Origin: Ensifer sp. LC11 | GTDB lineage: Bacteria; Pseudomonadota; Alphaproteobacteria; Rhizobiales; Rhizobiaceae | Assembly (NCBI RefSeq): GCF_001695835.1 | Contig: NZ_MBSO01000006.1 | Coordinates: forward strand, 62,001 to 126,000 | Direction of reading: 5' to 3' | Length of the DNA stretch: 64,000 bases | Shown here: piece after piece, positions 1 to 64,000 of the stretch | How the letters are laid out: the number at the start of each line of letters is the position of its first letter | How positions within the stretch are numbered: the first letter of the stretch is position 1 | Translations under genes and position numbers: made by a program | The notes under the pieces: generated by a model | Seen by the model: only the letters and a program-made list of their open reading frames with translations | What the model was told of the DNA's origin: nothing | The model's database searches: none

Positions 1-254
1 TCAACGCCGATCCCGGCAAGCTGATTGACAACCTCCTCGTCCTGCTCGGGGCCAACAGCCACCACCGAATGGCCGGCTTCAACCAGGCGCCGCAAAAGCT
101 CCAACCGAAAATTGGTGAGAGAGCGGCTGTAGCTGGACAGCACGGCGATACGCTGTTTCGGGGTGGCTCCTGCAACAGCCGCACTCTTGGCCGCAGCCCC
201 CCATTGCTGCGCGGGCTGCTTGAGCGGAGGATAGTCGCTCGCATCGATCAACAT
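1..254 (-). CDS. Glycosyltransferase N-terminus (cut by window edge)
   Basis: Only the first 84 or so codons are inside the window; the gene runs off the left edge. After a short Ala/Pro/Gln-rich leader the protein reads RIAVLSSYSRSLTNFRLELL and then EAGHSVVAVGP, the start typical of a GT4-type (GT-B fold) glycosyltransferase, where NFR...LL..L...GH.V lines the first Rossmann half. I chose the ATG at 254 because GGAG stands six bases upstream; an in-frame ATG at 266 lacks a ribosome site. It lies 36 bp after the CapD-like gene on the same strand, so the two are probably co-transcribed. Sugar specificity cannot be read. Confidence 0.7.
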   Translation of the reverse strand, partial: MLIDASDYPPLKQPAQQWGAAAKSAAVAGATPKQRIAVLSSYSRSLTNFRLELLRRLVEAGHSVVAVGPEQDEEVVNQLAGIGV

Positions 255-290
255 GCACTGCTCCATACAAGCGTTCGAGACAGGGAATGA

Positions 291-2501
291 TCACATCGGC
301 AACGGCGTCGAAGGTGGTCCCCGTCTCAGACTTGCCAGCGCAGCCTGCAGAACATCCTCGGAAAGATGGGCGCTATCGGCGTCCAGCGCCGCGTCTTCAC
401 CGTCAAATGGCTGCCCACCTGCCGTGCCTTCAGGCGAATGCTTGTCAAAACCCGGAATGAGGCTGTTCATGATCGCAAAGACCATCGTCTGGTCGCCGAG
501 TTCGGCAAAAAGCTTCAGGCGGGCAAACATCTCCTTGAGCGTCGCCAGCGGCACGGCATTCGGGATCGCGCCGAGGACACCGGGGATCGGAGAGGTGATC
601 CGCTGCTCGTTGCTGTCAAACAGCTCCTCATACAGCTTTTCGCCCGGCCGCAAGCCGATGATCTCAATATCGATATCCTTGCCAGGCGTAAGGCCCGCAA
701 GCCGGATCATGCGCTTGGCAATGTCGATGATCTTGATCGGCTCGTTCATGTCGAGGACAAAGATCTCGCCTTTGCCAATTTCGCCCTCCAACCCGTAGGC
801 CGAAGCTTGCAGCGTCAGTTCGACCGCCTCGCGAATGGTCATGAAGAAACGCGTCATACGCGGATCCGTAACCGTCAGCGGGCCGCCCTTGGCGATTTGC
901 CGCTTGAAGAGCGGGATCAGTGAGCCGCTAGACCCGAGCACATTGCCGAAGCGAACGGTCATAAACCGCGGACCGGAGCCTTTCTTGAGGCAATGCAAGT
1001 CTAGAGCCTGGCAGTAGAGTTCGGCCAGCCGCTTGGTGCCGCCCATCACGCTGGTAGGATTGACGACCTTGTCGGTCGACACCTGCACCATCGCCTGCAC
1101 TTTGAAGCGACGCGCCGCATTTGCCACGTTCATGGTGCCGATCACGTTGGTCAGCACGCCTTCGCATGGGTTGAGCTCCACCATCGGCACATGCTTGAGT
1201 GCGGCAGCATGGAACACGAGTTCCGGCCGATATCTTGCAAAGACGTCGTTGACCCGGTTGGCCCTGCGCACATTGCATAGATTGGCCGTCCGCTTGACGC
1301 CCGGATACCGCTCGCCCAGCTCCATGTCGATCGCATAGAGATTGTACTCGCAGTTCTCAACCAGAATGAGCTCCGCCGGCTCGCGGGCAGCCACCTGCAA
1401 GGTCAACTCGCTGCCGATCGATCCGCCCGCACCGGTAATCAAGACACGCCGGCCGCGGACGAGGCGGAGAATTGCCTCGTTGTCGAGTGCCGCCTGCGGC
1501 CGCTCGAGAAGATCGGTGAGTTCGATCGAACGAAGCTCGAAGCGGCTTTCCTGCTTGGCGCTCTTGAGTTCCGTGATCTGCGTCAGGCGCGACACGGTCA
1601 TGCCGCGAGCTTCGGCGCGCCGCACCACATCCTCCGCGCCCTCGCCGAAGGTCGAAAGAGCTTCGGTAAAGACCACATGGCGCGGGACTTGCCCACTTTC
1701 GGAAAGCTCGCTGACCACGCGGTCGAAATCGCTGAGGGCGCCAAGGATCGGGATCCCGCGCAAGGTCATGTCCGTGTGTTCGGGCGTAACCTCCAAACAG
1801 CCGACCGGTTTGTGGTTGCAATGCGGATCGCGACGCAGCGCCCTCAGATAGAGATCTGCCGCATGACCGCTGCCCACAAGCAAGGTCGGGATTTGGCCGG
1901 CACTATCTTCAGCAACCGGCTGCCGTCGTGTCGGCCGCAATGCCAGCTCGTCCAGCCGGAAGCTCAGCCTTGACGCAGAAAGAAACGCGGTCAAGAGCAG
2001 CGCTTCGAGCGGCACGACGCTTCGCGGCATATCCTGGAGGCGGTTGGCGAAGAAGGACATCAAGACGAGTGCCGCCGAACTGATCAGCACGGCCTGCAGG
2101 ATTGAGCGCAGATCCGAGACCGAGCAGTAGCGCCAGTCCCGCGCGTACAATCCAGCAATCGGGAAGGCGAGCGCGCACGCCAGGATGTATTGCGGTCCGG
2201 TCGTCACCAGCGCCCAGGCGAGCTCCGGTCTCGAGGACATTGCGTCGAAGCCGTAGCGCAGGAAAAAGGCCGCCCCCAGCGCCAACGACGCCGAAGCGAT
2301 ATCCATGACATAGAGCCTGCGCGAGCGGCGAACCTGCTTGACCGACGATACCGTCGTCCTTGCCGCCAAGCGCAGAAGGGCGCGTCCGACGGCGGCAAAC
2401 CAGGCGAGTGTGTTGATGAACCGGGCCCAATATCTCGCCGTTAAGGGCTGAGCTGGGGCAACGGCTTGAGTGGGCTGGGCAGCGACCTCGTTGCGATGCA
2501 T
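291..2501 (-). CDS. Membrane-anchored nucleotide-sugar 4,6-dehydratase, CapD/WbpM/FlaA1 family
   Basis: Long-form (about 736 residues) dehydratase of the WbpM/PglF type, which removes water from UDP-GlcNAc-like substrates to give 4-keto-6-deoxy sugars. The N-terminal third carries four hydrophobic segments (for example ASLALGAAFFLRYG and YILACALAFPIAGLY), followed by a first nucleotide-binding domain (TLLVGSGHAA). The catalytic SDR domain has GAGGSIG near residue 357, STDK, and MGGTK in place of YxxxK, as in this family. A TTG-started extension to 2579 is possible, but ATG 2501 has GAAGGG upstream and fits the usual start. Together with the DegT aminotransferase at 29463-30671 it could supply a 4-amino-6-deoxy sugar. 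The long AT-rich region upstream probably holds its promoter. Confidence 0.88.
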   Translation of the reverse strand: MHRNEVAAQPTQAVAPAQPLTARYWARFINTLAWFAAVGRALLRLAARTTVSSVKQVRRSRRLYVMDIASASLALGAAFFLRYGFDAMSSRPELAWALVTTGPQYILACALAFPIAGLYARDWRYCSVSDLRSILQAVLISSAALVLMSFFANRLQDMPRSVVPLEALLLTAFLSASRLSFRLDELALRPTRRQPVAEDSAGQIPTLLVGSGHAADLYLRALRRDPHCNHKPVGCLEVTPEHTDMTLRGIPILGALSDFDRVVSELSESGQVPRHVVFTEALSTFGEGAEDVVRRAEARGMTVSRLTQITELKSAKQESRFELRSIELTDLLERPQAALDNEAILRLVRGRRVLITGAGGSIGSELTLQVAAREPAELILVENCEYNLYAIDMELGERYPGVKRTANLCNVRRANRVNDVFARYRPELVFHAAALKHVPMVELNPCEGVLTNVIGTMNVANAARRFKVQAMVQVSTDKVVNPTSVMGGTKRLAELYCQALDLHCLKKGSGPRFMTVRFGNVLGSSGSLIPLFKRQIAKGGPLTVTDPRMTRFFMTIREAVELTLQASAYGLEGEIGKGEIFVLDMNEPIKIIDIAKRMIRLAGLTPGKDIDIEIIGLRPGEKLYEELFDSNEQRITSPIPGVLGAIPNAVPLATLKEMFARLKLFAELGDQTMVFAIMNSLIPGFDKHSPEGTAGGQPFDGEDAALDADSAHLSEDVLQAALASLRRGPPSTPLPM

Positions 2502-2579
2502 GCGACACCCTTCGATCCATAGAACGTCGTTCAGCCGCCGTGCCGAGAACGGACGGACGAAAGACGTACTTTGGGACAA

Positions 2580-3223
2580 TCTCTGTCCCGTTGAATTTGT
2601 TTGGAATAAACTTCTGATACCTATGATTTCATACTATGTTACCTGAAATCTATTTCGCTTATCTACAGACGTATGTATTCGTTATCGGAAAAGAATAGGC
2701 AACTTTCCCCAAAACTCTCGCATGCCAAAAACAACATGTAAATTATCTTTTTGTTTTATCGAGAGCAATTTACCTAACCAACTTAGAACTTAATAGTATT
2801 AATCATGACGCCATTGTAATCCATATGGATTAATCAGGGACTTCGTCGATCGACAAATGATATACTAAGCACCAAAGTGAACTTGGAACTATTCCACAAA
2901 AATTCTGAACAAATTATGTATTACTAACTATTCTTAAGACCACAAAACCACTAATTATGACTTAATGGCGATGAATGCAATATTAAATAGACAAAAGCGC
3001 TGATTTACTTTGGGGTATACAAGGCACTACGCCACATTTCCTAGCGCGCGCGAGCCGCGTTTCCCCAAGCGCGAGAGCGCCACGACACGGTGACGACAGG
3101 CCTATTCCTGACCCTCTCCCGACCGACGGGCAGCCGATACCCGACTGGTCATACGTGAGCCCGGCGCGCCAACATGGCGCCCCGCCAACAGCCATTCATC
3201 TTCGCGGATAGGCGTCGCGCCGG
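2580..3223. other. Intergenic region, strongly AT-rich from about 2590 to 3000
   Basis: No convincing gene. The stretch 2590-3000 is much richer in A/T than the genes around it, with many TATA/TTAA runs, and drops back to high GC after about 3040. It lies upstream of the CapD-like gene (minus strand) and downstream of the HlyD-like gene, so it is likely a long promoter/regulatory region. A 70-codon open frame at 2983-3195 on the minus strand has no recognisable protein features. Confidence 0.5.
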
Positions 3224-4546
3224 TCACTCCCCGGCGAAGGCGCGCCGATAGGAATCGGCTATCGGCCGTACCAGATATTCAAGGAACGTCCGGTCACCGA
3301 TCTCGATGAAGGCATCAATCGGCATCCCCGGATGGAGTTGCTCCATGCGCACCCCCTGCGGCAACGGCATATCCAGGCGCAGCACTGCTCTATAGTAGGG
3401 TTCACGCGTCGCCGGATCGCTCAGGCGATCGGCTGAAACATGAGCAACGGTTGCGGGTACCTCCGGCGTGAGGCTGGCGTTCAGGGCCGAGAGACGGACC
3501 CTGGCAGGCTGACCGACGTGAACGACGTCGATATCCTGCGGGTGGATGCGCGCATCGACGACGAGGTCACCGGTCGGCAAGATCTCCATGATCTTCTCTC
3601 CGGGACCGATGACACTGCCGATGGCATTGTAGACTGAGGCGACGACGACCCCATCGACGGGCGCCTTGACAACGGTCCGGTCGAGCACGCGGCGCGCCGC
3701 CTGCACCTGCTCCTCCACATCAGCAAGCCCGGTCTTCACCTCGTTCATCGCGGTCACCGCCTGCTCGACACGCTGCGTCTTCAGCCGCTCGATCTGTTCG
3801 CGCGCTTCGGCGACCTGCGTTCGGCTCGACGATGCTTCCGCCTGCAGCATGCCGACCTGGCCCAGCAGGTCCGCTTCAACCCGCAGAAGCTGGGTGTATT
3901 CCGTGCGGTTCGTCAGCCCCTTTTCCAGAAGGCTGAACTTTCGCTCCGCCTCGCTGCGCACGATTTGCGTTTGCTTCTCAACCGCAACCTTCTGCGCCGC
4001 CAGCCCCTCAAGCGCCTCGTTCAGGCTTTCGACCCGTTGCTGCAGGATAACGGTTTCGGAGGTGAAGCGCGCGAGCCGGCTCTGAAACTCCTTGACCTGT
4101 TCTTCTGTCAGGTCACGGCTCGCCGCCGAAATCGTCGCCGGTGCATTGCCGATGGCGATCGTCAACTCTCGCCGTCCGTCGCGCTCGGCGGCAAGGCGCG
4201 CCTCCCGCGCCTTCAGCGCGACCCATTGCTTTGCGAGGCGGTTGAGCTGGGTGCGAGCGACGGTATCGTCAAGCACGACCAGCGTCTGGCCCCTCGCGAC
4301 AGCATCGCCCTCGTGAACCGCAATCTCACCGACAATCCCGCCTTCCAGATGTTGGACAAGGACGTTTCGTCCCGTGGCGGTGATCGCGCCGGAAGCGACA
4401 GCAGCACCGGACAGCGGCGCTGTCGCCGCCCAATAGCCGAATCCGGCAAGGATCAGGACAAGCGCGCCGTAGCCCAGCCGCGCGACTGGCAGGGTGTCCG
4501 TCGCGATCGCCTCGCGCCATGATCGCCGGGCATCGTCCACCGTCAT
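3224..4546 (-). CDS. Type I secretion membrane-fusion protein, HlyD/PrsE family
   Basis: 440-residue periplasmic adaptor linking an inner-membrane ABC exporter to a TolC-like channel. One transmembrane segment lies at about 22-44 ([18 protein letters not shown]), followed by the first half of the lipoyl/barrel-sandwich domain ([18 protein letters not shown]), a long coiled coil (about 90-290), the second lipoyl half ([12 protein letters not shown]) and the beta-barrel (RVRLSALN). Its ATG overlaps the stop of the upstream ABC gene (ATGA), so the two are translationally coupled. Length and order match PrsE-type rhizobial adaptors, which export glycanases, adhesins and calcium-binding RTX proteins. 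The divergent RTX gene at 6576 is the obvious cargo candidate. Confidence 0.92.
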
Positions 4547-6324
4547 GGCCGCTCACCGGTTCTGCCAGGCACGAAGGTGGAGATGTTGGTGGCCGAGACG
4601 CCAGCAGGCCGGTTGGCGGTGGCTTTCGCGATCCTCTCTGCACGCTCGGACTGGGCCCGGCGCGTCACCTCCTCCGCCGGGCCAAAATCCTCGACCCTGC
4701 CATTGTTCATCACCAGGATCCGGTCGCAGGTCGTGGCAATCGACATACGATGCGTGACGATAACGACCGTGACGCCGCTCGCCTTCGCTTCCCTCAGCGC
4801 CCGGCCAAGGGCCGCTTCCCCTTCGCTGTCGAGGTTGGCGTTCGGTTCGTCGAGCACCAGGAGACGTGGCGCGCCGTAGAAAGCGCGCGCGAGCCCGACG
4901 CGCTGCCGCTCGCCGCCGGAGAGGTTGCTGGAGCCCGGCCCGATCACTGTCTGATAGCCTTTCGGCTGCGACAGGATCAGATCATTGGCGTGGGCGGCAC
5001 GTGCCGCGGCAACCACCGTCTCATCGGCGGCCTTCGGCTCGAAGCGGGAGATGTTGGCGGCGATCGTTCCGGGCAGGAGCTGAACGTCCTGAGCGAGATA
5101 GCCAACGAGACGACCGAGTTGCTCGGGATCCCAGGTTCTCAGATCCGCGCCGTCAATCGTAATCGAGCCCGCCGTCGGCGCCACAGCACCGGTCAAGAGG
5201 CGCGCGAGCGTCGATTTGCCCGCCCGGCTCGGCCCGACCACGGCGACGCTCTCACCCGCGGCAATGGCAAAGTTCAATCGCTTCAGGATCGGCTCGGGAT
5301 CGGCTCCGGCATCCGGCGATACATAGAGGAGGTCGCGCACGGCAACATGGCCGACAGGATCCGGGAGGCGAAGCCTGCGGCTATTGGCGCTAACTGCTTC
5401 CATCACCTTTTCGAACCGCGTCCAGGCGCTGCGCGCTTCCATCGCCTGCTTCCAGATGCCAACCAACTGATCGAGCGGCTGCAGCGCGCGGCCAGACATG
5501 ATCGATGATGCGAAGATCATGCCGGCAGTCATTTGCCCCTTCAGGACGAGGGTCGCCCCCACAGCAAGTATCGCCATCTGCAGGATCATTCTTACCGACC
5601 GCGACACCCCGCCAAAGACGGCGTTGACGACAAGGTTGCCGTCAGACGCGGCCGTCGCCGCGGCGAACTGGCGTCCCCAGACCTCGCCGACATTCGCCGT
5701 CATGCCCATCGCCCGCACCGTTTCCGCATTGCGACTGAACATCTGCGCCGTCAGATTGGCGCTCGTGATGCGCTCCTGAGCAAATTGTGCCGCCCGCTTG
5801 TTCACGTACTGATTGAGGAAGACCAACAATATGATGATAATTGCACCGATGGTGGTCATCCAGAACAGAAGAGGATGCAAGAGGTAGAGGAGCGCCGCGA
5901 ACACGGGCGAGAACGGCAAATCGAAGAGAACCGGCGTGCCGCGGGACGCGACAAAGCCTCTGACGGTTGCAAGATCGCGCAGCGGCTGGATATCTCCCGG
6001 CTCGCGGCCGGGTGATGCCGCCAGCACGCTCGCGAAAGCGGCTGGCCCAAGCTCGTAGTCGAGCTTGGCGGCCATGCGAACCGCATAAATCGCGCGAATC
6101 ACATCAAGCAATCCGAGAAACGCGAAGGCGAGGAAGGCGATGATCGAGAGATAGACGAGTGTCTCGATGCTCGATGACGGCAAAACGCGATCGTAGACCT
6201 GGATCAAAAACAGGGGCGAGGTGAGCGCCAGAACGTTGACGACCGTCGAGAACAGGCCGAGATCGATCATGCTGCGCTGGAACGCAGAACGTAATTTGCC
6301 GCTTCTGATTCTCTTGTCCACCAT
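4543..6324 (-). CDS. Type I secretion ABC transporter (permease-ATPase), PrsD family
   Basis: 593-residue half-transporter with fused membrane and nucleotide-binding domains. The first 300 residues hold about six membrane helices with the [16 protein letters not shown] motif typical of PrsD/AprD-type exporters, and there is no C39 peptidase domain. The ATPase has Walker [10 protein letters not shown] (364-372), signature LSGGERQR (468-475) and Walker B LLVLDE (488-493). It powers export of unprocessed C-terminal-signal RTX proteins. The downstream HlyD gene overlaps by 4 bp. No outer-membrane TolC partner is encoded here, so the channel must come from elsewhere in the genome. Confidence 0.93.
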
Positions 6325-6575
6325 GCTGTACCGACACCGGTTTTAGGATTTTGAGTGGGGCCGTATCGATGGAAGTCGTGCCTGCTGTCAACGTGCCTGG
6401 GGTTGAGCAGTTACTATACATCTGTTGTAGCAGTTGCTTATAGATGCTATTTTAGACCCCCACCACATAACGCGACAGATCACAGTTTTCACACGCTCCG
6501 GTCGCTTGCTGTTCTTGCGCAGCGGTCGGTAAAAGCAACGGCGCGTATTCTGCCCCACTAATAAAGGATGGAAAC
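6325..6575. promoter_or_regulatory. Divergent promoter region, type I exporter / RTX gene
   Basis: 251 bp between divergently transcribed exporter and RTX genes, with AT-rich patches near 6405-6460. It must contain both promoters. I cannot assign individual -35/-10 boxes with confidence. The AAAGGA before the ATG at 6576 is the RTX ribosome site. Confidence 0.5.
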
Positions 6576-7766
6576 ATGATCGTTCATGGAAGACCCGTAG
6601 CTGACACGCTTTATGGCACGAACGTAGCTGACACGATTTACGGATATGGTGGCGACGATAGCCTTTGGGGCTATGCCGGTGACGACTATCTCGACGGTGG
6701 AGATGGAAACGACCGGATGTACGGAGGCGACGGCAACGACTTCTTCAAGGCCGGTCCGGGCGACGATTATGCCGAAGGCGGTGTCGGTAACGATTCCTTC
6801 GATGGTGGAATCGGCAACGACCGCTTCCTGGGTGGCCTCGGCAACGACATTTTCGATGGCGAGGACGGCGACGATACCCTCGACGGCGGCGATGGTCACG
6901 ACACCATGCTCGGCGGTGCTGGCAACGACACCTTCTACGGCGGCGCCGGTGAGGAATACATCGACGGCGGAGCGGGAAATGACATCATCTATGCCGGCGA
7001 CGGCAATGACGGCTTCATCAACCGCATCAATCCGGCAACCGGCAAGGTGACGACGCAGGCCGTCGGTGGCGGCGCCGGCGACGACTACATCTACGGCGAA
7101 GGCGGCAACGACGCGCTGAAGGGCCAGTCCGGCAATGACCACGTCTACGGCGGCATCGGCGATGACCGGGTCGACGGCGGCGACGGCAACAACTATCTCG
7201 ACGGCGGTGACGGCAACGACATCCTCGATTCCGAGAGCGGCCGCGACGAGGCGCATGGCGGCGCCGGCATCGACAGGATCAGCGTCGGAGCGGGCGACGA
7301 TCTTGTCTACGGCGATGGCGGCAATGACAGCATCAGCGGCGAAGACGGCGCCGACACGCTGAACGGCGGCGATGGCGATGATCTGTTCTATGGCGGTTCG
7401 GGCAACGACACGATCCGTGGCGATGCTGGCAGAGACACGCTCATCGGTGACGCCGGCTCCGACTCCCTCTGGGGCGGCGCTGACGCCGACCGCTTCGTCG
7501 TCAAGGGCGTTGGTGCGCTCGACGGTCAGGACACGATCATGGACTACCAGGACGGCGTCGACCGCATCGTTATCGAGAAACTCGGCGTCACCCGCTATAC
7601 CAACACGGGTGGCCCCGGCACCGTGTTCGCCTATGACGACCCGAACGGCGACGTGATCCTGAAGGCGCAGGATTCGGCTGGGCACGCCTTCTCGATCGTC
7701 GTCGACGATCCGAATGGAACGCTGTCTGCAGCCAATTTCAGCGCCGCAGACTTTACGTTCGCATAA
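6576..7766 (+). CDS. Secreted RTX calcium-binding repeat protein
   Basis: 396-residue, very acidic protein made almost wholly of GGxGxDxxx nonapeptides (GGDGNDRMY, GGVGNDSFD, GGAGNDTFY and so on). There are two blocks of about 14 repeats each, roughly residues 20-150 and 166-310, split by a short linker with NRINPATGKVTTQ. Such repeats fold into calcium-filled beta-rolls outside the cell. The last 80 residues (FVVKGVG...DGQDTIMDYQDGVDRIVI) look like the C-terminal type I secretion region. No enzymatic or adhesin domain is visible, so it is better called a matrix or calcium-binding protein than a glycanase. It stands divergent to a type I exporter, probably its own. Confidence 0.9.
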   Translation: MIVHGRPVADTLYGTNVADTIYGYGGDDSLWGYAGDDYLDGGDGNDRMYGGDGNDFFKAGPGDDYAEGGVGNDSFDGGIGNDRFLGGLGNDIFDGEDGDDTLDGGDGHDTMLGGAGNDTFYGGAGEEYIDGGAGNDIIYAGDGNDGFINRINPATGKVTTQAVGGGAGDDYIYGEGGNDALKGQSGNDHVYGGIGDDRVDGGDGNNYLDGGDGNDILDSESGRDEAHGGAGIDRISVGAGDDLVYGDGGNDSISGEDGADTLNGGDGDDLFYGGSGNDTIRGDAGRDTLIGDAGSDSLWGGADADRFVVKGVGALDGQDTIMDYQDGVDRIVIEKLGVTRYTNTGGPGTVFAYDDPNGDVILKAQDSAGHAFSIVVDDPNGTLSAANFSAADFTFA

Positions 7767-7876
7767 GGGTATCGGCCGCGGACGCGATTGCGCGGACCGC
7801 GGCCGTCCGCCGCGTTCTTGTTCCTTTGATCCTAGCCGATTGAAGGCCAAGAGCAGGCAGCACTTCAAAGTCCTCA

Positions 7877-7908
7877 AGAGCCGCGCATCTCGTAAGGTGC
7901 GCGGCTCT
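7877..7908. terminator. Perfect 11-bp hairpin between convergent genes
   Basis: AGAGCCGCGCA (7877-7887) pairs exactly with TGCGCGGCTCT (7898-7908) around a 10-base loop, between the convergent RTX gene (ends 7766) and HAD gene (ends 7946). It has no clear U-tract on either side but its place and strength fit a bidirectional terminator. Confidence 0.65.
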
Positions 7909-7945
7909 GCCGCTTCCGTCCCTGCGAATTGGCCCTGAATACGGC

Positions 7946-8659
7946 TCACGGTGAAAATGGCTCGGCGGCATAGCCGGCATCGAACGCTCGCAACGCATCC
8001 TCCAGTTCGTCGAAATCGCTGATCTGCGTGTCGGCGCGATGTGCGGCGTCTGGCGCTGCCGTGTTGTGGATCCGCGCCTCGCGAGCCACCATCACGGTGT
8101 GCCATCCACGGCTGCGCGGTGTTACGAAGTCCTTCAGCGGATTGTCGGCTATGTAGACCAGATCCCCCGGTTTCACCTGTGCCCAGGCTTCGATCGTTTC
8201 GAAGGCTCTCGCATGCGGTTTCCAGAATTCGCGCCCCCAGTCGTCAGTGAAGACAACGAGATCGACGAGGGTTTCCAATCCCAGAGCTTTCACCTTGGCC
8301 TGCTGCGTTGCCGCAGGCCCATCGGTGATGATCGCCCTTCGCCCGACGCCTGAGCGCGCCAGGAAACGGCGCGCATCGGCTGCCAGATGGATTTTCGGCT
8401 CGTGCCCGCGATAGACCGCAACCAGTTGCGCGACCAAGCTCGCATCGGCGTCGACGCCCATCGCGGCCAGTGCCGCGTCGAAGACGTGTCCACTATGCCC
8501 GCCCGCGACGGCTGCTTCGCAATGCGCAGCAAAGCCTTCGATACCAGCATGACCAGCCAGCCAGGTCGCAACCGCCTTAAAGCCACTCGCGACGAAATCA
8601 CGCTCCAGATAGAGCGTGTCATCGAGATCGAAGACAAGCACTCGTTCGGAGGTGGACAA
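7946..8659 (-). CDS. HAD-family hydrolase
   Basis: 237-residue haloacid-dehalogenase-fold phosphatase. Motif I is VFDLDDTLYLE (nucleophile D11, acid D13), motif II is IITDG, and motif IV is VYIADNPLKDF. A helical cap lies between, as in subfamily I phosphatases. It most likely removes a phosphate from a sugar or small acid intermediate; the substrate is unknown. The start appears to be a TTG at 8659, with GGGAG about nine bases upstream, five bases after the stop of the ATP-grasp gene. It is the third gene of an apparent formyltransferase, ATP-grasp, HAD operon and probably acts in the same polysaccharide-decorating pathway. Confidence 0.8.
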   Translation of the reverse strand: MSTSERVLVFDLDDTLYLERDFVASGFKAVATWLAGHAGIEGFAAHCEAAVAGGHSGHVFDAALAAMGVDADASLVAQLVAVYRGHEPKIHLAADARRFLARSGVGRRAIITDGPAATQQAKVKALGLETLVDLVVFTDDWGREFWKPHARAFETIEAWAQVKPGDLVYIADNPLKDFVTPRSRGWHTVMVAREARIHNTAAPDAAHRADTQISDFDELEDALRAFDAGYAAEPFSP

Positions 8660-8664
8660 ACCCG

Positions 8665-9636
8665 CTACTCCCTGAATACTGCGGCGTCATAACGCAGCAT
8701 CAAAACACCTTCGCGCCAATTGTCGTGCGCCGTGCTCGGCAATCCCGCCACTTCCTCAAGCAGCCATTGGGAGAATGTCGCGCCGGCATGGTCCACAAGC
8801 GGATACCCGCCGCCGAAACGGGCATTGATTTCGATTACCCGCGGCCCGGTCAAGCGATCATCGATAACCTGAAAACAGAATGCACCGCGCAGGGCCGGCA
8901 GCGCCCGCAGGATGCCCTCGGCCATGGCGCGGTGGGCGGGATGGCGCTCGGTGATGCCCTTTTCGACTTCCCCTGCCCGTATACGCAGGCGTCGATGCGA
9001 GATGACCGAGATGAGTTCGCCACCGGATTTGACGAAGGCATTGACCGTATGCTCCGGGCCATCGAGATATTGTTGCAGGATCATCGGCTCCGATGTCGTC
9101 TCAGGCAGATCGGCCTGCGAGCGCACGATGCTGATTGAACGGCTCGCGCTTCCGGCGTTCGGCTTGAGGAACAGCGGCCAATCCCAACGGGAGAGTGCGC
9201 CGCGGACATCATCCAGCTTTCCGGTTCGGGGGACCGGCACCTCCGCTGCTTCCAGGACACGCATGGTTTCGAGCTTGTCGCGGACAACGTCGATGACGGC
9301 CGGTGGGCTGACATGCACACGGCAATCGAAGCGAGCAAAATCATCCGCCGCGGCCGCGAGCGGCACCAGTTCAGGATCGATGGTCGGAACGATCAGCCGA
9401 ATGTCATGCGCGCGCGCAAGCTCGATCAGGCGAGCAGCGAATTGCGGGTGGTCGTAGGGCGGCACGGTGAAGGCCCTGTCGGCAACGGCGCAGGCGGCAC
9501 TTAAATCCGGATCGACGTCGCAGGCGAAGACCTTGACCTCGATCTCAAGGGCCCGAGCGGCCCGACGAAAGCACTCGATCAAGCCGACGCGCCTTCCTGC
9601 GGAAGAGACGAGGATATTGAGCGACCTGTACGCCAT
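8665..9636 (-). CDS. ATP-grasp ligase (carbamoyl-phosphate-synthase-like)
   Basis: 323-residue protein. It has an N-terminal pre-ATP-grasp Rossmann domain (LNILVSSAGRRVGLIECF; LIVPTIDPELV), then the ATP-grasp core with FLKPNAGSASRSI (phosphate loop) and EINARFGGGYPL (metal ligands). Such enzymes activate a carboxylate as acyl-phosphate and join it to an amine, or make a carbamoyl-phosphate-like donor. Placed between a formyltransferase-like gene and a HAD phosphatase in a polysaccharide locus, it may attach an amino acid or other acyl group to an amino sugar. That is inference; the substrate is not readable. AGGAGAAGG precedes the ATG at 9636. Confidence 0.82.
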   Translation of the reverse strand: MAYRSLNILVSSAGRRVGLIECFRRAARALEIEVKVFACDVDPDLSAACAVADRAFTVPPYDHPQFAARLIELARAHDIRLIVPTIDPELVPLAAAADDFARFDCRVHVSPPAVIDVVRDKLETMRVLEAAEVPVPRTGKLDDVRGALSRWDWPLFLKPNAGSASRSISIVRSQADLPETTSEPMILQQYLDGPEHTVNAFVKSGGELISVISHRRLRIRAGEVEKGITERHPAHRAMAEGILRALPALRGAFCFQVIDDRLTGPRVIEINARFGGGYPLVDHAGATFSQWLLEEVAGLPSTAHDNWREGVLMLRYDAAVFRE

Positions 9637-9734
9637 ACGCGCCTTCTCCTAATGACGAGGAGCCACAATGATCATTCACATTTGCCTCTGCGAAACCGAA
9701 CGAACGCCAATCCACGCATCCGCTTCTGGCTGCC

Positions 9735-10652
9735 TCACGATCCCAGTTTGCTGTGCACGGCGGGGCGTCGACCATTGGCCGTGCGCCAGCCGGTCACCTC
9801 GATGCACTGTCGGTCGCCGCACATGACGGTGAAACCGTCCGGCGTGTGCGCCTGAACTTGCCCGGCGAGGCCGACATAGCGAAAGGAATCCGCAAATGTG
9901 CGCGCCACGTCGATATGGATGGGTTTTCCCTCCTGGCGAGCGAAGGCGCCGGGATAAGGCTCCCCGACTGCCCTGATCAGGCGCAGGATGTCCGTTGCTG
10001 GACGCTGCCAATCGATCAGACCGTCCTCCGCCACGCGTTTTGCGCAGTAACTCGCCAGATTGTGGTCTTGCTCGGTCCTCGGCGCCTTTCCTGCCGCCGC
10101 CAGGGCGACGGCTTCCGGAACCATCTCTGCCAGATTGCGCACATGTTTCTCGTAGAGACTGCGCGCCGTCTCGTCTGGAGCGAGGGCGAAAAGTCGCTGC
10201 AGGATGAGGGGGCCGGAATCTGTGCCTTCATCGATCCAGAAGAGCGACGACCCGGTCGTCTTCTCGTCGAGCAGGATTGTCCATGGAATAACCCCCCGTC
10301 CCCGCAGCCGAGGCAGTGCCGACGGGTGAAAGCCGATCACCCCCAGACGGGGGATGGCGCGAAACGCCTGGCGACAAATCTGCGACCAGCCGAGAACCAG
10401 CACAAGGTCCGGCGCGCTGGCACGAACGGCCTCCAGCGTTTCTTCCGCGTTCACATTGGTCGTATGGAAGACCGCGCTCCCGGCTGCCCGTGCCGGCGCG
10501 GTCAAATCGGCAAAATCGGAATGCCGGTCGGCCGCCTCGGGCGGCAACGTGACCACCAGCGACGGCAGCAGCCCTTTCGACAGAAGGGCATCAAGCGCTA
10601 TTCGGGATCCCTCTACGGCACCAACCAAAACAAACCGCATTGTTTTTCTCAA
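9735..10652 (-). CDS. Formyltransferase-family protein (Fmt/sugar N-formyltransferase-like)
   Basis: 305 residues with an N-terminal formyltransferase fold and a C-terminal Fmt-like domain (GLIDWQRPATDILRLIRAVG...YPGAFA). Family members transfer formyl from N10-formyl-tetrahydrofolate to Met-tRNA or to amino groups of nucleotide sugars. The catalytic region reads GVIGFHPSALPRLRGRG: His109 and Asp145 (DEGTDSG) are kept, but the usual asparagine two before the His is Gly107. A subgroup I recall with GFHP in place of NxHP exists, so this may be a family trait and not a defect. The context (CapD, DegT, PIG-L) favours an amino-sugar substrate over tRNA. It is the first gene of a three-gene minus-strand operon. 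Confidence 0.8.
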   Translation of the reverse strand: MRKTMRFVLVGAVEGSRIALDALLSKGLLPSLVVTLPPEAADRHSDFADLTAPARAAGSAVFHTTNVNAEETLEAVRASAPDLVLVLGWSQICRQAFRAIPRLGVIGFHPSALPRLRGRGVIPWTILLDEKTTGSSLFWIDEGTDSGPLILQRLFALAPDETARSLYEKHVRNLAEMVPEAVALAAAGKAPRTEQDHNLASYCAKRVAEDGLIDWQRPATDILRLIRAVGEPYPGAFARQEGKPIHIDVARTFADSFRYVGLAGQVQAHTPDGFTVMCGDRQCIEVTGWRTANGRRPAVHSKLGS

Positions 10653-10713
10653 ATAAAAAGTGTGTCAGAGCGTTATGCACAACCCAGAGCGCAACCAAGG
10701 GGAGAAATAACCC

Positions 10714-10800
10714 ATGTGGGCGATATTAAAGTATTTCAAGTATGATATGCGGGGATGCTATTTCAGACGCGGGCTATACTGCAAGAGAATAATTGCATGA
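10714..10800 (+). CDS. Candidate 28-residue small basic protein
   Basis: Small open frame starting MWAILKYFKYDMRGCYFRRG and rich in aromatic and basic residues, with two cysteines. GGGGAG stands about eight bases before the ATG. It lies in a 420-bp intergenic gap that otherwise shows no gene. No family recognised. The good ribosome site and odd composition make it worth listing, but chance cannot be excluded. Confidence 0.3.
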   Translation: MWAILKYFKYDMRGCYFRRGLYCKRIIA

Positions 10801-10969
10801 TAGTGTCAGCCGTTGTATCGTAAAACCACTGCTTTTCTAGGGCTCAGCTCTCGAAGGCGATTTTTGAGAACGAACAAATTTCAGAAATGATCGCGTCCGA
10901 TGTGCCCTCCGAAATTGAGGCAATGGAAAAAATTGATACCCTAGCGTGCGAAACGCGCAAAGGAGTTTA

Positions 10970-11071
10970 ATGCTTGTGGCAGGCGCAGTGAAACACATCG
11001 TGTGTAGCCCTGCAGTCCAGCCAAGGGAATGCGGAGAAGGCCCCAGCTGCGGCGCAACTTCGGATCCATAG
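10970..11071 (+). CDS. Candidate 33-residue leader ORF ahead of glycosyltransferase
   Basis: Short frame beginning MLVAGAVKHIVCSPAVQPRE, with a strong AAAGGAG ribosome site six bases before its ATG. Its TAG stop ends one base before the ATG of the next glycosyltransferase (11073), which has no clear ribosome site of its own. This layout suggests that translation of the leader delivers ribosomes to the glycosyltransferase. No homologue recognised; it could be a regulatory uORF with no functional peptide. Confidence 0.4.
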   Translation: MLVAGAVKHIVCSPAVQPRECGEGPSCGATSDP

Positions 11072-11072
11072 T

Positions 11073-12158
11073 ATGATATTGCATTTGATCACCAATTTCA
11101 GCGCAAGCGCCGGAGCTGAAACGATGCTTGCGCGCCTGCTCAAGGCTTCATCCGACGAACGCGTCCTGGTCGTGTCGTTGCTCGACGTCTCGGCGCGAAA
11201 CCGCGACCTCGCGGACAACCCGCGCGTCGAGTATGTGGCACTCGGCGCGCGTTCGCTGCCGGCCATCGTTCAGGGCACGATGCGACTTGCCCAAATCATC
11301 CGCCAGGAAAAGCCGAGCGTCATGCTCTGCTGGATGTACCATGCGATGGTGGTCGGAACGGTTGCTGCGAAACTCGCCCGCTGTGCGACGCCGGTGATCT
11401 GGAACGTTCGCCAGTCGCTGGATGACATCGCGTCGCTGTCGAGAAGCTCGCACTTCGCGATCGCTGCCGCCAAAGTGCTCTCCGGTTCTGCATCCGGCAT
11501 TATCTACAACTCGTCCCGGGCGCGCGACATGCACCGTGCCTACGGCTATCGCAACCTGAACTCAGTCGTCATCCCGAACGGCTTTGAAATTCCAGCCGTT
11601 TCCGCCGGACACGAGGCGCCGCCCCGCCGGATTGGCATCGTCGCGCGCTTCCATCCGCAAAAGGATCACGCCACCTTCTTTCGGGCTGCCGCCTCAGTGT
11701 TGCGGACGCATCCGGACACGCGTTTCCTTGCAGCCGGCCGGGGACTGGCCTGGGACAATCCCGAGGTCGTACGGTTGATCGCGGATGCGGGCCTGCCGAG
11801 CGAAGCCATCGACCTGCGGGGCGAGGTGGCGGACATGGAGGATTTCTACCGCAGCATTGACATCCTCGCGCTATCGTCGAGAACGGAGGGCTTTCCCAAC
11901 GTCGTTGCGGAAGCGATGAGCTACGCGAAGATGGTGGTGGCAACCGACGTGGGAGACGCGGCAGAGGTTGCCGGCAGCGCGGGAATTGTCGTGCCTGCGC
12001 GCGACCCGGAAGCCTTCGCCGACGCCATGCGCAAAGTGCTCGACCTTTCGCCGGAAGAATACGCCCGCTATGCCCATCTCGCCCGCGATCGTATCGAAAG
12101 CGAATACACACTGCACAAGATCGAAAGGCGCTACTCGAACTTCCTGAGGAATTTCTGA
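11073..12158 (+). CDS. Glycosyltransferase family 4
   Basis: 361-residue GT-B glycosyltransferase. The N-terminal half starts MILHLITNFSASAGAETMLA. The C-terminal GT4 domain contains IGIVARFHPQKDH and the EX7E motif in SRTEGFPNVVAEAMS, followed by ATDVGDAAEV. It transfers a sugar from a nucleotide donor to a growing lipid-linked repeat unit at the inner face of the membrane. Donor and acceptor are unknown. It is transcribed away from the formyltransferase operon, across a 420-bp gap that includes two candidate small ORFs, and may be coupled to the second of them. Confidence 0.88.
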   Translation: MILHLITNFSASAGAETMLARLLKASSDERVLVVSLLDVSARNRDLADNPRVEYVALGARSLPAIVQGTMRLAQIIRQEKPSVMLCWMYHAMVVGTVAAKLARCATPVIWNVRQSLDDIASLSRSSHFAIAAAKVLSGSASGIIYNSSRARDMHRAYGYRNLNSVVIPNGFEIPAVSAGHEAPPRRIGIVARFHPQKDHATFFRAAASVLRTHPDTRFLAAGRGLAWDNPEVVRLIADAGLPSEAIDLRGEVADMEDFYRSIDILALSSRTEGFPNVVAEAMSYAKMVVATDVGDAAEVAGSAGIVVPARDPEAFADAMRKVLDLSPEEYARYAHLARDRIESEYTLHKIERRYSNFLRNF

Positions 12159-12619
12159 CGTGCCACCGCGCGAACGAAGCGACTGAACAGGATATCAAAG
12201 AAAGAGACAGTTGCCCGCACGAAAAAGAAAACGAGGCCCAGTCCGTACCATCTTCCAGCGCCGAGACATCGCCGCGTTGACCAATGGCAAGCATGTGATA
12301 GCATCGAAACTTTAAAAGACATACTTTCAATTTCTTCAGATATACAATCACGCATTGCAGTTCGCGGCTTAAAATAATCTAATCACAAGCACTTCTTCTG
12401 CGGGCATTTTGACATGCATGTAACCCGAAGAATAACAGACCCGACACCACACACGACTTGCCGAGCCGTCCGTGACAGCAACGGGAAAGGGTCGTGGCGC
12501 CTGCGCGGCGCCACAAGGCAGCACGACCTGGGCCTGGCCGTCAGCGGCGGTCGGATGCTGGATGCGGGCAGGCGTCGGCCGCCTCCTCGGCCGAATGCGC
12601 ACTCCGTCGGGTGGGCATC
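12159..12619. other. Intergenic region with hairpin leader
   Basis: No gene that I can support. AT-rich near 12290-12420, then GC-rich. A perfect 8-bp stem GTGGCGCC/GGCGCCAC with a 5-base loop lies at 12494-12514, about 105 bp before the response-regulator start, and could be a terminator or leader structure. The response-regulator frame stays open back to 12494 but lacks domain features there. Confidence 0.5.
12494..12514. terminator. GC-rich 8-bp hairpin upstream of response regulator
   Basis: GTGGCGCC (12494-12501) and GGCGCCAC (12507-12514) form a perfect stem. No T-run follows on the plus strand. It may be a factor-independent or attenuation-type element, or simply a stable leader hairpin. 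Confidence 0.35.
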
Positions 12620-13279
12620 ATGACGGCACCGATACGCACAGTCATCGTCGACGACCATCCGCTCGTCATTGTTGGCGCCCGGGCAACAATCGCGACGACA
12701 AGCGATATCGTCTGCGTCGGCGCCGCCGCAACCGGCGCCGAGGCGCTTGCGCTCGTCAAGGAGACCTGCCCGGACGTATCGGTTATCGACATCTCCCTTC
12801 CCGACATGAGCGGCCTTTCGCTTGCCGAAGAGATCCTAAGGCAGCAGCTTTCGGCCTATGTGGTGGTGATGACGATCTACCAGGAACGAACCTATGCGCA
12901 GCAGGCGCTTCAGATCGGCGTTAAAGGGTTCATCCAAAAATGCTCCGCCCCCGAACATCTGCTGCTCGCCGTCCGTTCAGTGACGCTCGGCGGCCTGTAT
13001 CTGGATCCGCCAACCGCCCAGGAACTGACCCGCACACCGCCTGGCATTGGATCACGTGCCATGAAGGTGGTCGGCGTGCCCGGACTTACGCGTCGCGAGC
13101 AAGACGTGTTGCGTCTCGTCGCGCTCGGCTATTCCAACAAGGAGATTGGCGCGCGCACGAATGTGAGCGTCAAGTCGATCGAAACCTATAAGGCGCGCGC
13201 AACGGAGAAGCTGCAGCTCCACACGCGGGCGCAAATTGTCCATTTCGCCCTGACCCATGGCTGGATGAGCGCCCTCTAG
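12620..13279 (+). CDS. NarL/FixJ-family response regulator (orphan)
   Basis: 219-residue two-domain regulator. The receiver has the acidic pair D11-D12 (IVDDHP), phospho-acceptor D57 (VIDISLPDMSG), T85 and K105 (GVKGFIQK). The LuxR-type helix-turn-helix is LTRREQDVLRLVALGYSNKEI...SVKSIETYKARATEKL. No histidine kinase is encoded nearby, so its partner lies elsewhere. It sits between two glycosyltransferases and may control polysaccharide synthesis. Start chosen at ATG 12620, where homology to receivers begins at once. Its last codons CTC-TAG-AGC run into a dispersed palindromic repeat. Confidence 0.9.
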   Translation: MTAPIRTVIVDDHPLVIVGARATIATTSDIVCVGAAATGAEALALVKETCPDVSVIDISLPDMSGLSLAEEILRQQLSAYVVVMTIYQERTYAQQALQIGVKGFIQKCSAPEHLLLAVRSVTLGGLYLDPPTAQELTRTPPGIGSRAMKVVGVPGLTRREQDVLRLVALGYSNKEIGARTNVSVKSIETYKARATEKLQLHTRAQIVHFALTHGWMSAL

Positions 13280-13320
13280 AGCGTGGCGTGCACAATAAAC
13301 GCACGGCGCTCCGGCACTTT
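13276..13320. repeat. Sinorhizobium-type intergenic palindromic repeat, copy 1
   Basis: The stretch CTAGAGCGTGGCGTGC...GCACGGCGCTC followed by GGCACTTTGA is, in reverse complement, close to the copy at 31505-31548. It begins inside the stop codon of the response regulator and covers the alternative GTG start (13288) of the next gene, which argues against that start. Confidence 0.65.
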
Positions 13321-13356
13321 GATGACAGGCGGTCAGGCCAAGGCACCGGCAGCGAA

Positions 13357-14505
13357 ATGCCACGCTTGCCGCAGTTGAGACAGGAGCCGCCTTTGCGGAT
13401 TGTGTTTGTGCTATCAGGGCTTGAGGCGGGCGGCGCGGAAAAGGTCGTCAACCTCCTCGCACACCACCGCGCCGCGCGTGGCGACGAGGTCCATGTTCTT
13501 GCTGTCAATGCAGAAAGCCCGGCGACCTACTTTGCCTATGATAAGACGATCCGCGTCGAGGCGCTCGGCAGCGGCACGCCGTTCCGAGTCCTTCGAACCG
13601 CCGAACGTGTCATTCGATTGCGCACGCGACTGCGGGCACTGTCACCCGACGTCGTCATATCGTTCCTGACCAAGATCAACATCATGGTCGTCCTGGCCAC
13701 ACGCGGCCTCGGCCTGCGGGTCGTTCTTTCCGAGCGAAACAACTTCAACACCCAGACCATGAGCCCGCTGTGGCGGCTATCGCGACCGCTGGCCGCCCGA
13801 GTAGCGGATCGGCTGGTGATGCAGACGGCAGAGGCGGTGCAGTCGCTGCCGCCGGACCTGAAAAAGAAGGCCGTCATCATCCCCAATCCGGTCACGCTTC
13901 CACTTGCCAGCACCCGCACGCAAAGCAAGGGCGCGCGGGTGCTGGCCGTCGGGCGTCTGGATAAACAGAAGGGTTTCGATCTGTTGGTCGACGCTTTTGC
14001 GGATGTCGCCAGGCGGAACCCGAAGATAACACTGACCATCTTCGGTGAGGGCCCGGAACGGCGCCCGCTCGAGGAAAAGGTTCGCCATCTCGGCCTGATG
14101 GACCGCATTCGCCTTCCCGGCACGACGAAATCACCGGTCGAATGGGTTGAAGCCGGCGATATCTTCGTCCTCAGCTCCCGCTTCGAGGGTTTTCCCAACG
14201 TGCTGCTAGAGGCGATGTCAGCAGGCCTCGCAAGCATCGCTTTCGATTGTCCCTGGGGGCCCTCGGAAATCATCGACACGCCGACGGTGGGCGTGTTGCT
14301 ACCTCCGGAGAGTGTCGAGCAACTGGCCGCGGCGATAGACCGGTTGGCAGGCGATGCAACGCTCAGACAGCGGATCGGAGCGGCCGGCGCGCGTGCGGTC
14401 GCCTCACGTTACGCAACCTCCTCCGTCCTTCAGCAATGGGACAACGTCATTGCCCCGCCAAGGACCGTTTCCGCCCTGTCCCCGACGGCGCGCCTGACGA
14501 CTTGA
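13357..14505 (+). CDS. Glycosyltransferase family 4
   Basis: About 382-residue GT-B enzyme. The N-terminal motif RIVFVLSGLEAGGAEKVV is the usual donor-side glycine loop of GT4 enzymes. The C-terminal half has VLAVGRLDKQKGFDLLVDAF, FGEGPERRPLE and SRFEGFPNVLLEAMSAG (EX7E), and then FDCPWGPSEII, a sequence typical of galactosyl/N-acetylgalactosaminyl GT4 members, though I would not fix the donor from it. The frame extends back to a GTG at 13288, but that lies inside a repeat, so ATG 13357 is preferred. Likely cytoplasmic-face repeat-unit assembly. Confidence 0.87.
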   Translation: MPRLPQLRQEPPLRIVFVLSGLEAGGAEKVVNLLAHHRAARGDEVHVLAVNAESPATYFAYDKTIRVEALGSGTPFRVLRTAERVIRLRTRLRALSPDVVISFLTKINIMVVLATRGLGLRVVLSERNNFNTQTMSPLWRLSRPLAARVADRLVMQTAEAVQSLPPDLKKKAVIIPNPVTLPLASTRTQSKGARVLAVGRLDKQKGFDLLVDAFADVARRNPKITLTIFGEGPERRPLEEKVRHLGLMDRIRLPGTTKSPVEWVEAGDIFVLSSRFEGFPNVLLEAMSAGLASIAFDCPWGPSEIIDTPTVGVLLPPESVEQLAAAIDRLAGDATLRQRIGAAGARAVASRYATSSVLQQWDNVIAPPRTVSALSPTARLTT

Positions 14506-14553
14506 GACGGCATGCGGCAGCGGATCGTCTCCCGGTCACCGCCACAAGGATGC

Positions 14554-16182
14554 TCAGGGCGAGCCCGGCTTCAGATACAGCGTAGGGGTCCCATACCGAT
14601 CCTTGAAACCAAGGGGAGCGGACTGCACATAGCCATGGCTCAGTGCATAGGCGTGCATGGGCTTTTCCAGCTCTTCCTCAAAACCGAGCAGAAGTGCCGC
14701 TGGCGGGTCCTTATCGAACATTGCTTCAATCGTCGCCGGCGACGCCATCTTGTAGTACTTCGCCAGCTCCGGGTCGGTCATGGCAGCGGTGCGATAGGCG
14801 AATGGCCCCGTAGCAAGCTCGGCATAGACGTCGAGGCCGCCTTCCAGCGGATAGATCGGCGAAAGGGTCGCCACTTTGCCGCTGACACCGGCAGCTTGCA
14901 TCCGCTCCGCAATCGTCATGCCCTGCTCATGCACGCGCATTGTCGCCCATTGCTGCGGATGTGTCGCCTTACCGATGTATTGACCAAGACGCGGCGCGTT
15001 GACGGCGAGCACGACAAGCGCCGCGGCCAGAAGGATCGGCCGCGCCATAGGAAGTGCCCCCGGCCCGAGCGCCTCTAGCAAGAGCGCGAACGCCAGTGGA
15101 ATGCAGACCAGCGGCGGCGCGAAATATTGCGGGAACCCAGGCGTCGGCACGAAACTCAAGGCGACACTGCAGAGCAATACGCCCGCCAGCACCAGCACCT
15201 CGCCGATCCGTGCCTTCGGCTCTGGCGCCGTATTCTCAGCGCGTCGGGCAAAAACCGTCAGTGCGACTGCCAGCAGCGCGGCAAGCGCCACGGCGACAGC
15301 CGGCGCAAACCATATCTCCTGAGCCAGCGCGAGCTTCTGGGCGAGCGACATTGCGCCTCCCTCCCCGTCACCGCTCATCAGCCGCCAATATTGCGGGTGC
15401 GGTCCGGTGTGATAGCGAACCACATGCGCGATAAAGAGCTCAGGGTCCCTGAAGAGATAAGCAAGGATCGGCGCTCCTCCAAGCAGGCCGCCAATCATCA
15501 GTGGACCGGCGACCTGACCGATGCGGTCTTTCAGCTTAAGCGATCGCGGCAATAGGAATGCGGCAACAGCCACGGCGGGTATAAAGGCAACAGCGCTCAA
15601 CTTGAAGCTCACGGCAAGCGCCAGGAAGAAGCCGGCCAATACAGCCAGCGCGGCGCGCCGCCGCTCGTTGCGCAGCGCGAACAGGAAAAGACTGAGGCCG
15701 AGGAAGGCAAACGGCCAGGGCAAGAAATTGTTGGTGGCGCTGACACCCGTCTGCGTCAGGAACAGTTCGTTCACCAAGGAAACAACCACGACACAAACGG
15801 TTGCCCAGCCCGAACGTGTCAGTGCGTGCACGACGCCCGCCACCACCACCGCGAACAGGATCCAGGCGAGGAACACACCCACTCGGCCACTCAGAAGCAG
15901 GTAACTCGGCTCGACAAGCTTGCCGATGCCGTAGAAGTACCATGCGGAGCCCGGCGGATGATTGTAGAAGAAATCACCATAGAGCGCATGGTCGTTTAGC
16001 AGCCGGATCGGGGGAACATACAGTTGCTCGTCCCGCCGCATCTCGAAATTCATGATGCGGAGAAATAAGAAATAAGACACAAACAAGAAGAACAGCGCAG
16101 TCGCAAGATAGTAAAAAAACTCTACAGACCTTCCGCGAACCGAGACTTTTTCCTCGGAAGAAACGTTTGCTGGATATGTCAT
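14554..16182 (-). CDS. Polytopic GT-C glycosyltransferase (GT39/ArnT-like)
   Basis: 542-residue integral membrane protein with about 11-12 hydrophobic segments. Its first periplasmic loop carries MRRDEQLYVPP and NHPPGSAWYFYG, the acidic motif and loop pattern of PMT/ArnT-type GT-C enzymes, which take sugars from polyprenyl-phosphate on the periplasmic side. It is divergent from the rfbF operon, which ends in GtrB- and GtrA-like genes. The three could form a Gtr-type system in which this protein adds the flipped sugar to the polymer. That link is inference from layout. Confidence 0.78.
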   Translation of the reverse strand: MTYPANVSSEEKVSVRGRSVEFFYYLATALFFLFVSYFLFLRIMNFEMRRDEQLYVPPIRLLNDHALYGDFFYNHPPGSAWYFYGIGKLVEPSYLLLSGRVGVFLAWILFAVVVAGVVHALTRSGWATVCVVVVSLVNELFLTQTGVSATNNFLPWPFAFLGLSLFLFALRNERRRAALAVLAGFFLALAVSFKLSAVAFIPAVAVAAFLLPRSLKLKDRIGQVAGPLMIGGLLGGAPILAYLFRDPELFIAHVVRYHTGPHPQYWRLMSGDGEGGAMSLAQKLALAQEIWFAPAVAVALAALLAVALTVFARRAENTAPEPKARIGEVLVLAGVLLCSVALSFVPTPGFPQYFAPPLVCIPLAFALLLEALGPGALPMARPILLAAALVVLAVNAPRLGQYIGKATHPQQWATMRVHEQGMTIAERMQAAGVSGKVATLSPIYPLEGGLDVYAELATGPFAYRTAAMTDPELAKYYKMASPATIEAMFDKDPPAALLLGFEEELEKPMHAYALSHGYVQSAPLGFKDRYGTPTLYLKPGSP

Positions 16183-16586
16183 CTAAAAACTCCGAACAAA
16201 CAATCGACGAAGTATAGAAAGCGGGAAGCGACGCGAACATTGACGGCCGCGCTCTGGCTCGGATCATCAAGCGGGAACGTGACGGCACCGGTGGCGCGTG
16301 GCATACGGGAAAATCCGGACAAGCGCGCAAGGATAAACCTGACACCTAAAAAAGCTTGCGGCCAAGCATAATATAAGGTATTTCTTTTATATTGGTTACT
16401 TAAGATAACGGAAACCCTGGGACTAATCCAGATATATTCCGTAACGCGCAGGCAAACGCCTGCATTTATTGGCGTGCATTTTTATCAGTTATTGAAAACG
16501 ACCTCATCGCGCATTGGATCGCGATTGCCCATGAATAAAACCTAAGACGTCAACAGTATCCCAAACATATATTCTTGGAGACCGCT
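16183..16586. promoter_or_regulatory. Divergent promoter region of GT-C gene and CDP-sugar operon
   Basis: 404 bp, AT-rich at 16360-16440 and 16460-16580. It contains a perfect 6-bp hairpin GCAGGC/GCCTGC (16448-16463) followed by ATTTATT, which could be a terminator-like or regulatory element. No gene seen. Promoters for both directions must lie here, but exact boxes are not assigned. Confidence 0.5.
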
Positions 16587-17411
16587 ATGAAAGTCGTTCT
16601 CTTTGCGGGAGGGCTTGGCTCGCGCCTTGCCGAGGAAACCACGCGTATACCCAAGCCGATGGTCGAGATTGGTGGCAAACCCATCATTCTTCACGTCATG
16701 GACATTTACAGCCATTGGGGACACCGCGACTTCGTCGTGGCCGGCGGCTATAAATGCATGTCCATCAAGAGCTTTTTCCATAACTTCCATCTGTCGACGG
16801 CCGATTTTACTGTCGCGCTTGGAAGCGGCTCGATGGTGCTGCATCCCAATCATCCGCTCGATTGGAATGTTTCGGTGGTGGACACCGGCCTGTCGACAAT
16901 GACGGGAGGCAGGCTTTTGCGCCTGCGTGAGTGGCTCGACAACGAACCCTTCATGGTGACCTATTCGGATGGTGTCGGGAACATCGACATCGAGGCGCTT
17001 CTTGCCTTCCACCGCTCGCACGGACGGCTTGCGACAGTCACGGCGGTCCAGCCCCCGGCGCGCTTCGGCAACCTCGAGATCGAAGGTGACCAGGTCGTCG
17101 AATTCACCGAAAAGGTCCAGAAGAAGGAAACCTGGATCAACGGCGGCTTCTTCGTCTTTGAACCGGGCGTCCTCGACTACATCCCGGGGCTTGCCGAGCC
17201 ACTCGAAATGTCGCCGCTGACCAACCTCGCAAGAGACGGGCAGCTGTTTGCCTACAAGCACCACGGCTTCTGGCATCCGATGGATACGATCCGCGATCGC
17301 GACTACCTGAACGGCCTGTGCGAGAGCGACGATCCGCCGTGGCTGCATTTTGAACGCGACCACATCGCAGCAACGACACCCCCAACGTCTACCCATCACG
17401 TACGGATGTAG
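16587..17411 (+). CDS. rfbF: Glucose-1-phosphate cytidylyltransferase
   Basis: 274-residue nucleotidyltransferase making CDP-glucose from CTP and glucose-1-phosphate. The start shows the pyrophosphorylase signature FAGGLGSRLAEETTRIPKPM, followed by IGGKPIILHVMDIYSHWG, YSDGVGNIDI and WINGGFFVFEPG, all typical of RfbF/DdhA. The true start is ATG 16587, with GGAG seven bases upstream; an in-frame TTG at 16575 is less likely. Three bases separate it from rfbG. It is the first step of the CDP-deoxysugar operon. Confidence 0.96.
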   Translation: MKVVLFAGGLGSRLAEETTRIPKPMVEIGGKPIILHVMDIYSHWGHRDFVVAGGYKCMSIKSFFHNFHLSTADFTVALGSGSMVLHPNHPLDWNVSVVDTGLSTMTGGRLLRLREWLDNEPFMVTYSDGVGNIDIEALLAFHRSHGRLATVTAVQPPARFGNLEIEGDQVVEFTEKVQKKETWINGGFFVFEPGVLDYIPGLAEPLEMSPLTNLARDGQLFAYKHHGFWHPMDTIRDRDYLNGLCESDDPPWLHFERDHIAATTPPTSTHHVRM

Positions 17412-17414
17412 GAC

Positions 17415-18572
17415 ATGGCTGCGATCACCTGCGAGGCGGACCTTTCCGAGGCGTTCCATGGTCGGAGAATCCTGATCACGGGCCACACCGGCTTCAAGGG
17501 AGGCTGGCTCGCGCTGTGGCTGAGGCGGCTGGGTGCGTCGGTGGTCGGGCTATCCCTGCCGCCGTCGAAGCCGTCCTTCTTTCTGGCGACCGAACTTGGC
17601 GAAATCGTAGAGGGCCATAGCGGCGACATCAGGGTCGCCGCAGATGTTGCGCAGGCAATCCAGGGGCAGGATTTCGATCTTGTCATCCACATGGCTGCGC
17701 AAGCGGTCGTTCGAACATCGTTCGAGAGCCCTGTCGATACCTACGCCACCAACGTCGTCGGCACCGCGATCGTGCTCGATGCGGCGCGAAGGCTGAAATC
17801 GCTGAAGGGCGTCATCGTCGTCACCAGCGACAAGTGCTACGAAAACCGTGAATGGGTGTGGGGCTATCGCGAGAACGACCCGATGGGCGGGCGCGACCCG
17901 TACAGTTCGTCGAAAGGGTGCGCCGAACTTGTCGCGGCCGCCTACCGCTCCTCGTTCTTCAACGATGCGAGCGGGCCGCAGCTCGTCAGCGTGCGCGCCG
18001 GCAATGTTATCGGCGGCGGAGACTGGGGCGCCGACAGGCTTGTGCCGGACCTTGTCCGTTCGGTGGAAAGCGGCAACCCGGCGCGATTGCGCAATCCATC
18101 GAGCATCCGGCCGTGGCAACACGTATTCGAGCCGCTTCGCGGTTACATGATGCTCGCCGCCCATCTCGTTCACGGCAGGACGCGCTTTGCAGGTGGCTGG
18201 AATTTCGGCCCCGATCAGGAAGCAACGGTGAATGTTGGAACGCTTGCCCAGATGGTCGTCAGCCATTGGGGCGACGCCCCGCCGCGATACATCGTGGAGC
18301 AGCAGGCGAACGGGCCGGTGGAGTCCACCATTCTGCGCCTCGACAGCACCAAGGCACGTACGGAACTCGGATGGAAGCCGGTACTCCGCCTTGACGACGC
18401 CGTGGCCATGACCGCCGCCTGGTACAGGAAGTATCGCGACGATCCCACGCACATCCGCTCGTTTTCCGAACATCAACTGGAGCAATACGCCGACGCCTGG
18501 AAACAGGAAGCTGAACCCGACGCAAGACCATCGCCATTGCGCGCTATCGGAGATTGGAAAGATGCGAGTTAA
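17415..18572 (+). CDS. rfbG: CDP-glucose 4,6-dehydratase
   Basis: 385-residue extended SDR that converts CDP-glucose to CDP-4-keto-6-deoxyglucose. NAD-binding motif is ILITGHTGFKGGWLALWL, the form specific to RfbG/DdhB. Further landmarks are TSDKCYENREWVWGYRE and the catalytic Tyr/Lys in DPYSSSKG. SVRAGNVIGGGDWGADRLVP is also a family hallmark. The 3' end overlaps the next gene by 11 bp, so the operon is tightly coupled. Confidence 0.96.
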   Translation: MAAITCEADLSEAFHGRRILITGHTGFKGGWLALWLRRLGASVVGLSLPPSKPSFFLATELGEIVEGHSGDIRVAADVAQAIQGQDFDLVIHMAAQAVVRTSFESPVDTYATNVVGTAIVLDAARRLKSLKGVIVVTSDKCYENREWVWGYRENDPMGGRDPYSSSKGCAELVAAAYRSSFFNDASGPQLVSVRAGNVIGGGDWGADRLVPDLVRSVESGNPARLRNPSSIRPWQHVFEPLRGYMMLAAHLVHGRTRFAGGWNFGPDQEATVNVGTLAQMVVSHWGDAPPRYIVEQQANGPVESTILRLDSTKARTELGWKPVLRLDDAVAMTAAWYRKYRDDPTHIRSFSEHQLEQYADAWKQEAEPDARPSPLRAIGDWKDAS

Positions 18573-19800
18573 TTACGGGCAGTCCGTTTACGGCCAGGAA
18601 GAAATCGATGCCGTCATGGCAGTCTTGCGGTCATCGACGCAGATGGGCAAAGCCGTCAGGGCGATGCAGGAGCGCGTCGCCGCGCTTTTCGCAAAACGGC
18701 ATGGCATCATGGTGAATTCGGGTTCGTCGGCGAACCATCTCGCCATCGAGATCGCCAACCTTCCGAAGGGCTCCGAAGTCATTACCCCTGCATTGACCTT
18801 TGCCACGACGGTAGCGCCGATCGTGCGTGCCGGCCTCCTACCGGCCTTCGTCGATGTGGTTGACGGCACCTACAACATCGATGCCGACGCGATCGAGCGC
18901 ATGATTACCAAGAAGACGAAGGCGGTGATGATCCCGTCCCTGATCGGCAACCTGCCGGATTGGGACCGCATTCGCGCCATCGCGGACGCCCATAAGCTGT
19001 TGGTGATCGAGGACAGCGCCGACACGCTCGGTGCAACGGTGCGCGACAAGAGCACCGGAACGCGCTCCGATATCAGCACGACCAGCTTTTACGGTTCGCA
19101 TGTCATCACCGCGGCCGGCAATGGCGGCATGGTCTGCGTCAACGACGATGAACTGGCGCGCACGGCGCTTCTCTATCGCTCCTGGGGCCGCACGTCCTCG
19201 CTTTTCGTTGAATCCGAAACCATCGAGAACCGTTTCAACATCGACCTCGACGGCTTCGACTACGATGCGAAGTTCGTATTCGAAGTTCTGGGGTTCAACA
19301 TAGAACCGTCCGAGATGGGCGCCGCGTTCGGGCTCGTACAATTAGATCGCCTGCAACAGAACATCGACGCGCGCGAGCGCAACTTCGCCAAGCAGATGGC
19401 CTTCTTCCAGGAGTACGAGGACTGGTTCGTGCTACCGCGGCAGTTGCCGTTCTCGCGAACCGGATGGCTGGCATTTCCGCTGACTGTGCACGCCGATGCC
19501 CCCTTCACCCGCCGCGAGATGCAGATCTTCCTGGAGCAGCGCGACATCCAGACCCGGCCGGTGTTTACCGGCAACATCCTGCGCCAGCCGGCCATGAACG
19601 GTGTCGCCTGCAAGGTCGATCCCCGCGGCTACCCAATCGCCGACGACGTGATGCGCGGCGGCATCCTGCTCGCTTGCCACCACGGGCTGACGCCGGCGCA
19701 TCTGGATCACATCCACCAGTCGTTCCGCGATTTCGCGCTTCGATTTGCAAATTCAGGGTCCAGCAGGCGCAGCCAACAGCAACCTGCCTCCTTCTTTTAA
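18562..19800 (+). CDS. PLP-dependent sugar 3-dehydrase-like protein (RfbH/ColD type, no Fe-S cysteines)
   Basis: 412-residue fold-type I protein of the DegT/RfbH group. At the cofactor lysine position it has His180 (SFYGSHVITAAGNGG). This replacement marks C-3 dehydrases such as RfbH/DdhC and ColD and is not seen in aminotransferases. RfbH-type enzymes also carry a C-x-C...C cluster for [2Fe-2S] right after YRSWGR; here the same place reads TSSLFVESETIENRF with no cysteine, so an iron-sulphur centre is very unlikely. ColD also works without Fe-S, but on GDP sugars. The product may therefore be a 3-deoxy-4-keto CDP sugar made by a PMP/glutamate route, or something new. GGAG precedes ATG 18562. 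Confidence 0.82.
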   Translation: MRVNYGQSVYGQEEIDAVMAVLRSSTQMGKAVRAMQERVAALFAKRHGIMVNSGSSANHLAIEIANLPKGSEVITPALTFATTVAPIVRAGLLPAFVDVVDGTYNIDADAIERMITKKTKAVMIPSLIGNLPDWDRIRAIADAHKLLVIEDSADTLGATVRDKSTGTRSDISTTSFYGSHVITAAGNGGMVCVNDDELARTALLYRSWGRTSSLFVESETIENRFNIDLDGFDYDAKFVFEVLGFNIEPSEMGAAFGLVQLDRLQQNIDARERNFAKQMAFFQEYEDWFVLPRQLPFSRTGWLAFPLTVHADAPFTRREMQIFLEQRDIQTRPVFTGNILRQPAMNGVACKVDPRGYPIADDVMRGGILLACHHGLTPAHLDHIHQSFRDFALRFANSGSSRRSQQQPASFF

Positions 19801-19818
19801 GTGATATGGGGTTTAAAG

Positions 19819-21042
19819 ATGACACGTCTTACGAGATGCCGCGCCTGTCTTGCAGCCGACCCGCTCACGTTTCTCTGCATGGGTGATCACCCTCCGGCAA
19901 ACAGCTTCGTGCGGTCGGAGGATGTGCCTGAAAGCCAGCCCACCTATCCGCTCGACTCGCAGGTCTGCCTGACGTGCGGCCTGATACAGGTTTCCGACCA
20001 GGTTCCGGAAGGTTTTTTTGAGCACTATCTCTACGTTCCCTCGAGCGCCACCTCCATGCACGACCACTTCGCAGGATTGGCCGATGTGCTGAAGAAGGCG
20101 GCCGGAAGCGGGCTGATCGTTGATATCGGTTGCAACGACGGCCTTCTGCTTTCGGCTTGCAACAAGGTCGGCGGAAACACGCTCGGTGTCGACCCTGCGG
20201 CCAACCTTGCCGAGATTGCCCGCGCTCGCGGCGTGAACGTCGATGTCGGCTACTTCACCCACCACGGCTCGGCACGCCTTGTTAAAGAGTACGGTTCGGC
20301 AAAGGCGATCGTGACGACCAACACGTTCAACCACATCGGCGACCTTCATGATTTCATGGCCGGTGTCAAAGACTGGCTGGCGGAAGACGGCGTCTTCGTC
20401 GTCGAAGTGCCGTGGGCGAAGAACCTCCTCGAAAACAACGAATTCGATACGATCTATCACGAGCACGTCTCCGAGTTCAGCCTGCTGTCGCTCGTCAAGC
20501 TCAGCGGGCACTTCGACCTTGAGGTCGTCGACGTTCATCGCCTTGGCGTGCACGGAGGGTCGATGCGTGTCTTCCTCAAACATGCTGCCGCCGCCACTCG
20601 TCCGTCGGCGACGGTCGGTGAAATGCTGGCGGAAGAACTGGACACCGGGATGCTCGAGGCCGAGACCTATCTCGCCTTCGCAGAACGGGTACGCAAGATC
20701 GGTGTCGACCTGAACGCCATGCTCGACCAACTCAAGAAGGACGGCATCACCATCGCCGGTTACGGTGCGCCGGCCAAGGGCAACACCCTCCTCAACTTTT
20801 TCGGGATCGGGCCCGACAGGCTCGACTATCTGGTTGACCGAAATGCACTAAAGCAGGGGCTGTACTCGCCGGGTATGAAGATACCGATCCGCTCGCCCGA
20901 GGTATTGACCGAAGACGCGCCCGACGTGCTCCTCGTATTGGCCTGGAATTTCTTCGACGAGATCCGGGCACAGCAAACTGATTTTGCCGCGCGTGGTGGC
21001 CGCTTCCTCGTGCCGCTGCCTTACCCGACCCTCGTCAACTAG
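19819..21042 (+). CDS. Sugar C-methyltransferase, TylCIII/NovU/EvaC-like
   Basis: 407-residue three-domain methyltransferase. The N-terminal zinc site uses C7, C10, C50 and C53 (CRAC...CLTC), the SAM site is VDIGCNDGLLLSAC, and the C-terminal Rossmann domain contains IAGYGAPAKGNTLLNFFGIG. Enzymes of this layout add methyl groups to carbons next to the 4-keto group of activated deoxysugars. Placed after the dehydratase and dehydrase, it probably makes a branched CDP-sugar. ATG 19819 (18 bases after the previous stop) is preferred to the GTG at 19801, since the zinc motif starts six residues later. Confidence 0.88.
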   Translation: MTRLTRCRACLAADPLTFLCMGDHPPANSFVRSEDVPESQPTYPLDSQVCLTCGLIQVSDQVPEGFFEHYLYVPSSATSMHDHFAGLADVLKKAAGSGLIVDIGCNDGLLLSACNKVGGNTLGVDPAANLAEIARARGVNVDVGYFTHHGSARLVKEYGSAKAIVTTNTFNHIGDLHDFMAGVKDWLAEDGVFVVEVPWAKNLLENNEFDTIYHEHVSEFSLLSLVKLSGHFDLEVVDVHRLGVHGGSMRVFLKHAAAATRPSATVGEMLAEELDTGMLEAETYLAFAERVRKIGVDLNAMLDQLKKDGITIAGYGAPAKGNTLLNFFGIGPDRLDYLVDRNALKQGLYSPGMKIPIRSPEVLTEDAPDVLLVLAWNFFDEIRAQQTDFAARGGRFLVPLPYPTLVN

Positions 21043-21093
21043 AAGTCGGGACGGGTTGCGATACGGCGATTTGGCGCAAACGGGATTAGGCCC

Positions 21094-22068
21094 ATGTCGA
21101 GAGTATTGATTACCGGCGCGGCTGGATTCATTGGTTCGCATATGACGCGCGCTTGCGTCGATGCCGGCTATGAAGTCCATGTCGTGGCAAGGCCCGGCAC
21201 CGACGACAGCCGGCTCGATGCCGTCGATGGTGCGTTCACCCGACACAACTTCGACCTTCAGTCTGAAGAGGCTATCAAGCGGTGCCTTTCAGACGTGTCG
21301 CCGGAGATCGTCTTTCATCTCTCCGCCCGACCTAGGCGGCGCGAGGAAGCCGAACTCAACGACGCCAAGGCCGGAATCCGGGAACACCTCAACGCGCTGC
21401 TCGGTCTCCTCGGAGCCGCGAGTGTTGTCCGCCACCCGCCGCGAAAGATCGTCAGAACCGGCTCCCTTGCCGAGTACGGCTCGGCGCCGACACCCTACGA
21501 AGAAGATAGCCGCGAGTTGCCGGTCAACGCCTATGGCGCCGAACTCGCCGCCGCCACACATTTCATCGGTGGCTTGCAGGCGCGCCTGTCCTTCCCCGTA
21601 ATCACGGCGCGGCTGGCGCTCGTCTACGGCCCGATGCAATCGACGGAATTCATGATTCCGCTGTTGATCGAACGTTGCCTCGCCGGCCAGCACTGCGTCG
21701 TCCGCAATCCGGGAGACCGACGCGATCTGCTCTATGTCGACGACGTCATTGAAGCCTTGCTTCGGATTGCCGATGCGCCGGTAAGCACCCGGCTCGTCAA
21801 TGTCGCAACTGGCATGGCACCAACTATGCGGGAGGTTGCAAAGCTCATCGTCGAGCACACCGGTGCCGACCCGGGCCTCATAGAATACGGAGTGGGGTCG
21901 ACCGGGGGCATCAGGGATTTCCGTGCATCGACCGCGCGAGCCAAGGATCTTTTCGGTTGGAGCATGCGGGTGCCGCTGACGGAGGGGCTAGCCCGCACAA
22001 TCGCATGGCGCCGAGGGGTACTACCGCCCATATCAAGCGATGGCCGCGCATCGCGCAATACCGTCTGA
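21094..22068 (+). CDS. NAD(P)-dependent sugar reductase/epimerase-like protein (extended SDR)
   Basis: 324-residue extended SDR, expected to reduce the 4-keto group or epimerise the CDP-sugar. Nucleotide-binding motif VLITGAAGFIGSHMT is intact and RTGSLAEYG supplies the Ser/Thr. The catalytic YxxxK reads Y147-GAE-L151, so the lysine is replaced by Leu. Either another residue takes over, the reaction differs, or activity is lost. It lies 51 bp after the methyltransferase and 15 bp before the GT2 gene, in one operon. Confidence 0.82.
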   Translation: MSRVLITGAAGFIGSHMTRACVDAGYEVHVVARPGTDDSRLDAVDGAFTRHNFDLQSEEAIKRCLSDVSPEIVFHLSARPRRREEAELNDAKAGIREHLNALLGLLGAASVVRHPPRKIVRTGSLAEYGSAPTPYEEDSRELPVNAYGAELAAATHFIGGLQARLSFPVITARLALVYGPMQSTEFMIPLLIERCLAGQHCVVRNPGDRRDLLYVDDVIEALLRIADAPVSTRLVNVATGMAPTMREVAKLIVEHTGADPGLIEYGVGSTGGIRDFRASTARAKDLFGWSMRVPLTEGLARTIAWRRGVLPPISSDGRASRNTV

Positions 22069-22083
22069 GGGTGGTGAAACGCG

Positions 22084-23097
22084 ATGAAGAAGAAACCAAA
22101 GATTTCGATCCTGGTGCCGGCCTACAACGAGGAGGCCAATGTCAGGCGCGCCCACGAGGCGATCGTCGAGATGTTTGGGACCCTTCCCGGATACGACCGC
22201 GAGATCATCTTTACGGACAACCACTCCACCGACAGGACCTTCGACATTCTGTCAGAAATTGCCCGCGAAGACCCGACCGTCCGTGTCATCCGCTTCAGCC
22301 GCAACATCGGCTATCAGCGCTCGCTGCTGGTCGCCTACAAGACGGCGACGGGCGATTGCTCCGTTCAGATCGACTGCGATCTGCAGGATCCTCCGCATCT
22401 CATTCCAGGCATGGTCGACCTTTGGTTGGAGGGTCACCAGGTCGTCTACGGCATTCGCCGGACACTCAAGGACGGGTGGCTGACGACCCGGATCCGCCGC
22501 GCTTTCTACTGGTGCATCAACGCGCTCAGCGAAGATGATCTGCCTCTCAACGCCGGCGAATTCCGACTTGTCGACCGATGCATTCTTGATGAGTTGCGCA
22601 AGGTCGACGATACGTCGCCCTATCTGCGTGGCCTTATCAGTGCGATGGGTTTCTCGCAGGTCGGCTTTGAATATGACCGACAGGCGCGTGTCGCGGGCGA
22701 AAGCAAGTTTCCGTTCAGGGCCATGTTGTCACTCGCCGTCGACGGGATCCTCAACCATTCGCTGACGCCGCTGCGGCTCGCCTCGATGGCAAGCCTGGTG
22801 ATGGGCACTGCCACCCTCCTGCTTCTGCTCGGCTACCTCGTCGGCAAGCTTCTGTTTGGACAGGACTGGCCGGCGGGCTTTGCCACGACGACGATGCTGC
22901 TTCTGCTTTCCATCACTCTGAACGCAATTTTCCTCGGCATCATGGGCGAATATGTGGGACGCATTTTCATGCAATCTAAGCGACGCCCTGCCCCGATCAT
23001 CGAAGCATCGCTCAATGACGACCGACACCGGCGACCGGCACCAATGATGCCGGAATGGAGGCGGGGCGATGTCGCGGCCGACAATCAAAGACATTAG
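22084..23097 (+). CDS. Polyprenyl-phosphate glycosyltransferase, GT2 (GtrB/ArnC-like)
   Basis: 337-residue GT2 enzyme. The N-terminal GT-A domain starts ISILVPAYNEEANVRRAH and has the metal motif IDCDLQDPP. Two C-terminal membrane helices (LASLVMGTATLLLLLGYL and TMLLLLSITLNAIFLGIMG) anchor it as in GtrB, ArnC and DPM-type enzymes. These load a sugar onto undecaprenyl phosphate. Its end overlaps the GtrA-like gene by 29 bp. The operon context implies that the CDP-sugar made upstream is the donor; known GtrB enzymes use UDP-glucose, so this would be unusual. Confidence 0.88.
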   Translation: MKKKPKISILVPAYNEEANVRRAHEAIVEMFGTLPGYDREIIFTDNHSTDRTFDILSEIAREDPTVRVIRFSRNIGYQRSLLVAYKTATGDCSVQIDCDLQDPPHLIPGMVDLWLEGHQVVYGIRRTLKDGWLTTRIRRAFYWCINALSEDDLPLNAGEFRLVDRCILDELRKVDDTSPYLRGLISAMGFSQVGFEYDRQARVAGESKFPFRAMLSLAVDGILNHSLTPLRLASMASLVMGTATLLLLLGYLVGKLLFGQDWPAGFATTTMLLLLSITLNAIFLGIMGEYVGRIFMQSKRRPAPIIEASLNDDRHRRPAPMMPEWRRGDVAADNQRH

Positions 23098-23566
23098 CGC
23101 CGGGCCGCGCGGCGGCGCGACGCTTGCACGGTTTGCTGCCGTTGGCGCGCTGACGACCCTCCTCGACATGGCACTGTTCAACACACTCTATCTGGTGGGG
23201 GTGCCGCCACTTTCCTCGAACCTGGTTTCCTATTCCTGCGGGATCGCGGTGAGCTACATGCTCAATCGCGCCTGGACCTTCCGCGCCGCCCGCAGCCATG
23301 TGCAAGCCGTTAAGTTTGTCGTGGCGACGGTTGCCGGCCTCCTGATCTCGACGGCCATCGTTTCGACCCTTGCATTGCTGATCCCGGCGCCCATCGCCAA
23401 GCTCGTCAGCGTCCCCATCGTATTCGTCTGGAACTACCTGACGTCTCGGCTCTGGGTGTTTCGCGAAGCTGCAGCAGCGAATGCCGTCATGAAATACGCG
23501 ATGGAGGATGCCGTCGCATTAGGCAGCCGGCATCCTCCTGAAACACAGCAACCGAATATCTCTTAG
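23069..23566 (+). CDS. GtrA-family small membrane protein (lipid-linked sugar flippase)
   Basis: 165-residue protein with four hydrophobic segments. The pattern RFAAVGALTTLLDMALFNTL...YSCGIAVSYMLNRAWTFR...VKFVVATVAGL...VWNYLTSRLWVFR is the classic GtrA/DPMS-flippase signature. GtrA proteins are thought to flip undecaprenyl-phosphate sugars to the periplasm. It starts inside the GT2 gene, so the pair is coupled. It closes the CDP-sugar operon; the AT-rich 82-bp gap that follows probably carries a separate promoter for cysD. Confidence 0.9.
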   Translation: MSRPTIKDISAGPRGGATLARFAAVGALTTLLDMALFNTLYLVGVPPLSSNLVSYSCGIAVSYMLNRAWTFRAARSHVQAVKFVVATVAGLLISTAIVSTLALLIPAPIAKLVSVPIVFVWNYLTSRLWVFREAAAANAVMKYAMEDAVALGSRHPPETQQPNIS

Positions 23567-23648
23567 ATCTCAATTTTCATATCAGTAAAAACTAGACAAC
23601 AATATTGCAGATGATAGTACATATTTCGCATATCGGAGTATTAACGCC

Positions 23649-24548
23649 ATGTCTTTAACCCATTTGCAGCGACTTGAAGCCGAAGCGATCCACATCTTCA
23701 GAGAGGTCGCCGCAACCTTTGCCAAGCCGGTCATGCTCTACTCGATCGGCAAGGACTCCTCCGTCATGCTGCATCTGGCGATGAAGGCGTTTTATCCAGG
23801 AAAACCACCCTTCCCATTCCTGCACGTCGACACGACCTGGAAGTTCCGCGAGATGATCGAATTTCGCGACCGCATCGCGGCCCAGTTCGGCATCGATCTG
23901 ATCGTTCACATCAACCGCGACGGTGTCGAACAGAAGATCAGCCCCTTCACCCATGGCTCCAACGTACACACCCATGTGATGAAGACACAGGCGCTTCGCC
24001 AGGCCCTCGACAAATATGGCTTTGATGCCGCCTTTGGCGGCGCGCGACGGGACGAGGAAAAGAGCAGAGCAAAGGAGCGTATTTTTTCGTTCCGCAACAG
24101 TCAGCACGCTTGGGATCCAAAGAACCAGCGGCCCGAGATGTGGAAGAGCTACAACACCCGTGTCGGCCCCTCGGAGACCATCCGCGTCTTTCCTCTGTCG
24201 AATTGGACCGAGCTCGATATCTGGCAATATATCCTCAAGGAAAACATTCCGATCGTTCCGCTCTACTTCGCGGCACGCCGCCCGGTGGTTCAGCGGGACG
24301 GCATGCTGATCATGGTCGATGACGACCGAATGCCGCTCCATGACGACGAAAAGGTCGAAGAGCGCCTGATCCGCTTTCGAACGCTCGGTTGCTATCCGCT
24401 CACCGGGGCCATCGAATCGAGCGCGACAACACTCCAGGATATCGTTCGCGAGATGCTGACCGCACGGACGTCCGAGCGGCACGGTCGCCTGATCGACGCC
24501 GACGAGGCCGCATCGATGGAGAAGAAAAAGCGGGAGGGGTACTTCTGA
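23649..24548 (+). CDS. cysD: Sulfate adenylyltransferase subunit 2
   Basis: 299-residue ATP sulfurylase catalytic subunit (CysD/NodP). It has the PP-loop [51 protein letters not shown] and the C-terminal end [10 protein letters not shown], all diagnostic. With the CysN GTPase it makes adenosine 5'-phosphosulfate from ATP and sulfate. Its stop overlaps the next start (TGATG). Presence inside a polysaccharide locus with a sulfotransferase at 40305 suggests a dedicated sulfate-donor supply, as with rhizobial nodPQ. Confidence 0.97.
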
Positions 24549-26440
24549 TGACGGCCTTCAGCACACCCGCCACAACCAGCACCGTGCTGGACTATCTGGC
24601 CAAACAGGAAAAGAAATCGCTCCTGCGTTTCATGACCTGCGGCTCCGTCGACGACGGCAAGTCAACCCTGATTGGCCGGCTGCTCTACGACAGCAAGCTT
24701 TTGTTCGACGACCAGCTTGCCGCGATCAAGCGTGACACCAAGCGGCGCAACGCAAGCCAAAACGACATTGATTTTGCTCTTTTGATCGACGGCCTCGAAG
24801 CCGAAAGGGAACAGGGCATCACCATCGACGTCGCCTATCGCTTCTTCGCCACGTCGCGGCGCAAGTTCATCGTTGCAGACGCGCCGGGGCACGAGGAATA
24901 CACGCGAAACATGGTCACGGCCGCATCGACCGCGACGCTCGCAATCGTGCTCGTTGATAGCCGTAAAGGCATCCTTCGTCAGACGCGCCGCCATTCCTTC
25001 ATCGCGTCCCTGCTCGGGGTGCGCCATGTCCTTCTTGCCGTCAACAAGATCGACCTGGTCGGCTATGATCGGCGCGTCTTCGAGTCAATTGTTGCCGACT
25101 ACAGGGAATTTGCCAGGAACCTCGGCTTCACAACGGTCACTCCCATTCCGATCTCGGCGCGCTTCGGCGACAATATGACAAGCCGGTCGCCGAAGATGCC
25201 CTGGTATGATGGACCGACGCTGCTTGAGCATCTTGAGACGGTCCCGATCGAGGAAGATGCGACCGAAGCTCCGTTTCGGTTTCCGGTTCAACTCGTCCTG
25301 CGCCCAAACCTCGATTTCCGCGGATTTGCCGGGCAGGTGGCATCCGGCAGCATAGCCGTCGGCGACCCGGTGGCGGTGGCAAAATCCGGCCAGCTATCCA
25401 AGGTCAAGGAAATCGTCACCTACGACGGCAAGCTCGCGCGCGCGATCGAGGGGCAGTCGGTCACGCTCGTGTTGGAAGACGAACTGGAAGTTTCGCGCGG
25501 CAACATGCTCGTGCCACCTGAAGACCGCCCTCATGTCGCCGACCAGTTCATGGCCCACGTGATCTGGCTCCATCCTGATCCGATGCTTCCCGGCCGCAGC
25601 TACATCCTGCGCACCGAGGTCGACAGCGTGAGCGCCACCATCACGAGCCTGAAACACCAGATCGACGTCAACACCTTCGCCGAGGAAGCGGCAAAGTCGT
25701 TGCGCATGAACGAGATCGGCGTGTGCAATCTCTCCACCCAGGCGCCGATCGTCTTCGACAGCTACAAGGCCAACCGCACCACCGGCAATTTCGTGCTGAT
25801 CGATCGTTTCAGCAACGCGACCGTTGGCGCCGGCATGATCGATTTCCCACTCCGACGGGCGCTCAACGTCCATTGGCAAGCGCTCGACATCAACAAGAAG
25901 GCGCGCGCCGCACTCAATCATCAGACACCGCGGGTGCTCTGGTTCACCGGTTTTTCCGGCTCCGGAAAATCGACGATCGCCAACATCGTCGAGAAGATTC
26001 TGCATTCCAGAGGCAAACACACGTTCCTGCTCGACGGTGACAACGTCCGTCACGGCCTCAACCGCGATCTTGGCTTCACCGAAGAGGACCGCGTGGAGAA
26101 CATCCGACGCGTGGCCGAAGTCGCCAAGCTGATGACCGAGGCGGGCCTGATCGTGCTCGTCTCGTTCATCTCGCCGTTCCGTTCAGAACGCCGCATGGCG
26201 CGGGAAATGTTCGCGCCTGGCGAATTCATCGAGATCTTCGTCGACACACCGATCGAGGAATGCGCGCGGCGTGATCCCAAGGGCCTCTACAAGAAGGCGC
26301 TCGCCGGCGAGATCCGGAACTTCACCGGCATCAGCTCACCCTATGAGCGCCCGGAGGCGCCGGAGATCCACCTCCATACGGTGGGCCACGAGGTCACGGC
26401 TCTTGCAAGCGAGATCGAGGCCTACCTGGACGAACAATAG
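24548..26440 (+). CDS. cysNC: Bifunctional sulfate adenylyltransferase subunit 1 / APS kinase (NodQ-like)
   Basis: 630-residue fusion. The CysN GTPase has GSVDDGKST (32-40), [12 protein letters not shown] and NKIDLV, followed by EF-Tu-like barrels. The C-terminal APS kinase has P-loop GFSGSGKST (468-476), [17 protein letters not shown] and the ISPFRSER segment (Ser about 542). It boosts APS formation by GTP hydrolysis and phosphorylates APS to PAPS, the universal sulfuryl donor. The frame remains open upstream to 24389, but the ATG at 24548 overlapping the cysD stop is the real start. Similar fusions (NodQ) serve Nod factor and LPS sulfation in Sinorhizobium. Confidence 0.97.
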
Positions 26441-26493
26441 CAACCGCGTCAGCGGACGGCAGCGAAGCCAAAGAATGCAATTGGAGGGATGCG

Positions 26494-27303
26494 ATGATCG
26501 ACACGCTCACGGCAGCCGCGATAGAGGCCGGCAAGGCTATTCTCGACGTTTATGAACGTGACATCAGTGTTGCCGAAAAAGCAGACTGCTCGCCGGTCAC
26601 CGAGGCGGACCGCTCCGCCGAAGAAATCATCCTTGCCATACTGGCGCAGACCTTCCCGGATATCCCTGTCGTTGCCGAGGAATCCGTTGCGGCAGGCGCC
26701 GTGCCCGATATCGACGGGCAGCGTTTCTTTCTCGTCGATCCACTCGACGGCACCAAGGAATTCATCAACCGGCGCAGTGATTTCACCGTCAACATCGCCT
26801 TGATCAGCGATGGCGAGCCGGTGGCAGGCGTGGTCTTTGCGCCTGCACGGCAGGTCGGCTACGTTGCCGAAGGCGGCAAGGCCACCAAGTTTCATGTGGC
26901 CGCCGACTTCGCCGTCACCGAGATTGCGGAAATACGCTGCCGGCCGCGGCCGGCCAGCTTGACGGCGGTTGCCAGCCGTTCCCACAGCGACGCCGAAACA
27001 GCCGATTTTCTCCAAAAGAACGCGATCCTTGAGTGCACGTCGATCGGCTCCTCGCTCAAATTTTGCCTGCTCGCCGAGGGCCTGGCTGATGTCTATCCGC
27101 GTTTCGGACGCACCATGGAATGGGATACGGCCGCAGGCGACGCCGTATTGCGTGCCGCCGGCGGCCGCGTCACGACGTTGGACGGGCAACCCTTCCTCTA
27201 TGGAAAGCGCCGTCAGGCGAACGACTGCGACTTCGCCAATCCCGGCTTCATCGGCTGGGGGCGGGATTGCGGGCCTCTCGCCACCGAAAAGGAAGCGGAA
27301 TGA
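26494..27303 (+). CDS. cysQ: 3'(2'),5'-bisphosphate nucleotidase
   Basis: 269-residue inositol-monophosphatase-fold enzyme. Metal sites are seen in PVTEADRSAEEIIL, VVAEES, VDPLDGTKEFI and MEWDTAAGDAVLRAAGG. It hydrolyses PAP, the by-product of PAPS-dependent sulfation, to AMP, and so prevents product inhibition of sulfotransferases. TTGGAGGGA before ATG 26494 is a strong ribosome site. It lies 53 bp after cysNC in the same direction. Its linkage to cysDNC supports a complete PAPS cycle in this locus. Confidence 0.94.
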   Translation: MIDTLTAAAIEAGKAILDVYERDISVAEKADCSPVTEADRSAEEIILAILAQTFPDIPVVAEESVAAGAVPDIDGQRFFLVDPLDGTKEFINRRSDFTVNIALISDGEPVAGVVFAPARQVGYVAEGGKATKFHVAADFAVTEIAEIRCRPRPASLTAVASRSHSDAETADFLQKNAILECTSIGSSLKFCLLAEGLADVYPRFGRTMEWDTAAGDAVLRAAGGRVTTLDGQPFLYGKRRQANDCDFANPGFIGWGRDCGPLATEKEAE

Positions 27304-27462
27304 AACGAAACCGGTCTAAGATGTCTGGAAACGAGGAATGCCAGCGCTGAGGCGGAGGCGAGCAGATCCGGCGGGCGATTGGGACACTGGACCTGAGAAT
27401 TGCCCACCCTCGAACCTGAACGCTGCGATCTCCTTCGTGTCCATTGAGGGCGACTGCATACC

Positions 27463-28830
27463 ATGAGCATGTTCGACCATAGCCTTCCGGCCGGACTGGC
27501 CCCCAAACGCGACGCGATGCGTCGCGACACACCGGGCCTTGCGCTCAGCAGAAAGTTTGAGTTCATCCTGCTGCTTGGCGCCGTCTTCTTCTGCTCGATG
27601 AATTACTTTCGGTATGGCGACACGAATTTTACCGTCGCCGACTTCCTTGCCCTTCTTTGCTTCTGTTTTGCGGTGCTCAACCGCAACATTGATCTTCAGC
27701 TGTTCGGTCGCGTCAGCAGCGGGCTGTGGTGGCTGGGGCTGACGCTACTGGTTTCAGGGCTCTTGGCAAGCAGCATTGCCGGCCCCGACCCCATGCGCGG
27801 CATCGTCGTCGTTACGCAATATCTCTACGCCTATCTCTTCGTGGTGCTGCTGTTCAGCGGCCGCACTCTTGACCAACTCGTGATCCTTGCAAAGACCTAT
27901 GTGTTCTCGATCCTCGTCTTGTGTTTTCAAGGGATCTATCTCATCCATGTCGACGGTCGCACAAACACCAATTTCGTGAGCGGCAACGGACGCTTCAGCG
28001 GATTGATGGAGCGCGAGAACGAGTGCGCGGCGGTCATAGCGCTCGCAGTGCCTATCCTGCTTTTGCTGATCACGACGAGACGGCTCAACCGCGTCTATGC
28101 CTTCATCGCCCTGCCGATCCTCATCTACGGGATCCTGCTCACGGGCTCAAATACGGGCCTCATCGCCCTTGTGTTTGGCATGAGCGTATTCGCGATCATT
28201 GGCGTCAACTGGAAGCGGCTGGTCGTCAACATCGTCTTGCTTGCCGGCATTGTCCTCGCCGTCGGTAGCTCCGCGCGAGACTATCTGCCGGCCGCGTTCC
28301 AGAAGCGCGTGCTTGGCGCCCTCGAAAGCGGCGACATCGGACAAGCCGGCACATTCGACCACCGTGTCGAACTGATCTATGAAGCGATGAACATGACCGA
28401 CAGCACATTGCTGATCGGGGTGGGCGCAGACCAATACCGGATAGCGAGCGCTATCCATCAGCCGGTCCATAATCTCTATCTGCTGCTATGGACAGAAGGC
28501 GGCCTGATATCCGCCATTGGCCTTTTGGTCATGCTCCTCGCCGCCTTTGGCCCCGCGTTGGCGGTGGCGCGGCTACCCGGAGGTCGGGCCTTCGCGGGAT
28601 GCATCGCAGCCAACGTCTCCATGCTGCTCCTGGTCGCCAATGCGGTGCCGCATGCCTATAGCCGCTTCTGGCCGTTCCCGCTCGTGCTCCCCGTGGCACT
28701 CGCCTGCGCCTACATCGCGCTCTCGCGTTCGACGAAGCCGGTTCCCGATGCCTTTGGCCAACCCGAGCCGGTGCTCACACAACCGGAACAAGGCTTCATG
28801 TCTCAGGCGGGCCCGGACGCGCGGCGTTGA
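27463..28830 (+). CDS. O-antigen ligase/polymerase-type membrane protein (Wzy-like)
   Basis: 455-residue polytopic protein with 10-12 hydrophobic segments and a large periplasmic loop between about residues 280 and 340 (FDHRVELIYEAMNM...GVGADQYRIASAIHQPVHN). The HN-x-YL-x-LW pattern after that loop is common to Wzy polymerases and WaaL ligases. In this locus, with Wzx, Wzc and Wza partners, polymerase is the better guess. Its 3' end overlaps the convergent sugar transferase gene by 35 bp. Confidence 0.82.
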   Translation: MSMFDHSLPAGLAPKRDAMRRDTPGLALSRKFEFILLLGAVFFCSMNYFRYGDTNFTVADFLALLCFCFAVLNRNIDLQLFGRVSSGLWWLGLTLLVSGLLASSIAGPDPMRGIVVVTQYLYAYLFVVLLFSGRTLDQLVILAKTYVFSILVLCFQGIYLIHVDGRTNTNFVSGNGRFSGLMERENECAAVIALAVPILLLLITTRRLNRVYAFIALPILIYGILLTGSNTGLIALVFGMSVFAIIGVNWKRLVVNIVLLAGIVLAVGSSARDYLPAAFQKRVLGALESGDIGQAGTFDHRVELIYEAMNMTDSTLLIGVGADQYRIASAIHQPVHNLYLLLWTEGGLISAIGLLVMLLAAFGPALAVARLPGGRAFAGCIAANVSMLLLVANAVPHAYSRFWPFPLVLPVALACAYIALSRSTKPVPDAFGQPEPVLTQPEQGFMSQAGPDARR

Positions 28831-29386
28831 GCCGCCGCTCGCTGATACGATCACCGAGAAGCATCACCAGAACGGTTTCCGCGACAATCTTGAGATCGAT
28901 CCAGGCTGAGCGGTTGGCAATGTACCAGAGGTCGAGGTCGAGTTTTTCGTCGTTCGATAGAATGGCATTGCCACTGATCTGCGCCCAACCGGTGAGACCA
29001 GGCCGTACGCTACAGCGCAGGGTGCCGCGCTCGCCGAGTGCATCAATCGTTTCCGGCAGGATCGGGCGCGGACCGATAAGGCTCATTTCGCCGATCAGGA
29101 TGTTCCAGAACTCGGGCAGCTCGTCCAACCGTGTCCGGCGGAGCAAAAGCCCAAACCGACCGGTCCGCTGTTCGTCGCTCAAGAGCCGCCCCTCAGCATC
29201 CCTGGCATCCGACATCGACCGAAATTTCATCATGCGGAACGGACGGCGGTCGAGCCCCGCCCGGGTCTGGTGAAACAGCACGGGCCGCCCCAGCCAGAAC
29301 GCGACGGCAATCCCAACCACCAGCATAATCGGCAGGCTCAAGAGGCCCGCAAACAATGCAAAGACGATGTCAAAGCACCGTTTCAT
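28796..29386 (-). CDS. Initiating sugar-phosphate transferase, ExoY/WcaJ C-terminal type
   Basis: 196-residue bacterial sugar transferase. It begins with the membrane hairpin MKRCFDIVFALFAGLLSLP and continues with GRPVLFHQTRAGLDRRPF, MMKFRSM, RRTRLDELPEFWNIL and MSLIGPRP, the full set of family motifs. It passes a sugar-1-phosphate to undecaprenyl phosphate and so starts each repeat unit. Length matches the short ExoY class that lacks the N-terminal membrane domain. Start chosen at ATG 29386, with TTGGAG upstream; the frame is open 15 codons further. It is followed upstream by DegT and PIG-L genes on the same strand. Confidence 0.93.
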   Translation of the reverse strand: MKRCFDIVFALFAGLLSLPIMLVVGIAVAFWLGRPVLFHQTRAGLDRRPFRMMKFRSMSDARDAEGRLLSDEQRTGRFGLLLRRTRLDELPEFWNILIGEMSLIGPRPILPETIDALGERGTLRCSVRPGLTGWAQISGNAILSNDEKLDLDLWYIANRSAWIDLKIVAETVLVMLLGDRISERRLNAARPGPPET

Positions 29387-29462
29387 ATCCAACTCCAAGC
29401 ACCCCGTCGTGCACCCGGGCGACCGCGTCACCTGCGCTCAACAATACCCCGAAAGCACAGGT

Positions 29463-30671
29463 CTACGCCCGTACCTCCATTTCACCGGCCGGCGCATGCT
29501 GCCCCAAAGCGGGTCTGGACGCCTCACTGACGATGTCATGCAGGAGGCGGGCGGCCCGCATCATTGCCTCTTCGCTCTGCGCCGGGTCGACCAGAAGCGC
29601 GATACTGGTTTCGCCGAGCCGACGGGCAACGGGAAGTCTTTCCGAGGGCGACAGCCCGAGATCCGAAAAGCATTTTTCAAGGTAGACTTCTGAGCAACTG
29701 CCCGTGAAGCAAGCGATCCCTGCCGCATTCATGGCCGCCACGATCCCGTCCCGATCATATCCCGGCTTCAAAGCTTCCGGCCGAACGAAAACGTAGTATC
29801 GATAATACGCATGGCGGAAGCCGTTCGGCAGAAGCGGTGCACGCAGCGCCGGAAGCCGACCGACGACATCGTCGAGGATCGAGGCGTTGCGCGTCCTTGC
29901 GGCGCGCCATCCGCTCAGGCGCTCGAGTTGCCTCACCCCCAGAACAGCCGCAAGCGAGGTCATCCGCCAGTTTGTGCCGATCGTTTCATGCAGCCAGCGA
30001 AATCCGGGCGGATGCTGTCGCAGGAAGGCAGCATCATAGGATTTGCCATGGTCCTTTCGGCTCCATGCCTTCTTCCAGAGCGCCTCATCGTCAAGAGCGA
30101 TCAGCCCGCCCTCGCCGCCAGTGGTGATGATCTTGTCCTGGCAAAAGGAGAACGCGGCAATATCGCCGAAACTTCCAACAGGTCTACCGTCGATTTCGGC
30201 ACCGTGGGCCTGGGCACAATCCTCGATGACCCACAGCCCCGCCCGCCTCGCGAGCGCCATGATTGCCGGCATGTCACAGGGAAATCCGCCAAGATGGACG
30301 GCGATGATACCCTTGGTCCGGCTGGTGATTTTCGGGGCAATCGTTTCCGCGCTGATATTCTGGCTGTTCTCATCCACGTCCGCGAAGACGGGCACGCCAC
30401 CGCAGAAGGAAACGCAGGACGCGGAAGCGACAAAACTGCGCGGCGTAACGATCACCTCGTCCCCGGCTTCGAGACCAAGGGCGAAAAGCGCCAGTTCCAG
30501 CGCCAGCGTTCCGTTCGCAAGTGCAATCGCGTGCGTCCGCCCGAGCGCGCGGGCGTAGGCTTCCTCAAAGGTCGCGACATGGGGTCCGGTCCAGGCATTC
30601 ACCTTGCCGGACCTCAAGACTGCCACGACATCCGCAATTTGTTCCTCGTCATATACCGGCCACGTCGTCAC
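29463..30671 (-). CDS. DegT/DnrJ/EryC1/StrS-family PLP aminotransferase
   Basis: 402-residue sugar aminotransferase. PLP-binding Lys180 lies in FSFCQDKIITTGGEGG, WVIEDCAQAHGA binds the cofactor ring and ALANGTLALEL is the phosphate-binding turn. It moves an amino group to a keto nucleotide-sugar, for example the 4-keto product of the CapD-like dehydratase at the left end. Unlike the RfbH-like protein at 18562, the lysine is present, so this one is a true aminotransferase. It is in line with the PIG-L gene (37 bp gap) and the initiating transferase. Confidence 0.9.
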   Translation of the reverse strand: MTTWPVYDEEQIADVVAVLRSGKVNAWTGPHVATFEEAYARALGRTHAIALANGTLALELALFALGLEAGDEVIVTPRSFVASASCVSFCGGVPVFADVDENSQNISAETIAPKITSRTKGIIAVHLGGFPCDMPAIMALARRAGLWVIEDCAQAHGAEIDGRPVGSFGDIAAFSFCQDKIITTGGEGGLIALDDEALWKKAWSRKDHGKSYDAAFLRQHPPGFRWLHETIGTNWRMTSLAAVLGVRQLERLSGWRAARTRNASILDDVVGRLPALRAPLLPNGFRHAYYRYYVFVRPEALKPGYDRDGIVAAMNAAGIACFTGSCSEVYLEKCFSDLGLSPSERLPVARRLGETSIALLVDPAQSEEAMMRAARLLHDIVSEASRPALGQHAPAGEMEVRA

Positions 30672-30708
30672 GGCTTGCTCCCTCGGTCGACCGAAAATTC
30701 CAGAAATG

Positions 30709-31392
30709 TCAGATCACGTGCCGCACCATCACAAAGGCCTCGGCCGCCGACTTGAGCACGGTGGCACCGCGCAAGGTGGCAAGGGCGGTCAGAGTTTCGA
30801 TGCTACGCTCATGCGGAGCCGCGCGGATCTGGGACTTGAATGCCCTCATGGCGGCAAGCTTGCGATCGATGTGGTCGCTGATGTCGATAAAGACGTTCGG
30901 AACAAAGCCCGGCGTCACGTAAGGGGCGTTCCAATTCGTCTCCGACAGCGTCTCATAGGCCAGGATCGTCTTGGGATAGCCGGGCTGATGCGGCCTTGCG
31001 GCGACCAGCGACGACAGAAAGATCAACTGATGATCGATATGCATATCGCCAAGAAAAGGGATGAGCAGCGTCTGCGGTGAGATGGAACGCACAAGCTCGA
31101 AGAGGGCGGCGTTGAGCGCCGAATGCGACGTTTCGGACAAGGCAGCGGCGGGAAACCCCAACCAGCGCGTCTCTCTCACTCCGAGAATTCGATGCGCCTC
31201 GTGGGCTTCGGCCTGGACCGCGGCGACCGAGGCGCGGTCAAAGGTCGGTGGCTTTCCCTCCGTAACCACAGCCACGAAGACGTCGTTTCCCTGCTGAGCC
31301 AGCCTTGCCATGGTGCCGCCGGCACCCAGGACCTCATCGTCGGGATGAGGCGCGATCACGAGCGTCCTTCCGAAGGTTTCCGTAAGGGTCAT
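30709..31392 (-). CDS. PIG-L/LmbE-family N-deacetylase
   Basis: 227-residue zinc deacetylase. The metal motif is APHPDDEVLGAGG (residues 14-26), with the third ligand in DMHIDHQLIF. It removes acetyl from N-acetylated sugars. In this locus it could free an amino group for the ATP-grasp or formyltransferase enzymes at 8665-10652, but the genes lie 20 kb apart, so this is only a proposal. Confidence 0.87.
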   Translation of the reverse strand: MTLTETFGRTLVIAPHPDDEVLGAGGTMARLAQQGNDVFVAVVTEGKPPTFDRASVAAVQAEAHEAHRILGVRETRWLGFPAAALSETSHSALNAALFELVRSISPQTLLIPFLGDMHIDHQLIFLSSLVAARPHQPGYPKTILAYETLSETNWNAPYVTPGFVPNVFIDISDHIDRKLAAMRAFKSQIRAAPHERSIETLTALATLRGATVLKSAAEAFVMVRHVI

Positions 31393-31504
31393 CGCGCCGC
31401 CCCCATCAATACGTCACCGACACTCCTCGGCTTTGGCACGCATGCGAACTCACCCCTCACGCAACTCTCCATCTGTATACGGACGTAGACACTGTATATC
31501 TGGA

Positions 31505-31548
31505 CTAGAGCGCCGTGCGTTCATATGAACGCACCAAGGACGCTCTAG
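31505..31548. repeat. Sinorhizobium-type intergenic palindrome, copy 2a
   Basis: CTAGAGCG at 31505 and CGCTCTAG ending at 31548 enclose an inner palindrome GTGCGTTCATATGAACGCAC. The element matches copy 1 at 13276-13320 in reverse orientation and is followed, as there, by GCACTTTGA. It is one half of a two-part intergenic element after the export gene. Confidence 0.8.
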
Positions 31549-31558
31549 CACTTTGATT

Positions 31559-31610
31559 CTAGAGCATCTTTCCGCTTCACGTGAATCCACTTGAGAGCGG
31601 GATGCTCTAG
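31559..31610. repeat. Intergenic palindrome, copy 2b, overlapping export-gene stop
   Basis: CTAGAGCATC (31559-31568) is the exact reverse complement of GATGCTCTAG (31601-31610). The inner part holds a weaker pair around TTCACGTGAA. The right arm supplies the TAG stop of the Wza-like gene, so the hairpin may also act as terminator for it. Confidence 0.7.
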
Positions 31611-32923
31611 AGACCAGCGATCGAAACAAAGATGACATCCCCGGGCAACACCTCGGTCAGGCTCGTGGCCTCAATGCTCTGCCGCGCCTTGACCTCGCCG
31701 TGCCCGGTGTCACGATTGATCTTGTAGAGGAACGAGATCTCATTCGGTTTGCGTGTGTCGGCATCGGCAGCGGCCATCAGGAGCATTTGCTCTTCGGTTG
31801 TCTCGCGCACCGTTTCCAGTTTCTTGAGCGTCGCCTCGCGCTCCTGCAGCAAGGTCAGGATCTCTTTCTCCCGGTTTGCCTGCAAGGTTGCCAGTTGCAG
31901 CTTGAGATTGGCAAGCTCGCGGCTGGAGCGCCCGATTTCTGCGTAGAGCTCCAGCAGCCGCGACTTTTCACTCGACGTTGCCATCTTCACGCGCGAAAGC
32001 TCGGATTCCGTATTCAGTTCCCTCTTTCTTAAGGCGAGCGTGCGTGCCTCGACCTGCTCGTTAAGGGCAACCACCTCCTCCTGCTGCGCCTTCAGCTTGT
32101 CGAGGATGACAAGGCTCGCCTCGGTTTGCGATATGCTCTGATTGAGAATCTCGATCTGGTTTCGCGTCGACACCAGGTCCGTCCTCAGGATCTTTTCCTC
32201 GATTGCGACGATGGAATCGACCGACGTGTCATCGACGTAGGTCTTGACGCTTTCCGGCACGTCCTTGAGGTCAATCTTGTCGGAGCCGCGCAATTGCGCG
32301 TAGAGACGCGCGGTATAGATCGCCTCGCGCACGATCTCGACGTCCGTTTCCTCGATGGTGCCACGCAGCTTCGCACGGGCGATGATGCGGTCAGCGGGAT
32401 TGGATAGGGCCGAAAGCGGTCCTCCAGCAAGGCCGACAGCCTGCTCGACCGTCAATCCGGGATAGTAGGGGAACGAACCTGGCGTCCTCACTTCGCCGAG
32501 GATCAGAACAGGGCGGACCGTGATGATACTGAGGGAGAGCTTCGGGTCGGTCAGCACTTGACGGGTCAAGTATTCGCCGCGTAGAGCCGCCATGGCCTCA
32601 GGTATCGTTCGCCCTTCGATCTTCACCGCCCCAATGAGCGGAAATGCCGCAACGCCGTCGGTACCGATCGTCAACGAGACCGGCAGGTCGGCGTCGTCCA
32701 TGATGTCGAAAGACAAGATATCCCCGACGGAAATCCGGTAAGCAGCCGGCGCCTGGATCGCTGTTCCAGCACCGGCCGCGGCGGGACTGGCTGCGCCCGC
32801 GCTGGTTGCTCCGGCGCTTACCGCCCCGGCGGCCTGAAGCGAGACGACCATCAAAAAACTGGCGGTCGCGGCAAGAGCGACAAGATTGAACAGGCGGTAG
32901 ATTGCTTGAGCCGGAAACTTCAT
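31607..32923 (-). CDS. Polysaccharide export protein, ExoF/Wza-like
   Basis: 438-residue secreted export protein. It has an N-terminal signal/membrane segment (about residues 10-33), an Ala/Gly-rich linker, the Poly_export domain (YRISVGDILSFDIMDD), and an SLBB-type repeat (ILGEVRTPGSFPYYPGLTVEQAV). A long coiled coil runs over roughly residues 220-390, and a last short beta segment follows. This layout is that of S. meliloti ExoF rather than E. coli Wza, and no lipobox cysteine is seen. ATG 32923 has AGAGGGA upstream. It likely forms or contacts the outer-membrane channel for the polymer. Confidence 0.88.
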   Translation of the reverse strand: MKFPAQAIYRLFNLVALAATASFLMVVSLQAAGAVSAGATSAGAASPAAAGAGTAIQAPAAYRISVGDILSFDIMDDADLPVSLTIGTDGVAAFPLIGAVKIEGRTIPEAMAALRGEYLTRQVLTDPKLSLSIITVRPVLILGEVRTPGSFPYYPGLTVEQAVGLAGGPLSALSNPADRIIARAKLRGTIEETDVEIVREAIYTARLYAQLRGSDKIDLKDVPESVKTYVDDTSVDSIVAIEEKILRTDLVSTRNQIEILNQSISQTEASLVILDKLKAQQEEVVALNEQVEARTLALRKRELNTESELSRVKMATSSEKSRLLELYAEIGRSSRELANLKLQLATLQANREKEILTLLQEREATLKKLETVRETTEEQMLLMAAADADTRKPNEISFLYKINRDTGHGEVKARQSIEATSLTEVLPGDVIFVSIAGL

Positions 32924-33224
32924 GCTTCCCTCTAATGAATAAAATCCGCACTTCACCAAAGGTCAACCGCACCAGGAGAAGCGGAATTTAAACTACAACA
33001 ATCGTTGAAATTATTTTACGAGACCTCTGTAATTTCTTTCAGTCACTATGATATGCTTCGAAAAGCAGAAAGCATTACACAATCTTTAATTGCATTCTTG
33101 AACGTAATTAATTTCGCCCAGAAAAGGCAAGCAAACGAAACTCGCTGAGCGAGAACTCTAAAACATATCGTCCATTGTTCCATGAAACAGGCGTAATTGC
33201 AACCTCAAAGCAGGATGTAATTTT
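32924..33224. promoter_or_regulatory. AT-rich divergent promoter region, export protein / flippase
   Basis: 301 bp between two divergent genes, AT-rich for most of its length. No gene seen. Promoters for both must lie here; no box could be assigned with confidence. Confidence 0.5.
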
Positions 33225-34571
33225 GTGATATTATTGGAATCACTACTGAAAAAGACAAAAAAGTATCGTTCCGCCTGGCAAGCCGAAGCGGACCTCCACG
33301 GGCGGCTCAAGAACATAGCTCACCTTCTGACCGGCAACTTCGCCAGCGCGTTCATTGGCCTTGTCGGCTTTGCGCTGACGGCACGGGCGCTCGGTCCGGC
33401 TGACTACGGCCTGCTGGCGCTTTCCTTCGCCTATACGCGCGGCATAGAGCGGTTCGTCAGTTTTCGTTCCTGGCAGCCGCTCATCAAATACGGAGCAAAG
33501 GCGCTGCAGGTCGGCGAGACCGACGACCTCAAGGCGCTCTTCAAGTTCGGCTTGCTGATCGACCTTACCACCGCACTTGCCGGATGGGGCCTGGCGGTGC
33601 TGATCGTACTTCTTGCGGGGCCATTTTTCGGAATCTCTGCCGAGATGAGCCGCTTCGTGCTGATTTACTGCGCGGTCCTGCCGTTCCAGGTGACGGGCAT
33701 GCCGACGGCCGTCATGCGTCTCTACGGCCGCTTCAAGATCGTCGCCTACGGCCAAGTGGCCGCGAGCGTCCTCAGGGCACTTTTATGCCTCGCCGGCGTC
33801 TATCTCGGCTGGGGGCTGTTCGAATTCATGCTGCTCTGGATGGCCTCGCAAATCTGCAGCAGCCTGAACAGAACCATCTGGGCCTTTCGTGAGCTGCGCA
33901 AGCAGGGATTGCATGGCGTCATGCAGACGCCGCTCGGCGATATAAGAACGCGCTTTCCCGGCTTCTGGAGCTTCTCGCTTTCGACCAATCTGGCCCTGAT
34001 CATTCAGGCCTGCGCCTTCGAATTCGACACGCTTCTCGTTGGCTATCTCGCCGACCCAGGGTCGGCGGGTCTCTACCATATCGCCAAGCGCGTGGCCAAG
34101 ATCGCGCAGCAGGCCGGCGAGCAGGTTCAGGCGGTGCTCTATCCGGATCTTTCTCGCGTGTGGGCGACGGAAGGGACTTCGGAATTCAGGAAGACCGTCA
34201 GCCAGACTGGCTGGCTGCTGTTCGGCTTCGGCGTCTGCGCTCTGGTCACGGCGTACCTGACGATCGAATGGGTGCTGCGCGTGACGGCCGGGCCAGGCTT
34301 CGAGGCGGCCGCCCCGCTCGTCATGGTACAATTCGTCGCCGTCATCATCTTTCTGTGCGGCCGAACCCTCTACTCGGCATTGCTCGCCATGGGGCACGAA
34401 AAAGTTCTGCTGCAGAGCGCGCTCACTGGCGGCCTCCTCTTCTGCGCCACGGCGATCGTGCTCATACCGCGCGTCGGCGCGGTCGGCGCGAATGTGGCTC
34501 ATATCGTCATGTCGGGTGTCTGGTTCGTCCAAATGGCGATCGCCTATCGCCGAAAACTTGCCGACAAGTGA
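33225..34571 (+). CDS. Oligosaccharide flippase, Wzx-like (MATE/MOP superfamily)
   Basis: 448-residue integral membrane protein with about 12 hydrophobic segments. The N-terminal pattern HLLTGNFASAFIGLVGFALTARALGPADYGLLALSF is typical of Wzx/PST transporters. It moves the lipid-linked repeat unit across the inner membrane. Start is a GTG at 33225 with AGGA upstream. It is transcribed away from the ExoF-like gene across an AT-rich gap. Confidence 0.9.
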   Translation: MILLESLLKKTKKYRSAWQAEADLHGRLKNIAHLLTGNFASAFIGLVGFALTARALGPADYGLLALSFAYTRGIERFVSFRSWQPLIKYGAKALQVGETDDLKALFKFGLLIDLTTALAGWGLAVLIVLLAGPFFGISAEMSRFVLIYCAVLPFQVTGMPTAVMRLYGRFKIVAYGQVAASVLRALLCLAGVYLGWGLFEFMLLWMASQICSSLNRTIWAFRELRKQGLHGVMQTPLGDIRTRFPGFWSFSLSTNLALIIQACAFEFDTLLVGYLADPGSAGLYHIAKRVAKIAQQAGEQVQAVLYPDLSRVWATEGTSEFRKTVSQTGWLLFGFGVCALVTAYLTIEWVLRVTAGPGFEAAAPLVMVQFVAVIIFLCGRTLYSALLAMGHEKVLLQSALTGGLLFCATAIVLIPRVGAVGANVAHIVMSGVWFVQMAIAYRRKLADK

Positions 34572-34855
34572 TGACGTAGAGAGCAGGCTTCGACCGGCGC
34601 CCGAGCGTCGTACGGCGCCATCGCCGTAACACTCTGTAGCGGTTTTGCGGTAATGGCTTGTGCGAGATTAACGGTTGAAACGCATAGGGAGAGCCAACGG
34701 GCTTCAGGCTCGAGACGAGCCGACAGCATCCTGATTTACGCATATATGATGCGCGGCGCTGTAAAGCTTATCGCGTCAGTTCGCCGGCACGGCAGCCAGA
34801 CGTCCGCGCCTAGCCTCCGCTCGCCGAAGAGAGCGCCGCGCGCACTGCTGGCGCG

Positions 34856-37036
34856 CTACTCCGACCTGTCGCAATAGTTCATGACGCTGCCGAGGATGAC
34901 GGCGTGGTTCAGCGACAGCCGCTGCTGGACATTGGCGAGCTGGCGATCCGTCGTGCCGCCCGAGCTGCAGACCAGAATGACGGAATCGACATGGGAAGCC
35001 AGCCAGATCACGCCCTCGTTCTCTTCGACCGCCGGGGCATCGACAATGATGAGGTCGTAACAATCGCGCAGCTCAGCGCAAAGGACATCGAGGTTCATCA
35101 AGCCTGGCCGCACCGAAATGAACTCGAGGAAGGGGTAGGCAGGCGAGGCGCAGACCCGGCTCTTGATATCGACCTTGCCTTCGAGCGGTGCTGTTATCGC
35201 ACTCTCCTTGGTGTTGGCACCGGCAATACTCGGAGCGCTTTGCGCGGACATGTCGAGGTCGATCACGATCGGCCGCAAGCCGTCGATTTTCGCCATCGTG
35301 GCCATGCCGAGCGCGACCGTGGTCTTACCATCACCAAGCGCCGGGGAACACAGCATCACCACCTTGCCTCCCGCCTCGTGGTCGATCGTAAGCCAGGCCA
35401 TGCAGAGCGTTCGCATGGCGGTGGCGGCCGGTGACTCGGGATTGTTGAGCATGTAGTGATAGAACGCCGACGAATTCCGAAAGCGCTTACGCATGTCGGG
35501 GATGCTTGCGAGGTTCGGGCGATTGAGCAGGTGCTCGGCATCGCGCGGCAGATACAGCCTGCTTTCCAGCGCGTCCGATATGATAACCCCGACGACCGAT
35601 AGCAACATGGCGCCGATGCTGCCGGCCACAATCACCATGGTGTTGTTTGGGAATGTTGGCTTCGTCGGCACTTCCGCATAGGAGGCAATCCTTGCCGTCG
35701 GCTTGTACTCCCCTCTTTCGGGATTGAGAGCGCCGAGCCGCAGCACGATCTGATCGTAGACAGCCTGTTCCGACTGAAGGTCGCGGGCGAGTTCCCGCCT
35801 GCGAATTTCTGCCAGATTCCGTCCCTGAACCTTATCTTGCAGCGCGCTTAGCTCGCTTTGGAACTTCTCCGCGCGCGCGGACGCAACCTTGGCGTTGTTC
35901 TCCAGTTCCTGCACGAGGCGCCGCGCCTCGTTTCCGATCATGGCGCGAACAGACTCGAGTTCCGTTGTGGCATCCAAAACGAGCGGATGGTTCTTGCCGA
36001 ATTTGGCGCCGAGCTGCGCACGCGTGCGTTCGAGACGCGCCTCTTCCGCGCGCAGCTGGTCCAGCTGCGTCGATGTCAGAGCGCTGCCGGCAATCTTCTT
36101 GTCATCCGAGGACACAAGCGCCTTGGCTTCGTTGTATTTCGCAGCCGCCCCCGCCTCCTCGACGCGCAGCCCGACATACTGTTCGTTGAGCTGCAGCATG
36201 CGCGCCCTGAGTACGTCGTCCTGAGGATCGAAGGTAAGGTCGCTGTCGCGCGCAAAAGCGGCGATATCCCGCTCCATACTGGCGATTCTGGTGGCGCTGC
36301 TTGCCATTTCGCCGCGCAGGTAGGCGACAGTGTTGTTCGTCGCCTCTTCGGTCTTCTTCGCCGTCCAGGCGAGATACTGCTCCGCAATGGCGTCGGCGAT
36401 CGTAGCCGCCTTCAGCGGATTTGATTGCTCCACGCGGATTGTCAGCGCCAGGCTCTCGCCGGTGCGGGTGACGGTGTAGGAACTCAACAGCATCGACATG
36501 GCGCGGTTGCGCTGCACGTTCTCCGAAATGATCCTTTCCTTTTGGATACGCGTGTCCGGTCCGCCAAAAATGAACTCGGAGATATTGGCAAAAAACGCTT
36601 GCAGGAACGTCTCATGCTCGCTGCGAACCTTGGGCAGATATGTGTTGAAATCGGGATCATTGACCAGGTTGAGCGCATCGACGACGACACCGACAAAGAC
36701 GCGTGACCGGATCACATCCAGCTCCGTCTCCATCACCGAGCGGTCGCGCTCGAGCTTGCGCAACTCGACCTGTGCTTCGTAGGGCCGAACGTCGTTGCGG
36801 TCGAAGACGATCGCGGAGGCGGCCGTGTAGACGCGCGGCAAGAGCGCGGCCGTGAGAAGCGTGGCGAGCATCGCCAATCCCAGCAGCGTGAAAAAGGTCA
36901 ATCGATACCGTCGGAAAAGCTCCAACAGGTCGCGGACACCATAGCCGCGCGGCGTCACTCGCGCCTCTCGATACTGAACCGCAGCTGCCTGCCCGCGCCC
37001 AGCGGGCGTTTCGACTTTGCGATCAATGGTCAGCAT
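34856..37036 (-). CDS. Chain-length determinant / BY-kinase-like copolymerase, ExoP/Wzc family
   Basis: 726-residue polysaccharide copolymerase. A Wzz domain with the first membrane helix lies at about 45-70 (LTFFTLLGLAMLATLLTAAL), followed by a long periplasmic coiled-coil part, the Pro-rich EVPTKPTFPNN and the second helix. The cytoplasmic ATPase has Walker A ALGDGKTT, A' VIDLDMSAQ and B DLIIVDAP. The tail ends MNYCDRSE with no tyrosine cluster, so the usual autophosphorylation tail is missing. It likely controls chain length and couples polymerase to export. Confidence 0.9.
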   Translation of the reverse strand: MLTIDRKVETPAGRGQAAAVQYREARVTPRGYGVRDLLELFRRYRLTFFTLLGLAMLATLLTAALLPRVYTAASAIVFDRNDVRPYEAQVELRKLERDRSVMETELDVIRSRVFVGVVVDALNLVNDPDFNTYLPKVRSEHETFLQAFFANISEFIFGGPDTRIQKERIISENVQRNRAMSMLLSSYTVTRTGESLALTIRVEQSNPLKAATIADAIAEQYLAWTAKKTEEATNNTVAYLRGEMASSATRIASMERDIAAFARDSDLTFDPQDDVLRARMLQLNEQYVGLRVEEAGAAAKYNEAKALVSSDDKKIAGSALTSTQLDQLRAEEARLERTRAQLGAKFGKNHPLVLDATTELESVRAMIGNEARRLVQELENNAKVASARAEKFQSELSALQDKVQGRNLAEIRRRELARDLQSEQAVYDQIVLRLGALNPERGEYKPTARIASYAEVPTKPTFPNNTMVIVAGSIGAMLLSVVGVIISDALESRLYLPRDAEHLLNRPNLASIPDMRKRFRNSSAFYHYMLNNPESPAATAMRTLCMAWLTIDHEAGGKVVMLCSPALGDGKTTVALGMATMAKIDGLRPIVIDLDMSAQSAPSIAGANTKESAITAPLEGKVDIKSRVCASPAYPFLEFISVRPGLMNLDVLCAELRDCYDLIIVDAPAVEENEGVIWLASHVDSVILVCSSGGTTDRQLANVQQRLSLNHAVILGSVMNYCDRSE

Positions 37037-37346
37037 GAGACCCCTAACGTATATTTTTGATAGAAAAACTTGACTTCAAAGAATTACAAGACACGAACGC
37101 GCGCACTCTTCGCAGCGATAGGCAACACTGCGCCGAGAAAATATTCACATGGAAATAACATTCAAATTTAGAAAACTATATTATACCAAGCCTGGAAGAG
37201 CAATAGAGCCTTTTGACCTACGCCACCGACCCCGCCGATCGCCACGATTGTGACCTGTTGCTGCAAGCAGCCCCAGACCAAAGACAGCAATGAGCCGGTC
37301 TGGCTATCGGGCACGCCGGCCGTTGCAGGATACTCCAGAACCCCAT
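37037..37346. other. Intergenic region upstream of ExoP-like gene
   Basis: 310 bp between two minus-strand genes. The 37037-37190 part is AT-rich and probably carries the promoter of the ExoP-like gene. A 90-codon open frame (37168-37440, minus) overlaps the end of the lyase gene and shows no supportable domain. Confidence 0.45.
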
Positions 37347-38798
37347 CTAGTTCGGGTATCGACCGGCAACGCGTTCCTGCGACAACCATTCCATGAACTG
37401 GTCGAAGCGCGAGCCCCCGCCCGCCGAAGCCGGTTGCCAAGCATCATTCGAGCCGACGACGCCTCCAAACGTCGCTTCCACGCTGTCGGCCATGCCGTCA
37501 CCGTCTTCGTCGACATAAGCGCCCGCCTCTTGGATGCTCGGGATCTCTCCGGGCTCGATCACCATTCGCCCTGTTCCATGCTCTCCCTGTTGGCCCATCT
37601 CCTTTATCCAGCGGATATCGAGCTCGTCGCGAGGAAACGCGCCGGACTGGCTGCGCACCTGATCATAGGCCTCACCGGCAGCGATGACTGTATCGACTGC
37701 GAGCGGGCAAGGCGGGCGCGGCACGACGAACTGCGCCGTTCCCGGTGAGAGCAGTTGCAGCGACTTTGGTGGAGGTGCCCACAATATGTTGCCGCTCTCA
37801 TAGATCTGCGGCTCACCTGCGCTTTCGACATTCTGCCACTTGATCGCATAGGTCTTCTCGACGGTGCTCGGCCCGGCCTTGAAATAGTTCGCGACATAGG
37901 AAATCGGCGTGCCGCCCGGATACTGCGAAAACACCTCGCCCCATTCGGATCGCGCATTGAAAAACACATTGTTTATGATCTCGATGCAGGACCTGCCGTA
38001 ATGGTTGTTGTCCGGGTTCCGGTCGTTGTTGGAAATGCAAGCGTTTCGCCAGAAGGTGATGTTTTGCGGAACCCTGGGGTCGGCACCGAGCAGCGTGCAT
38101 TTGCTGTGCTTGTTGAGCCCCTCGGCAAAGATCGAGTTCGCAATGGTGATATCCGTCGTGTTCGAATAGGTGCTGACATTCTCGTCGGTGGCCCAGGACA
38201 TGGACGTGTGGTCGAAATAGACCCGCTTGCTGTTCTCTATCACCGCTGCATGGACGTTCTTGATCGAGTTGGGCAGCCGCGGCCGTATACGCAGGTGCCG
38301 GACGATCACGTCATGCGTCTGCTTGGCGACGAGCGGCGTATGTCGCAACTCCTCATTTTTCTGGTCAATGGTCAGCAATATCCCGCCGCCCGGCGCCGTT
38401 TGCCCCAGGATCGAAACCGAGTGATTTTCCTCGCCGATAATGAGTGAGGACTTGAGACGGATGACACCCGACACCCGGAACACACAGTTTCTGGAGCCCG
38501 TTGCCTCAATGCATTCACGCAACGTGCCTGGGCCTGCATCTTCCAGGCTCGTTACCGGGATAATGCGGCCACCGCGGCCGCCTTGCGCCATTTTCCCGTG
38601 CCCTTCGGCACCGGGAAACGCAACGGACTGCGCATCTGCCGTCAAAGGCACGGCGCCCCAGAACGCTGAAAGCAAGACGAGCATTCGCGCGGCCTGGAGT
38701 GAGGCGCTCCTGCGTCCTGCGAAACACCGACGGCCCGCAGGGTCAGTTGCCTGCGTTGCCCGCTGCCCAATGCGCAGCTTGAAAATCCTGATTGCCAT
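37347..38798 (-). CDS. Secreted pectate-lyase-like right-handed beta-helix protein
   Basis: 483 residues. After a basic start and a hydrophobic signal segment (MLVLLSAFWGAVPLTADA), the mature part begins SVAFPGAEGHGKMAQGGRGG, the FPGAEG start of PL1-like lyases. It continues through parallel beta-helix coils (VSILGQTAPGGGILL, VIVRHLRIRP, VYFDHTSMSWATDE, NNVFFNA). The C-terminal part has a calcium-type DEDGDGMADSVE loop. It probably cleaves or remodels an acidic polysaccharide outside the inner membrane. Whether it acts on the polymer made here is unknown. GGGAG lies seven bases before ATG 38798. Confidence 0.85.
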   Translation of the reverse strand: MAIRIFKLRIGQRATQATDPAGRRCFAGRRSASLQAARMLVLLSAFWGAVPLTADAQSVAFPGAEGHGKMAQGGRGGRIIPVTSLEDAGPGTLRECIEATGSRNCVFRVSGVIRLKSSLIIGEENHSVSILGQTAPGGGILLTIDQKNEELRHTPLVAKQTHDVIVRHLRIRPRLPNSIKNVHAAVIENSKRVYFDHTSMSWATDENVSTYSNTTDITIANSIFAEGLNKHSKCTLLGADPRVPQNITFWRNACISNNDRNPDNNHYGRSCIEIINNVFFNARSEWGEVFSQYPGGTPISYVANYFKAGPSTVEKTYAIKWQNVESAGEPQIYESGNILWAPPPKSLQLLSPGTAQFVVPRPPCPLAVDTVIAAGEAYDQVRSQSGAFPRDELDIRWIKEMGQQGEHGTGRMVIEPGEIPSIQEAGAYVDEDGDGMADSVEATFGGVVGSNDAWQPASAGGGSRFDQFMEWLSQERVAGRYPN

Positions 38799-39065
38799 AC
38801 GTCACTCCCAAAGCCTTTTGGCGAGGCCTCGCTCCAGAAGCTTGCAATTCTCGTGGGGCTATTCACTCGCCCCCTATTCAGTCAATGAAAAGAATATTAT
38901 TTGCTCAATTCGGAGCGAAGCTTTCCACTTTTGCTATAATCCGTCAATTCGATTTGTTTTCATCACCCGAAATAGTTATATATCTGGAGGGTCGAAGCCC
39001 TCGAAGTAGCGAAAAGACGGTGCTATAGTTTCGCCATATTTAGTTTACTTTCGGGACCTCGTTTC

Positions 39066-40265
39066 GTGTCTCAAAAAACAATAACGGTCGGATTTCCATT
39101 TTCGGGAGATGATATCGGGGGGAGCCATATATCGGCGCTCAACCTGATTTCATCGTTCGATAGAGATCGAATCAATCCCATTGTCTTCGTACATCATCCC
39201 CACAAGGCCCTTTCCAGGTACCTCGACGAAAACAAGATCGAATACGTTACGATCGAGGATATCGACATTCTGTCCCCGCAACGCGACCTTGGAAGACAAT
39301 CCTTCTCTGCGCTGCGATATCCGATCTCGATGCTGAAGATCATCAGGCTTCTGAAAAGTCACCGCATCGATATCGTGCACACCAATGACGGTGCGATCCA
39401 TACGACGTGGGCGCTTCCCACCTATCTGGCCGGCGCGAAACTTTTGTGGCACCACCGTGGGGATCCAAGGGCCAGGGCCGTCAACATGCTCGCCCCGCTT
39501 CTGGCCAAGCACGTGGTCACGGTCTCCCGATTTGCGCAACCGGCAAAACCTGTGCTGCCGCTCAAGGGACGTATCTCCGTTCTGCACAGTCCCTTCAAGC
39601 ACCCGGATCAAACACCGGATCGGGAGGAGTGCAGACTGGCGCTGGCGCGCGAACTCGGCTTGCCCGAGGAGACACGCTTCGTCGGCTATTTCGGCCTTCT
39701 CAACGAGCGCAAGAGACCGCTTCGCTTCGTCGAGGCCGTCCACGCGTTTCATCGCAGCAATCCGGACTTTCCGATTGCCGGCCTGCTTTTCGGAACGCCC
39801 GAACAAGCGGGACCGAGGCTTGATCTCGATACGGCCGAACTCGCGCGCACGCTCGGCATCGCCGACAAGATCCACCTCATGGGTTTCCGACATCCAGTTG
39901 CGCCTTACATGTGCGGGGTCGACATTCTTCTGGTTCCGGCCATGAGCGAGCCATTCGGACGAACGCTCATAGAGGCGATGATGTACGGCACTCCGGTGAT
40001 CGCGACGAACCACGGCGGCAACCCGGAGGCGATAGAGAACAACGTGACCGGATTCCTTGTTGAACCGGAAAAGCCCCAGGCCTTCGTCGCGCCGATGGAG
40101 CTCCTGCTCAAGGATCGCAACGAATGGTCCCGGATCAGCGAGCAGGCGCGCGTTTCCACCCTCGCCGCCTACGGCATCAAGCCGCATGTCGATGGCATCG
40201 TGAGTATCTACCAGCGCATTCTCGGACGGAAGGTGGCCGACGCCGCGACGCATCGTGCGCACTGA
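39066..40265 (+). CDS. Glycosyltransferase family 4
   Basis: 399-residue GT-B enzyme. It begins ITVGFPFSGDDIGGSHISAL, with the donor-side glycines. Other landmarks are GYFGLLNERKRPLRFVEA, GFRHPVAPYMCGVDILLVPA and SEPFGRTLIEAMMYGTPVIA (EX7E type). Start is a GTG at 39066 after an AT-rich gap. It precedes the sulfotransferase by 39 bp, and the two probably form one operon, so this transferase may set the sugar that is sulfated. Confidence 0.88.
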   Translation: MSQKTITVGFPFSGDDIGGSHISALNLISSFDRDRINPIVFVHHPHKALSRYLDENKIEYVTIEDIDILSPQRDLGRQSFSALRYPISMLKIIRLLKSHRIDIVHTNDGAIHTTWALPTYLAGAKLLWHHRGDPRARAVNMLAPLLAKHVVTVSRFAQPAKPVLPLKGRISVLHSPFKHPDQTPDREECRLALARELGLPEETRFVGYFGLLNERKRPLRFVEAVHAFHRSNPDFPIAGLLFGTPEQAGPRLDLDTAELARTLGIADKIHLMGFRHPVAPYMCGVDILLVPAMSEPFGRTLIEAMMYGTPVIATNHGGNPEAIENNVTGFLVEPEKPQAFVAPMELLLKDRNEWSRISEQARVSTLAAYGIKPHVDGIVSIYQRILGRKVADAATHRAH

Positions 40266-40304
40266 CGGGTAAGGCCTGCCCACAGCGGAAAGAAAGTTAA
40301 CGAC

Positions 40305-41153
40305 ATGCAGCTCTCGGATATCGACTTCCTGATCATCGGCGCCGCCAAGAGCGCGACCACGTGGCTGCAGCAGTCGCTGCAACAGAACCCCACCGTCTAC
40401 ATGCCGGACCCGGAACTCCATTTCTTTAGTCGCAGCTTCGAAAAGGGCGACAGCTGGTATCTGGAGCAATTTGCGCCTGAGCCGCACCACACGGTCGTCG
40501 GAGAAAAATCCAACTCCTATCTGGACGCGCCGGAAGCGGCAGCTCGCATCAAAAAGGCGCTCCCGCGGGCAAGACTGATTGCGCAGCTTCGCAACCCGGT
40601 CGATCGGGCCTATTCCGACTACTGCATGCTGTATCGCCGAGGCGAGGTCGGCCGAGACATCACCAAGTACCTCGACCCGCGACAGGCGGGGGGCGGTCGT
40701 TTTCTGCTGGGCGGCCTCTATTGCCACCAGCTGGAAGCGTATCTGGACCTCTTTCCGGCCGAAAACCTGCAGATCCTGCTCTACGAACACATTCGCCAGG
40801 ATCCGCAGGCGCATCTTGATGCGGTGCGGGACTTCCTGCAGCTGCCCTCGGGCCTGAAACCCGTTGTCAACAAGGTCAAGGACAAGACCGTGCCCGTCGT
40901 CCCGCCGACGCTGCGTCGTCTTTTTCGTCCGCTGAAGCCAATTGTGGCGCCGTTCCGGGACAATCCTGTTGCAAAGGGACTGCGCTCCATGATCGCCCGT
41001 GAACTGGACTACGTGCCGCTGCCGAGCGACCTTCGCAGCCGTCTGATCGAGTTCTATGGACCGGAGACGGAAAGGCTGGGCGCGCTGATGAAACAGGATC
41101 TTTCAGGCTGGCTGCACGCAGCATCGGGCGGCGGGGTACGGCCAGCAGCCTGA
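40305..41153 (+). CDS. PAPS-dependent carbohydrate sulfotransferase
   Basis: 282-residue sulfotransferase of the heparan/NodH-like fold. The 5'-phosphosulfate loop is IIGAAKSATTWLQQSLQQNP (10-29), the 3'-phosphate motif is LRNPVDRAYSDY (95-106), and GEKSNSY matches the conserved GEKxxxY. It moves sulfate from PAPS to a sugar hydroxyl. The PAPS supply genes cysD, cysNC and cysQ are in the same locus. It is probably cytoplasmic and acts on the lipid-linked unit before flipping. Confidence 0.9.
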   Translation: MQLSDIDFLIIGAAKSATTWLQQSLQQNPTVYMPDPELHFFSRSFEKGDSWYLEQFAPEPHHTVVGEKSNSYLDAPEAAARIKKALPRARLIAQLRNPVDRAYSDYCMLYRRGEVGRDITKYLDPRQAGGGRFLLGGLYCHQLEAYLDLFPAENLQILLYEHIRQDPQAHLDAVRDFLQLPSGLKPVVNKVKDKTVPVVPPTLRRLFRPLKPIVAPFRDNPVAKGLRSMIARELDYVPLPSDLRSRLIEFYGPETERLGALMKQDLSGWLHAASGGGVRPAA

Positions 41154-41206
41154 TGCTCGGCAATTCCTGGACCGCCCTTGGTGCGCTCATTTGCGCGTAA
41201 GGCGCT

Positions 41207-41600
41207 CTAGTTTTCGACAGCCCTTGCGAACCGCAGGCCGAGGACGAGCGGCACGGCGACCAGATAAACTGCAACGACCGACAACCAGATCGCGCCGGGC
41301 CATTGCTCTCGCACGAGGAAATAGAAGGGCAGCCGCAACCCGTAATCGCCAAGCATGCCGCCCAGGACTGGGCCGACGATGAAGCCGATGCCGAACATTG
41401 AACAAGCCAAAGCGGCGAGCGCGTTTGTCCTCAGGCGATATGTCGGTGATTTAGGCGGTCGCCACCGATACATTGGCGCTCGTCAGCCCGGCGATCGCGC
41501 GGCCGATGAGCAGCATCCAGAGATTGGAGGCAAGGGCCAGAAACAGGTAGTTTATGGCGGCGCCACCGAGTGAAAGCAAAAGAAGTGCTGATCCTCGCCA
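41207..41600 (-). pseudogene. Remnant of a TetA-type MFS efflux pump
   Basis: Minus-strand pieces read LLLLSLGGAAINYLFLALA then [20 protein letters not shown], then after a stop [18 protein letters not shown], then in another frame [19 protein letters not shown] and finally [18 protein letters not shown]. This is the order in tetracycline/multidrug MFS pumps, but the N-terminus and about 200 central residues are missing. A TAC to TAA change appears to give the nonsense codon and a short deletion after FGLFN the frameshift. It marks the border between the polysaccharide locus and the tryptophan island. Confidence 0.75.
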
Positions 41601-41821
41601 TCGCATGGCTCGTCTTTGAACTGTCGATCTTCCGAGATGCGTCCTTCGCAAAGCCGTGGTTCTACGTCGCCGTCATGTTCGCGATCGGCGCACTCTATCT
41701 CGGCTACCTGCTGGTCTCGCGCGGCGGTGCCCGCGGCCTGAAAATGCCCGAACTCATCGCGATCGACGCGATCCTCGACGCCGACAGGGGCGCCGACTTC
41801 GGCTCGCAACCTGCCGAGTAA
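41570..41821 (+). CDS. Small predicted membrane protein (possibly a remnant)
   Basis: 83-residue frame from a GTG at 41570. It has two hydrophobic segments (VLILAIAWLVFELSIF and FYVAVMFAIGALYLGYLL) and a charged tail. Third codon positions are strongly G/C, as in real genes here. No clear ribosome site precedes it, and the first codons overlap the MFS remnant on the other strand, so the true N-terminus may have been lost at the junction. No family recognised. Confidence 0.4.
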   Translation: MKAKEVLILAIAWLVFELSIFRDASFAKPWFYVAVMFAIGALYLGYLLVSRGGARGLKMPELIAIDAILDADRGADFGSQPAE

Positions 41822-41985
41822 TGCCGACGGCGGTCGACCGGGGCATCCCCCGGTCGATTCCTCAGCCGACCGGGTGATCGCCGTCCCGAGTTGACTTGCT
41901 CTTCTGCAACCCGCGTTCGGCCGGGTCCCTCGCCGGGAACCATGGCGTCGCGTGCGTCTCAGCGGAAAAGGCGCTCGCGACCGAC

Positions 41986-42816
41986 CTAAGCCGAAAGCAG
42001 GCTTCGCGTGAGCGGATGCCCCGCTTCGGCAAGACCGTCGATAACGTTGAAATGGTGCCTGTCCGGCTCGACGACCGCCGCTGTTGCCGCTCCCAATCCC
42101 GTCCAGATGTTGGCCAGCAACGCGTTCTGACGCAGGAATTCCGCCCGCTCTCCGCCGCCGACCCAGCAGGTGATCCGGGCATTCCGCATGGGGCGCAGCA
42201 GCGCCGGGCTTTCCGAAAGCGCCTCGGCCTCATCGATCGCCAATTTCTCGTTCATGGCGGTCGACATGATCGGACGCAGGTCGTGCACGCCGGAAATCGA
42301 CACGACATTGCGAATACGGTCCTGAACCTGCGGCGACAGTGGGGCGGTCGTCGTGATCATCCGGCTGACGAGGTGGCCGCCAGCCGAATGCCCGGTCAGC
42401 ATCAGTGGACCTTCGACCAGTTGTGCCGCCTGGCTGATGGCCCCGGCGACTTCTTCGACAATCCCGCCAATGCGCAGTTCGGGGCAAAGCGTGTAGGAAG
42501 GCATGGCAACCGCAAAGCCGTTGGCAACGGCACCGGCGGCCAGGTGCGACCAAAAACTCTTGTCGAGCTGCAGCCAATACCCGCCATGCACGAAGACGAC
42601 CAGCCCCTTGGCCGAACCCTCAGGGAAGAAGAGGTCCATGCGGTTTCTCGGCCGTTCGCCATAGGCAAGATCGAGTTTCGCGCGGCCTGATGCCGAGAGG
42701 GCGTCGCGGAACGCTTCGGCCGGCTTGACCCACGCCTCGGGCCAGCGGTCGCCGCGCGCGATGTTCGAGCCGTTGGCGTAGGCGTCGTCCCAATCGGAAA
42801 TACGGCGTTCCAGCAT
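41986..42816 (-). CDS. Probable kynurenine formamidase, alpha/beta-hydrolase type
   Basis: 276-residue hydrolase. HGGYW (oxyanion motif) is followed by nucleophile elbow GHSAGGH and a C-terminal His in DRHHFNVIDGL. These fit arylformamidases of the AFMID type, which cleave N-formylkynurenine to kynurenine and formate, the step between tryptophan dioxygenase and kynureninase, both encoded nearby. It is not the metal-dependent KynB fold common in other bacteria. It is divergent from the ligase-kynA operon, with a shared regulatory gap holding a candidate operator at 42896. GGAGG lies ten bases before ATG 42816. Confidence 0.82.
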   Translation of the reverse strand: MLERRISDWDDAYANGSNIARGDRWPEAWVKPAEAFRDALSASGRAKLDLAYGERPRNRMDLFFPEGSAKGLVVFVHGGYWLQLDKSFWSHLAAGAVANGFAVAMPSYTLCPELRIGGIVEEVAGAISQAAQLVEGPLMLTGHSAGGHLVSRMITTTAPLSPQVQDRIRNVVSISGVHDLRPIMSTAMNEKLAIDEAEALSESPALLRPMRNARITCWVGGGERAEFLRQNALLANIWTGLGAATAAVVEPDRHHFNVIDGLAEAGHPLTRSLLSA

Positions 42817-42895
42817 CGATAGATTCCTCCCTTTGGTATCTCCTCAAGCGTAGCAATCGCCCGCCGCACCGGGAAACGCAATGCCGTCATCTGAA

Positions 42896-42917
42896 AAAAC
42901 TTTAGGCTTGAAATAAT
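42896..42917. promoter_or_regulatory. Candidate operator shared with the 2-aminobenzoyl-CoA operon
   Basis: The 22 bases starting AAAACTTTAGGCTTGAAAT match the sequence at 56987-57008 (AACAATTTTAAGCTTGAAAT) at 16 of 22 positions. It lies in the divergent gap between the formamidase and ligase genes. A MarR regulator at 56360 is the likely binder. TTGAAA within it could also serve as a -35 box. Confidence 0.5.
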
Positions 42918-43085
42918 TTTGGACTGGTGCAATGCTTCCCCATGTTCAGCGCAGAAGTGGAGGTCTCGCTGTGCCTATCACGATCATTGAGGTCGCCGCA
43001 GCGACGGCGCACGCCACCGGTAACGGTGCAGCGAGACCTGTCGCTTGCCGACACGATCGCAAGACTTTTCAGCCGGCTTTGAAAA

Positions 43086-44750
43086 ATGCCTGAGCACCAG
43101 GCAGAAACGAAACTAGGGAACAGCCGCCACATGCTTGGACCGACTTCGCACGTCGACACGTTCACACGTGACCATCTGCCGCCACCGGAAGAATGGCCGG
43201 AATTCCTTCTCGAAGGCTTCGACTACCCGGACCATCTCAACGCCGCCGTCGAGCTGACGGACAGCATGGTCGCCAAGGGTTTTGGCGACCATACCGCGCT
43301 GATCGGCAACGGGCGTCGCCGGACCTATAAGGAACTGTCCGACTGGACGAACAGGCTCGCCCATGCGCTCGTCGAAAACTACGGCGTTAAGCCCGGCCAT
43401 CGGGTGCTCATCCGCTCCGCCAACAACCCGGCCATGGTCGCCTGCTGGCTGGCCGCCACCAAGGCCGGTGCCGTCGTCGTCAACACTATGCCGATGCTGC
43501 GATCCGGCGAGCTGGCCAAGATCGTCGACAAAGCGGAGATTAGCCTGGCGCTCTGCGATACGCGGCTGATGGAGGAGATGATCGCCTGCGCCAAGGATAG
43601 TCGCCACCTGAAGCAGGTCGTCAGCTTCGACGGGACCGCCAATCACGACGCCGAGCTCGACCGGATTGCACTCGACAAGTCGGTGGTCTTCGAGGCAGTC
43701 CACACCGGTCGTGACGACGTGGCGCTGCTTGGTTTCACTTCGGGTACGACGGGGATCCCGAAGGCGACCATGCATTTCCACCGCGATCTGCTTGCGATCG
43801 CCGACGGTTATGCCCGTGAAGTACTCGGGGTCACGCCCGACGATATCTTCGTCGGCTCGCCGCCGCTCGCCTTCACCTTCGGTCTCGGCGGCCTTGCGAT
43901 CTTTCCCTTGCGCTTCGGCGCGGCGGCGACGCTGCTCGAACACGCGACCCCCGCCAACATGGTGGAGATCATCGAGAAGTACAAAGCGACGATCTCGTTT
44001 ACCGCTCCCACCGCCTATCGGGCGATGATGAAGGCGATGGACAATGGCGCCGACCTGTCATCGCTCCGGGTGGCGATCTCGGCGGGCGAGACCCTGCCGG
44101 GCCCTGTCTTTGAGGAGTGGACGGCGAAAACCGGCAAACCGATCCTCGACGGGATAGGCGCGACCGAGATGCTGCACATCTTCATTTCCAACCGCTTCGA
44201 GGACCGCAAGGCTGCCTCGACCGGCAAGCCCGTTGCCGGTTATGAAGCGCGGATCGTCGACGACGAGATGCGGGAAGTACCCCGGGGCACGATCGGGAAG
44301 CTTGCCGTGCGCGGCCCGACCGGCTGCCGCTACATGGCGGACAGCCGTCAGCGCGACTATGTGCGCGACGGCTGGAACCTGACCGGCGACGCCTTCTATC
44401 AGGATGAGGATGGCTTCTTCCATTTCGCCGCCCGCTCGGACGACATGATCATCACCGCCGGCTACAACATCGCCGGTCCCGAGGTCGAAGCGGCCCTGAT
44501 CGCGCATCCTGAAGTCGCCGAATGCGCCGTCGTCGGCGCGCCCGATGCGGATCGCGGCCAGATCGTCGAGGCCTATGTCGTGCTGATTTCCGGCGTGGCG
44601 GCGGACGATGCGACGATCAAGCGCCTGCAGGATCATGTGAAGGCGACGATCGCCCCTTACAAATATCCGCGATCGGTAAAGTTCCTGGACAGCCTGCCGA
44701 AGACAGCCACGGGCAAGATCCAGCGGTTCCGATTGCGGTCGGAGACCTGA
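43086..44750 (+). CDS. 2-aminobenzoate (benzoate-type) CoA ligase
   Basis: 554-residue AMP-forming acyl-CoA synthetase. Core motifs are [19 protein letters not shown] (P-loop), [24 protein letters not shown] (hinge) and [13 protein letters not shown] (catalytic Lys). The benzoate/2-aminobenzoate ligase group has the same [17 protein letters not shown] region. Anthranilate is expected as substrate because kynA follows at once and the 2-aminobenzoyl-CoA monooxygenase is nearby. The start could be ATG 43086 or ATG 43131; neither has a strong ribosome site. It heads an operon with kynA and a LIV-type importer. Confidence 0.88.
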
Positions 44751-44754
44751 AAAC

Positions 44755-45591
44755 ATGAGCAAATCATACAATCCTTCTGACGAAGGCGCCCAGATGTCGT
44801 TCAAGGGGCGCATGTCCTACAGCGACTACCTGATGCTGGAAAAGGTGCTGGACGCACAGGAGCCGCTTTCAAAGGCCCATGACGAGATGCTGTTCATCAT
44901 TCAGCATCAGACGTCGGAGCTTTGGATGAAGCTCGCGCTGCACGAGATCAACGCCGCGGTCCGCTCGATCCGCGACGACCGGCTGGAGCCGGCGTTCAAA
45001 ATGCTGACACGGGTTGCGCGCATCTTCGAACAGCTGAACAGCGCCTGGGACGTGCTGCGCACGATGACCCCCAGCGAATACACCACGTTCCGCGAATCGC
45101 TCGGCCAATCCTCCGGCTTCCAGTCGTGGCAGTACCGGGCGATCGAGTTCCTTGCCGGCAACCGCAACGTCGCCATGCTCGGGCCGCATGCGCATCGCGC
45201 CGACATCATGGAAAAGCTGGAGGCGATACTCGCCGCGCCGTCGCTCTACGACGAAGCGATCCGCCTGCTTTCACGCAACGGCTTCGATGTCGGCGAAGAG
45301 GCGCATCGGACCGACTGGCGCGAAACGCGCATAGAAAGCGACAAGGTGTTCGCCGCCTGGCAGGTCGTCTATCGCGATCCGGAGCGGTACTGGATGCTTT
45401 ATGAACTCGCAGAGAAGCTGGTCGACTTCGAGGACTATTTCCGTCGATGGCGTTTCAACCACGTCACCACGGTCGAGCGCATCATCGGCATGAAACGCGG
45501 AACCGGGGGAACATCCGGCGCGTCCTATCTGAAGAAGATGCTCGAAGTGGAACTTTTCCCCGAGCTCTGGCACGTGCGCACAGGTCTCTGA
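44755..45591 (+). CDS. kynA: Tryptophan 2,3-dioxygenase
   Basis: 278-residue heme dioxygenase turning L-tryptophan into N-formylkynurenine. The distal His is in [18 protein letters not shown], the substrate loop is [16 protein letters not shown] and the proximal His is in [20 protein letters not shown] with GGTSG after it. Length matches bacterial TDO. It starts four bases after the ligase stop. It is the committed first step of the tryptophan island. Confidence 0.97.
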
Positions 45592-45634
45592 TAGAACACA
45601 ACCCAAAAAGGGAACCTATAAAGAGGAGAACAGC

Positions 45635-46774
45635 ATGAACCGTATTCTGGCAGCGAGCCTTTTTGGCCTCTCGCTTGCAACGTCGAGCCTCGCCCACGCC
45701 GAGCCGGTGAAGATCGGCGTCATCACCACGCTTTCGGGCGGCGGCGCCGGCCTTGGCATCGACATGCGCGACGCCTTCACGCTGGCGATCAAGCAATCGG
45801 GCAACAAGGACGTGGAGCTGGTGATCGAAGACGATGCCCAGAAGCCGGAACTTGCGGTGCAGATTGCCGAGAAGATGATCCAGGGCGACAAGGTCGATCT
45901 GATGACCGGCATCATCTGGTCGAACCTTGCCATGGCAGTCGTGCCGAACACGGTGGCGCAGGACGTGATCTATCTCTCGCCCAACGCCGGTCCGTCAGCA
46001 CTTGCCGGGGCGAACTGCAACCCGAACTATTTCAACGTCGCCTACCAGAACGACAATTTCCATGAGGCAATGGGGCAATACGCCAACAAGGACTACAAGA
46101 ACGCCTTCATCCTGGCCCCCAACTACCCGGCCGGAAAGGACGCGCTGACCGGCTTCAAGCGATACTACAAGGGCGCTCTTGCCGGTGAGATCTACACCCA
46201 GGTCGGCCAGACGGACTACGCCGCCGAAATCGCCCAGATCCGCGCCTCCGACGCCGATACTGTCTACTTCTTCCTGCCCGGCGGCATGGGCATCGCGTTC
46301 ATGAAGCAGTACGCCCAGTCGGGCGTCAGCATCCCGGTCATGGGGCCGGGCTTCTCCTTCAGCCAGGATGTTCTGCCGGCGATCGGCGACGCAGCCCTTG
46401 GCGTCAAGAACTCGGCAACCTGGTCGAAGGATCTCGACAACGAGGCCAACAAGCAGTTCGTCGAAGCCTTCAAGGCCGAGTACAAGCGCCTGCCCTCGAT
46501 CTATGCGGCACAAAGCTGGGATACGGCAAACCTGATCCTCGCTGCCCTTTCGAAGGCTGATGTCAAGGACAAGGATGCGTTCCGCGCAGCACTTAAGGCG
46601 GCCGACTTCAAGTCCGTTCGCGGCGAATTCGCCTTCAACAACAACAACCACCCGATCCAGAACATCTATGTTCGCGAGGTGGTGAAGGAAGACGATGGCG
46701 TGTTGACCAACAAGATCATCGCCACCGCCTTTGAAGACCACAAGGACGCCTACGCCGAGAAGTGCAGCATGTAG
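45635..46774 (+). CDS. LIV-type ABC importer, periplasmic substrate-binding protein
   Basis: 379 residues with a signal peptide (MNRILAASLFGLSLATSSLAHA) and the Peripla_BP_6 fold (PVKIGVITTLSGGGAGLGI...). It belongs to the branched-chain-amino-acid/aromatic-acid binding group. In this operon tryptophan, kynurenine or anthranilate are likelier ligands than leucine. GAGGAGA gives a strong ribosome site. An 8-bp hairpin follows before the permease. Confidence 0.9.
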   Translation: MNRILAASLFGLSLATSSLAHAEPVKIGVITTLSGGGAGLGIDMRDAFTLAIKQSGNKDVELVIEDDAQKPELAVQIAEKMIQGDKVDLMTGIIWSNLAMAVVPNTVAQDVIYLSPNAGPSALAGANCNPNYFNVAYQNDNFHEAMGQYANKDYKNAFILAPNYPAGKDALTGFKRYYKGALAGEIYTQVGQTDYAAEIAQIRASDADTVYFFLPGGMGIAFMKQYAQSGVSIPVMGPGFSFSQDVLPAIGDAALGVKNSATWSKDLDNEANKQFVEAFKAEYKRLPSIYAAQSWDTANLILAALSKADVKDKDAFRAALKAADFKSVRGEFAFNNNNHPIQNIYVREVVKEDDGVLTNKIIATAFEDHKDAYAEKCSM

Positions 46775-46795
46775 TGCTTCGGCGTATGTAGTCGC

Positions 46796-46826
46796 CCGGA
46801 TGCGCGGCCCTGATGCCGGCATCCGG
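46796..46826. terminator. Intercistronic hairpin after binding-protein gene
   Basis: CCGGATGC (46796-46803) pairs with GCATCCGG (46819-46826), 22 bp after the stop. No T-tract. Such hairpins often protect the binding-protein message or partly stop transcription, giving more binding protein than permease. Confidence 0.5.
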
Positions 46827-46869
46827 TCGATGCTCCATGTCCTCCTGAAATGAAGCTTGGACCGGTCTC

Positions 46870-47790
46870 TTGTTCACCGCACTCCTGATCGAACAACTGC
46901 TCAACGGGCTTCAGCTCGGCGTGATGCTGTTTCTGATGGCCGCCGGCCTGACGCTGATCTTCGGGGTCATGGGCCTGATCAATCTCGCCCACGGCTCGCT
47001 CTACATGATCGGCGCCTTCGCCTGTGCGACCGTTGCGGCCGCCACAGGCTCCTTCTGGATCGGGCTGATCGCCAGCCTCGCCGCCGCCGCCGGCGTCGGC
47101 GCGATCATCGAGGTCGCGGTCATCCGCAGGCTTTACGACCGTGATCATCTCGACCAGGTGCTTGCCACCTTCGCGCTGATCCTGATCCTCTCCGAGGGCG
47201 CCCGCTGGCTCTTCGGCTCGTTCCCGCTCTATCTCGACATACCGCCCTTGCTTCAGGGCGCAGTGCCCCTGCCCGGCGGCGGCCAGTATCAGCTCTATCG
47301 CCTGGCGATCATCGGCGTCGGTATCGCGGTTGCCGTCGGCCTCTATCTGCTGATCGCGAGGACCCGGCTCGGCATGCGCATCCGTGCCGGGGAGTCCGAC
47401 CGCGAGATGATTGGAGCACTCGGCGTCGATATCGGCACGCTCTACACGGTCGTCTTTGCGCTCGGCGCAGCCCTTGCCGGTCTTGCCGGCGCCCTGGTCG
47501 GGGCGCTGCAATCGGTGCAGGTCGGCATGGGCGAACCGGTCCTGATCCTCGCCTTCGTCGTCATCGTCATCGGCGGCATCGGCTCGATCAAGGGTGCGCT
47601 CGTCGGCGCGGTCATCGTCGGTGTCGTCGACACGATGGGCCGCTTCCTGCTGCCCTCGCTGCTGGCGCTGACGATGCCTGCTTCGCAGGCAACCACGATC
47701 GGCGCGGCGCTCGCCTCGATGCTGATCTATGTCGTCATGGCCCTCATCCTTGCCTTCAGGCCGAGCGGCCTGTTTGCCGCGCAGTCGTGA
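46870..47790 (+). CDS. LIV-type ABC importer permease (LivH-like)
   Basis: 306-residue inner-membrane protein with about eight helices. Typical LivH stretches are GLTLIFGVMGLINLAHGSLYM and RAGESDREMIGALGVDI. Start appears to be a TTG at 46870; no better ATG stands nearby. It pairs with the LivM-like protein encoded next. Confidence 0.92.
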   Translation: MFTALLIEQLLNGLQLGVMLFLMAAGLTLIFGVMGLINLAHGSLYMIGAFACATVAAATGSFWIGLIASLAAAAGVGAIIEVAVIRRLYDRDHLDQVLATFALILILSEGARWLFGSFPLYLDIPPLLQGAVPLPGGGQYQLYRLAIIGVGIAVAVGLYLLIARTRLGMRIRAGESDREMIGALGVDIGTLYTVVFALGAALAGLAGALVGALQSVQVGMGEPVLILAFVVIVIGGIGSIKGALVGAVIVGVVDTMGRFLLPSLLALTMPASQATTIGAALASMLIYVVMALILAFRPSGLFAAQS

Positions 47791-47797
47791 GGTCCGA

Positions 47798-48769
47798 ATG
47801 AACCGCGAAACCACCGTCAATCTGCTGCTTGCCCTTCTGCTACTCGGCGCGCCGATCCTTGCCGCAAATCTGGGCGAACCCTTCTACGTGACGCTTGCGA
47901 CCCGCGTCGTCGTCCTGGCGCTTGCGGCCGTCGGCCTCAATCTCGCGCTCGGGCTCGGCGGGCTGCTCTCCTTCGGGCATGCGGCCTTCTTCGGCCTCGG
48001 CGGCTATGTCGCCGGCATCCTCGCGACGCACGCCTTCAACGGCGAGCCGCTTTTCGCCGACATTCCAGCGACCACGTCGATGCCACTCATCTGGGTGACG
48101 GCCGTGGTTGTTGCCGGACTCGTCGCGCTGCCGATTGGCGCGATCAGCCTGCGCACATCAGGCGTCTATTTCATCATGATCACGCTCGCCTTCGCGCAGT
48201 TGATCTATTACTTCGCGATATCCTGGCCGGCCTATGGCGGCGAAGATGGCCTATCGATGTCGATGCGCAACGCCTTTCCCGGCGTCAACACCGCCAAGCC
48301 CCTGCCCTATTTCCTGATCTGCTACGCCGCACTGATGGTTACGCTTCTCCTGTTTCGCATCGTCGAGGGTTCACGCTTCGGCAGCGCCCTGCAGGCGGCA
48401 AGACAGAACGGGACCCGCCTTGCCGCAGTCGGTATCGCGCCCTTCAGCATCCGGCTCGTCGCCTTCGCCGTTTCGGCGATGATCACCGGATTTGCCGGCG
48501 CGCTCTATGCCGATCTCAATCGCTTTGTCGGCCCTTCGATGCTTTCCTGGCACATGTCGGGCGAACTGATCGTGTTGATCATCCTCGGCGGCAAGGGGCG
48601 CCTGTTCGGACCCGTCGCCGGCGCGATGATCTTCGTCTTCTTCGAATATGTGCTCGGCGGCATCACCGAGCGCTGGCAGTTCTTTCTCGGCCTCATCCTG
48701 CTCGGCATCGTGCTCTTTGCCCGTGGCGGATTGCTGGGCCTGCTCTCGGGAAAGCCGCGCCATGTCTGA
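47798..48769 (+). CDS. LIV-type ABC importer permease (LivM-like)
   Basis: 323-residue inner-membrane permease with about ten helices. LGLGGLLSFGHAAFFGLGGY and LRTSGVYFIMITLAFAQL are LivM hallmarks. GAGG stands before ATG 47798, seven bases after the LivH stop. The frame is open further upstream, but that part is inside LivH. Its end overlaps the ATPase gene by 8 bp. Confidence 0.92.
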   Translation: MNRETTVNLLLALLLLGAPILAANLGEPFYVTLATRVVVLALAAVGLNLALGLGGLLSFGHAAFFGLGGYVAGILATHAFNGEPLFADIPATTSMPLIWVTAVVVAGLVALPIGAISLRTSGVYFIMITLAFAQLIYYFAISWPAYGGEDGLSMSMRNAFPGVNTAKPLPYFLICYAALMVTLLLFRIVEGSRFGSALQAARQNGTRLAAVGIAPFSIRLVAFAVSAMITGFAGALYADLNRFVGPSMLSWHMSGELIVLIILGGKGRLFGPVAGAMIFVFFEYVLGGITERWQFFLGLILLGIVLFARGGLLGLLSGKPRHV

Positions 48770-49511
48770 GCCCATTCTCGAAATCCGCGATCTGCGCAAA
48801 TCCTTCGGCGCACTCAAGGCCACGGACGGGGTGAGCGTCGAGCTGCAGCCGGGGCAGATCCATGCGTTGATCGGTCCGAACGGCGCCGGCAAGAGCACGC
48901 TGATCCACCAGATCGCCGGCTCGCTTAGGGCTGACAGCGGCACGATCCGGTTTCTCGGCCGGGATGTCAGCGGACTCGACATGGCCGCCCGCGCGAGGCT
49001 CGGCCTGGCGCGCAGTTTCCAGATCTCCTCGCTGGCGCAGGAATTCTCGGCGCTTCGCAATGTCATGCTGGCAGTGCAGGCGCGCCAGGGGAGCAGTTTT
49101 CGCTTCTTCCGCCAAGTGGCCAGCGACAGAGACCTGATCGAGCCGGCAATGGCGATGCTGGAGCGTGTCGACCTCGCCGCGCGCGCCCATGTGCCGGCCG
49201 CCGAACTCTCGCATGGCGAACGCCGGCAGCTCGAAATCGCCATCGCGCTGGCGCTGTCGCCGAAGGCCTTTCTCTTCGACGAACCGATGGCCGGCATGGG
49301 GCCGGAGGGCTCCAAGCGGCTGACGACGTTCCTCGACGGCTTGCGCCACGAAGCGCCGATGCTCTTGGTGGAGCACGACATGGATGCGGTTTTTGCGCTC
49401 GCAGATCGCATTTCCGTGCTCGTCTACGGCCGCATCATCGCGACCGGTACCGTCGATGAAATCCGCAGCGACCCGGAGGTCCGTCGCGCCTATCTGGGAG
49501 AAGCCGCATGA
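48762..49511 (+). CDS. LIV-type ABC importer ATPase (LivG-like)
   Basis: 249-residue ATP-binding subunit. Walker A is GPNGAGKST, followed by RSFQISSLAQEFSALRN. The signature reads LSHGERRQLEIA and Walker B is AFLFDEP. It starts inside the LivM 3' end and overlaps LivF by 4 bp. Confidence 0.93.
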   Translation: MSEPILEIRDLRKSFGALKATDGVSVELQPGQIHALIGPNGAGKSTLIHQIAGSLRADSGTIRFLGRDVSGLDMAARARLGLARSFQISSLAQEFSALRNVMLAVQARQGSSFRFFRQVASDRDLIEPAMAMLERVDLAARAHVPAAELSHGERRQLEIAIALALSPKAFLFDEPMAGMGPEGSKRLTTFLDGLRHEAPMLLVEHDMDAVFALADRISVLVYGRIIATGTVDEIRSDPEVRRAYLGEAA

Positions 49512-50194
49512 GCTTGCTCGAACTCCAGGGGCTCGAAACCTTCTACGGCGCGTCCCAGGCGCTCTTTGGCGTCAATCTTGATGTGCGCGAGGGAGAGGTG
49601 GTCGCGCTGATGGGCCGCAACGGCATGGGCAAGACGACGACGATCAACTCGATCCTCGGCCTCGTTCGCCCGCGCTCAGGCGCCATCAGTTTCGCCGGCA
49701 AGGAGATCTCCGGCATGCGCCCGCACCGGATCGCGAGGCTAGGCCTCGGCCTTGTGCCCGAAGGGCGGCGCTGCTTTCCCAATCTGACGGTCATGGAGAA
49801 CCTCGTTGCCACCGCTCGCGGCAGCGAATGGACATTCGAGAAAGTGGTCGCCCTCTTCCCCCGCCTTGGCGAGCGGCGCGACCAGTACGCCAACACGCTG
49901 TCAGGCGGCGAGCAGCAGATGCTCGCCATCGGCCGGGCGCTGATGACCAATCCCAGCCTGCTCATTCTCGACGAGGCAACCGAAGGGCTGGCACCGGTGA
50001 TCCGGCAGGATATCTGGTCGGCGATCCGCACGCTAAAGGCGGCCGGCCAGTCGATCCTCGTCGTCGACAAGACGCTCTCGGAATTGTTGCCGGTGGCGGA
50101 TCGATGCTTCGTCCTGGAAAAGGGTGCGGCGGTGTTCGAGGGGCCGCCGGCAGCGCTGACGCCAGCGCTGCAGGATCGCTATCTCGGCGTCTGA
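49508..50194 (+). CDS. LIV-type ABC importer ATPase (LivF-like)
   Basis: 228-residue ATP-binding subunit. Walker A is GRNGMGKTT, signature is LSGGEQQMLAIGRAL and Walker B is LLILDEA. LGLVPEGRRCFPNLTV is the LivF Q-loop pattern. It is the last gene of the ligase-kynA-importer operon and is convergent with the dehydratase gene, 8 bp away. Confidence 0.93.
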   Translation: MSLLELQGLETFYGASQALFGVNLDVREGEVVALMGRNGMGKTTTINSILGLVRPRSGAISFAGKEISGMRPHRIARLGLGLVPEGRRCFPNLTVMENLVATARGSEWTFEKVVALFPRLGERRDQYANTLSGGEQQMLAIGRALMTNPSLLILDEATEGLAPVIRQDIWSAIRTLKAAGQSILVVDKTLSELLPVADRCFVLEKGAAVFEGPPAALTPALQDRYLGV

Positions 50195-50202
50195 GCCGTG
50201 GC

Positions 50203-51174
50203 TTAAGCCGAGGGGATGCCGCCGGCAAGCACGACCGAATAGGCCGCAGCGTCGATGTTGCCGCCCGAGATCACGCAGACGATGTTTCCTTTGAGATCCG
50301 GCCGTGCAATCGCGGCCGCGAGCGAGGCAGCGCCGGCACCTTCCGCCACGATCTTGGCCTTCCTGAACAAGAGCCGCATCGCCTCGGTCACGTCTGCCGG
50401 ACTGACGGCAATGGCGCCGTCGATCAATTCGCGTACGACTGGCCAAAGCTGCGGCACCAGCGACGGCGCGCCGATGCTCTTGATGAAGGACGGGCGGGTT
50501 TTCACCGTCACGATCCGCCCCGCCGCAAGGGCAGCACAAACCGGGGCGGCGCTGTCATCCTCGACCGCAAAAACGCTCACCGGTCGGGAGCCGGTCTTGA
50601 CGGCACTTGCGACCCCGGCGGTTAGGCTGCCGCCGCCATAGGGGGTGAGCACCGCATCGACATCCGATAGATCCTCGATGATTTCCATACCGATCGAGCC
50701 GTTACCGGCCAACACTGCCTGATCGGTGACAGGGTTGATCAGCAGTTCCGGCGCCTCCGGCCGGGCCGCGCCGATAATATAGTCCCACCAAATCTCTTGG
50801 CTGACGAACCGCACCTCGCCGCCAAGCTCGCGCACGCCGTCGACCTTCGTCTGCGGCGCTCCGCGATACATGTAGGCGACCATCGGTACGCCCATGAGCC
50901 GGGCGGCCCAGGCCATGCCATAGGCCATGTTACCGGAGCTGGCGACCGCCACTCCTTGCCGCAGAGCAGCCGGATCGCGCGACAAGACTGCGTTTAGCGC
51001 CGGGCGAAGCTTGAAGGCGCCGATCGGAGACAGCGTCTCCAGTTTAAGGAAGATCTGGCGATCCGGGAAACCAAGATCGAGCCTGACCAGCGGCGTGCGG
51101 GCGACATAGGGAGCGATGCGGCCGCGAGCCTCGGCGATTTCATCCAGCGTCGGTCGGCGTGCTGCAGTTGTCAT
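50203..51174 (-). CDS. Threonine/serine dehydratase-like PLP enzyme
   Basis: 323-residue fold-type II PLP enzyme. PLP lysine K55 lies in SPIGAFKLRPALN, the phosphate loop is YGGGSLTAG, and AVASSGNMAYGMAW contacts substrate. The family deaminates threonine, serine or hydroxyaspartate to 2-oxo acids through enamine intermediates. Its role here is open. ATG 51174 has GAGGA seven bases upstream. It follows kynU, but a hairpin lies between them. A RidA-family protein, able to clear enamines, is encoded at the right end. Confidence 0.8.
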   Translation of the reverse strand: MTTAARRPTLDEIAEARGRIAPYVARTPLVRLDLGFPDRQIFLKLETLSPIGAFKLRPALNAVLSRDPAALRQGVAVASSGNMAYGMAWAARLMGVPMVAYMYRGAPQTKVDGVRELGGEVRFVSQEIWWDYIIGAARPEAPELLINPVTDQAVLAGNGSIGMEIIEDLSDVDAVLTPYGGGSLTAGVASAVKTGSRPVSVFAVEDDSAAPVCAALAAGRIVTVKTRPSFIKSIGAPSLVPQLWPVVRELIDGAIAVSPADVTEAMRLLFRKAKIVAEGAGAASLAAAIARPDLKGNIVCVISGGNIDAAAYSVVLAGGIPSA

Positions 51175-51262
51175 AACGAAGTCCTCGTCTTCCACCTTCT
51201 GCGCAGCTGCCGGGACTGGTCTGCAGCGAGGCTGCGCAACCTTCATTGTGCGTCTCAGAGCG

Positions 51263-51292
51263 AGGCTGCGGGAGACATGCCGCCCGCAGCCT
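51263..51292. terminator. 10-bp hairpin between kynU and dehydratase
   Basis: AGGCTGCGGG (51263-51272) pairs exactly with CCCGCAGCCT (51283-51292) around a 10-base loop. It lies just downstream of the kynU stop on the minus strand and could end or trim the kynU message. No T-run seen. Confidence 0.55.
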
Positions 51293-51307
51293 GCCGACGG
51301 TATCAGA

Positions 51308-52555
51308 TCAGGTCACGGCCGCGCGGACGGCGAAGCGCGCGTCCTGCCATGCGCCCGTGCTGAGGATCTCTTCGAGGACTTCGACCGCCCGCCAGACGTC
51401 GGCATAGCCGACATAGAGCGGCGTGAAGCCGAAGCGCATCGTCGTCGGCGCGCGGAAATCGCCGATGACGCCGCGGGCAATGAGCGCCTGCATGATCTCG
51501 TAAGCGTGCGGGTGGCTGAACGAAACCTGGCTTCCGCGTTTGGCTCCGTCGCGCGGGCTTTCAAGCTCAAGGCCATGGGCGCCGCATTTCGCCTCGACGA
51601 GCATAATGAAGAGATCGGTGAGCCGGATGCTCTTCTCACGCAGCGCCGCCATGTCGACCTCGTCCCAGACATCGAGCGCGCCCTTCAGCGCCCGCAGCGA
51701 CAGGATCGGCTGGGTTCCGCAGAGGAAGCGGCGAATGCCCTCGCCCGCAGCGTAATGCTTCTCGAAGGCAAACGGGCGAGCATGGCCCCACCAGCCGGTG
51801 AGCGGCTGGCGGATATCGCCGTGGTGACGGGTCGCTGCGTAGATGAAGGCGGGCGCTCCGGGACCGCCATTCAGGTATTTGTAGGTGCAACCGACGGCGA
51901 AATCGACATTCGCACCGTCAAGATCGACCGGCAAGGCGCCGGCCGTATGGCAGAGATCCCAGATGATCAATGCGCCATGCTCGTGCGCCTTGCGCGTCAA
52001 GGCGGCCATGTCGCGCAACTCACCGGTCTTGTAGTTGACATGGTTGACCAGGACCACGGCGACACGGCCGTCGAACAGATCCTCGATCTCGGGTGCATCC
52101 ACCCCTTCGAGCCGCAGCGAGGCGCCGGGGCGCGTCGAAACCACGCCTTCGGCCATATAGAGGTCGGTCGGGAAACTGCCGCCTTCGCTAACGATCACCG
52201 AACGGTCCGGCCGGAGCGCCATGGCAGCATGCAGCGCCTTGTAGATGTTGATCGACGTGGTATCGCAAACCACCGTCTGGCCAGCGGCCGCTCCGATCAG
52301 CCGACCCACCCGGTCGCCGAGCGCCAGCGGCATCTCGAACCAACCGGCCGTGTTCCAGCTGCGGATGAGATCCTGCCCCCATTCCTCCGTCGCCGCCTTG
52401 CGAAGCTCGTCGAAGGCAGCGGTCGAGGCGACGCCAAGCGAGTTGCCGTCGAGATAAATCAGGTTCGGCGGCAGGATGAAGCGCTCGCGCATCGGACGCA
52501 GCACGTCGGCCGCATCCATCGCCTCGATCGCTGCAAAATCAGGAACTGCACTCAT
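51308..52555 (-). CDS. kynU: Kynureninase
   Basis: 415-residue PLP enzyme cleaving kynurenine to anthranilate and alanine. Signatures are LPPNLIYLDGNSLG, DTTSINIYKAL, IWDLCHTAGALPVDLDGA and the PLP lysine in CTYKYLNGGPGAPAF; RFGFTPLYVGYADVW closes the C-terminus. Length fits the family. It starts 15 bases after the permease stop, so it belongs to the TrpXYZ-type importer operon under the divergent GntR promoter. Confidence 0.97.
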   Translation of the reverse strand: MSAVPDFAAIEAMDAADVLRPMRERFILPPNLIYLDGNSLGVASTAAFDELRKAATEEWGQDLIRSWNTAGWFEMPLALGDRVGRLIGAAAGQTVVCDTTSINIYKALHAAMALRPDRSVIVSEGGSFPTDLYMAEGVVSTRPGASLRLEGVDAPEIEDLFDGRVAVVLVNHVNYKTGELRDMAALTRKAHEHGALIIWDLCHTAGALPVDLDGANVDFAVGCTYKYLNGGPGAPAFIYAATRHHGDIRQPLTGWWGHARPFAFEKHYAAGEGIRRFLCGTQPILSLRALKGALDVWDEVDMAALREKSIRLTDLFIMLVEAKCGAHGLELESPRDGAKRGSQVSFSHPHAYEIMQALIARGVIGDFRAPTTMRFGFTPLYVGYADVWRAVEVLEEILSTGAWQDARFAVRAAVT

Positions 52556-52570
52556 AAGGTTGGTCCTTGT

Positions 52571-53494
52571 CTATTCGCGAACGGTTTCGCGGGCGGGTGC
52601 CGGCCCGCGGCTTCGCTTGAGGCTCGGAAGAGCCAGCATGGCGAGAACGAACAGGCCGGTCGCAAGTTTCAGGTCCGGCGGTGGCATACCCGCCGCCAGG
52701 CAGAAGGAAACGAGCTGGTAGTAGACGATGGCGCCGACGAACGGCGCGGCGAGCTGGCGCAGCACGCTCTGCTTGCCGACGATCGCCTCGCCGATCATCA
52801 GTGCCGCAAGGCCGTTGATCAGGATACCAAGGCCCATGTTGACATCGGCAAACCCCTGCGACTGCACCATCAGCGCGCCGCCTGCCGCCGAAAATGCACC
52901 GGCAAGCCCGACACCGCCGATGGTCGCCAGCCAGACATTGATGCCTTGCGCTTCGGCCATGTCGGGGTTGGCGCCGACCGCACGCACTGCCGTACCCTTC
53001 TCCGTCCGGAAGAAATGATAGAGCAGGAAGAAGACGACGAGGGCGATCAGCCCGGCGACGACGATCTTGCTTGCCGGGAAGCCCGGCTGCAGCCCCGGCG
53101 CCCAGTCGAAGACTGTCGGGGCGCCGAAGACCGAGAGGTTCGACCGGCCCATGATGCGCAGGTTGATCGAATAGAGCATCGTCATCATCAGGATGCCGGC
53201 AAGAAGCGTGTGGATGCGGAACCTGAGATGAATGAAGGCCGTGCAGCAGCCGGCGATGAAGCCGGCGACGAGAGCGATGGCGATCGCGGAAAGCGGCGAC
53301 ATGCCGGCTGCCATCAGGACGCCGCAGACACAGCCGCCGAGCGGGAACGCGCCTTCGCTGGTCAGATCCGGAAAGCTCAGCATGCGGAACGGGATCATGA
53401 TCCCGAGCACGACGAAAGCGAGGATCAGGCTCTGCGCGAGCGTGACGGGAACGAGCGAGACGAAGCTCGCGATGGTGTTTTGAAGAATATCCAT
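52571..53494 (-). CDS. ABC importer permease, tryptophan/tyrosine-type (TrpY-like)
   Basis: 307-residue membrane protein with about eight to nine helices. Landmarks are MIPFRMLSFPDLTSEGAFPLGG and VRAVGANPDMAEAQGINVW, typical of the permease paired with TrpX-like binding proteins. It lies between the ATPase gene (5 bp gap) and kynU. Tryptophan or kynurenine are the likely cargo from context. Confidence 0.88.
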   Translation of the reverse strand: MDILQNTIASFVSLVPVTLAQSLILAFVVLGIMIPFRMLSFPDLTSEGAFPLGGCVCGVLMAAGMSPLSAIAIALVAGFIAGCCTAFIHLRFRIHTLLAGILMMTMLYSINLRIMGRSNLSVFGAPTVFDWAPGLQPGFPASKIVVAGLIALVVFFLLYHFFRTEKGTAVRAVGANPDMAEAQGINVWLATIGGVGLAGAFSAAGGALMVQSQGFADVNMGLGILINGLAALMIGEAIVGKQSVLRQLAAPFVGAIVYYQLVSFCLAAGMPPPDLKLATGLFVLAMLALPSLKRSRGPAPARETVRE

Positions 53495-53499
53495 GATCG

Positions 53500-54279
53500 T
53501 CAGCTCGCCAGGAACATGCGGTCGGTTTTGACGGAGAAATGGCCGATCAGATCAGGGACAGTCGTCTGGGCCTTGTCCTTGCCGTCGATTTCCAGGCGCA
53601 CGCGTCCGGCATCGAGCATGATGACCTTGTGGCCGAAATCCACCGCGTGCTGCATGTTGTGCGTCACCATCAGCGTCGTCAGCTTCAGGGCCTCGACCGC
53701 GCGGATCGTCGCCTGCATGACAATATCGGCGGTGCGCGGATCAAGCGCTGCGGTGTGCTCGTCGAGCAGCAACAGCTCCGGCGAACCGCCGACCGCCATG
53801 ATCAGCGACAGCGATTGCCGCTGGCCGCCTGACAGAAGCTCCACCCGCGTGTCGAGACGGTTTTCGAGGCCAAGCCCAAGCAGCGAAAGCCGGTCCTTGT
53901 AGGCGGAAAGCCGCGTCGCATTGAGCCCCCGGCGCAGGGTGCGCTTGTTGCTGCGCAGTTCGGCGAGCAACATGTTTTCCGCCACCGTCATGCTGGCGGC
54001 GGTACCGCGCATCGGGTCCTGGAAGACGCGCGCAAGCCGCGTGGCACGCTTGTGCACGGGCGTCGCCGTCACGTCGTCACCGTTGATGACGATCTGTCCG
54101 GTGTCGAGCACGAGTGCCCCGGAGATGGCGTTGAGCATGCTGCTCTTGCCGGCACCGTTCGAACCGATGACGACGCCGAATTCGCCTGTGGCGAGGCTGA
54201 GATCGAGGCCGTCGAGTGCGACCTTCTCGTCTGCCTGCCCCTTGTAGAAAACCTTGCGGGCCGATCTGATTTCCAGCAT
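53500..54279 (-). CDS. ABC importer ATPase, TrpZ-like
   Basis: 259-residue ATP-binding protein. Walker A is GSNGAGKSS, signature LSGGQRQSLSLIMA, Walker B LLLLDEHTAALDP, with MVTHNMQHAVDFGHK after it. Start is ATG 54279 with GGGGGAG upstream; the open frame extends 16 codons further but without homology. It partners the permease at 52571 and the binding protein at 54349. Confidence 0.92.
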   Translation of the reverse strand: MLEIRSARKVFYKGQADEKVALDGLDLSLATGEFGVVIGSNGAGKSSMLNAISGALVLDTGQIVINGDDVTATPVHKRATRLARVFQDPMRGTAASMTVAENMLLAELRSNKRTLRRGLNATRLSAYKDRLSLLGLGLENRLDTRVELLSGGQRQSLSLIMAVGGSPELLLLDEHTAALDPRTADIVMQATIRAVEALKLTTLMVTHNMQHAVDFGHKVIMLDAGRVRLEIDGKDKAQTTVPDLIGHFSVKTDRMFLAS

Positions 54280-54302
54280 TGGCTCCCCCTTCAACGTATG
54301 AA

Positions 54303-54327
54303 GTGACGGCGCTGCCGACGCCGTCAC
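54303..54327. terminator. Intercistronic hairpin after TrpX-like binding-protein gene
   Basis: GTGACGGCG (54303-54311) pairs exactly with CGCCGTCAC (54319-54327) around a 7-base loop, between the binding-protein stop and the ATPase start on the minus strand. It likely raises binding-protein expression over the membrane parts. Confidence 0.55.
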
Positions 54328-54348
54328 CTTTCGAAGATTGACTGGAGA

Positions 54349-55338
54349 TCAGTCGACGACGCAATTGCACTCGGTAGCGAGCGCTGCGGGCACTTCGATG
54401 CCGAAGGCGGCTGCCGCCTTCTTCGAGATCAGCGGTGCATGATCTTCATAGGCCGGGCGCGACGGCGCGATCGTTTTCGGGTCGGTACCTTTAAGGATCT
54501 GGGCGGCGATCCTGCCGGCATTCATGCCGACCTGCTCGTAGTTGACGGCAAAGCTTGCCGGCACCACGCCATCACGCACGGCACCGTCGTCGGAGTTCAC
54601 GATCGGGATCTGTGCCTGGCGTGCTGCCGCCGAAACGGCGCCGATGGCCGGCTGCAGCAGGTTGGATGCGGGCGTGTAGATCACGTCGGCCTTGCCGGCA
54701 AAGGAGGCGATGCGCTGCTGGATGTCGTTGACGTTGTCGACGCCGACCTCCACGACCTCGAGCCCAGCGGCAGGAGCCGCTTCCTTGATCTTGTCGAGCA
54801 GTGCCGCGTCGTTCGCCTCACCCGGATTATAAGGGACGCCAAAACGCTTCGCGCTCGGCAGCAGCTTGTGCGTGAAGGCCATCACGGCGGCCACGTCCTG
54901 AAGGTCCGTCGCGCCGGTCATGCCGTCGTCACCCGCCTCCCAGGACGGAACGAGCTTTGCGGCAACCGGATCGGTAACGGCCGAGAAGACGACCGGAATG
55001 CCAGAACCGGCTAGCGCTTTCTTGGCGATCTGCGAGACTGGCGTCGTGATGGTATAGACCAGCTTCGGCTGTTCGGCCTGCAGCTTGGCAATCATCTGCG
55101 GGACCAGCGAGGCGTCGAAATTGGTGTGGCTCTCGGTGTAGACCACATCGGTGCCTTCGACGAAGCCGTTTTCGGCCAGCGCCTTCTTGAAGCCGGCGAT
55201 CGACGCGTTCAACTGCGGATGTTCGCCGAAATTGGCGATGCCGATGCGGATCGGATCGGCGGCGGCCGTGCCTGCTCCCATGACGAGCGTACCCGCGACG
55301 ACCAATCCCGAAAGCCAAGTGCTCTTAAGCCTGCTCAT
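54349..55338 (-). CDS. ABC substrate-binding protein, TrpX-like family
   Basis: 329 residues. Signal peptide MSRLKSTWLSGLVVAGTLVM...TAAA is followed by the ABC_sub_bind fold (IGIANFGEHPQLNASIAGFK, VTDPVAAKLVPSWE, GKADVIYTPASNLL, VNYEQVGMNAGRIAAQIL). This family with its permease and ATPase is linked to tryptophan or tyrosine uptake in other bacteria. ATG 55338 has GGGAGGGA upstream. It is the first gene of the importer-kynU operon, reading from the divergent promoter at about 55393-55421. Confidence 0.88.
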   Translation of the reverse strand: MSRLKSTWLSGLVVAGTLVMGAGTAAADPIRIGIANFGEHPQLNASIAGFKKALAENGFVEGTDVVYTESHTNFDASLVPQMIAKLQAEQPKLVYTITTPVSQIAKKALAGSGIPVVFSAVTDPVAAKLVPSWEAGDDGMTGATDLQDVAAVMAFTHKLLPSAKRFGVPYNPGEANDAALLDKIKEAAPAAGLEVVEVGVDNVNDIQQRIASFAGKADVIYTPASNLLQPAIGAVSAAARQAQIPIVNSDDGAVRDGVVPASFAVNYEQVGMNAGRIAAQILKGTDPKTIAPSRPAYEDHAPLISKKAAAAFGIEVPAALATECNCVVD

Positions 55339-55392
55339 ACATCCCTCCCAGAATTTGACGAGCGTTACCGCCCTCCTCGGCGGTGTGCGCGG

Positions 55393-55467
55393 ATCATGGG
55401 GCCGGCCAGACGTCTTGTCAAACAATTATATATATTTTGATCTACACCGCCGAACTATATATATTTG
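55393..55467. promoter_or_regulatory. Divergent promoter with repeated TA-rich boxes (GntR / importer-kynU operon)
   Basis: On the minus strand TTGACA (55421-55416) and CATGAT (55398-55393) stand 17 bp apart, a good -35/-10 pair for the importer operon. Just upstream lies CAATTATATATATTTT (55423-55438), and a second close copy AACTATATATATTTG (55453-55467) follows 29 bp on, ahead of the GntR gene. Repeats placed on one face of the helix at a divergent promoter suggest binding sites for the GntR regulator. Confidence 0.55.
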
Positions 55468-55499
55468 TACCATCCCGACGTGGGCGGTAAGGGAACCTG

Positions 55500-56261
55500 A
55501 TGCAGGATCACCAACAGTCAACCAAAACCGAATCGGCCTACCGGTTGCTACGCCGCGATATTCTTGCGACGCGGCTGAAGCCCGGCGCGCCGATGAAGCT
55601 GAGCACGCTGCGCGAAAGCTATGGGATCGGCTGGACGCCTCTGCGTGAGGCGCTGTCCCGTCTGGAGGCGGAGGGCCTGGTCACGGCGATCAGCAATCGC
55701 GGCTTTGCCGTCGCCCCGGTTTCACGCGGGGAACTCGACGACCTCACCCGCGCACGCCTCGCCGTCGAAATGCCGTTGTTCCTCGAATCGATCGAGAACG
55801 GCGACAGCGCCTGGGAATCCGCCGTCGTCACGGCGCATTACCGGCTGTCGCGGTGCAAGGTTTCCGTCGAGCATTTCTCGGAAAACGAGATCGACGAGTG
55901 GGACGAGAAACATGCCGCTTTCCATGCCGCGCTGATCAGCGCCGCAAGGTCGAACTGGCTCGCGCGCTTTCAGGCGACGATTTCCGACCAGCTCCGCCGC
56001 CACCATCGTTTTTTGAGCCTGGCCCCGACGATGAGGGCTGCCGCCGGGATGAGCCAGGGCTACGAGGAAGCAGTCGCGGCTCTGCAGGACGCCATGGCGA
56101 TCGAGCATCACACCGAGCTGATGGAGGCGGCACTCGATCGAAACATCGAGCGTGCCCGAGCACTGATGGCCGACCACATCGGCTTTACCGTCAATGTCTA
56201 TGTCCAATCGGAAGACGGCGGCCGCGCCTTGCCTTCGGCGCCCGGGCTTGCGTCCAAATGA
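55500..56261 (+). CDS. GntR-family transcriptional regulator (FCD subfamily)
   Basis: 253 residues. The winged helix-turn-helix covers SAYRLLRRDILATRLKPG...STLRESYGIGWTPLREALSRLEAEGLV, and the all-helical FCD effector domain has HAAFHAALISAARSNWLARF and AIEHHTELMEAALDR. It is divergent from the TrpX-like importer and kynU operon and probably controls it in answer to an acidic ligand such as kynurenine or anthranilate. The ligand is inference. Confidence 0.92.
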   Translation: MQDHQQSTKTESAYRLLRRDILATRLKPGAPMKLSTLRESYGIGWTPLREALSRLEAEGLVTAISNRGFAVAPVSRGELDDLTRARLAVEMPLFLESIENGDSAWESAVVTAHYRLSRCKVSVEHFSENEIDEWDEKHAAFHAALISAARSNWLARFQATISDQLRRHHRFLSLAPTMRAAAGMSQGYEEAVAALQDAMAIEHHTELMEAALDRNIERARALMADHIGFTVNVYVQSEDGGRALPSAPGLASK

Positions 56262-56359
56262 CAGCCCGTGACAGCCTGTCCAAGACCTGCGAAGCTCTTT
56301 AAAAGCAAACAGGCAAGAGCCTGCCGATTTGTGGCGCAGGGTTAGAAGCGGGCGTTTGG

Positions 56360-56884
56360 ATGATGGGTGAAGGCAAATTCGACATCTCGCCGGAATGGGT
56401 GGATGGCGAGACCAAGGCGCTTGAAGCTCCAGGTGATCACCGTGCCGAGCTCCGGCTCTGGCTGCGCCTGTTGACCTGTTCAACGCTGGTTGAAAGCGAA
56501 GTCCGCCGGCGCCTGCGGGAAGAATTCGATTCGACACTGCCGCGTTTCGACCTGATGGCCCAGCTCGAGCGCGCGCCTGACGGCATGGTGCTCGGCGAAG
56601 TCTCGAAGCGCATGATGGTCTCACCCGGCAACATAACGGTTCTGGTGGAGCGGCTGACCGAGAGCGGCCATATCAGCCGCACGACGCTTCCAACGGATCG
56701 GCGCGTGCAGATCGTCGCACTGACCCCCTTCGGTCGCGCCGAATTCGAGAAGATGGCGGCACGGCATGCCGACTGGATCTCCGACCTGTTTGCCGGTCTT
56801 TCGGCGAAGGAGGGCGGCGTGCTGATGGATGAGCTGGCCAAGCTCAAGCGCTCGGTCATCGCTTCGCTTGCGGGAAACACCTGA
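56360..56884 (+). CDS. MarR-family transcriptional regulator
   Basis: 174 residues with the MarR winged helix. The recognition region is LGEVSKRMMVSPGNITVLVERLTESGHISR, with TDRRVQIVALTPFGRAEFEKM as the wing. It is followed 220 bp later by the 2-aminobenzoyl-CoA monooxygenase operon. MarR proteins next to CoA-type aromatic operons often sense the aryl-CoA. A near-palindrome at 56989 is a likely operator. Confidence 0.9.
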   Translation: MMGEGKFDISPEWVDGETKALEAPGDHRAELRLWLRLLTCSTLVESEVRRRLREEFDSTLPRFDLMAQLERAPDGMVLGEVSKRMMVSPGNITVLVERLTESGHISRTTLPTDRRVQIVALTPFGRAEFEKMAARHADWISDLFAGLSAKEGGVLMDELAKLKRSVIASLAGNT

Positions 56885-56988
56885 GGCGCAACGCGCCGCG
56901 CCCTCTACATTTCGTCACGCTTTGAGAAACGGCGCGCCGTCGCCGGGCCGGGCCAGCACGCGCCTGACGTAGCCGATCTCCTCAAAAC

Positions 56989-57006
56989 AATTTTAAGCTT
57001 GAAATT
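56989..57006. promoter_or_regulatory. Near-perfect 18-bp palindrome, candidate MarR operator
   Basis: AATTTTAAGCTTGAAATT is symmetric at eight of nine base pairs around AAGCTT. It stands about 100 bp before the monooxygenase start, and a related sequence is found at 42896-42917 before the ligase. Shape and size suit a MarR dimer. Confidence 0.6.
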
Positions 57007-57104
57007 TCTTCCGAACGAGTCCACCCTGCCTCCAGCAGTTCGGGATGGCGACCAACGCGATCTCGACGGCGACATGCGCAGCCGGAGCTCGGGAGGAGAA
57101 CGAC

Positions 57105-59426
57105 ATGCGGATCGTCTGTATCGGTGGCGGGCCGGCCGGCCTCTATTTTGCGCTGCTGATGAAGCGCCAGCACCCGGAACATCAGGTCACCGTCGTCGAG
57201 CGGAACCGCGCCTTCGACACCTTCGGCTGGGGCGTCGTCTTCTCGGACGCGACGATGCAATCGATGCGGCAGTGGGATCCGGAGACGGCCGAAGCGATCG
57301 AGATCTCCTTCAACCACTGGGATGATATCGAGCTGGTGTTCAAGGGTCGCAAGATCCGCACGACCGGCCACGGTTTCGTCGGCATCGGCCGCAAGAAGAT
57401 GCTCAACATTCTGCAGGATCGCTGCCTCGAACTCGGCGTCGAACTCCTGTTCGAGCAGGACGTCGAAAGCGACGAGCAGTTCGCCGACGCAGACCTGATC
57501 ATCGCCTCCGATGGCGTTAACTCCAGGATCCGCAGCAAGTACGCGGACGTCTTCCGGCCGGACATGGTCATCCGGCCGAACCGCTATGTCTGGCTCGGCA
57601 CGGATAAACGCTTCGACGCCTTCACCTTCGACTTCCAGCGCACCGAACATGGCTGGTTCCAGGCGCATATCTACCGCTTCGATGACAACACCTCGACCTT
57701 TATCGTCGAAACGACCGACGACGTCTTTAAGGCCCATGGCCTCGACCAGATGGACCAGGAGCAGTCGATCGCGTTCTGCGAGAAGCTCTTTGCCGGAACG
57801 CTCGACGGCCACAGGTTGATGACCAATGCGCGGCACTTACGCGGCTCAGCCTGGCTGAATTTCGGCCGGCTGATCTGCGAAAAATGGAGCCATTTCAACG
57901 GCCGCAGCCACGTCGTGCTGATGGGCGACAGCGCCCACACCGCCCATTTCGCCATCGGCTCGGGCACTAAGCTCGCGATCGACGACGCGATCGAGCTCAC
58001 CCGCCAGTTCGACATTCTCGGCCACGACAGGGCCAACATCCCCGCAGTGCTCAGCGCCTATGAAGAGGTGCGCCGGGTCGATGTCGCCCGCATCCAGAAT
58101 GCCGCGCGCAACGCCATGGAATGGTTCGAAGTGGTCGGGACACGCTATGCCGATACGCTTGAGCCGGAGCAGTTCATGTATTCGATGCTGACCCGCTCGC
58201 AGCGCATCAGCCACGAAAACCTTCGGCTGCGCGACAAGGATTGGCTGGAAGGCTTCGAGCGCTGGTTCGCCGAACGCGCCGGCGTCGAGCCGGCGGCAAA
58301 CGGCGCGGTCCCGCCGCCAATGTTCACGCCGTTCAAGCTGCGCGGCCTGACGCTGAAGAACCGGATCGTCGTTTCGCCGATGGCGATGTATTCGGCGACC
58401 GACGGCGTGCCGAACGATTTCCACCTGGTGCATCTTGGCGCACGCGCCATGGGCGGCGCCGCTCTGGTTTTCCCGGAAATGACCTGTGTATCGGCCGATG
58501 CCCGCATCACGCCCGGTTGCCTGGGGCTCTGGAACGACGAGCAGGCGTTGGCTTTCAAGCGCATCGTCGATTTCGTGCACCACCAGACGCCGGCCAAGAT
58601 CGGCATTCAGCTCGGCCACGCCGGGCGCAAGGGTGCGACCAGGGTGCCGTGGGAGGGGATCGACCAGCCCTTGGACGAAGGCGCTTGGCCGCTTATCTCC
58701 GCCTCGGCCCTGCCCTATCTCAAGCATTCGGACACGCCGCGCGAAATGACCCTGGCCGACATGGACCGCGTCGTCGCCGACTTCGTGCATGCCACGGAGC
58801 AGGCCCGCGACCTCGGCTTCGACATTCTCGAACTGCACGTGGCGCATGGCTACCTTCTGTCGAGTTTCCTGTCGCCGCTCACCAACCGGCGCACCGACGA
58901 CTATGGCGGCAACCATGCGGCCCGCGCCCGCTTCCCGCTCGAGGTGTTCCATGCGGTTCGCAACGTCTGGCCCGAAGACAGGCCGATGTCCGTGCGCCTC
59001 TCGACGCATGACTGGCATGAGGGCGGCAACACGCCCGAGGATGCCGCGATCTTCGCCCGCCTGTTCAAGGAGGCCGGCGCCGACATGATCGACTGCTCGT
59101 CGGGCCAGGTGGTGAAGGAAGAAAAGCCGGTCTACGGCCGCCTGTTCCAGACGCCATTTTCCGACAAGATCCGCAACGAGATCCAGGTTGCGACCATCGC
59201 CGTCGGGGCGATTTCCGAAGCCGACCACGCCAATTCCATCATCGCCGCCGGTCGCGCCGATCTTTGCGCCATTGCCCGCCCGCATCTGGCCGACCCATCC
59301 TTCGTCATGCATGAGGCGGCAAAGATCGGTTATGACGACCAGCCCTGGCCGAAACAGTACCACTCCGCCCGCGCGCAGTATGTGAACAACCTGGCGCGCG
59401 CCGCAACGACGGCGGGCAAGCCATGA
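57105..59426 (+). CDS. 2-aminobenzoyl-CoA monooxygenase/reductase (fused flavoenzyme)
   Basis: 773-residue two-domain enzyme. The N-terminal half is a class A FAD monooxygenase ([39 protein letters not shown]). The C-terminal half is an old-yellow-enzyme FMN reductase ([48 protein letters not shown]). This fusion is known from 2-aminobenzoyl-CoA monooxygenase/reductase, which hydroxylates and then reduces the ring to a non-aromatic 2-amino-5-oxo-cyclohexene carboxyl-CoA. Salicylyl-CoA 5-hydroxylase has a related N-half. ATG 57105 with GGGAGGAG upstream is the start, not the frame opening at 57045. Confidence 0.93.
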
Positions 59427-60199
59427 GCAAGAGACACGCTCTCGTCACGGGCGCGGGAAGCGGGATCGGCAGGGCGATCGCGCTTGCACTTGCCGCCGAC
59501 GGGCATGTCGTCAGCCTTGCCGGGCGCCGCGCGGCACCCCTCGAAGCCGTGCGAGAGCAAATCCGCGTGTCGGGGGGCGAAGCCTACGTCCATCACGGAT
59601 TTGACGTCACCGACCCTGCATCTGTCGACCGCGGCATCACGGCCGCGATCGCCAGCGCCGGCGACATCGCCGTTCTCGTCAACTGCGCCGGCGAGGCGCC
59701 CTCGGCGCCATTCGAGAAAACCGATCTTGCACTCTGGCAGCGCGTGCTCACCATCAATCTGACGGGCGTCTTTCTCGTGACTCAGGCAGCCCTTGCCTCG
59801 GTGCGTCGGGCCGGAAACGGGCGGATCGTCAATGTCGCGAGCACGGCAGGCCTCACCGGCTACGCCTATGTTTCGGCCTATTGCGCCTCGAAACACGGCG
59901 TCATCGGCCTGACGCGGGCGCTGGCGCTCGAGCTCGCGCGCACCGACGTGACCGTCAACGCCGTCTGCCCCGGCTTCACCGACACGCCGCTGATCGACGG
60001 CGCACTCGATACGATCAGCGAGAAGACCGGTCGTCCGCGCGAGGAGGCGCGCGCCAGCCTCGCACGCTCCAATCCGCAAGGGCGCCTGGTGACGCCGGAT
60101 GAGGTCGCCGACACCGTCTCGTGGCTCGTATCGGAGAAGGCAAGCGCGATTACCGGCCAGGCGATCGCCGTTGCCGGCGGCGAAGTTCTCGGAGGATAG
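59423..60199 (+). CDS. Short-chain dehydrogenase/reductase
   Basis: 258-residue classical SDR. The cofactor motif is [19 protein letters not shown] is kept, and the catalytic Tyr-Lys is in SAYCASKHG. The closest role is a hydroxyacyl-CoA dehydrogenase working on the ring or ring-opened CoA ester. It overlaps the monooxygenase stop by 4 bp and is followed two bases later by the crotonase. Confidence 0.9.
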
Positions 60200-60201
60200 A
60201 G

Positions 60202-61044
60202 ATGACAAACCCGATGCAGGCCAAGAAGCGCCCCTTTAGGGATCACAAGGCGAAGCACTTCCTGTTCGAGACCGACGCCGACGGCCGGGTCGCGACGATC
60301 ACGCTCAACCGTCCGGAAAAGAAGAATCCGCTGACCTTCGAGAGCTACGAGGAACTTGTCGACCTCTTCCGATCGCTCGGTCGCGCCAGCGATGTGCGCG
60401 CCGTGGTGCTGACCGGCGCCAATGACAACTTCTCCTCCGGCGGCGACGTCTTCGAGATCATCGAGCCGCTCACGCGCATGGCGATGCCTGATCTACTCGA
60501 TTTCACCCGCATGACCGGCGATCTGGTGCGCCAGATCCGTGCCTGCCCGCAGCCCGTCATATCAGCCGTCGACGGCATCTGCGCCGGCGCCGGGGCAATC
60601 CTGGCTATGGCCTCGGATTTCCGTGTGGCGACGCCGGAAGCAACGACCGCATTTCTTTTCACCCGCGTCGGGCTGGCGGGTGCCGACATGGGCGCCTGCG
60701 GTATCCTTCCCCGCATCATCGGCCAGGGCCGCGCCGCCGAACTGCTCTTCACCGGCCGGGTCATGACGGCGACGGAAGGCCATGCCTGGGGCTTCTACAA
60801 CGCCCTGCACGAACGTCCATCGCTGCTTGCCGAGTCGCAAAAGTTCGCACGCGCGATTGCCGACGGTCCCTGGTTTGCCCATGCGATGACCAAGAAGATG
60901 CTCGACCAGGAATGGGCGATGGGCATCGACCAGTTGATCGAGTCCGAGGCCCAGGCACAGGCCATCTGCATGGCGACCGGCGACTTCCGACGCGCCTTCG
61001 AGGCCTTTGCCGCCAAGGCAAAGCCGGAATTCAAGGGAAACTGA
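60202..61044 (+). CDS. Enoyl-CoA hydratase/isomerase (crotonase family)
   Basis: 280-residue crotonase-fold protein. Oxyanion-hole segments are [11 protein letters not shown] and [20 protein letters not shown], with [20 protein letters not shown] in the second active-site region. It could hydrate the ring double bond or cleave the ring as a hydrolase, as related enzymes do in benzoyl-CoA and cyclohexanecarboxyl-CoA pathways. GGAGG precedes ATG 60202. Confidence 0.9.
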
Positions 61045-61046
61045 CG

Positions 61047-62243
61047 ATGGGCTCCCATGACGTGGCTTTGCGCCCACCGACCCGTGACCATCTCGATTGG
61101 CCCTTCTACGAGGACAGACACCGCGCGCTTGCCGCCGAACTGGATGGCTTCGTTGCCGGCGGTGGGTTGAGCGAAGTCGACCACCGCGATGTCGACGCTG
61201 CCTGCCGGCATCTGGTCAAGGCCCTCGGTGAAGCCGGCGTGCTTCGCCATTGCGTGCCGAAAACCTTCGGTGGCGCGAGTGACGAGATCGACAGCCGGAC
61301 GCTCTGCCTCGTGCGCGAAACGCTTGCCTACAGCGACGGGCTTGCCGACTTTGCCTTCGCCATGCAGGGGCTTGGCACCGGCGCGATCAGCCTTTCCGGC
61401 TCCGATGCGCTGAAGCGGCAGGTCCTGCCAAAGGTGGCGAGCGGCGAATGGATTTCCGCCTTCGCGCTGTCCGAACCCGACGCGGGCTCTGACGTCGCGG
61501 CGATGGCCTGCGCGGCCCGACGTGATGGCGACGACGTCGTGCTCGATGGCGAGAAGACCTGGATCTCCAACGGCGGTATCGCGGACGTCTACACCGTTTT
61601 TGCCCGCACCGGCGAAGCGCCGGGCACGCGCGGTATCTCCGCCTTCGTCGTCTTTGCCGACACGCCGGGCTTCACGATCGCCGAGCGCATCGAGACGATC
61701 GCGCCGCATCCGCTTGCCCGGCTTGCCTTCGACAATTGCCGCATCCCGGCGTCGCAGCTTCTTGGGTCCCCCGGCGAAGGCTTCAAGATCGCCATGCGCA
61801 CGCTCGACATCTTCCGCCCCTCGGTGGCTGCCGCCGCGATCGGCTTTGCCCGCCGAGCGCTCGACGAGGCGGTGGCGCACGCGAAGAGCCGCAAGATGTT
61901 CGGCGCGACGCTTGCCGATCTGCCGACCGCACAAAGCACACTCGGCGAGATGGCGACCGCAATCGATGCCGCGGCACTTCTGACCTGCCGCACGGCGTGG
62001 CAACGCGACGTCCAGAAGCGGCCGACGACACGGGAAGCGGCAATGGCCAAGATGACGGCGACCGAGAATGCGCAATGGGTGATCGACCAGGCGCTGCAGC
62101 TCTTCGGCGGCCGCGGCGTGCGCGTCGGCGAGATCACCGAGCGGCTCTACCGCGAGATCCGGGCGCTGCGCATCTATGAGGGTGCGACCGAGGTTCAAAA
62201 GCTCATCATCGGCCGGGAGCTGATGAAGGGCACGGACAAGTAA
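61047..62243 (+). CDS. Acyl-CoA dehydrogenase
   Basis: 398-residue FAD flavoenzyme. [15 protein letters not shown] and [16 protein letters not shown] mark the FAD/substrate middle domain. The C-terminal catalytic Glu is in [19 protein letters not shown]. It probably oxidises a CoA ester made downstream of the monooxygenase/reductase. It begins three bases after the crotonase stop. Confidence 0.92.
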
Positions 62244-62259
62244 CGAGAGGGTGTCGAAC

Positions 62260-63447
62260 ATGCACGGTTCGAAGGCGTCATTCGACTGGCAGGATCCGTT
62301 CAATCTGGATGCACAGTTGACGGAAGAAGAACGGATGGTGCGGCACACCGCTAAGGGCTATGCCGAAGACCGGCTAGCGCCTCGCGTGCAAGAGGCCTTC
62401 CGCCACGAGAAAACCGACCCTTCAATCTTCGCAGAGATGGGCGAACTCGGCCTGCTCGGTCCGATGGTCTCCGAAGACTACGGCGGAGCCGGTCTGAATT
62501 ATGTCTCTTACGGCCTGATCGCCCGCGAGATCGAACGCATCGACAGCGGCTACCGCTCGATGATGAGCGTACAATCTTCCCTGGTGATCGTGCCTATCTA
62601 TACCTTCGGCAGCGAAGCGCAGAAGCGCAAATACCTGCCGGGACTGATTGCCGGCACGAAGATCGGTTGCTTCGGCCTCACAGAGCCCGATCATGGTTCC
62701 GATCCCGGCTCGATGATCACCCGCGCCGCCAAGGTCGATGGCGGCTATCTGCTCTCGGGATCCAAGACCTGGATCTCCAATGCGCCGATCGCCGACGTCT
62801 TCGTCGTCTGGGCGAAAACCGCCGATGGCGTCATCCACGGCTTCATCCTCGAGAAGGGATGGAAGGGGCTCAGCGCGCCCGCGATCCATGGCAAGGTGGG
62901 TCTGAGGGCCTCAATCACCGGCCAGATCGTCATGGACGAGGTCTTCGTGCCGGATGAGAACATGCTGCCCGAGGTGACCGGGCTGAAAGGTCCCTTCACC
63001 TGCCTCAATTCTGCGCGCTTCGGCATCGCCTGGGGCGCGCTTGGGGCGGCGGAGTCCTGCTACGAGACGGCACGCCAATACGTCATCGACCGCAAGCAGT
63101 TCGGTCGGCCATTGGCTGCCAACCAGCTGATCCAGAAGAAGCTGGCGGACATGGCGACCGAAATCGCTCTTGGTCTCCAAGGGTGTCTGCGCCTCGGACG
63201 AATGAAGGACGAAGGCAATCCGCCGGTCGAGCTGACGTCGATCCTCAAGCGTAATTCCTGCGGCAAGGCGCTGGAAATCGCCAGAACCGCCCGCGACATG
63301 CTCGGCGGCAACGGCATTTCGGACGAATTTCCGGTGGCCCGCCACCTCGTCAACCTCGAAGTGGTCAACACCTATGAGGGCACGCACGACATCCATGCGC
63401 TGATCCTCGGGCGGGCCATCACCGGCATCGCCGCCTTTGCAAACTGA
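62260..63447 (+). CDS. Glutaryl-CoA dehydrogenase-like acyl-CoA dehydrogenase
   Basis: 395-residue flavoenzyme of the GCDH branch. It shows [57 protein letters not shown] and the catalytic Glu in [20 protein letters not shown], all GCDH-like. It would turn glutaryl-CoA to crotonyl-CoA, a sensible end step if ring cleavage gives a C7 dicarboxyl-CoA. ATG 62260 has GAGAGGG at good spacing; GTG 62251 is too close to it. Confidence 0.9.
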
Positions 63448-63458
63448 GGCCGGACTCG

Positions 63459-63887
63459 ATGTACAGAACCAAAAGGCCGCTTAGGTTCGGGGACTGTGAC
63501 CCCTCTGGGATCGCCTACTTCCCGTCCTACCTCAACATCCTTGTCGGGGTGACCGAGGACTTCTTCGCGTCGCTCGGCTTTCCCTGGAGGGCGATGAACG
63601 ACGAGCGGCGGATCGGGGTGCCGACGGTGCGCCTTGACCTCACCTTCATTCGGCCGGGCTTTCAGGGCGACGAGCTTGATTTCGCGCTCGCGGTCCGCGC
63701 CATCGGCTGGTCGTCGCTCGATATGGAGCATACGGTCTTGGCAAAAGACACCATGCTCTGGACGGCAAAACAGCGGGTCGTTGCCACCTCGCTCGACAAA
63801 CACGCTTCTTTGGCCTGGCCGGACGATGTCCGCGCTGCGCTGACACAACATCTGGAGACGACCGATGCACACCATCCTGCAACCTGA
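63459..63887 (+). CDS. 4-hydroxybenzoyl-CoA thioesterase-family hotdog protein
   Basis: 142 residues, one hotdog domain. RFGDCDPSGIAYFPSYL holds the catalytic Asp of the Pseudomonas-type 4-hydroxybenzoyl-CoA thioesterase. It may hydrolyse stalled CoA esters and return free CoA. It starts 11 bp after the GCDH-like gene and overlaps the RidA gene by 23 bp. Confidence 0.9.
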   Translation: MYRTKRPLRFGDCDPSGIAYFPSYLNILVGVTEDFFASLGFPWRAMNDERRIGVPTVRLDLTFIRPGFQGDELDFALAVRAIGWSSLDMEHTVLAKDTMLWTAKQRVVATSLDKHASLAWPDDVRAALTQHLETTDAHHPAT

Positions 63888-64000
63888 AGGCTGGGCAAAG
63901 CCCATCGGCTACGCCAACGGCGTGGCTGCAACGGGCCGCACCGTTTTCGTCGGCGGTCAGATCGGCTGGAACGAGCAGTCCGAGTTCGAGACCGACGATT
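63865..64000 (+). CDS. RidA (YjgF/L-PSP) family protein, cut by window edge
   Basis: First 45 residues only. The frame reads LQPEGWAKPIGYANGVAATG and then TVFVGGQIGWNE, the typical RidA start. RidA proteins hydrolyse reactive enamines and imines to ketones plus ammonia. The monooxygenase/reductase product is an enamine, so a pathway role in removing the amino group is reasonable. It begins inside the thioesterase gene. Confidence 0.85.
   Translation, partial: MHTILQPEGWAKPIGYANGVAATGRTVFVGGQIGWNEQSEFETDD

Follow-up and report, generated by a model that had tools for sequence, protein, structure and literature searches.

A candidate Gtr-type periplasmic glycosylation cassette for a CDP-derived deoxysugar in Ensifer sp. 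LC11

Results

Eight genes of the window, the 64,000-nucleotide stretch of Ensifer sp. LC11 DNA analyzed here, were present in the ORF list as intact frames at the coordinates that a first-pass annotation had assigned to them. A gene for a putative GT-C-type membrane glycosyltransferase lies divergently at the head, followed by rfbF, rfbG, and the genes for an RfbH-like dehydratase, a C-methyltransferase, an SDR, a GtrB-like GT2, and GtrA. From rfbF to the GtrA gene, the intergenic distance between neighbors is -29 to +51 bases, with the GtrA and GT2 genes overlapping by 29 bases. The profile matches described below and this spacing bore out the initial description of a CDP-sugar operon that runs straight into genes for a GtrB-like GT2 and GtrA. 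The cassette is embedded in a Wzx/Wzy/Wza locus, and several cytoplasmic GT4 genes are present in the window.

RfbF (16587..17411, + strand), a glucose-1-phosphate cytidylyltransferase with CDP-glucose as its predicted product, scored 332.7 bits against TIGR02623 (curated cut-off 300.25). Its start is probably the ATG at 16587 and not the TTG at 16575 given by the ORF tool. RfbG (17415..18572, + strand), a predicted CDP-glucose 4,6-dehydratase, scored 434.6 bits against TIGR02622 (curated cut-off 278.45). The idea that these are the sole CDP-glucose genes of the genome was dropped; contig C1 carries another set together with a C-methyltransferase gene of its own.

The third gene of the operon (18562..19800, + strand) encodes an RfbH-like 3-dehydratase of the PLP/PMP fold that scored 312.1 against the RfbH model, below the cut-off of 423, and whose best PDB relatives were E1 (217.6 bits) and then ColD (163 bits). 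The active-site His that replaces the PLP Lys was retained in 17/17 aligned sequences. The window protein lacks the four [2Fe-2S] cysteines of E1 (RfbH). Seven distant RfbH sequences define six Cys columns, at which neither the window protein nor its eight near orthologs (9/9) carried any Cys. An active-site His without an Fe-S motif is the combination that the excerpted text of PMC8987622 gives for ColD-type 3-dehydratases. ColD itself (GDP-4-keto-6-deoxymannose 3-dehydratase) shares the His and the absence of [2Fe-2S] cysteines with the window enzyme (same excerpt), but the latter is nearer to E1 in sequence and sits in a CDP context. This operon context points to a CDP-sugar as the substrate, with predicted ColD-like chemistry. 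Because the Fe-S cysteines are missing, no E3 iron-sulfur reductase is expected. Like the CDP-3,6-dideoxyhexose pathway of Yersinia and Salmonella O antigens, the locus combines RfbF, RfbG, and an E1-like dehydratase; unlike that pathway, it lacks the Fe-S cysteines, carries an extra C-methyltransferase, and is proposed to transfer its sugar from a lipid rather than from CDP. If the E1 relative is indeed free of Fe-S, it would allow a simpler enzymatic synthesis of CDP-3,6-dideoxysugars.

The sugar C-methyltransferase (19801..21042, + strand) matched Methyltransf_13, Methyltransf_23, and Methyltransf_14, and its best PDB match was 4rv9, D-mycarose 3-C-methyltransferase (296 bits), with a YHEH motif common to both. 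It has the Zn-binding, SAM, and C-terminal domains and the Tyr-x-Glu-His motif of the TylC3/NovU kind, in which this motif has a catalytic role, and would act at C3 or C5. In the nearest GT2 clade, which comprises the window and eight further loci, a C-methyltransferase was found in 6/9 loci with no match in 3/9. It is an optional member of the cassette, and the C-methyl branch that had been put forward as its defining feature had to be given up as such.

The SDR (21094..22068, + strand) is a proposed C4 ketoreductase. The earlier description of a reductase-like gene held as far as family is concerned, since the protein is an extended SDR (Epimerase family, 125.9 bits), but the catalytic YxxxK pair is incomplete: the Tyr is kept and the Lys at Y+4 is replaced by Leu or Met in 8/8 SDRs of the clade. 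SDRs adjoining rfbF in ten other CDP loci retain this Lys. At one locus, L049, neither an SDR nor a methyltransferase match was found between the dehydratase and the GT2. Because the SDR is without its catalytic Lys and L049 is without both genes, the end product is uncertain. The missing Lys and the L049 gene content would suit a lipid-linked 4-keto sugar (a 3,6-dideoxy-4-ulose, with or without the C-methyl) in place of a reduced hexose, the SDR then being no reductase. We consider this very unlikely, given that the Tyr is invariant and an SDR gene is present in 8/9 loci, which implies some role, and that SDRs lacking the Lys could still bind NAD(P).

GtrA (23069..23566, + strand), a small membrane protein with a predicted flippase role, scored 92.9 bits against PF04138 (cut-off 26.1). 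A small GtrA profile, built after tblastn with the window GtrA had missed several loci, detected a GtrA-like ORF in 9/9 near loci and in 12/13 of the wider clade, where the seed loci (the window, L003, L005, L047, L049, and L050) match by construction. The 542-aa GT-C protein (14554..16182, - strand), the proposed periplasmic final transferase, matched PMT_2 at 28.6 bits, barely above the cut-off of 26.1, in agreement with the divergent GT-C that had been noted at the operon head. PMT_2 was matched at E<=1e-3 in 5/9 of the GT-C set, and the genome has three PMT_2 matches in total. Residues D51 and E52, candidates for the acidic residues expected after the first helix of a GT-C, are invariant in 9/9; an ortholog adjoins the operon in 8/8 related loci, and the gene lies on the strand opposite rfbF in 7/9 loci including the window. 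A profile of the nine GT-C sequences retrieved no PDB chain at E<=1, and AlphaFold2 models of the GT-C and the GT2, each from a five-sequence alignment, were too poor to use (mean pLDDT 50 and 53, respectively).

The GT2 (22084..23097, + strand), a proposed CDP-sugar:undecaprenyl-phosphate transferase, gave its best PDB match to GtrB sll0501 (172 bits) and a lower best match to ArnC (108.4 bits). Like the Gtr O-antigen glucosylation systems (GtrA-GtrB-GtrC/Gtr*; Salmonella phage ST64T, L125; Synechocystis sll0501), the window has a GT2 with two C-terminal hydrophobic segments that correspond to membrane helices, an overlapping GtrA gene, and a separate putative GT-C. Alignment with sll0501 GtrB showed that the metal-binding DxD is kept, as are equivalents of the phosphate-binding R122, R200, and R290, and the first two of these arginines were retained in 26/26 rfbF-linked GT2s. 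Unlike the Gtr systems, the window GT2 sits in a CDP-deoxysugar operon, has Glu in place of the putative catalytic acid Asp157, which counts against our reading, and has Asn (N46) at the position of Asp43. GtrB Asp43 hydrogen-bonds N3 of the UDP uracil according to the excerpted text of PMC5526996; the equivalent Asp of SpsA coordinates uracil N3, and mutating this residue cut MG517 activity below 2% (excerpt of PMC3849446). Asn46 in place of the Asp that holds uracil N3-H would fit cytosine, because cytosine N3 carries no hydrogen. The substitution speaks against a Gtr system that draws on UDP-sugars but leaves a Gtr-like mode of action unaffected.

In a tree of 119 GT2s, the window protein fell in a supported clade of 39 with Asn for Asp, and the two named phage GtrBs fell in the other, Asp clade. 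With rfbF nearby, residue 46 was Asn in 25/25 loci, and with rfbF absent nearby it was Asp in 50/51; the residues of L076 and L080 were taken from the alignment. Outside the host's order, Asn was found in 4/4 GT2s with rfbF nearby and Asp in 28/36 without it, and an rfbF match above 150 bits adjoined 0/28 of the Asp GT2s. A Fisher test of Asn against rfbF in this set (p 0.005) presumes an independence that fails on the tree. As the change from Asp to Asn occurred a single time on the tree, the association with rfbF amounts to one event. Single loci added some detail: an Asp GT2 (L200) had a weak rfbF match of 62 bits, and the L177 locus holds one Asp-type GT2 together with rfbF and an Asn-type GT2.

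The use of N46 as a diagnostic of CDP was weakened by 8/12 Asn GT2s outside the order that have no rfbF within the fetched stretch, some of these stretches stopping at contig ends (just 4/12 have rfbF nearby), and by a non-GtrB-like GT2 of the same genome (L136, a 422-aa frame) that also has Asn there, although it aligned over 86 residues only. The eight unlinked Asn GT2s all belong to a branch without the first Asp of the DxD. When their genomes and that of L100 were taken together, rfbF was present elsewhere in 8/9, versus 2/9 genomes with Asp GT2s; no rfbF was found in the genome of G484, which has an unlinked Asn GT2.

Linkage of the cassette genes was strict close to the window. In the nearest GT2 clade, rfbF, rfbG, the rfbH-like gene, GT2, GtrA, and GT-C occurred together in 9/9 loci, of which four were fetched via the dehydratase and so contain it by construction. 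The wider Asn and DxD clade of 13 GT2s had rfbF in 13/13, or in 8/8 after removal of the window and the four dehydratase-found loci. A GtrB-like GT2 was found in 0/20 of the top-scoring rfbF loci outside the order (20 of the 58 listed), within the fetched stretch and with a script that had no positive control of its own, although similar searches elsewhere did find GT2s. In G674, the stretch fetched around rfbF stopped short of a GT2 some 11.4 kb away. The spacing, the recurrence in the near clade, the base rate among the top-scoring rfbF loci, and the small number of PMT_2 matches in the genome make the cassette layout more than chance.

These data bear on whether this is an ordinary Gtr cassette, in which the GT2 would make undecaprenyl phosphate-linked glucose from UDP-glucose and the CDP genes would be adjacent by chance or would supply a cytoplasmic transferase that works on the same repeat unit. 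The architecture and best PDB match of the GT2 are those of a UDP-glucose GtrB, the GT4 genes of the window could take a CDP-sugar, and the second rfbF cluster of the genome manages without a GtrB-like GT2. We nevertheless judge this explanation unlikely in view of the rfbF linkage throughout the Asn and DxD clade, the Asn at the uracil-reading position, and the lack of a GtrB-like GT2 within the fetched stretch at all 20 of the other rfbF loci.

Discussion

From the observed gene content, families, conserved linkage, and residue changes, we think it fairly probable that the cassette is a periplasmic glycosylation system of the three-component Gtr type that has been adapted to a CDP-deoxysugar. 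Each reaction, the order of the steps, the sugar structure, and the acceptor are predicted from sequence. RfbF and RfbG would produce CDP-4-keto-6-deoxyglucose, from which the RfbH-like enzyme would strip the hydroxyl at C3 in a ColD-type reaction with PMP and glutamate that needs no iron-sulfur reductase. In the window strain, the TylC3-type enzyme would then methylate beside the keto carbon, most likely at C3 and possibly at C5, and the SDR would be expected to complete the sugar. The GT2 may take the sugar off CDP and load it onto undecaprenyl phosphate, GtrA may flip the lipid-linked sugar across the membrane, and the GT-C may join it to an acceptor in the periplasm, for which the Wzx/Wzy polysaccharide of the locus itself is the likeliest candidate. 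The first-pass proposal, in which a CDP-sugar supplies a three-part system like Gtr, gained support from the conserved linkage and the Asp-to-Asn change, while the structure of the sugar and its addition to the locus polymer keep the status of predictions.

The excerpted text of PMC11127046 presents enzymes of the GtrB type as users of UDP-sugars, and the open-licence literature searched yielded no CDP-sugar GtrB or CDP three-component system and nothing usable on branched deoxysugars in rhizobia. The assumption that known systems of the Gtr type are limited to UDP-glucose proved too narrow: C55-P-galactose is made from UDP-galactose (excerpt of PMC8035078), and PRPP-derived pentofuranoses are handled with a MATE flippase (excerpt of PMC11127046). 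The latter undecaprenyl-phosphate pentofuranose systems (Citrobacter youngae O1/O2; GT136) resemble the window in having a lipid-linked donor, a flippase, a GT-C, and sugar-modifying enzymes; unlike the window, they use a PRPP-dependent charging enzyme that does not resemble GtrB, a MATE-like flippase, and epimerization on the lipid-linked sugar (same excerpt).

A wider reading, which we hold to be evenly balanced, is that a deep GtrB-like clade (39/119 sampled) reads cytosine by virtue of one Asp-to-Asn change and would provide a general route for CDP-deoxysugars to the periplasm on undecaprenyl phosphate. In the branch studied here, the cargo would be a 3,6-dideoxysugar with a C-methyl group, formed by an E1 relative free of iron-sulfur and possibly moved as a keto sugar. 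If true, a CDP-reading GtrB branch would extend periplasmic glycosylation to CDP-made 3,6-dideoxy and branched-chain sugars, and a testable one-residue rule, based on whether the base-reading position holds Asp or Asn, would predict the donor nucleotide of GtrB-like proteins.

ArnC is a GT2 that makes an undecaprenyl phosphate-linked sugar. In the ArnC/ArnT modification of lipid A, as proposed for the window, a sugar linked to undecaprenyl phosphate by a GT2 is used by a GT-C (for ArnT, excerpt of PMC11127046); unlike the window, the sugar there is UDP-linked aminoarabinose, and the window GT2 is closer to GtrB than to ArnC. ArnT, which acts on lipid A (same excerpt), also illustrates that GT-C proteins of the PMT_2 kind use such acceptors elsewhere. 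The undecaprenyl phosphate-linked, CDP-derived sugar might accordingly be made as we propose and then be placed by the GT-C on lipid A, core, or protein, and the variation of the surrounding polysaccharide genes among the near-clade loci (Wzy, Cys, and GT4b matches differ from locus to locus) would agree with this. We regard such an acceptor as improbable and favor the polysaccharide of the locus, as the cassette lies inside the Wzx/Wzy/Wza locus and polysaccharide genes also adjoin it in L003-L005 and L050.

A conserved cassette with an optional methyl branch

The gene layout described in the first-pass annotation was recovered in full at 14554-23566: a minus-strand GT-C-type gene (14554-16182) beside a plus-strand series made up of rfbF, rfbG, an rfbH-like dehydratase gene (18562-19800), a sugar C-methyltransferase gene, an SDR gene (21094-22068), a GtrB-like GT2 gene (22084-23097) and gtrA. 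From rfbF through gtrA the successive intergenic distances are 3, -11, 0, 51, 15 and -29 bases. The genome containing this contig is 6.2 Mb; at this locus, two Ensifer adhaerens records (L003 and L004; dehydratase identity 92 and 91%) are its nearest named relatives. We compared a near set made up of the window and eight loci, four found by a dehydratase scan (L003-L006) and the remainder (L047-L050) by GT2 searches. Their nine GT2s form a single, fully supported clade in the GT2 tree. All nine loci carry rfbF, rfbG, the rfbH-like gene, the GT2, an orthologous GT-C gene and a GtrA-like ORF, with GT-C on the strand opposite to rfbF in seven; the SDR is present in 8/9 and the C-methyltransferase in 6/9, L049 having neither. 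By this pattern of gene presence, the invariant part of the cassette covers CDP-sugar synthesis, loading onto the lipid, flipping and a GT-C, and the methyl branch is optional. The cassette is patchily distributed, its GT2 occurring in 5/16 genomes of the genus.

The base-reading residue of the GT2 points to a CDP donor

At position 46 the window GT2 has Asn, aligned with Asp43 of Synechocystis GtrB. We recorded and tallied Asn or Asp at this position before the role of Asp43 was known to us from the literature. According to passages of two papers, Asp43 hydrogen-bonds N3 of UDP in GtrB (PMC5526996), its equivalent coordinates uracil N3 in SpsA, and loss of the equivalent residue in MG517 reduces activity to below 2% (PMC3849446). 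Because cytosine N3 carries no hydrogen, we infer that an Asn donor suits it and Asp does not.

Across 76 loci, comprising L003-L006 and the 72 GT2 matches ranked 2 to 73, each with up to ~10 kb on either side, Asn was present in 25/25 loci with rfbF in the fetched stretch (21/21 without the four dehydratase-found loci). The 51 loci without rfbF in the stretch had Asp in 50 and Asn in one, L100, a contig of 9.2 kb. In a held-out sample, the top 40 GT2 places outside Rhizobiales, there were 12 Asn and 28 Asp GT2s, and rfbF matches above 150 bits lay near 4/12 and 0/28 of them, respectively; one Asp-type locus, L200, had a 62-bit rfbF match nearby. Thus rfbF implies Asn, whereas Asn does not imply a nearby rfbF. 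Of the nine genomes whose Asn GT2 is unlinked (the eight held-out cases and L100), 8/9 carry rfbF elsewhere, versus 2/9 genomes picked for Asp GT2s; the rate in a phylum sample was 79/299. L177, also outside Rhizobiales, combines rfbF, rfbG, a C-methyltransferase and GtrA with two GT2s, one of Asn type (49%) and one of Asp type (34%). A distant GT2 in the window's own genome (contig C8:121243-121671), of which only the first part aligned, likewise shows Asn at this motif position.

In a 119-member GT2 tree computed with the motif columns excluded, one change separates Asn from Asp (SH-aLRT 96). The association of Asn with rfbF thus goes back to a single evolutionary event and was then kept for a long time; it did not arise repeatedly and independently. 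Two named phage GtrBs both fall on the Asp side. The Asn GT2s comprise a clade that keeps the DxD motif (13, including the window's) and one without it (26). In this sister clade, the first Asp of DxD is replaced by Pro, Ala, Val or Leu; rfbF is nearby for 17/26 members, and the Arg290 equivalent is also lost in the 14 rfbF-linked ones compared.

CDP-sugar clusters do not generally pair rfbF with a GtrB-like GT2, since none was found in the 20 top-scoring rfbF loci outside Rhizobiales (E<=1e-12 over 200 residues) or in a second rfbF cluster of the window's genome (contig C1:139000-158900). The latter contains rfbF, rfbG and C-methyltransferase genes (49, 40 and 36% identity to the window's) and a DegT aminotransferase-type gene. 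A GtrA and a PMT_2 protein lie 18-25 kb from it on the same contig. The whole genome has three PMT_2 matches. GtrA-like ORFs occurred in 12/13 loci of the Asn clade with DxD, 8/17 rfbF-linked loci of the other Asn clade and 1/9 unlinked Asn loci; as they also occurred in 41/78 Asp loci, GtrA by itself is not discriminating.

A predicted variant of Gtr three-component systems

Judged from its genes, the cassette is predicted to work like the Gtr three-component systems, with a similar working set, but its GT2 does not share the base-reading residue of the UDP-sugar enzymes and we therefore class it as a variant outside the UDP-glucose kind. The donor of GtrB-type enzymes is stated as a UDP-sugar in a passage of PMC11127046; term counts found no mention of CDP in PMC11127046, PMC8035078 or PMC12826051, and searches of open-licence papers returned no CDP-sugar GtrB. 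We consider it probable that the cassette is a CDP three-component system. The original interpretation is partly supported: its proposed CDP donor gains support from Asn46 and the linked loci, while the C-methyl branch loses weight, being encoded in only six of the nine.

Residues matching GtrB Arg122 and Arg200 are kept in 26/26 rfbF-linked GT2s, and the window GT2 also keeps the metal-binding DxD, Arg290 and two C-terminal hydrophobic segments as in the GtrB layout. It has Glu at the position of Asp157, described in part of PMC4728340 as the putative catalytic acid of GtrB. In GT-C, an Asp-Glu pair (D51, E52) is invariant in nine sequences and, judging from the sequence, probably follows the first transmembrane helix. 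GT-C enzymes of known structure are reported in a section of PMC11127046 to have a catalytic Asp behind helix 1.

Sugar synthesis

RfbF and RfbG score above curated cut-offs. The RfbH-like dehydratase is closest to E1 (217.6 bits), then ColD (163), but lacks the [2Fe-2S] Cys of E1: seven distant RfbH proteins share six conserved Cys columns, none of which holds a Cys in the window protein or its eight near orthologues. A more distant relative (54%) in a Candidatus Staskawiczbacteria MAG (L007) retains one. The active-site His is present in 17/17 aligned proteins. As set out in portions of PMC8987622, E1 and SpnQ have a four-Cys [2Fe-2S] motif and require a reductase, and ColD, lacking the motif, hydrolyses the intermediate and regenerates PMP with glutamate. 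Since the His is kept, the Fe-S columns are empty and ColD works without the motif, we predict ColD-like chemistry, here acting on a CDP-sugar.

The methyltransferase most resembles a mycarose 3-C-methyltransferase. C3 would be deoxygenated first, and methylation beside the 4-keto group would then yield a 3-C-methyl-3,6-dideoxy sugar; the same family includes C5 enzymes (NovU). The near-set SDRs, candidate C4 reductases, keep the Tyr of YxxxK and lack its Lys in 8/8. That Lys is retained by the SDRs of ten other rfbF-linked loci, and those of L077, L084, L088 and L109 read YGAKL, which is ambiguous for it.

The surrounding polysaccharide locus

The cassette is surrounded by a polysaccharide locus of Wzx/Wzy type, with genes for Wzy_C (27463-28830), an initiating transferase (28796-29431), Wza-like, Wzx-like and GNVR chain-length-type proteins, several GT4s and a sulfotransferase. 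Directly behind gtrA, after a gap of 82 bases, lie cysD, cysNC and a cysQ-like phosphatase gene (23649-27303), with the sulfotransferase 13 kb further on (40305-41153); judging from these genes, the polysaccharide may carry sulfate. In L003, L004 and L005, too, cysD and cysNC adjoin the cassette. A LuxR-type response regulator within the locus (12494-13279), which also neighbours the cassette in L003, L004, L047, L048 and L049, is a possible candidate regulator. Finally, genes for a membrane-type 4,6-dehydratase, ATP-grasp and formyltransferase proteins, a DegT aminotransferase and a PIG-L deacetylase (291-2579, 8665-10652 and 29463-31392) indicate that the locus may additionally produce an N-formylated amino sugar.
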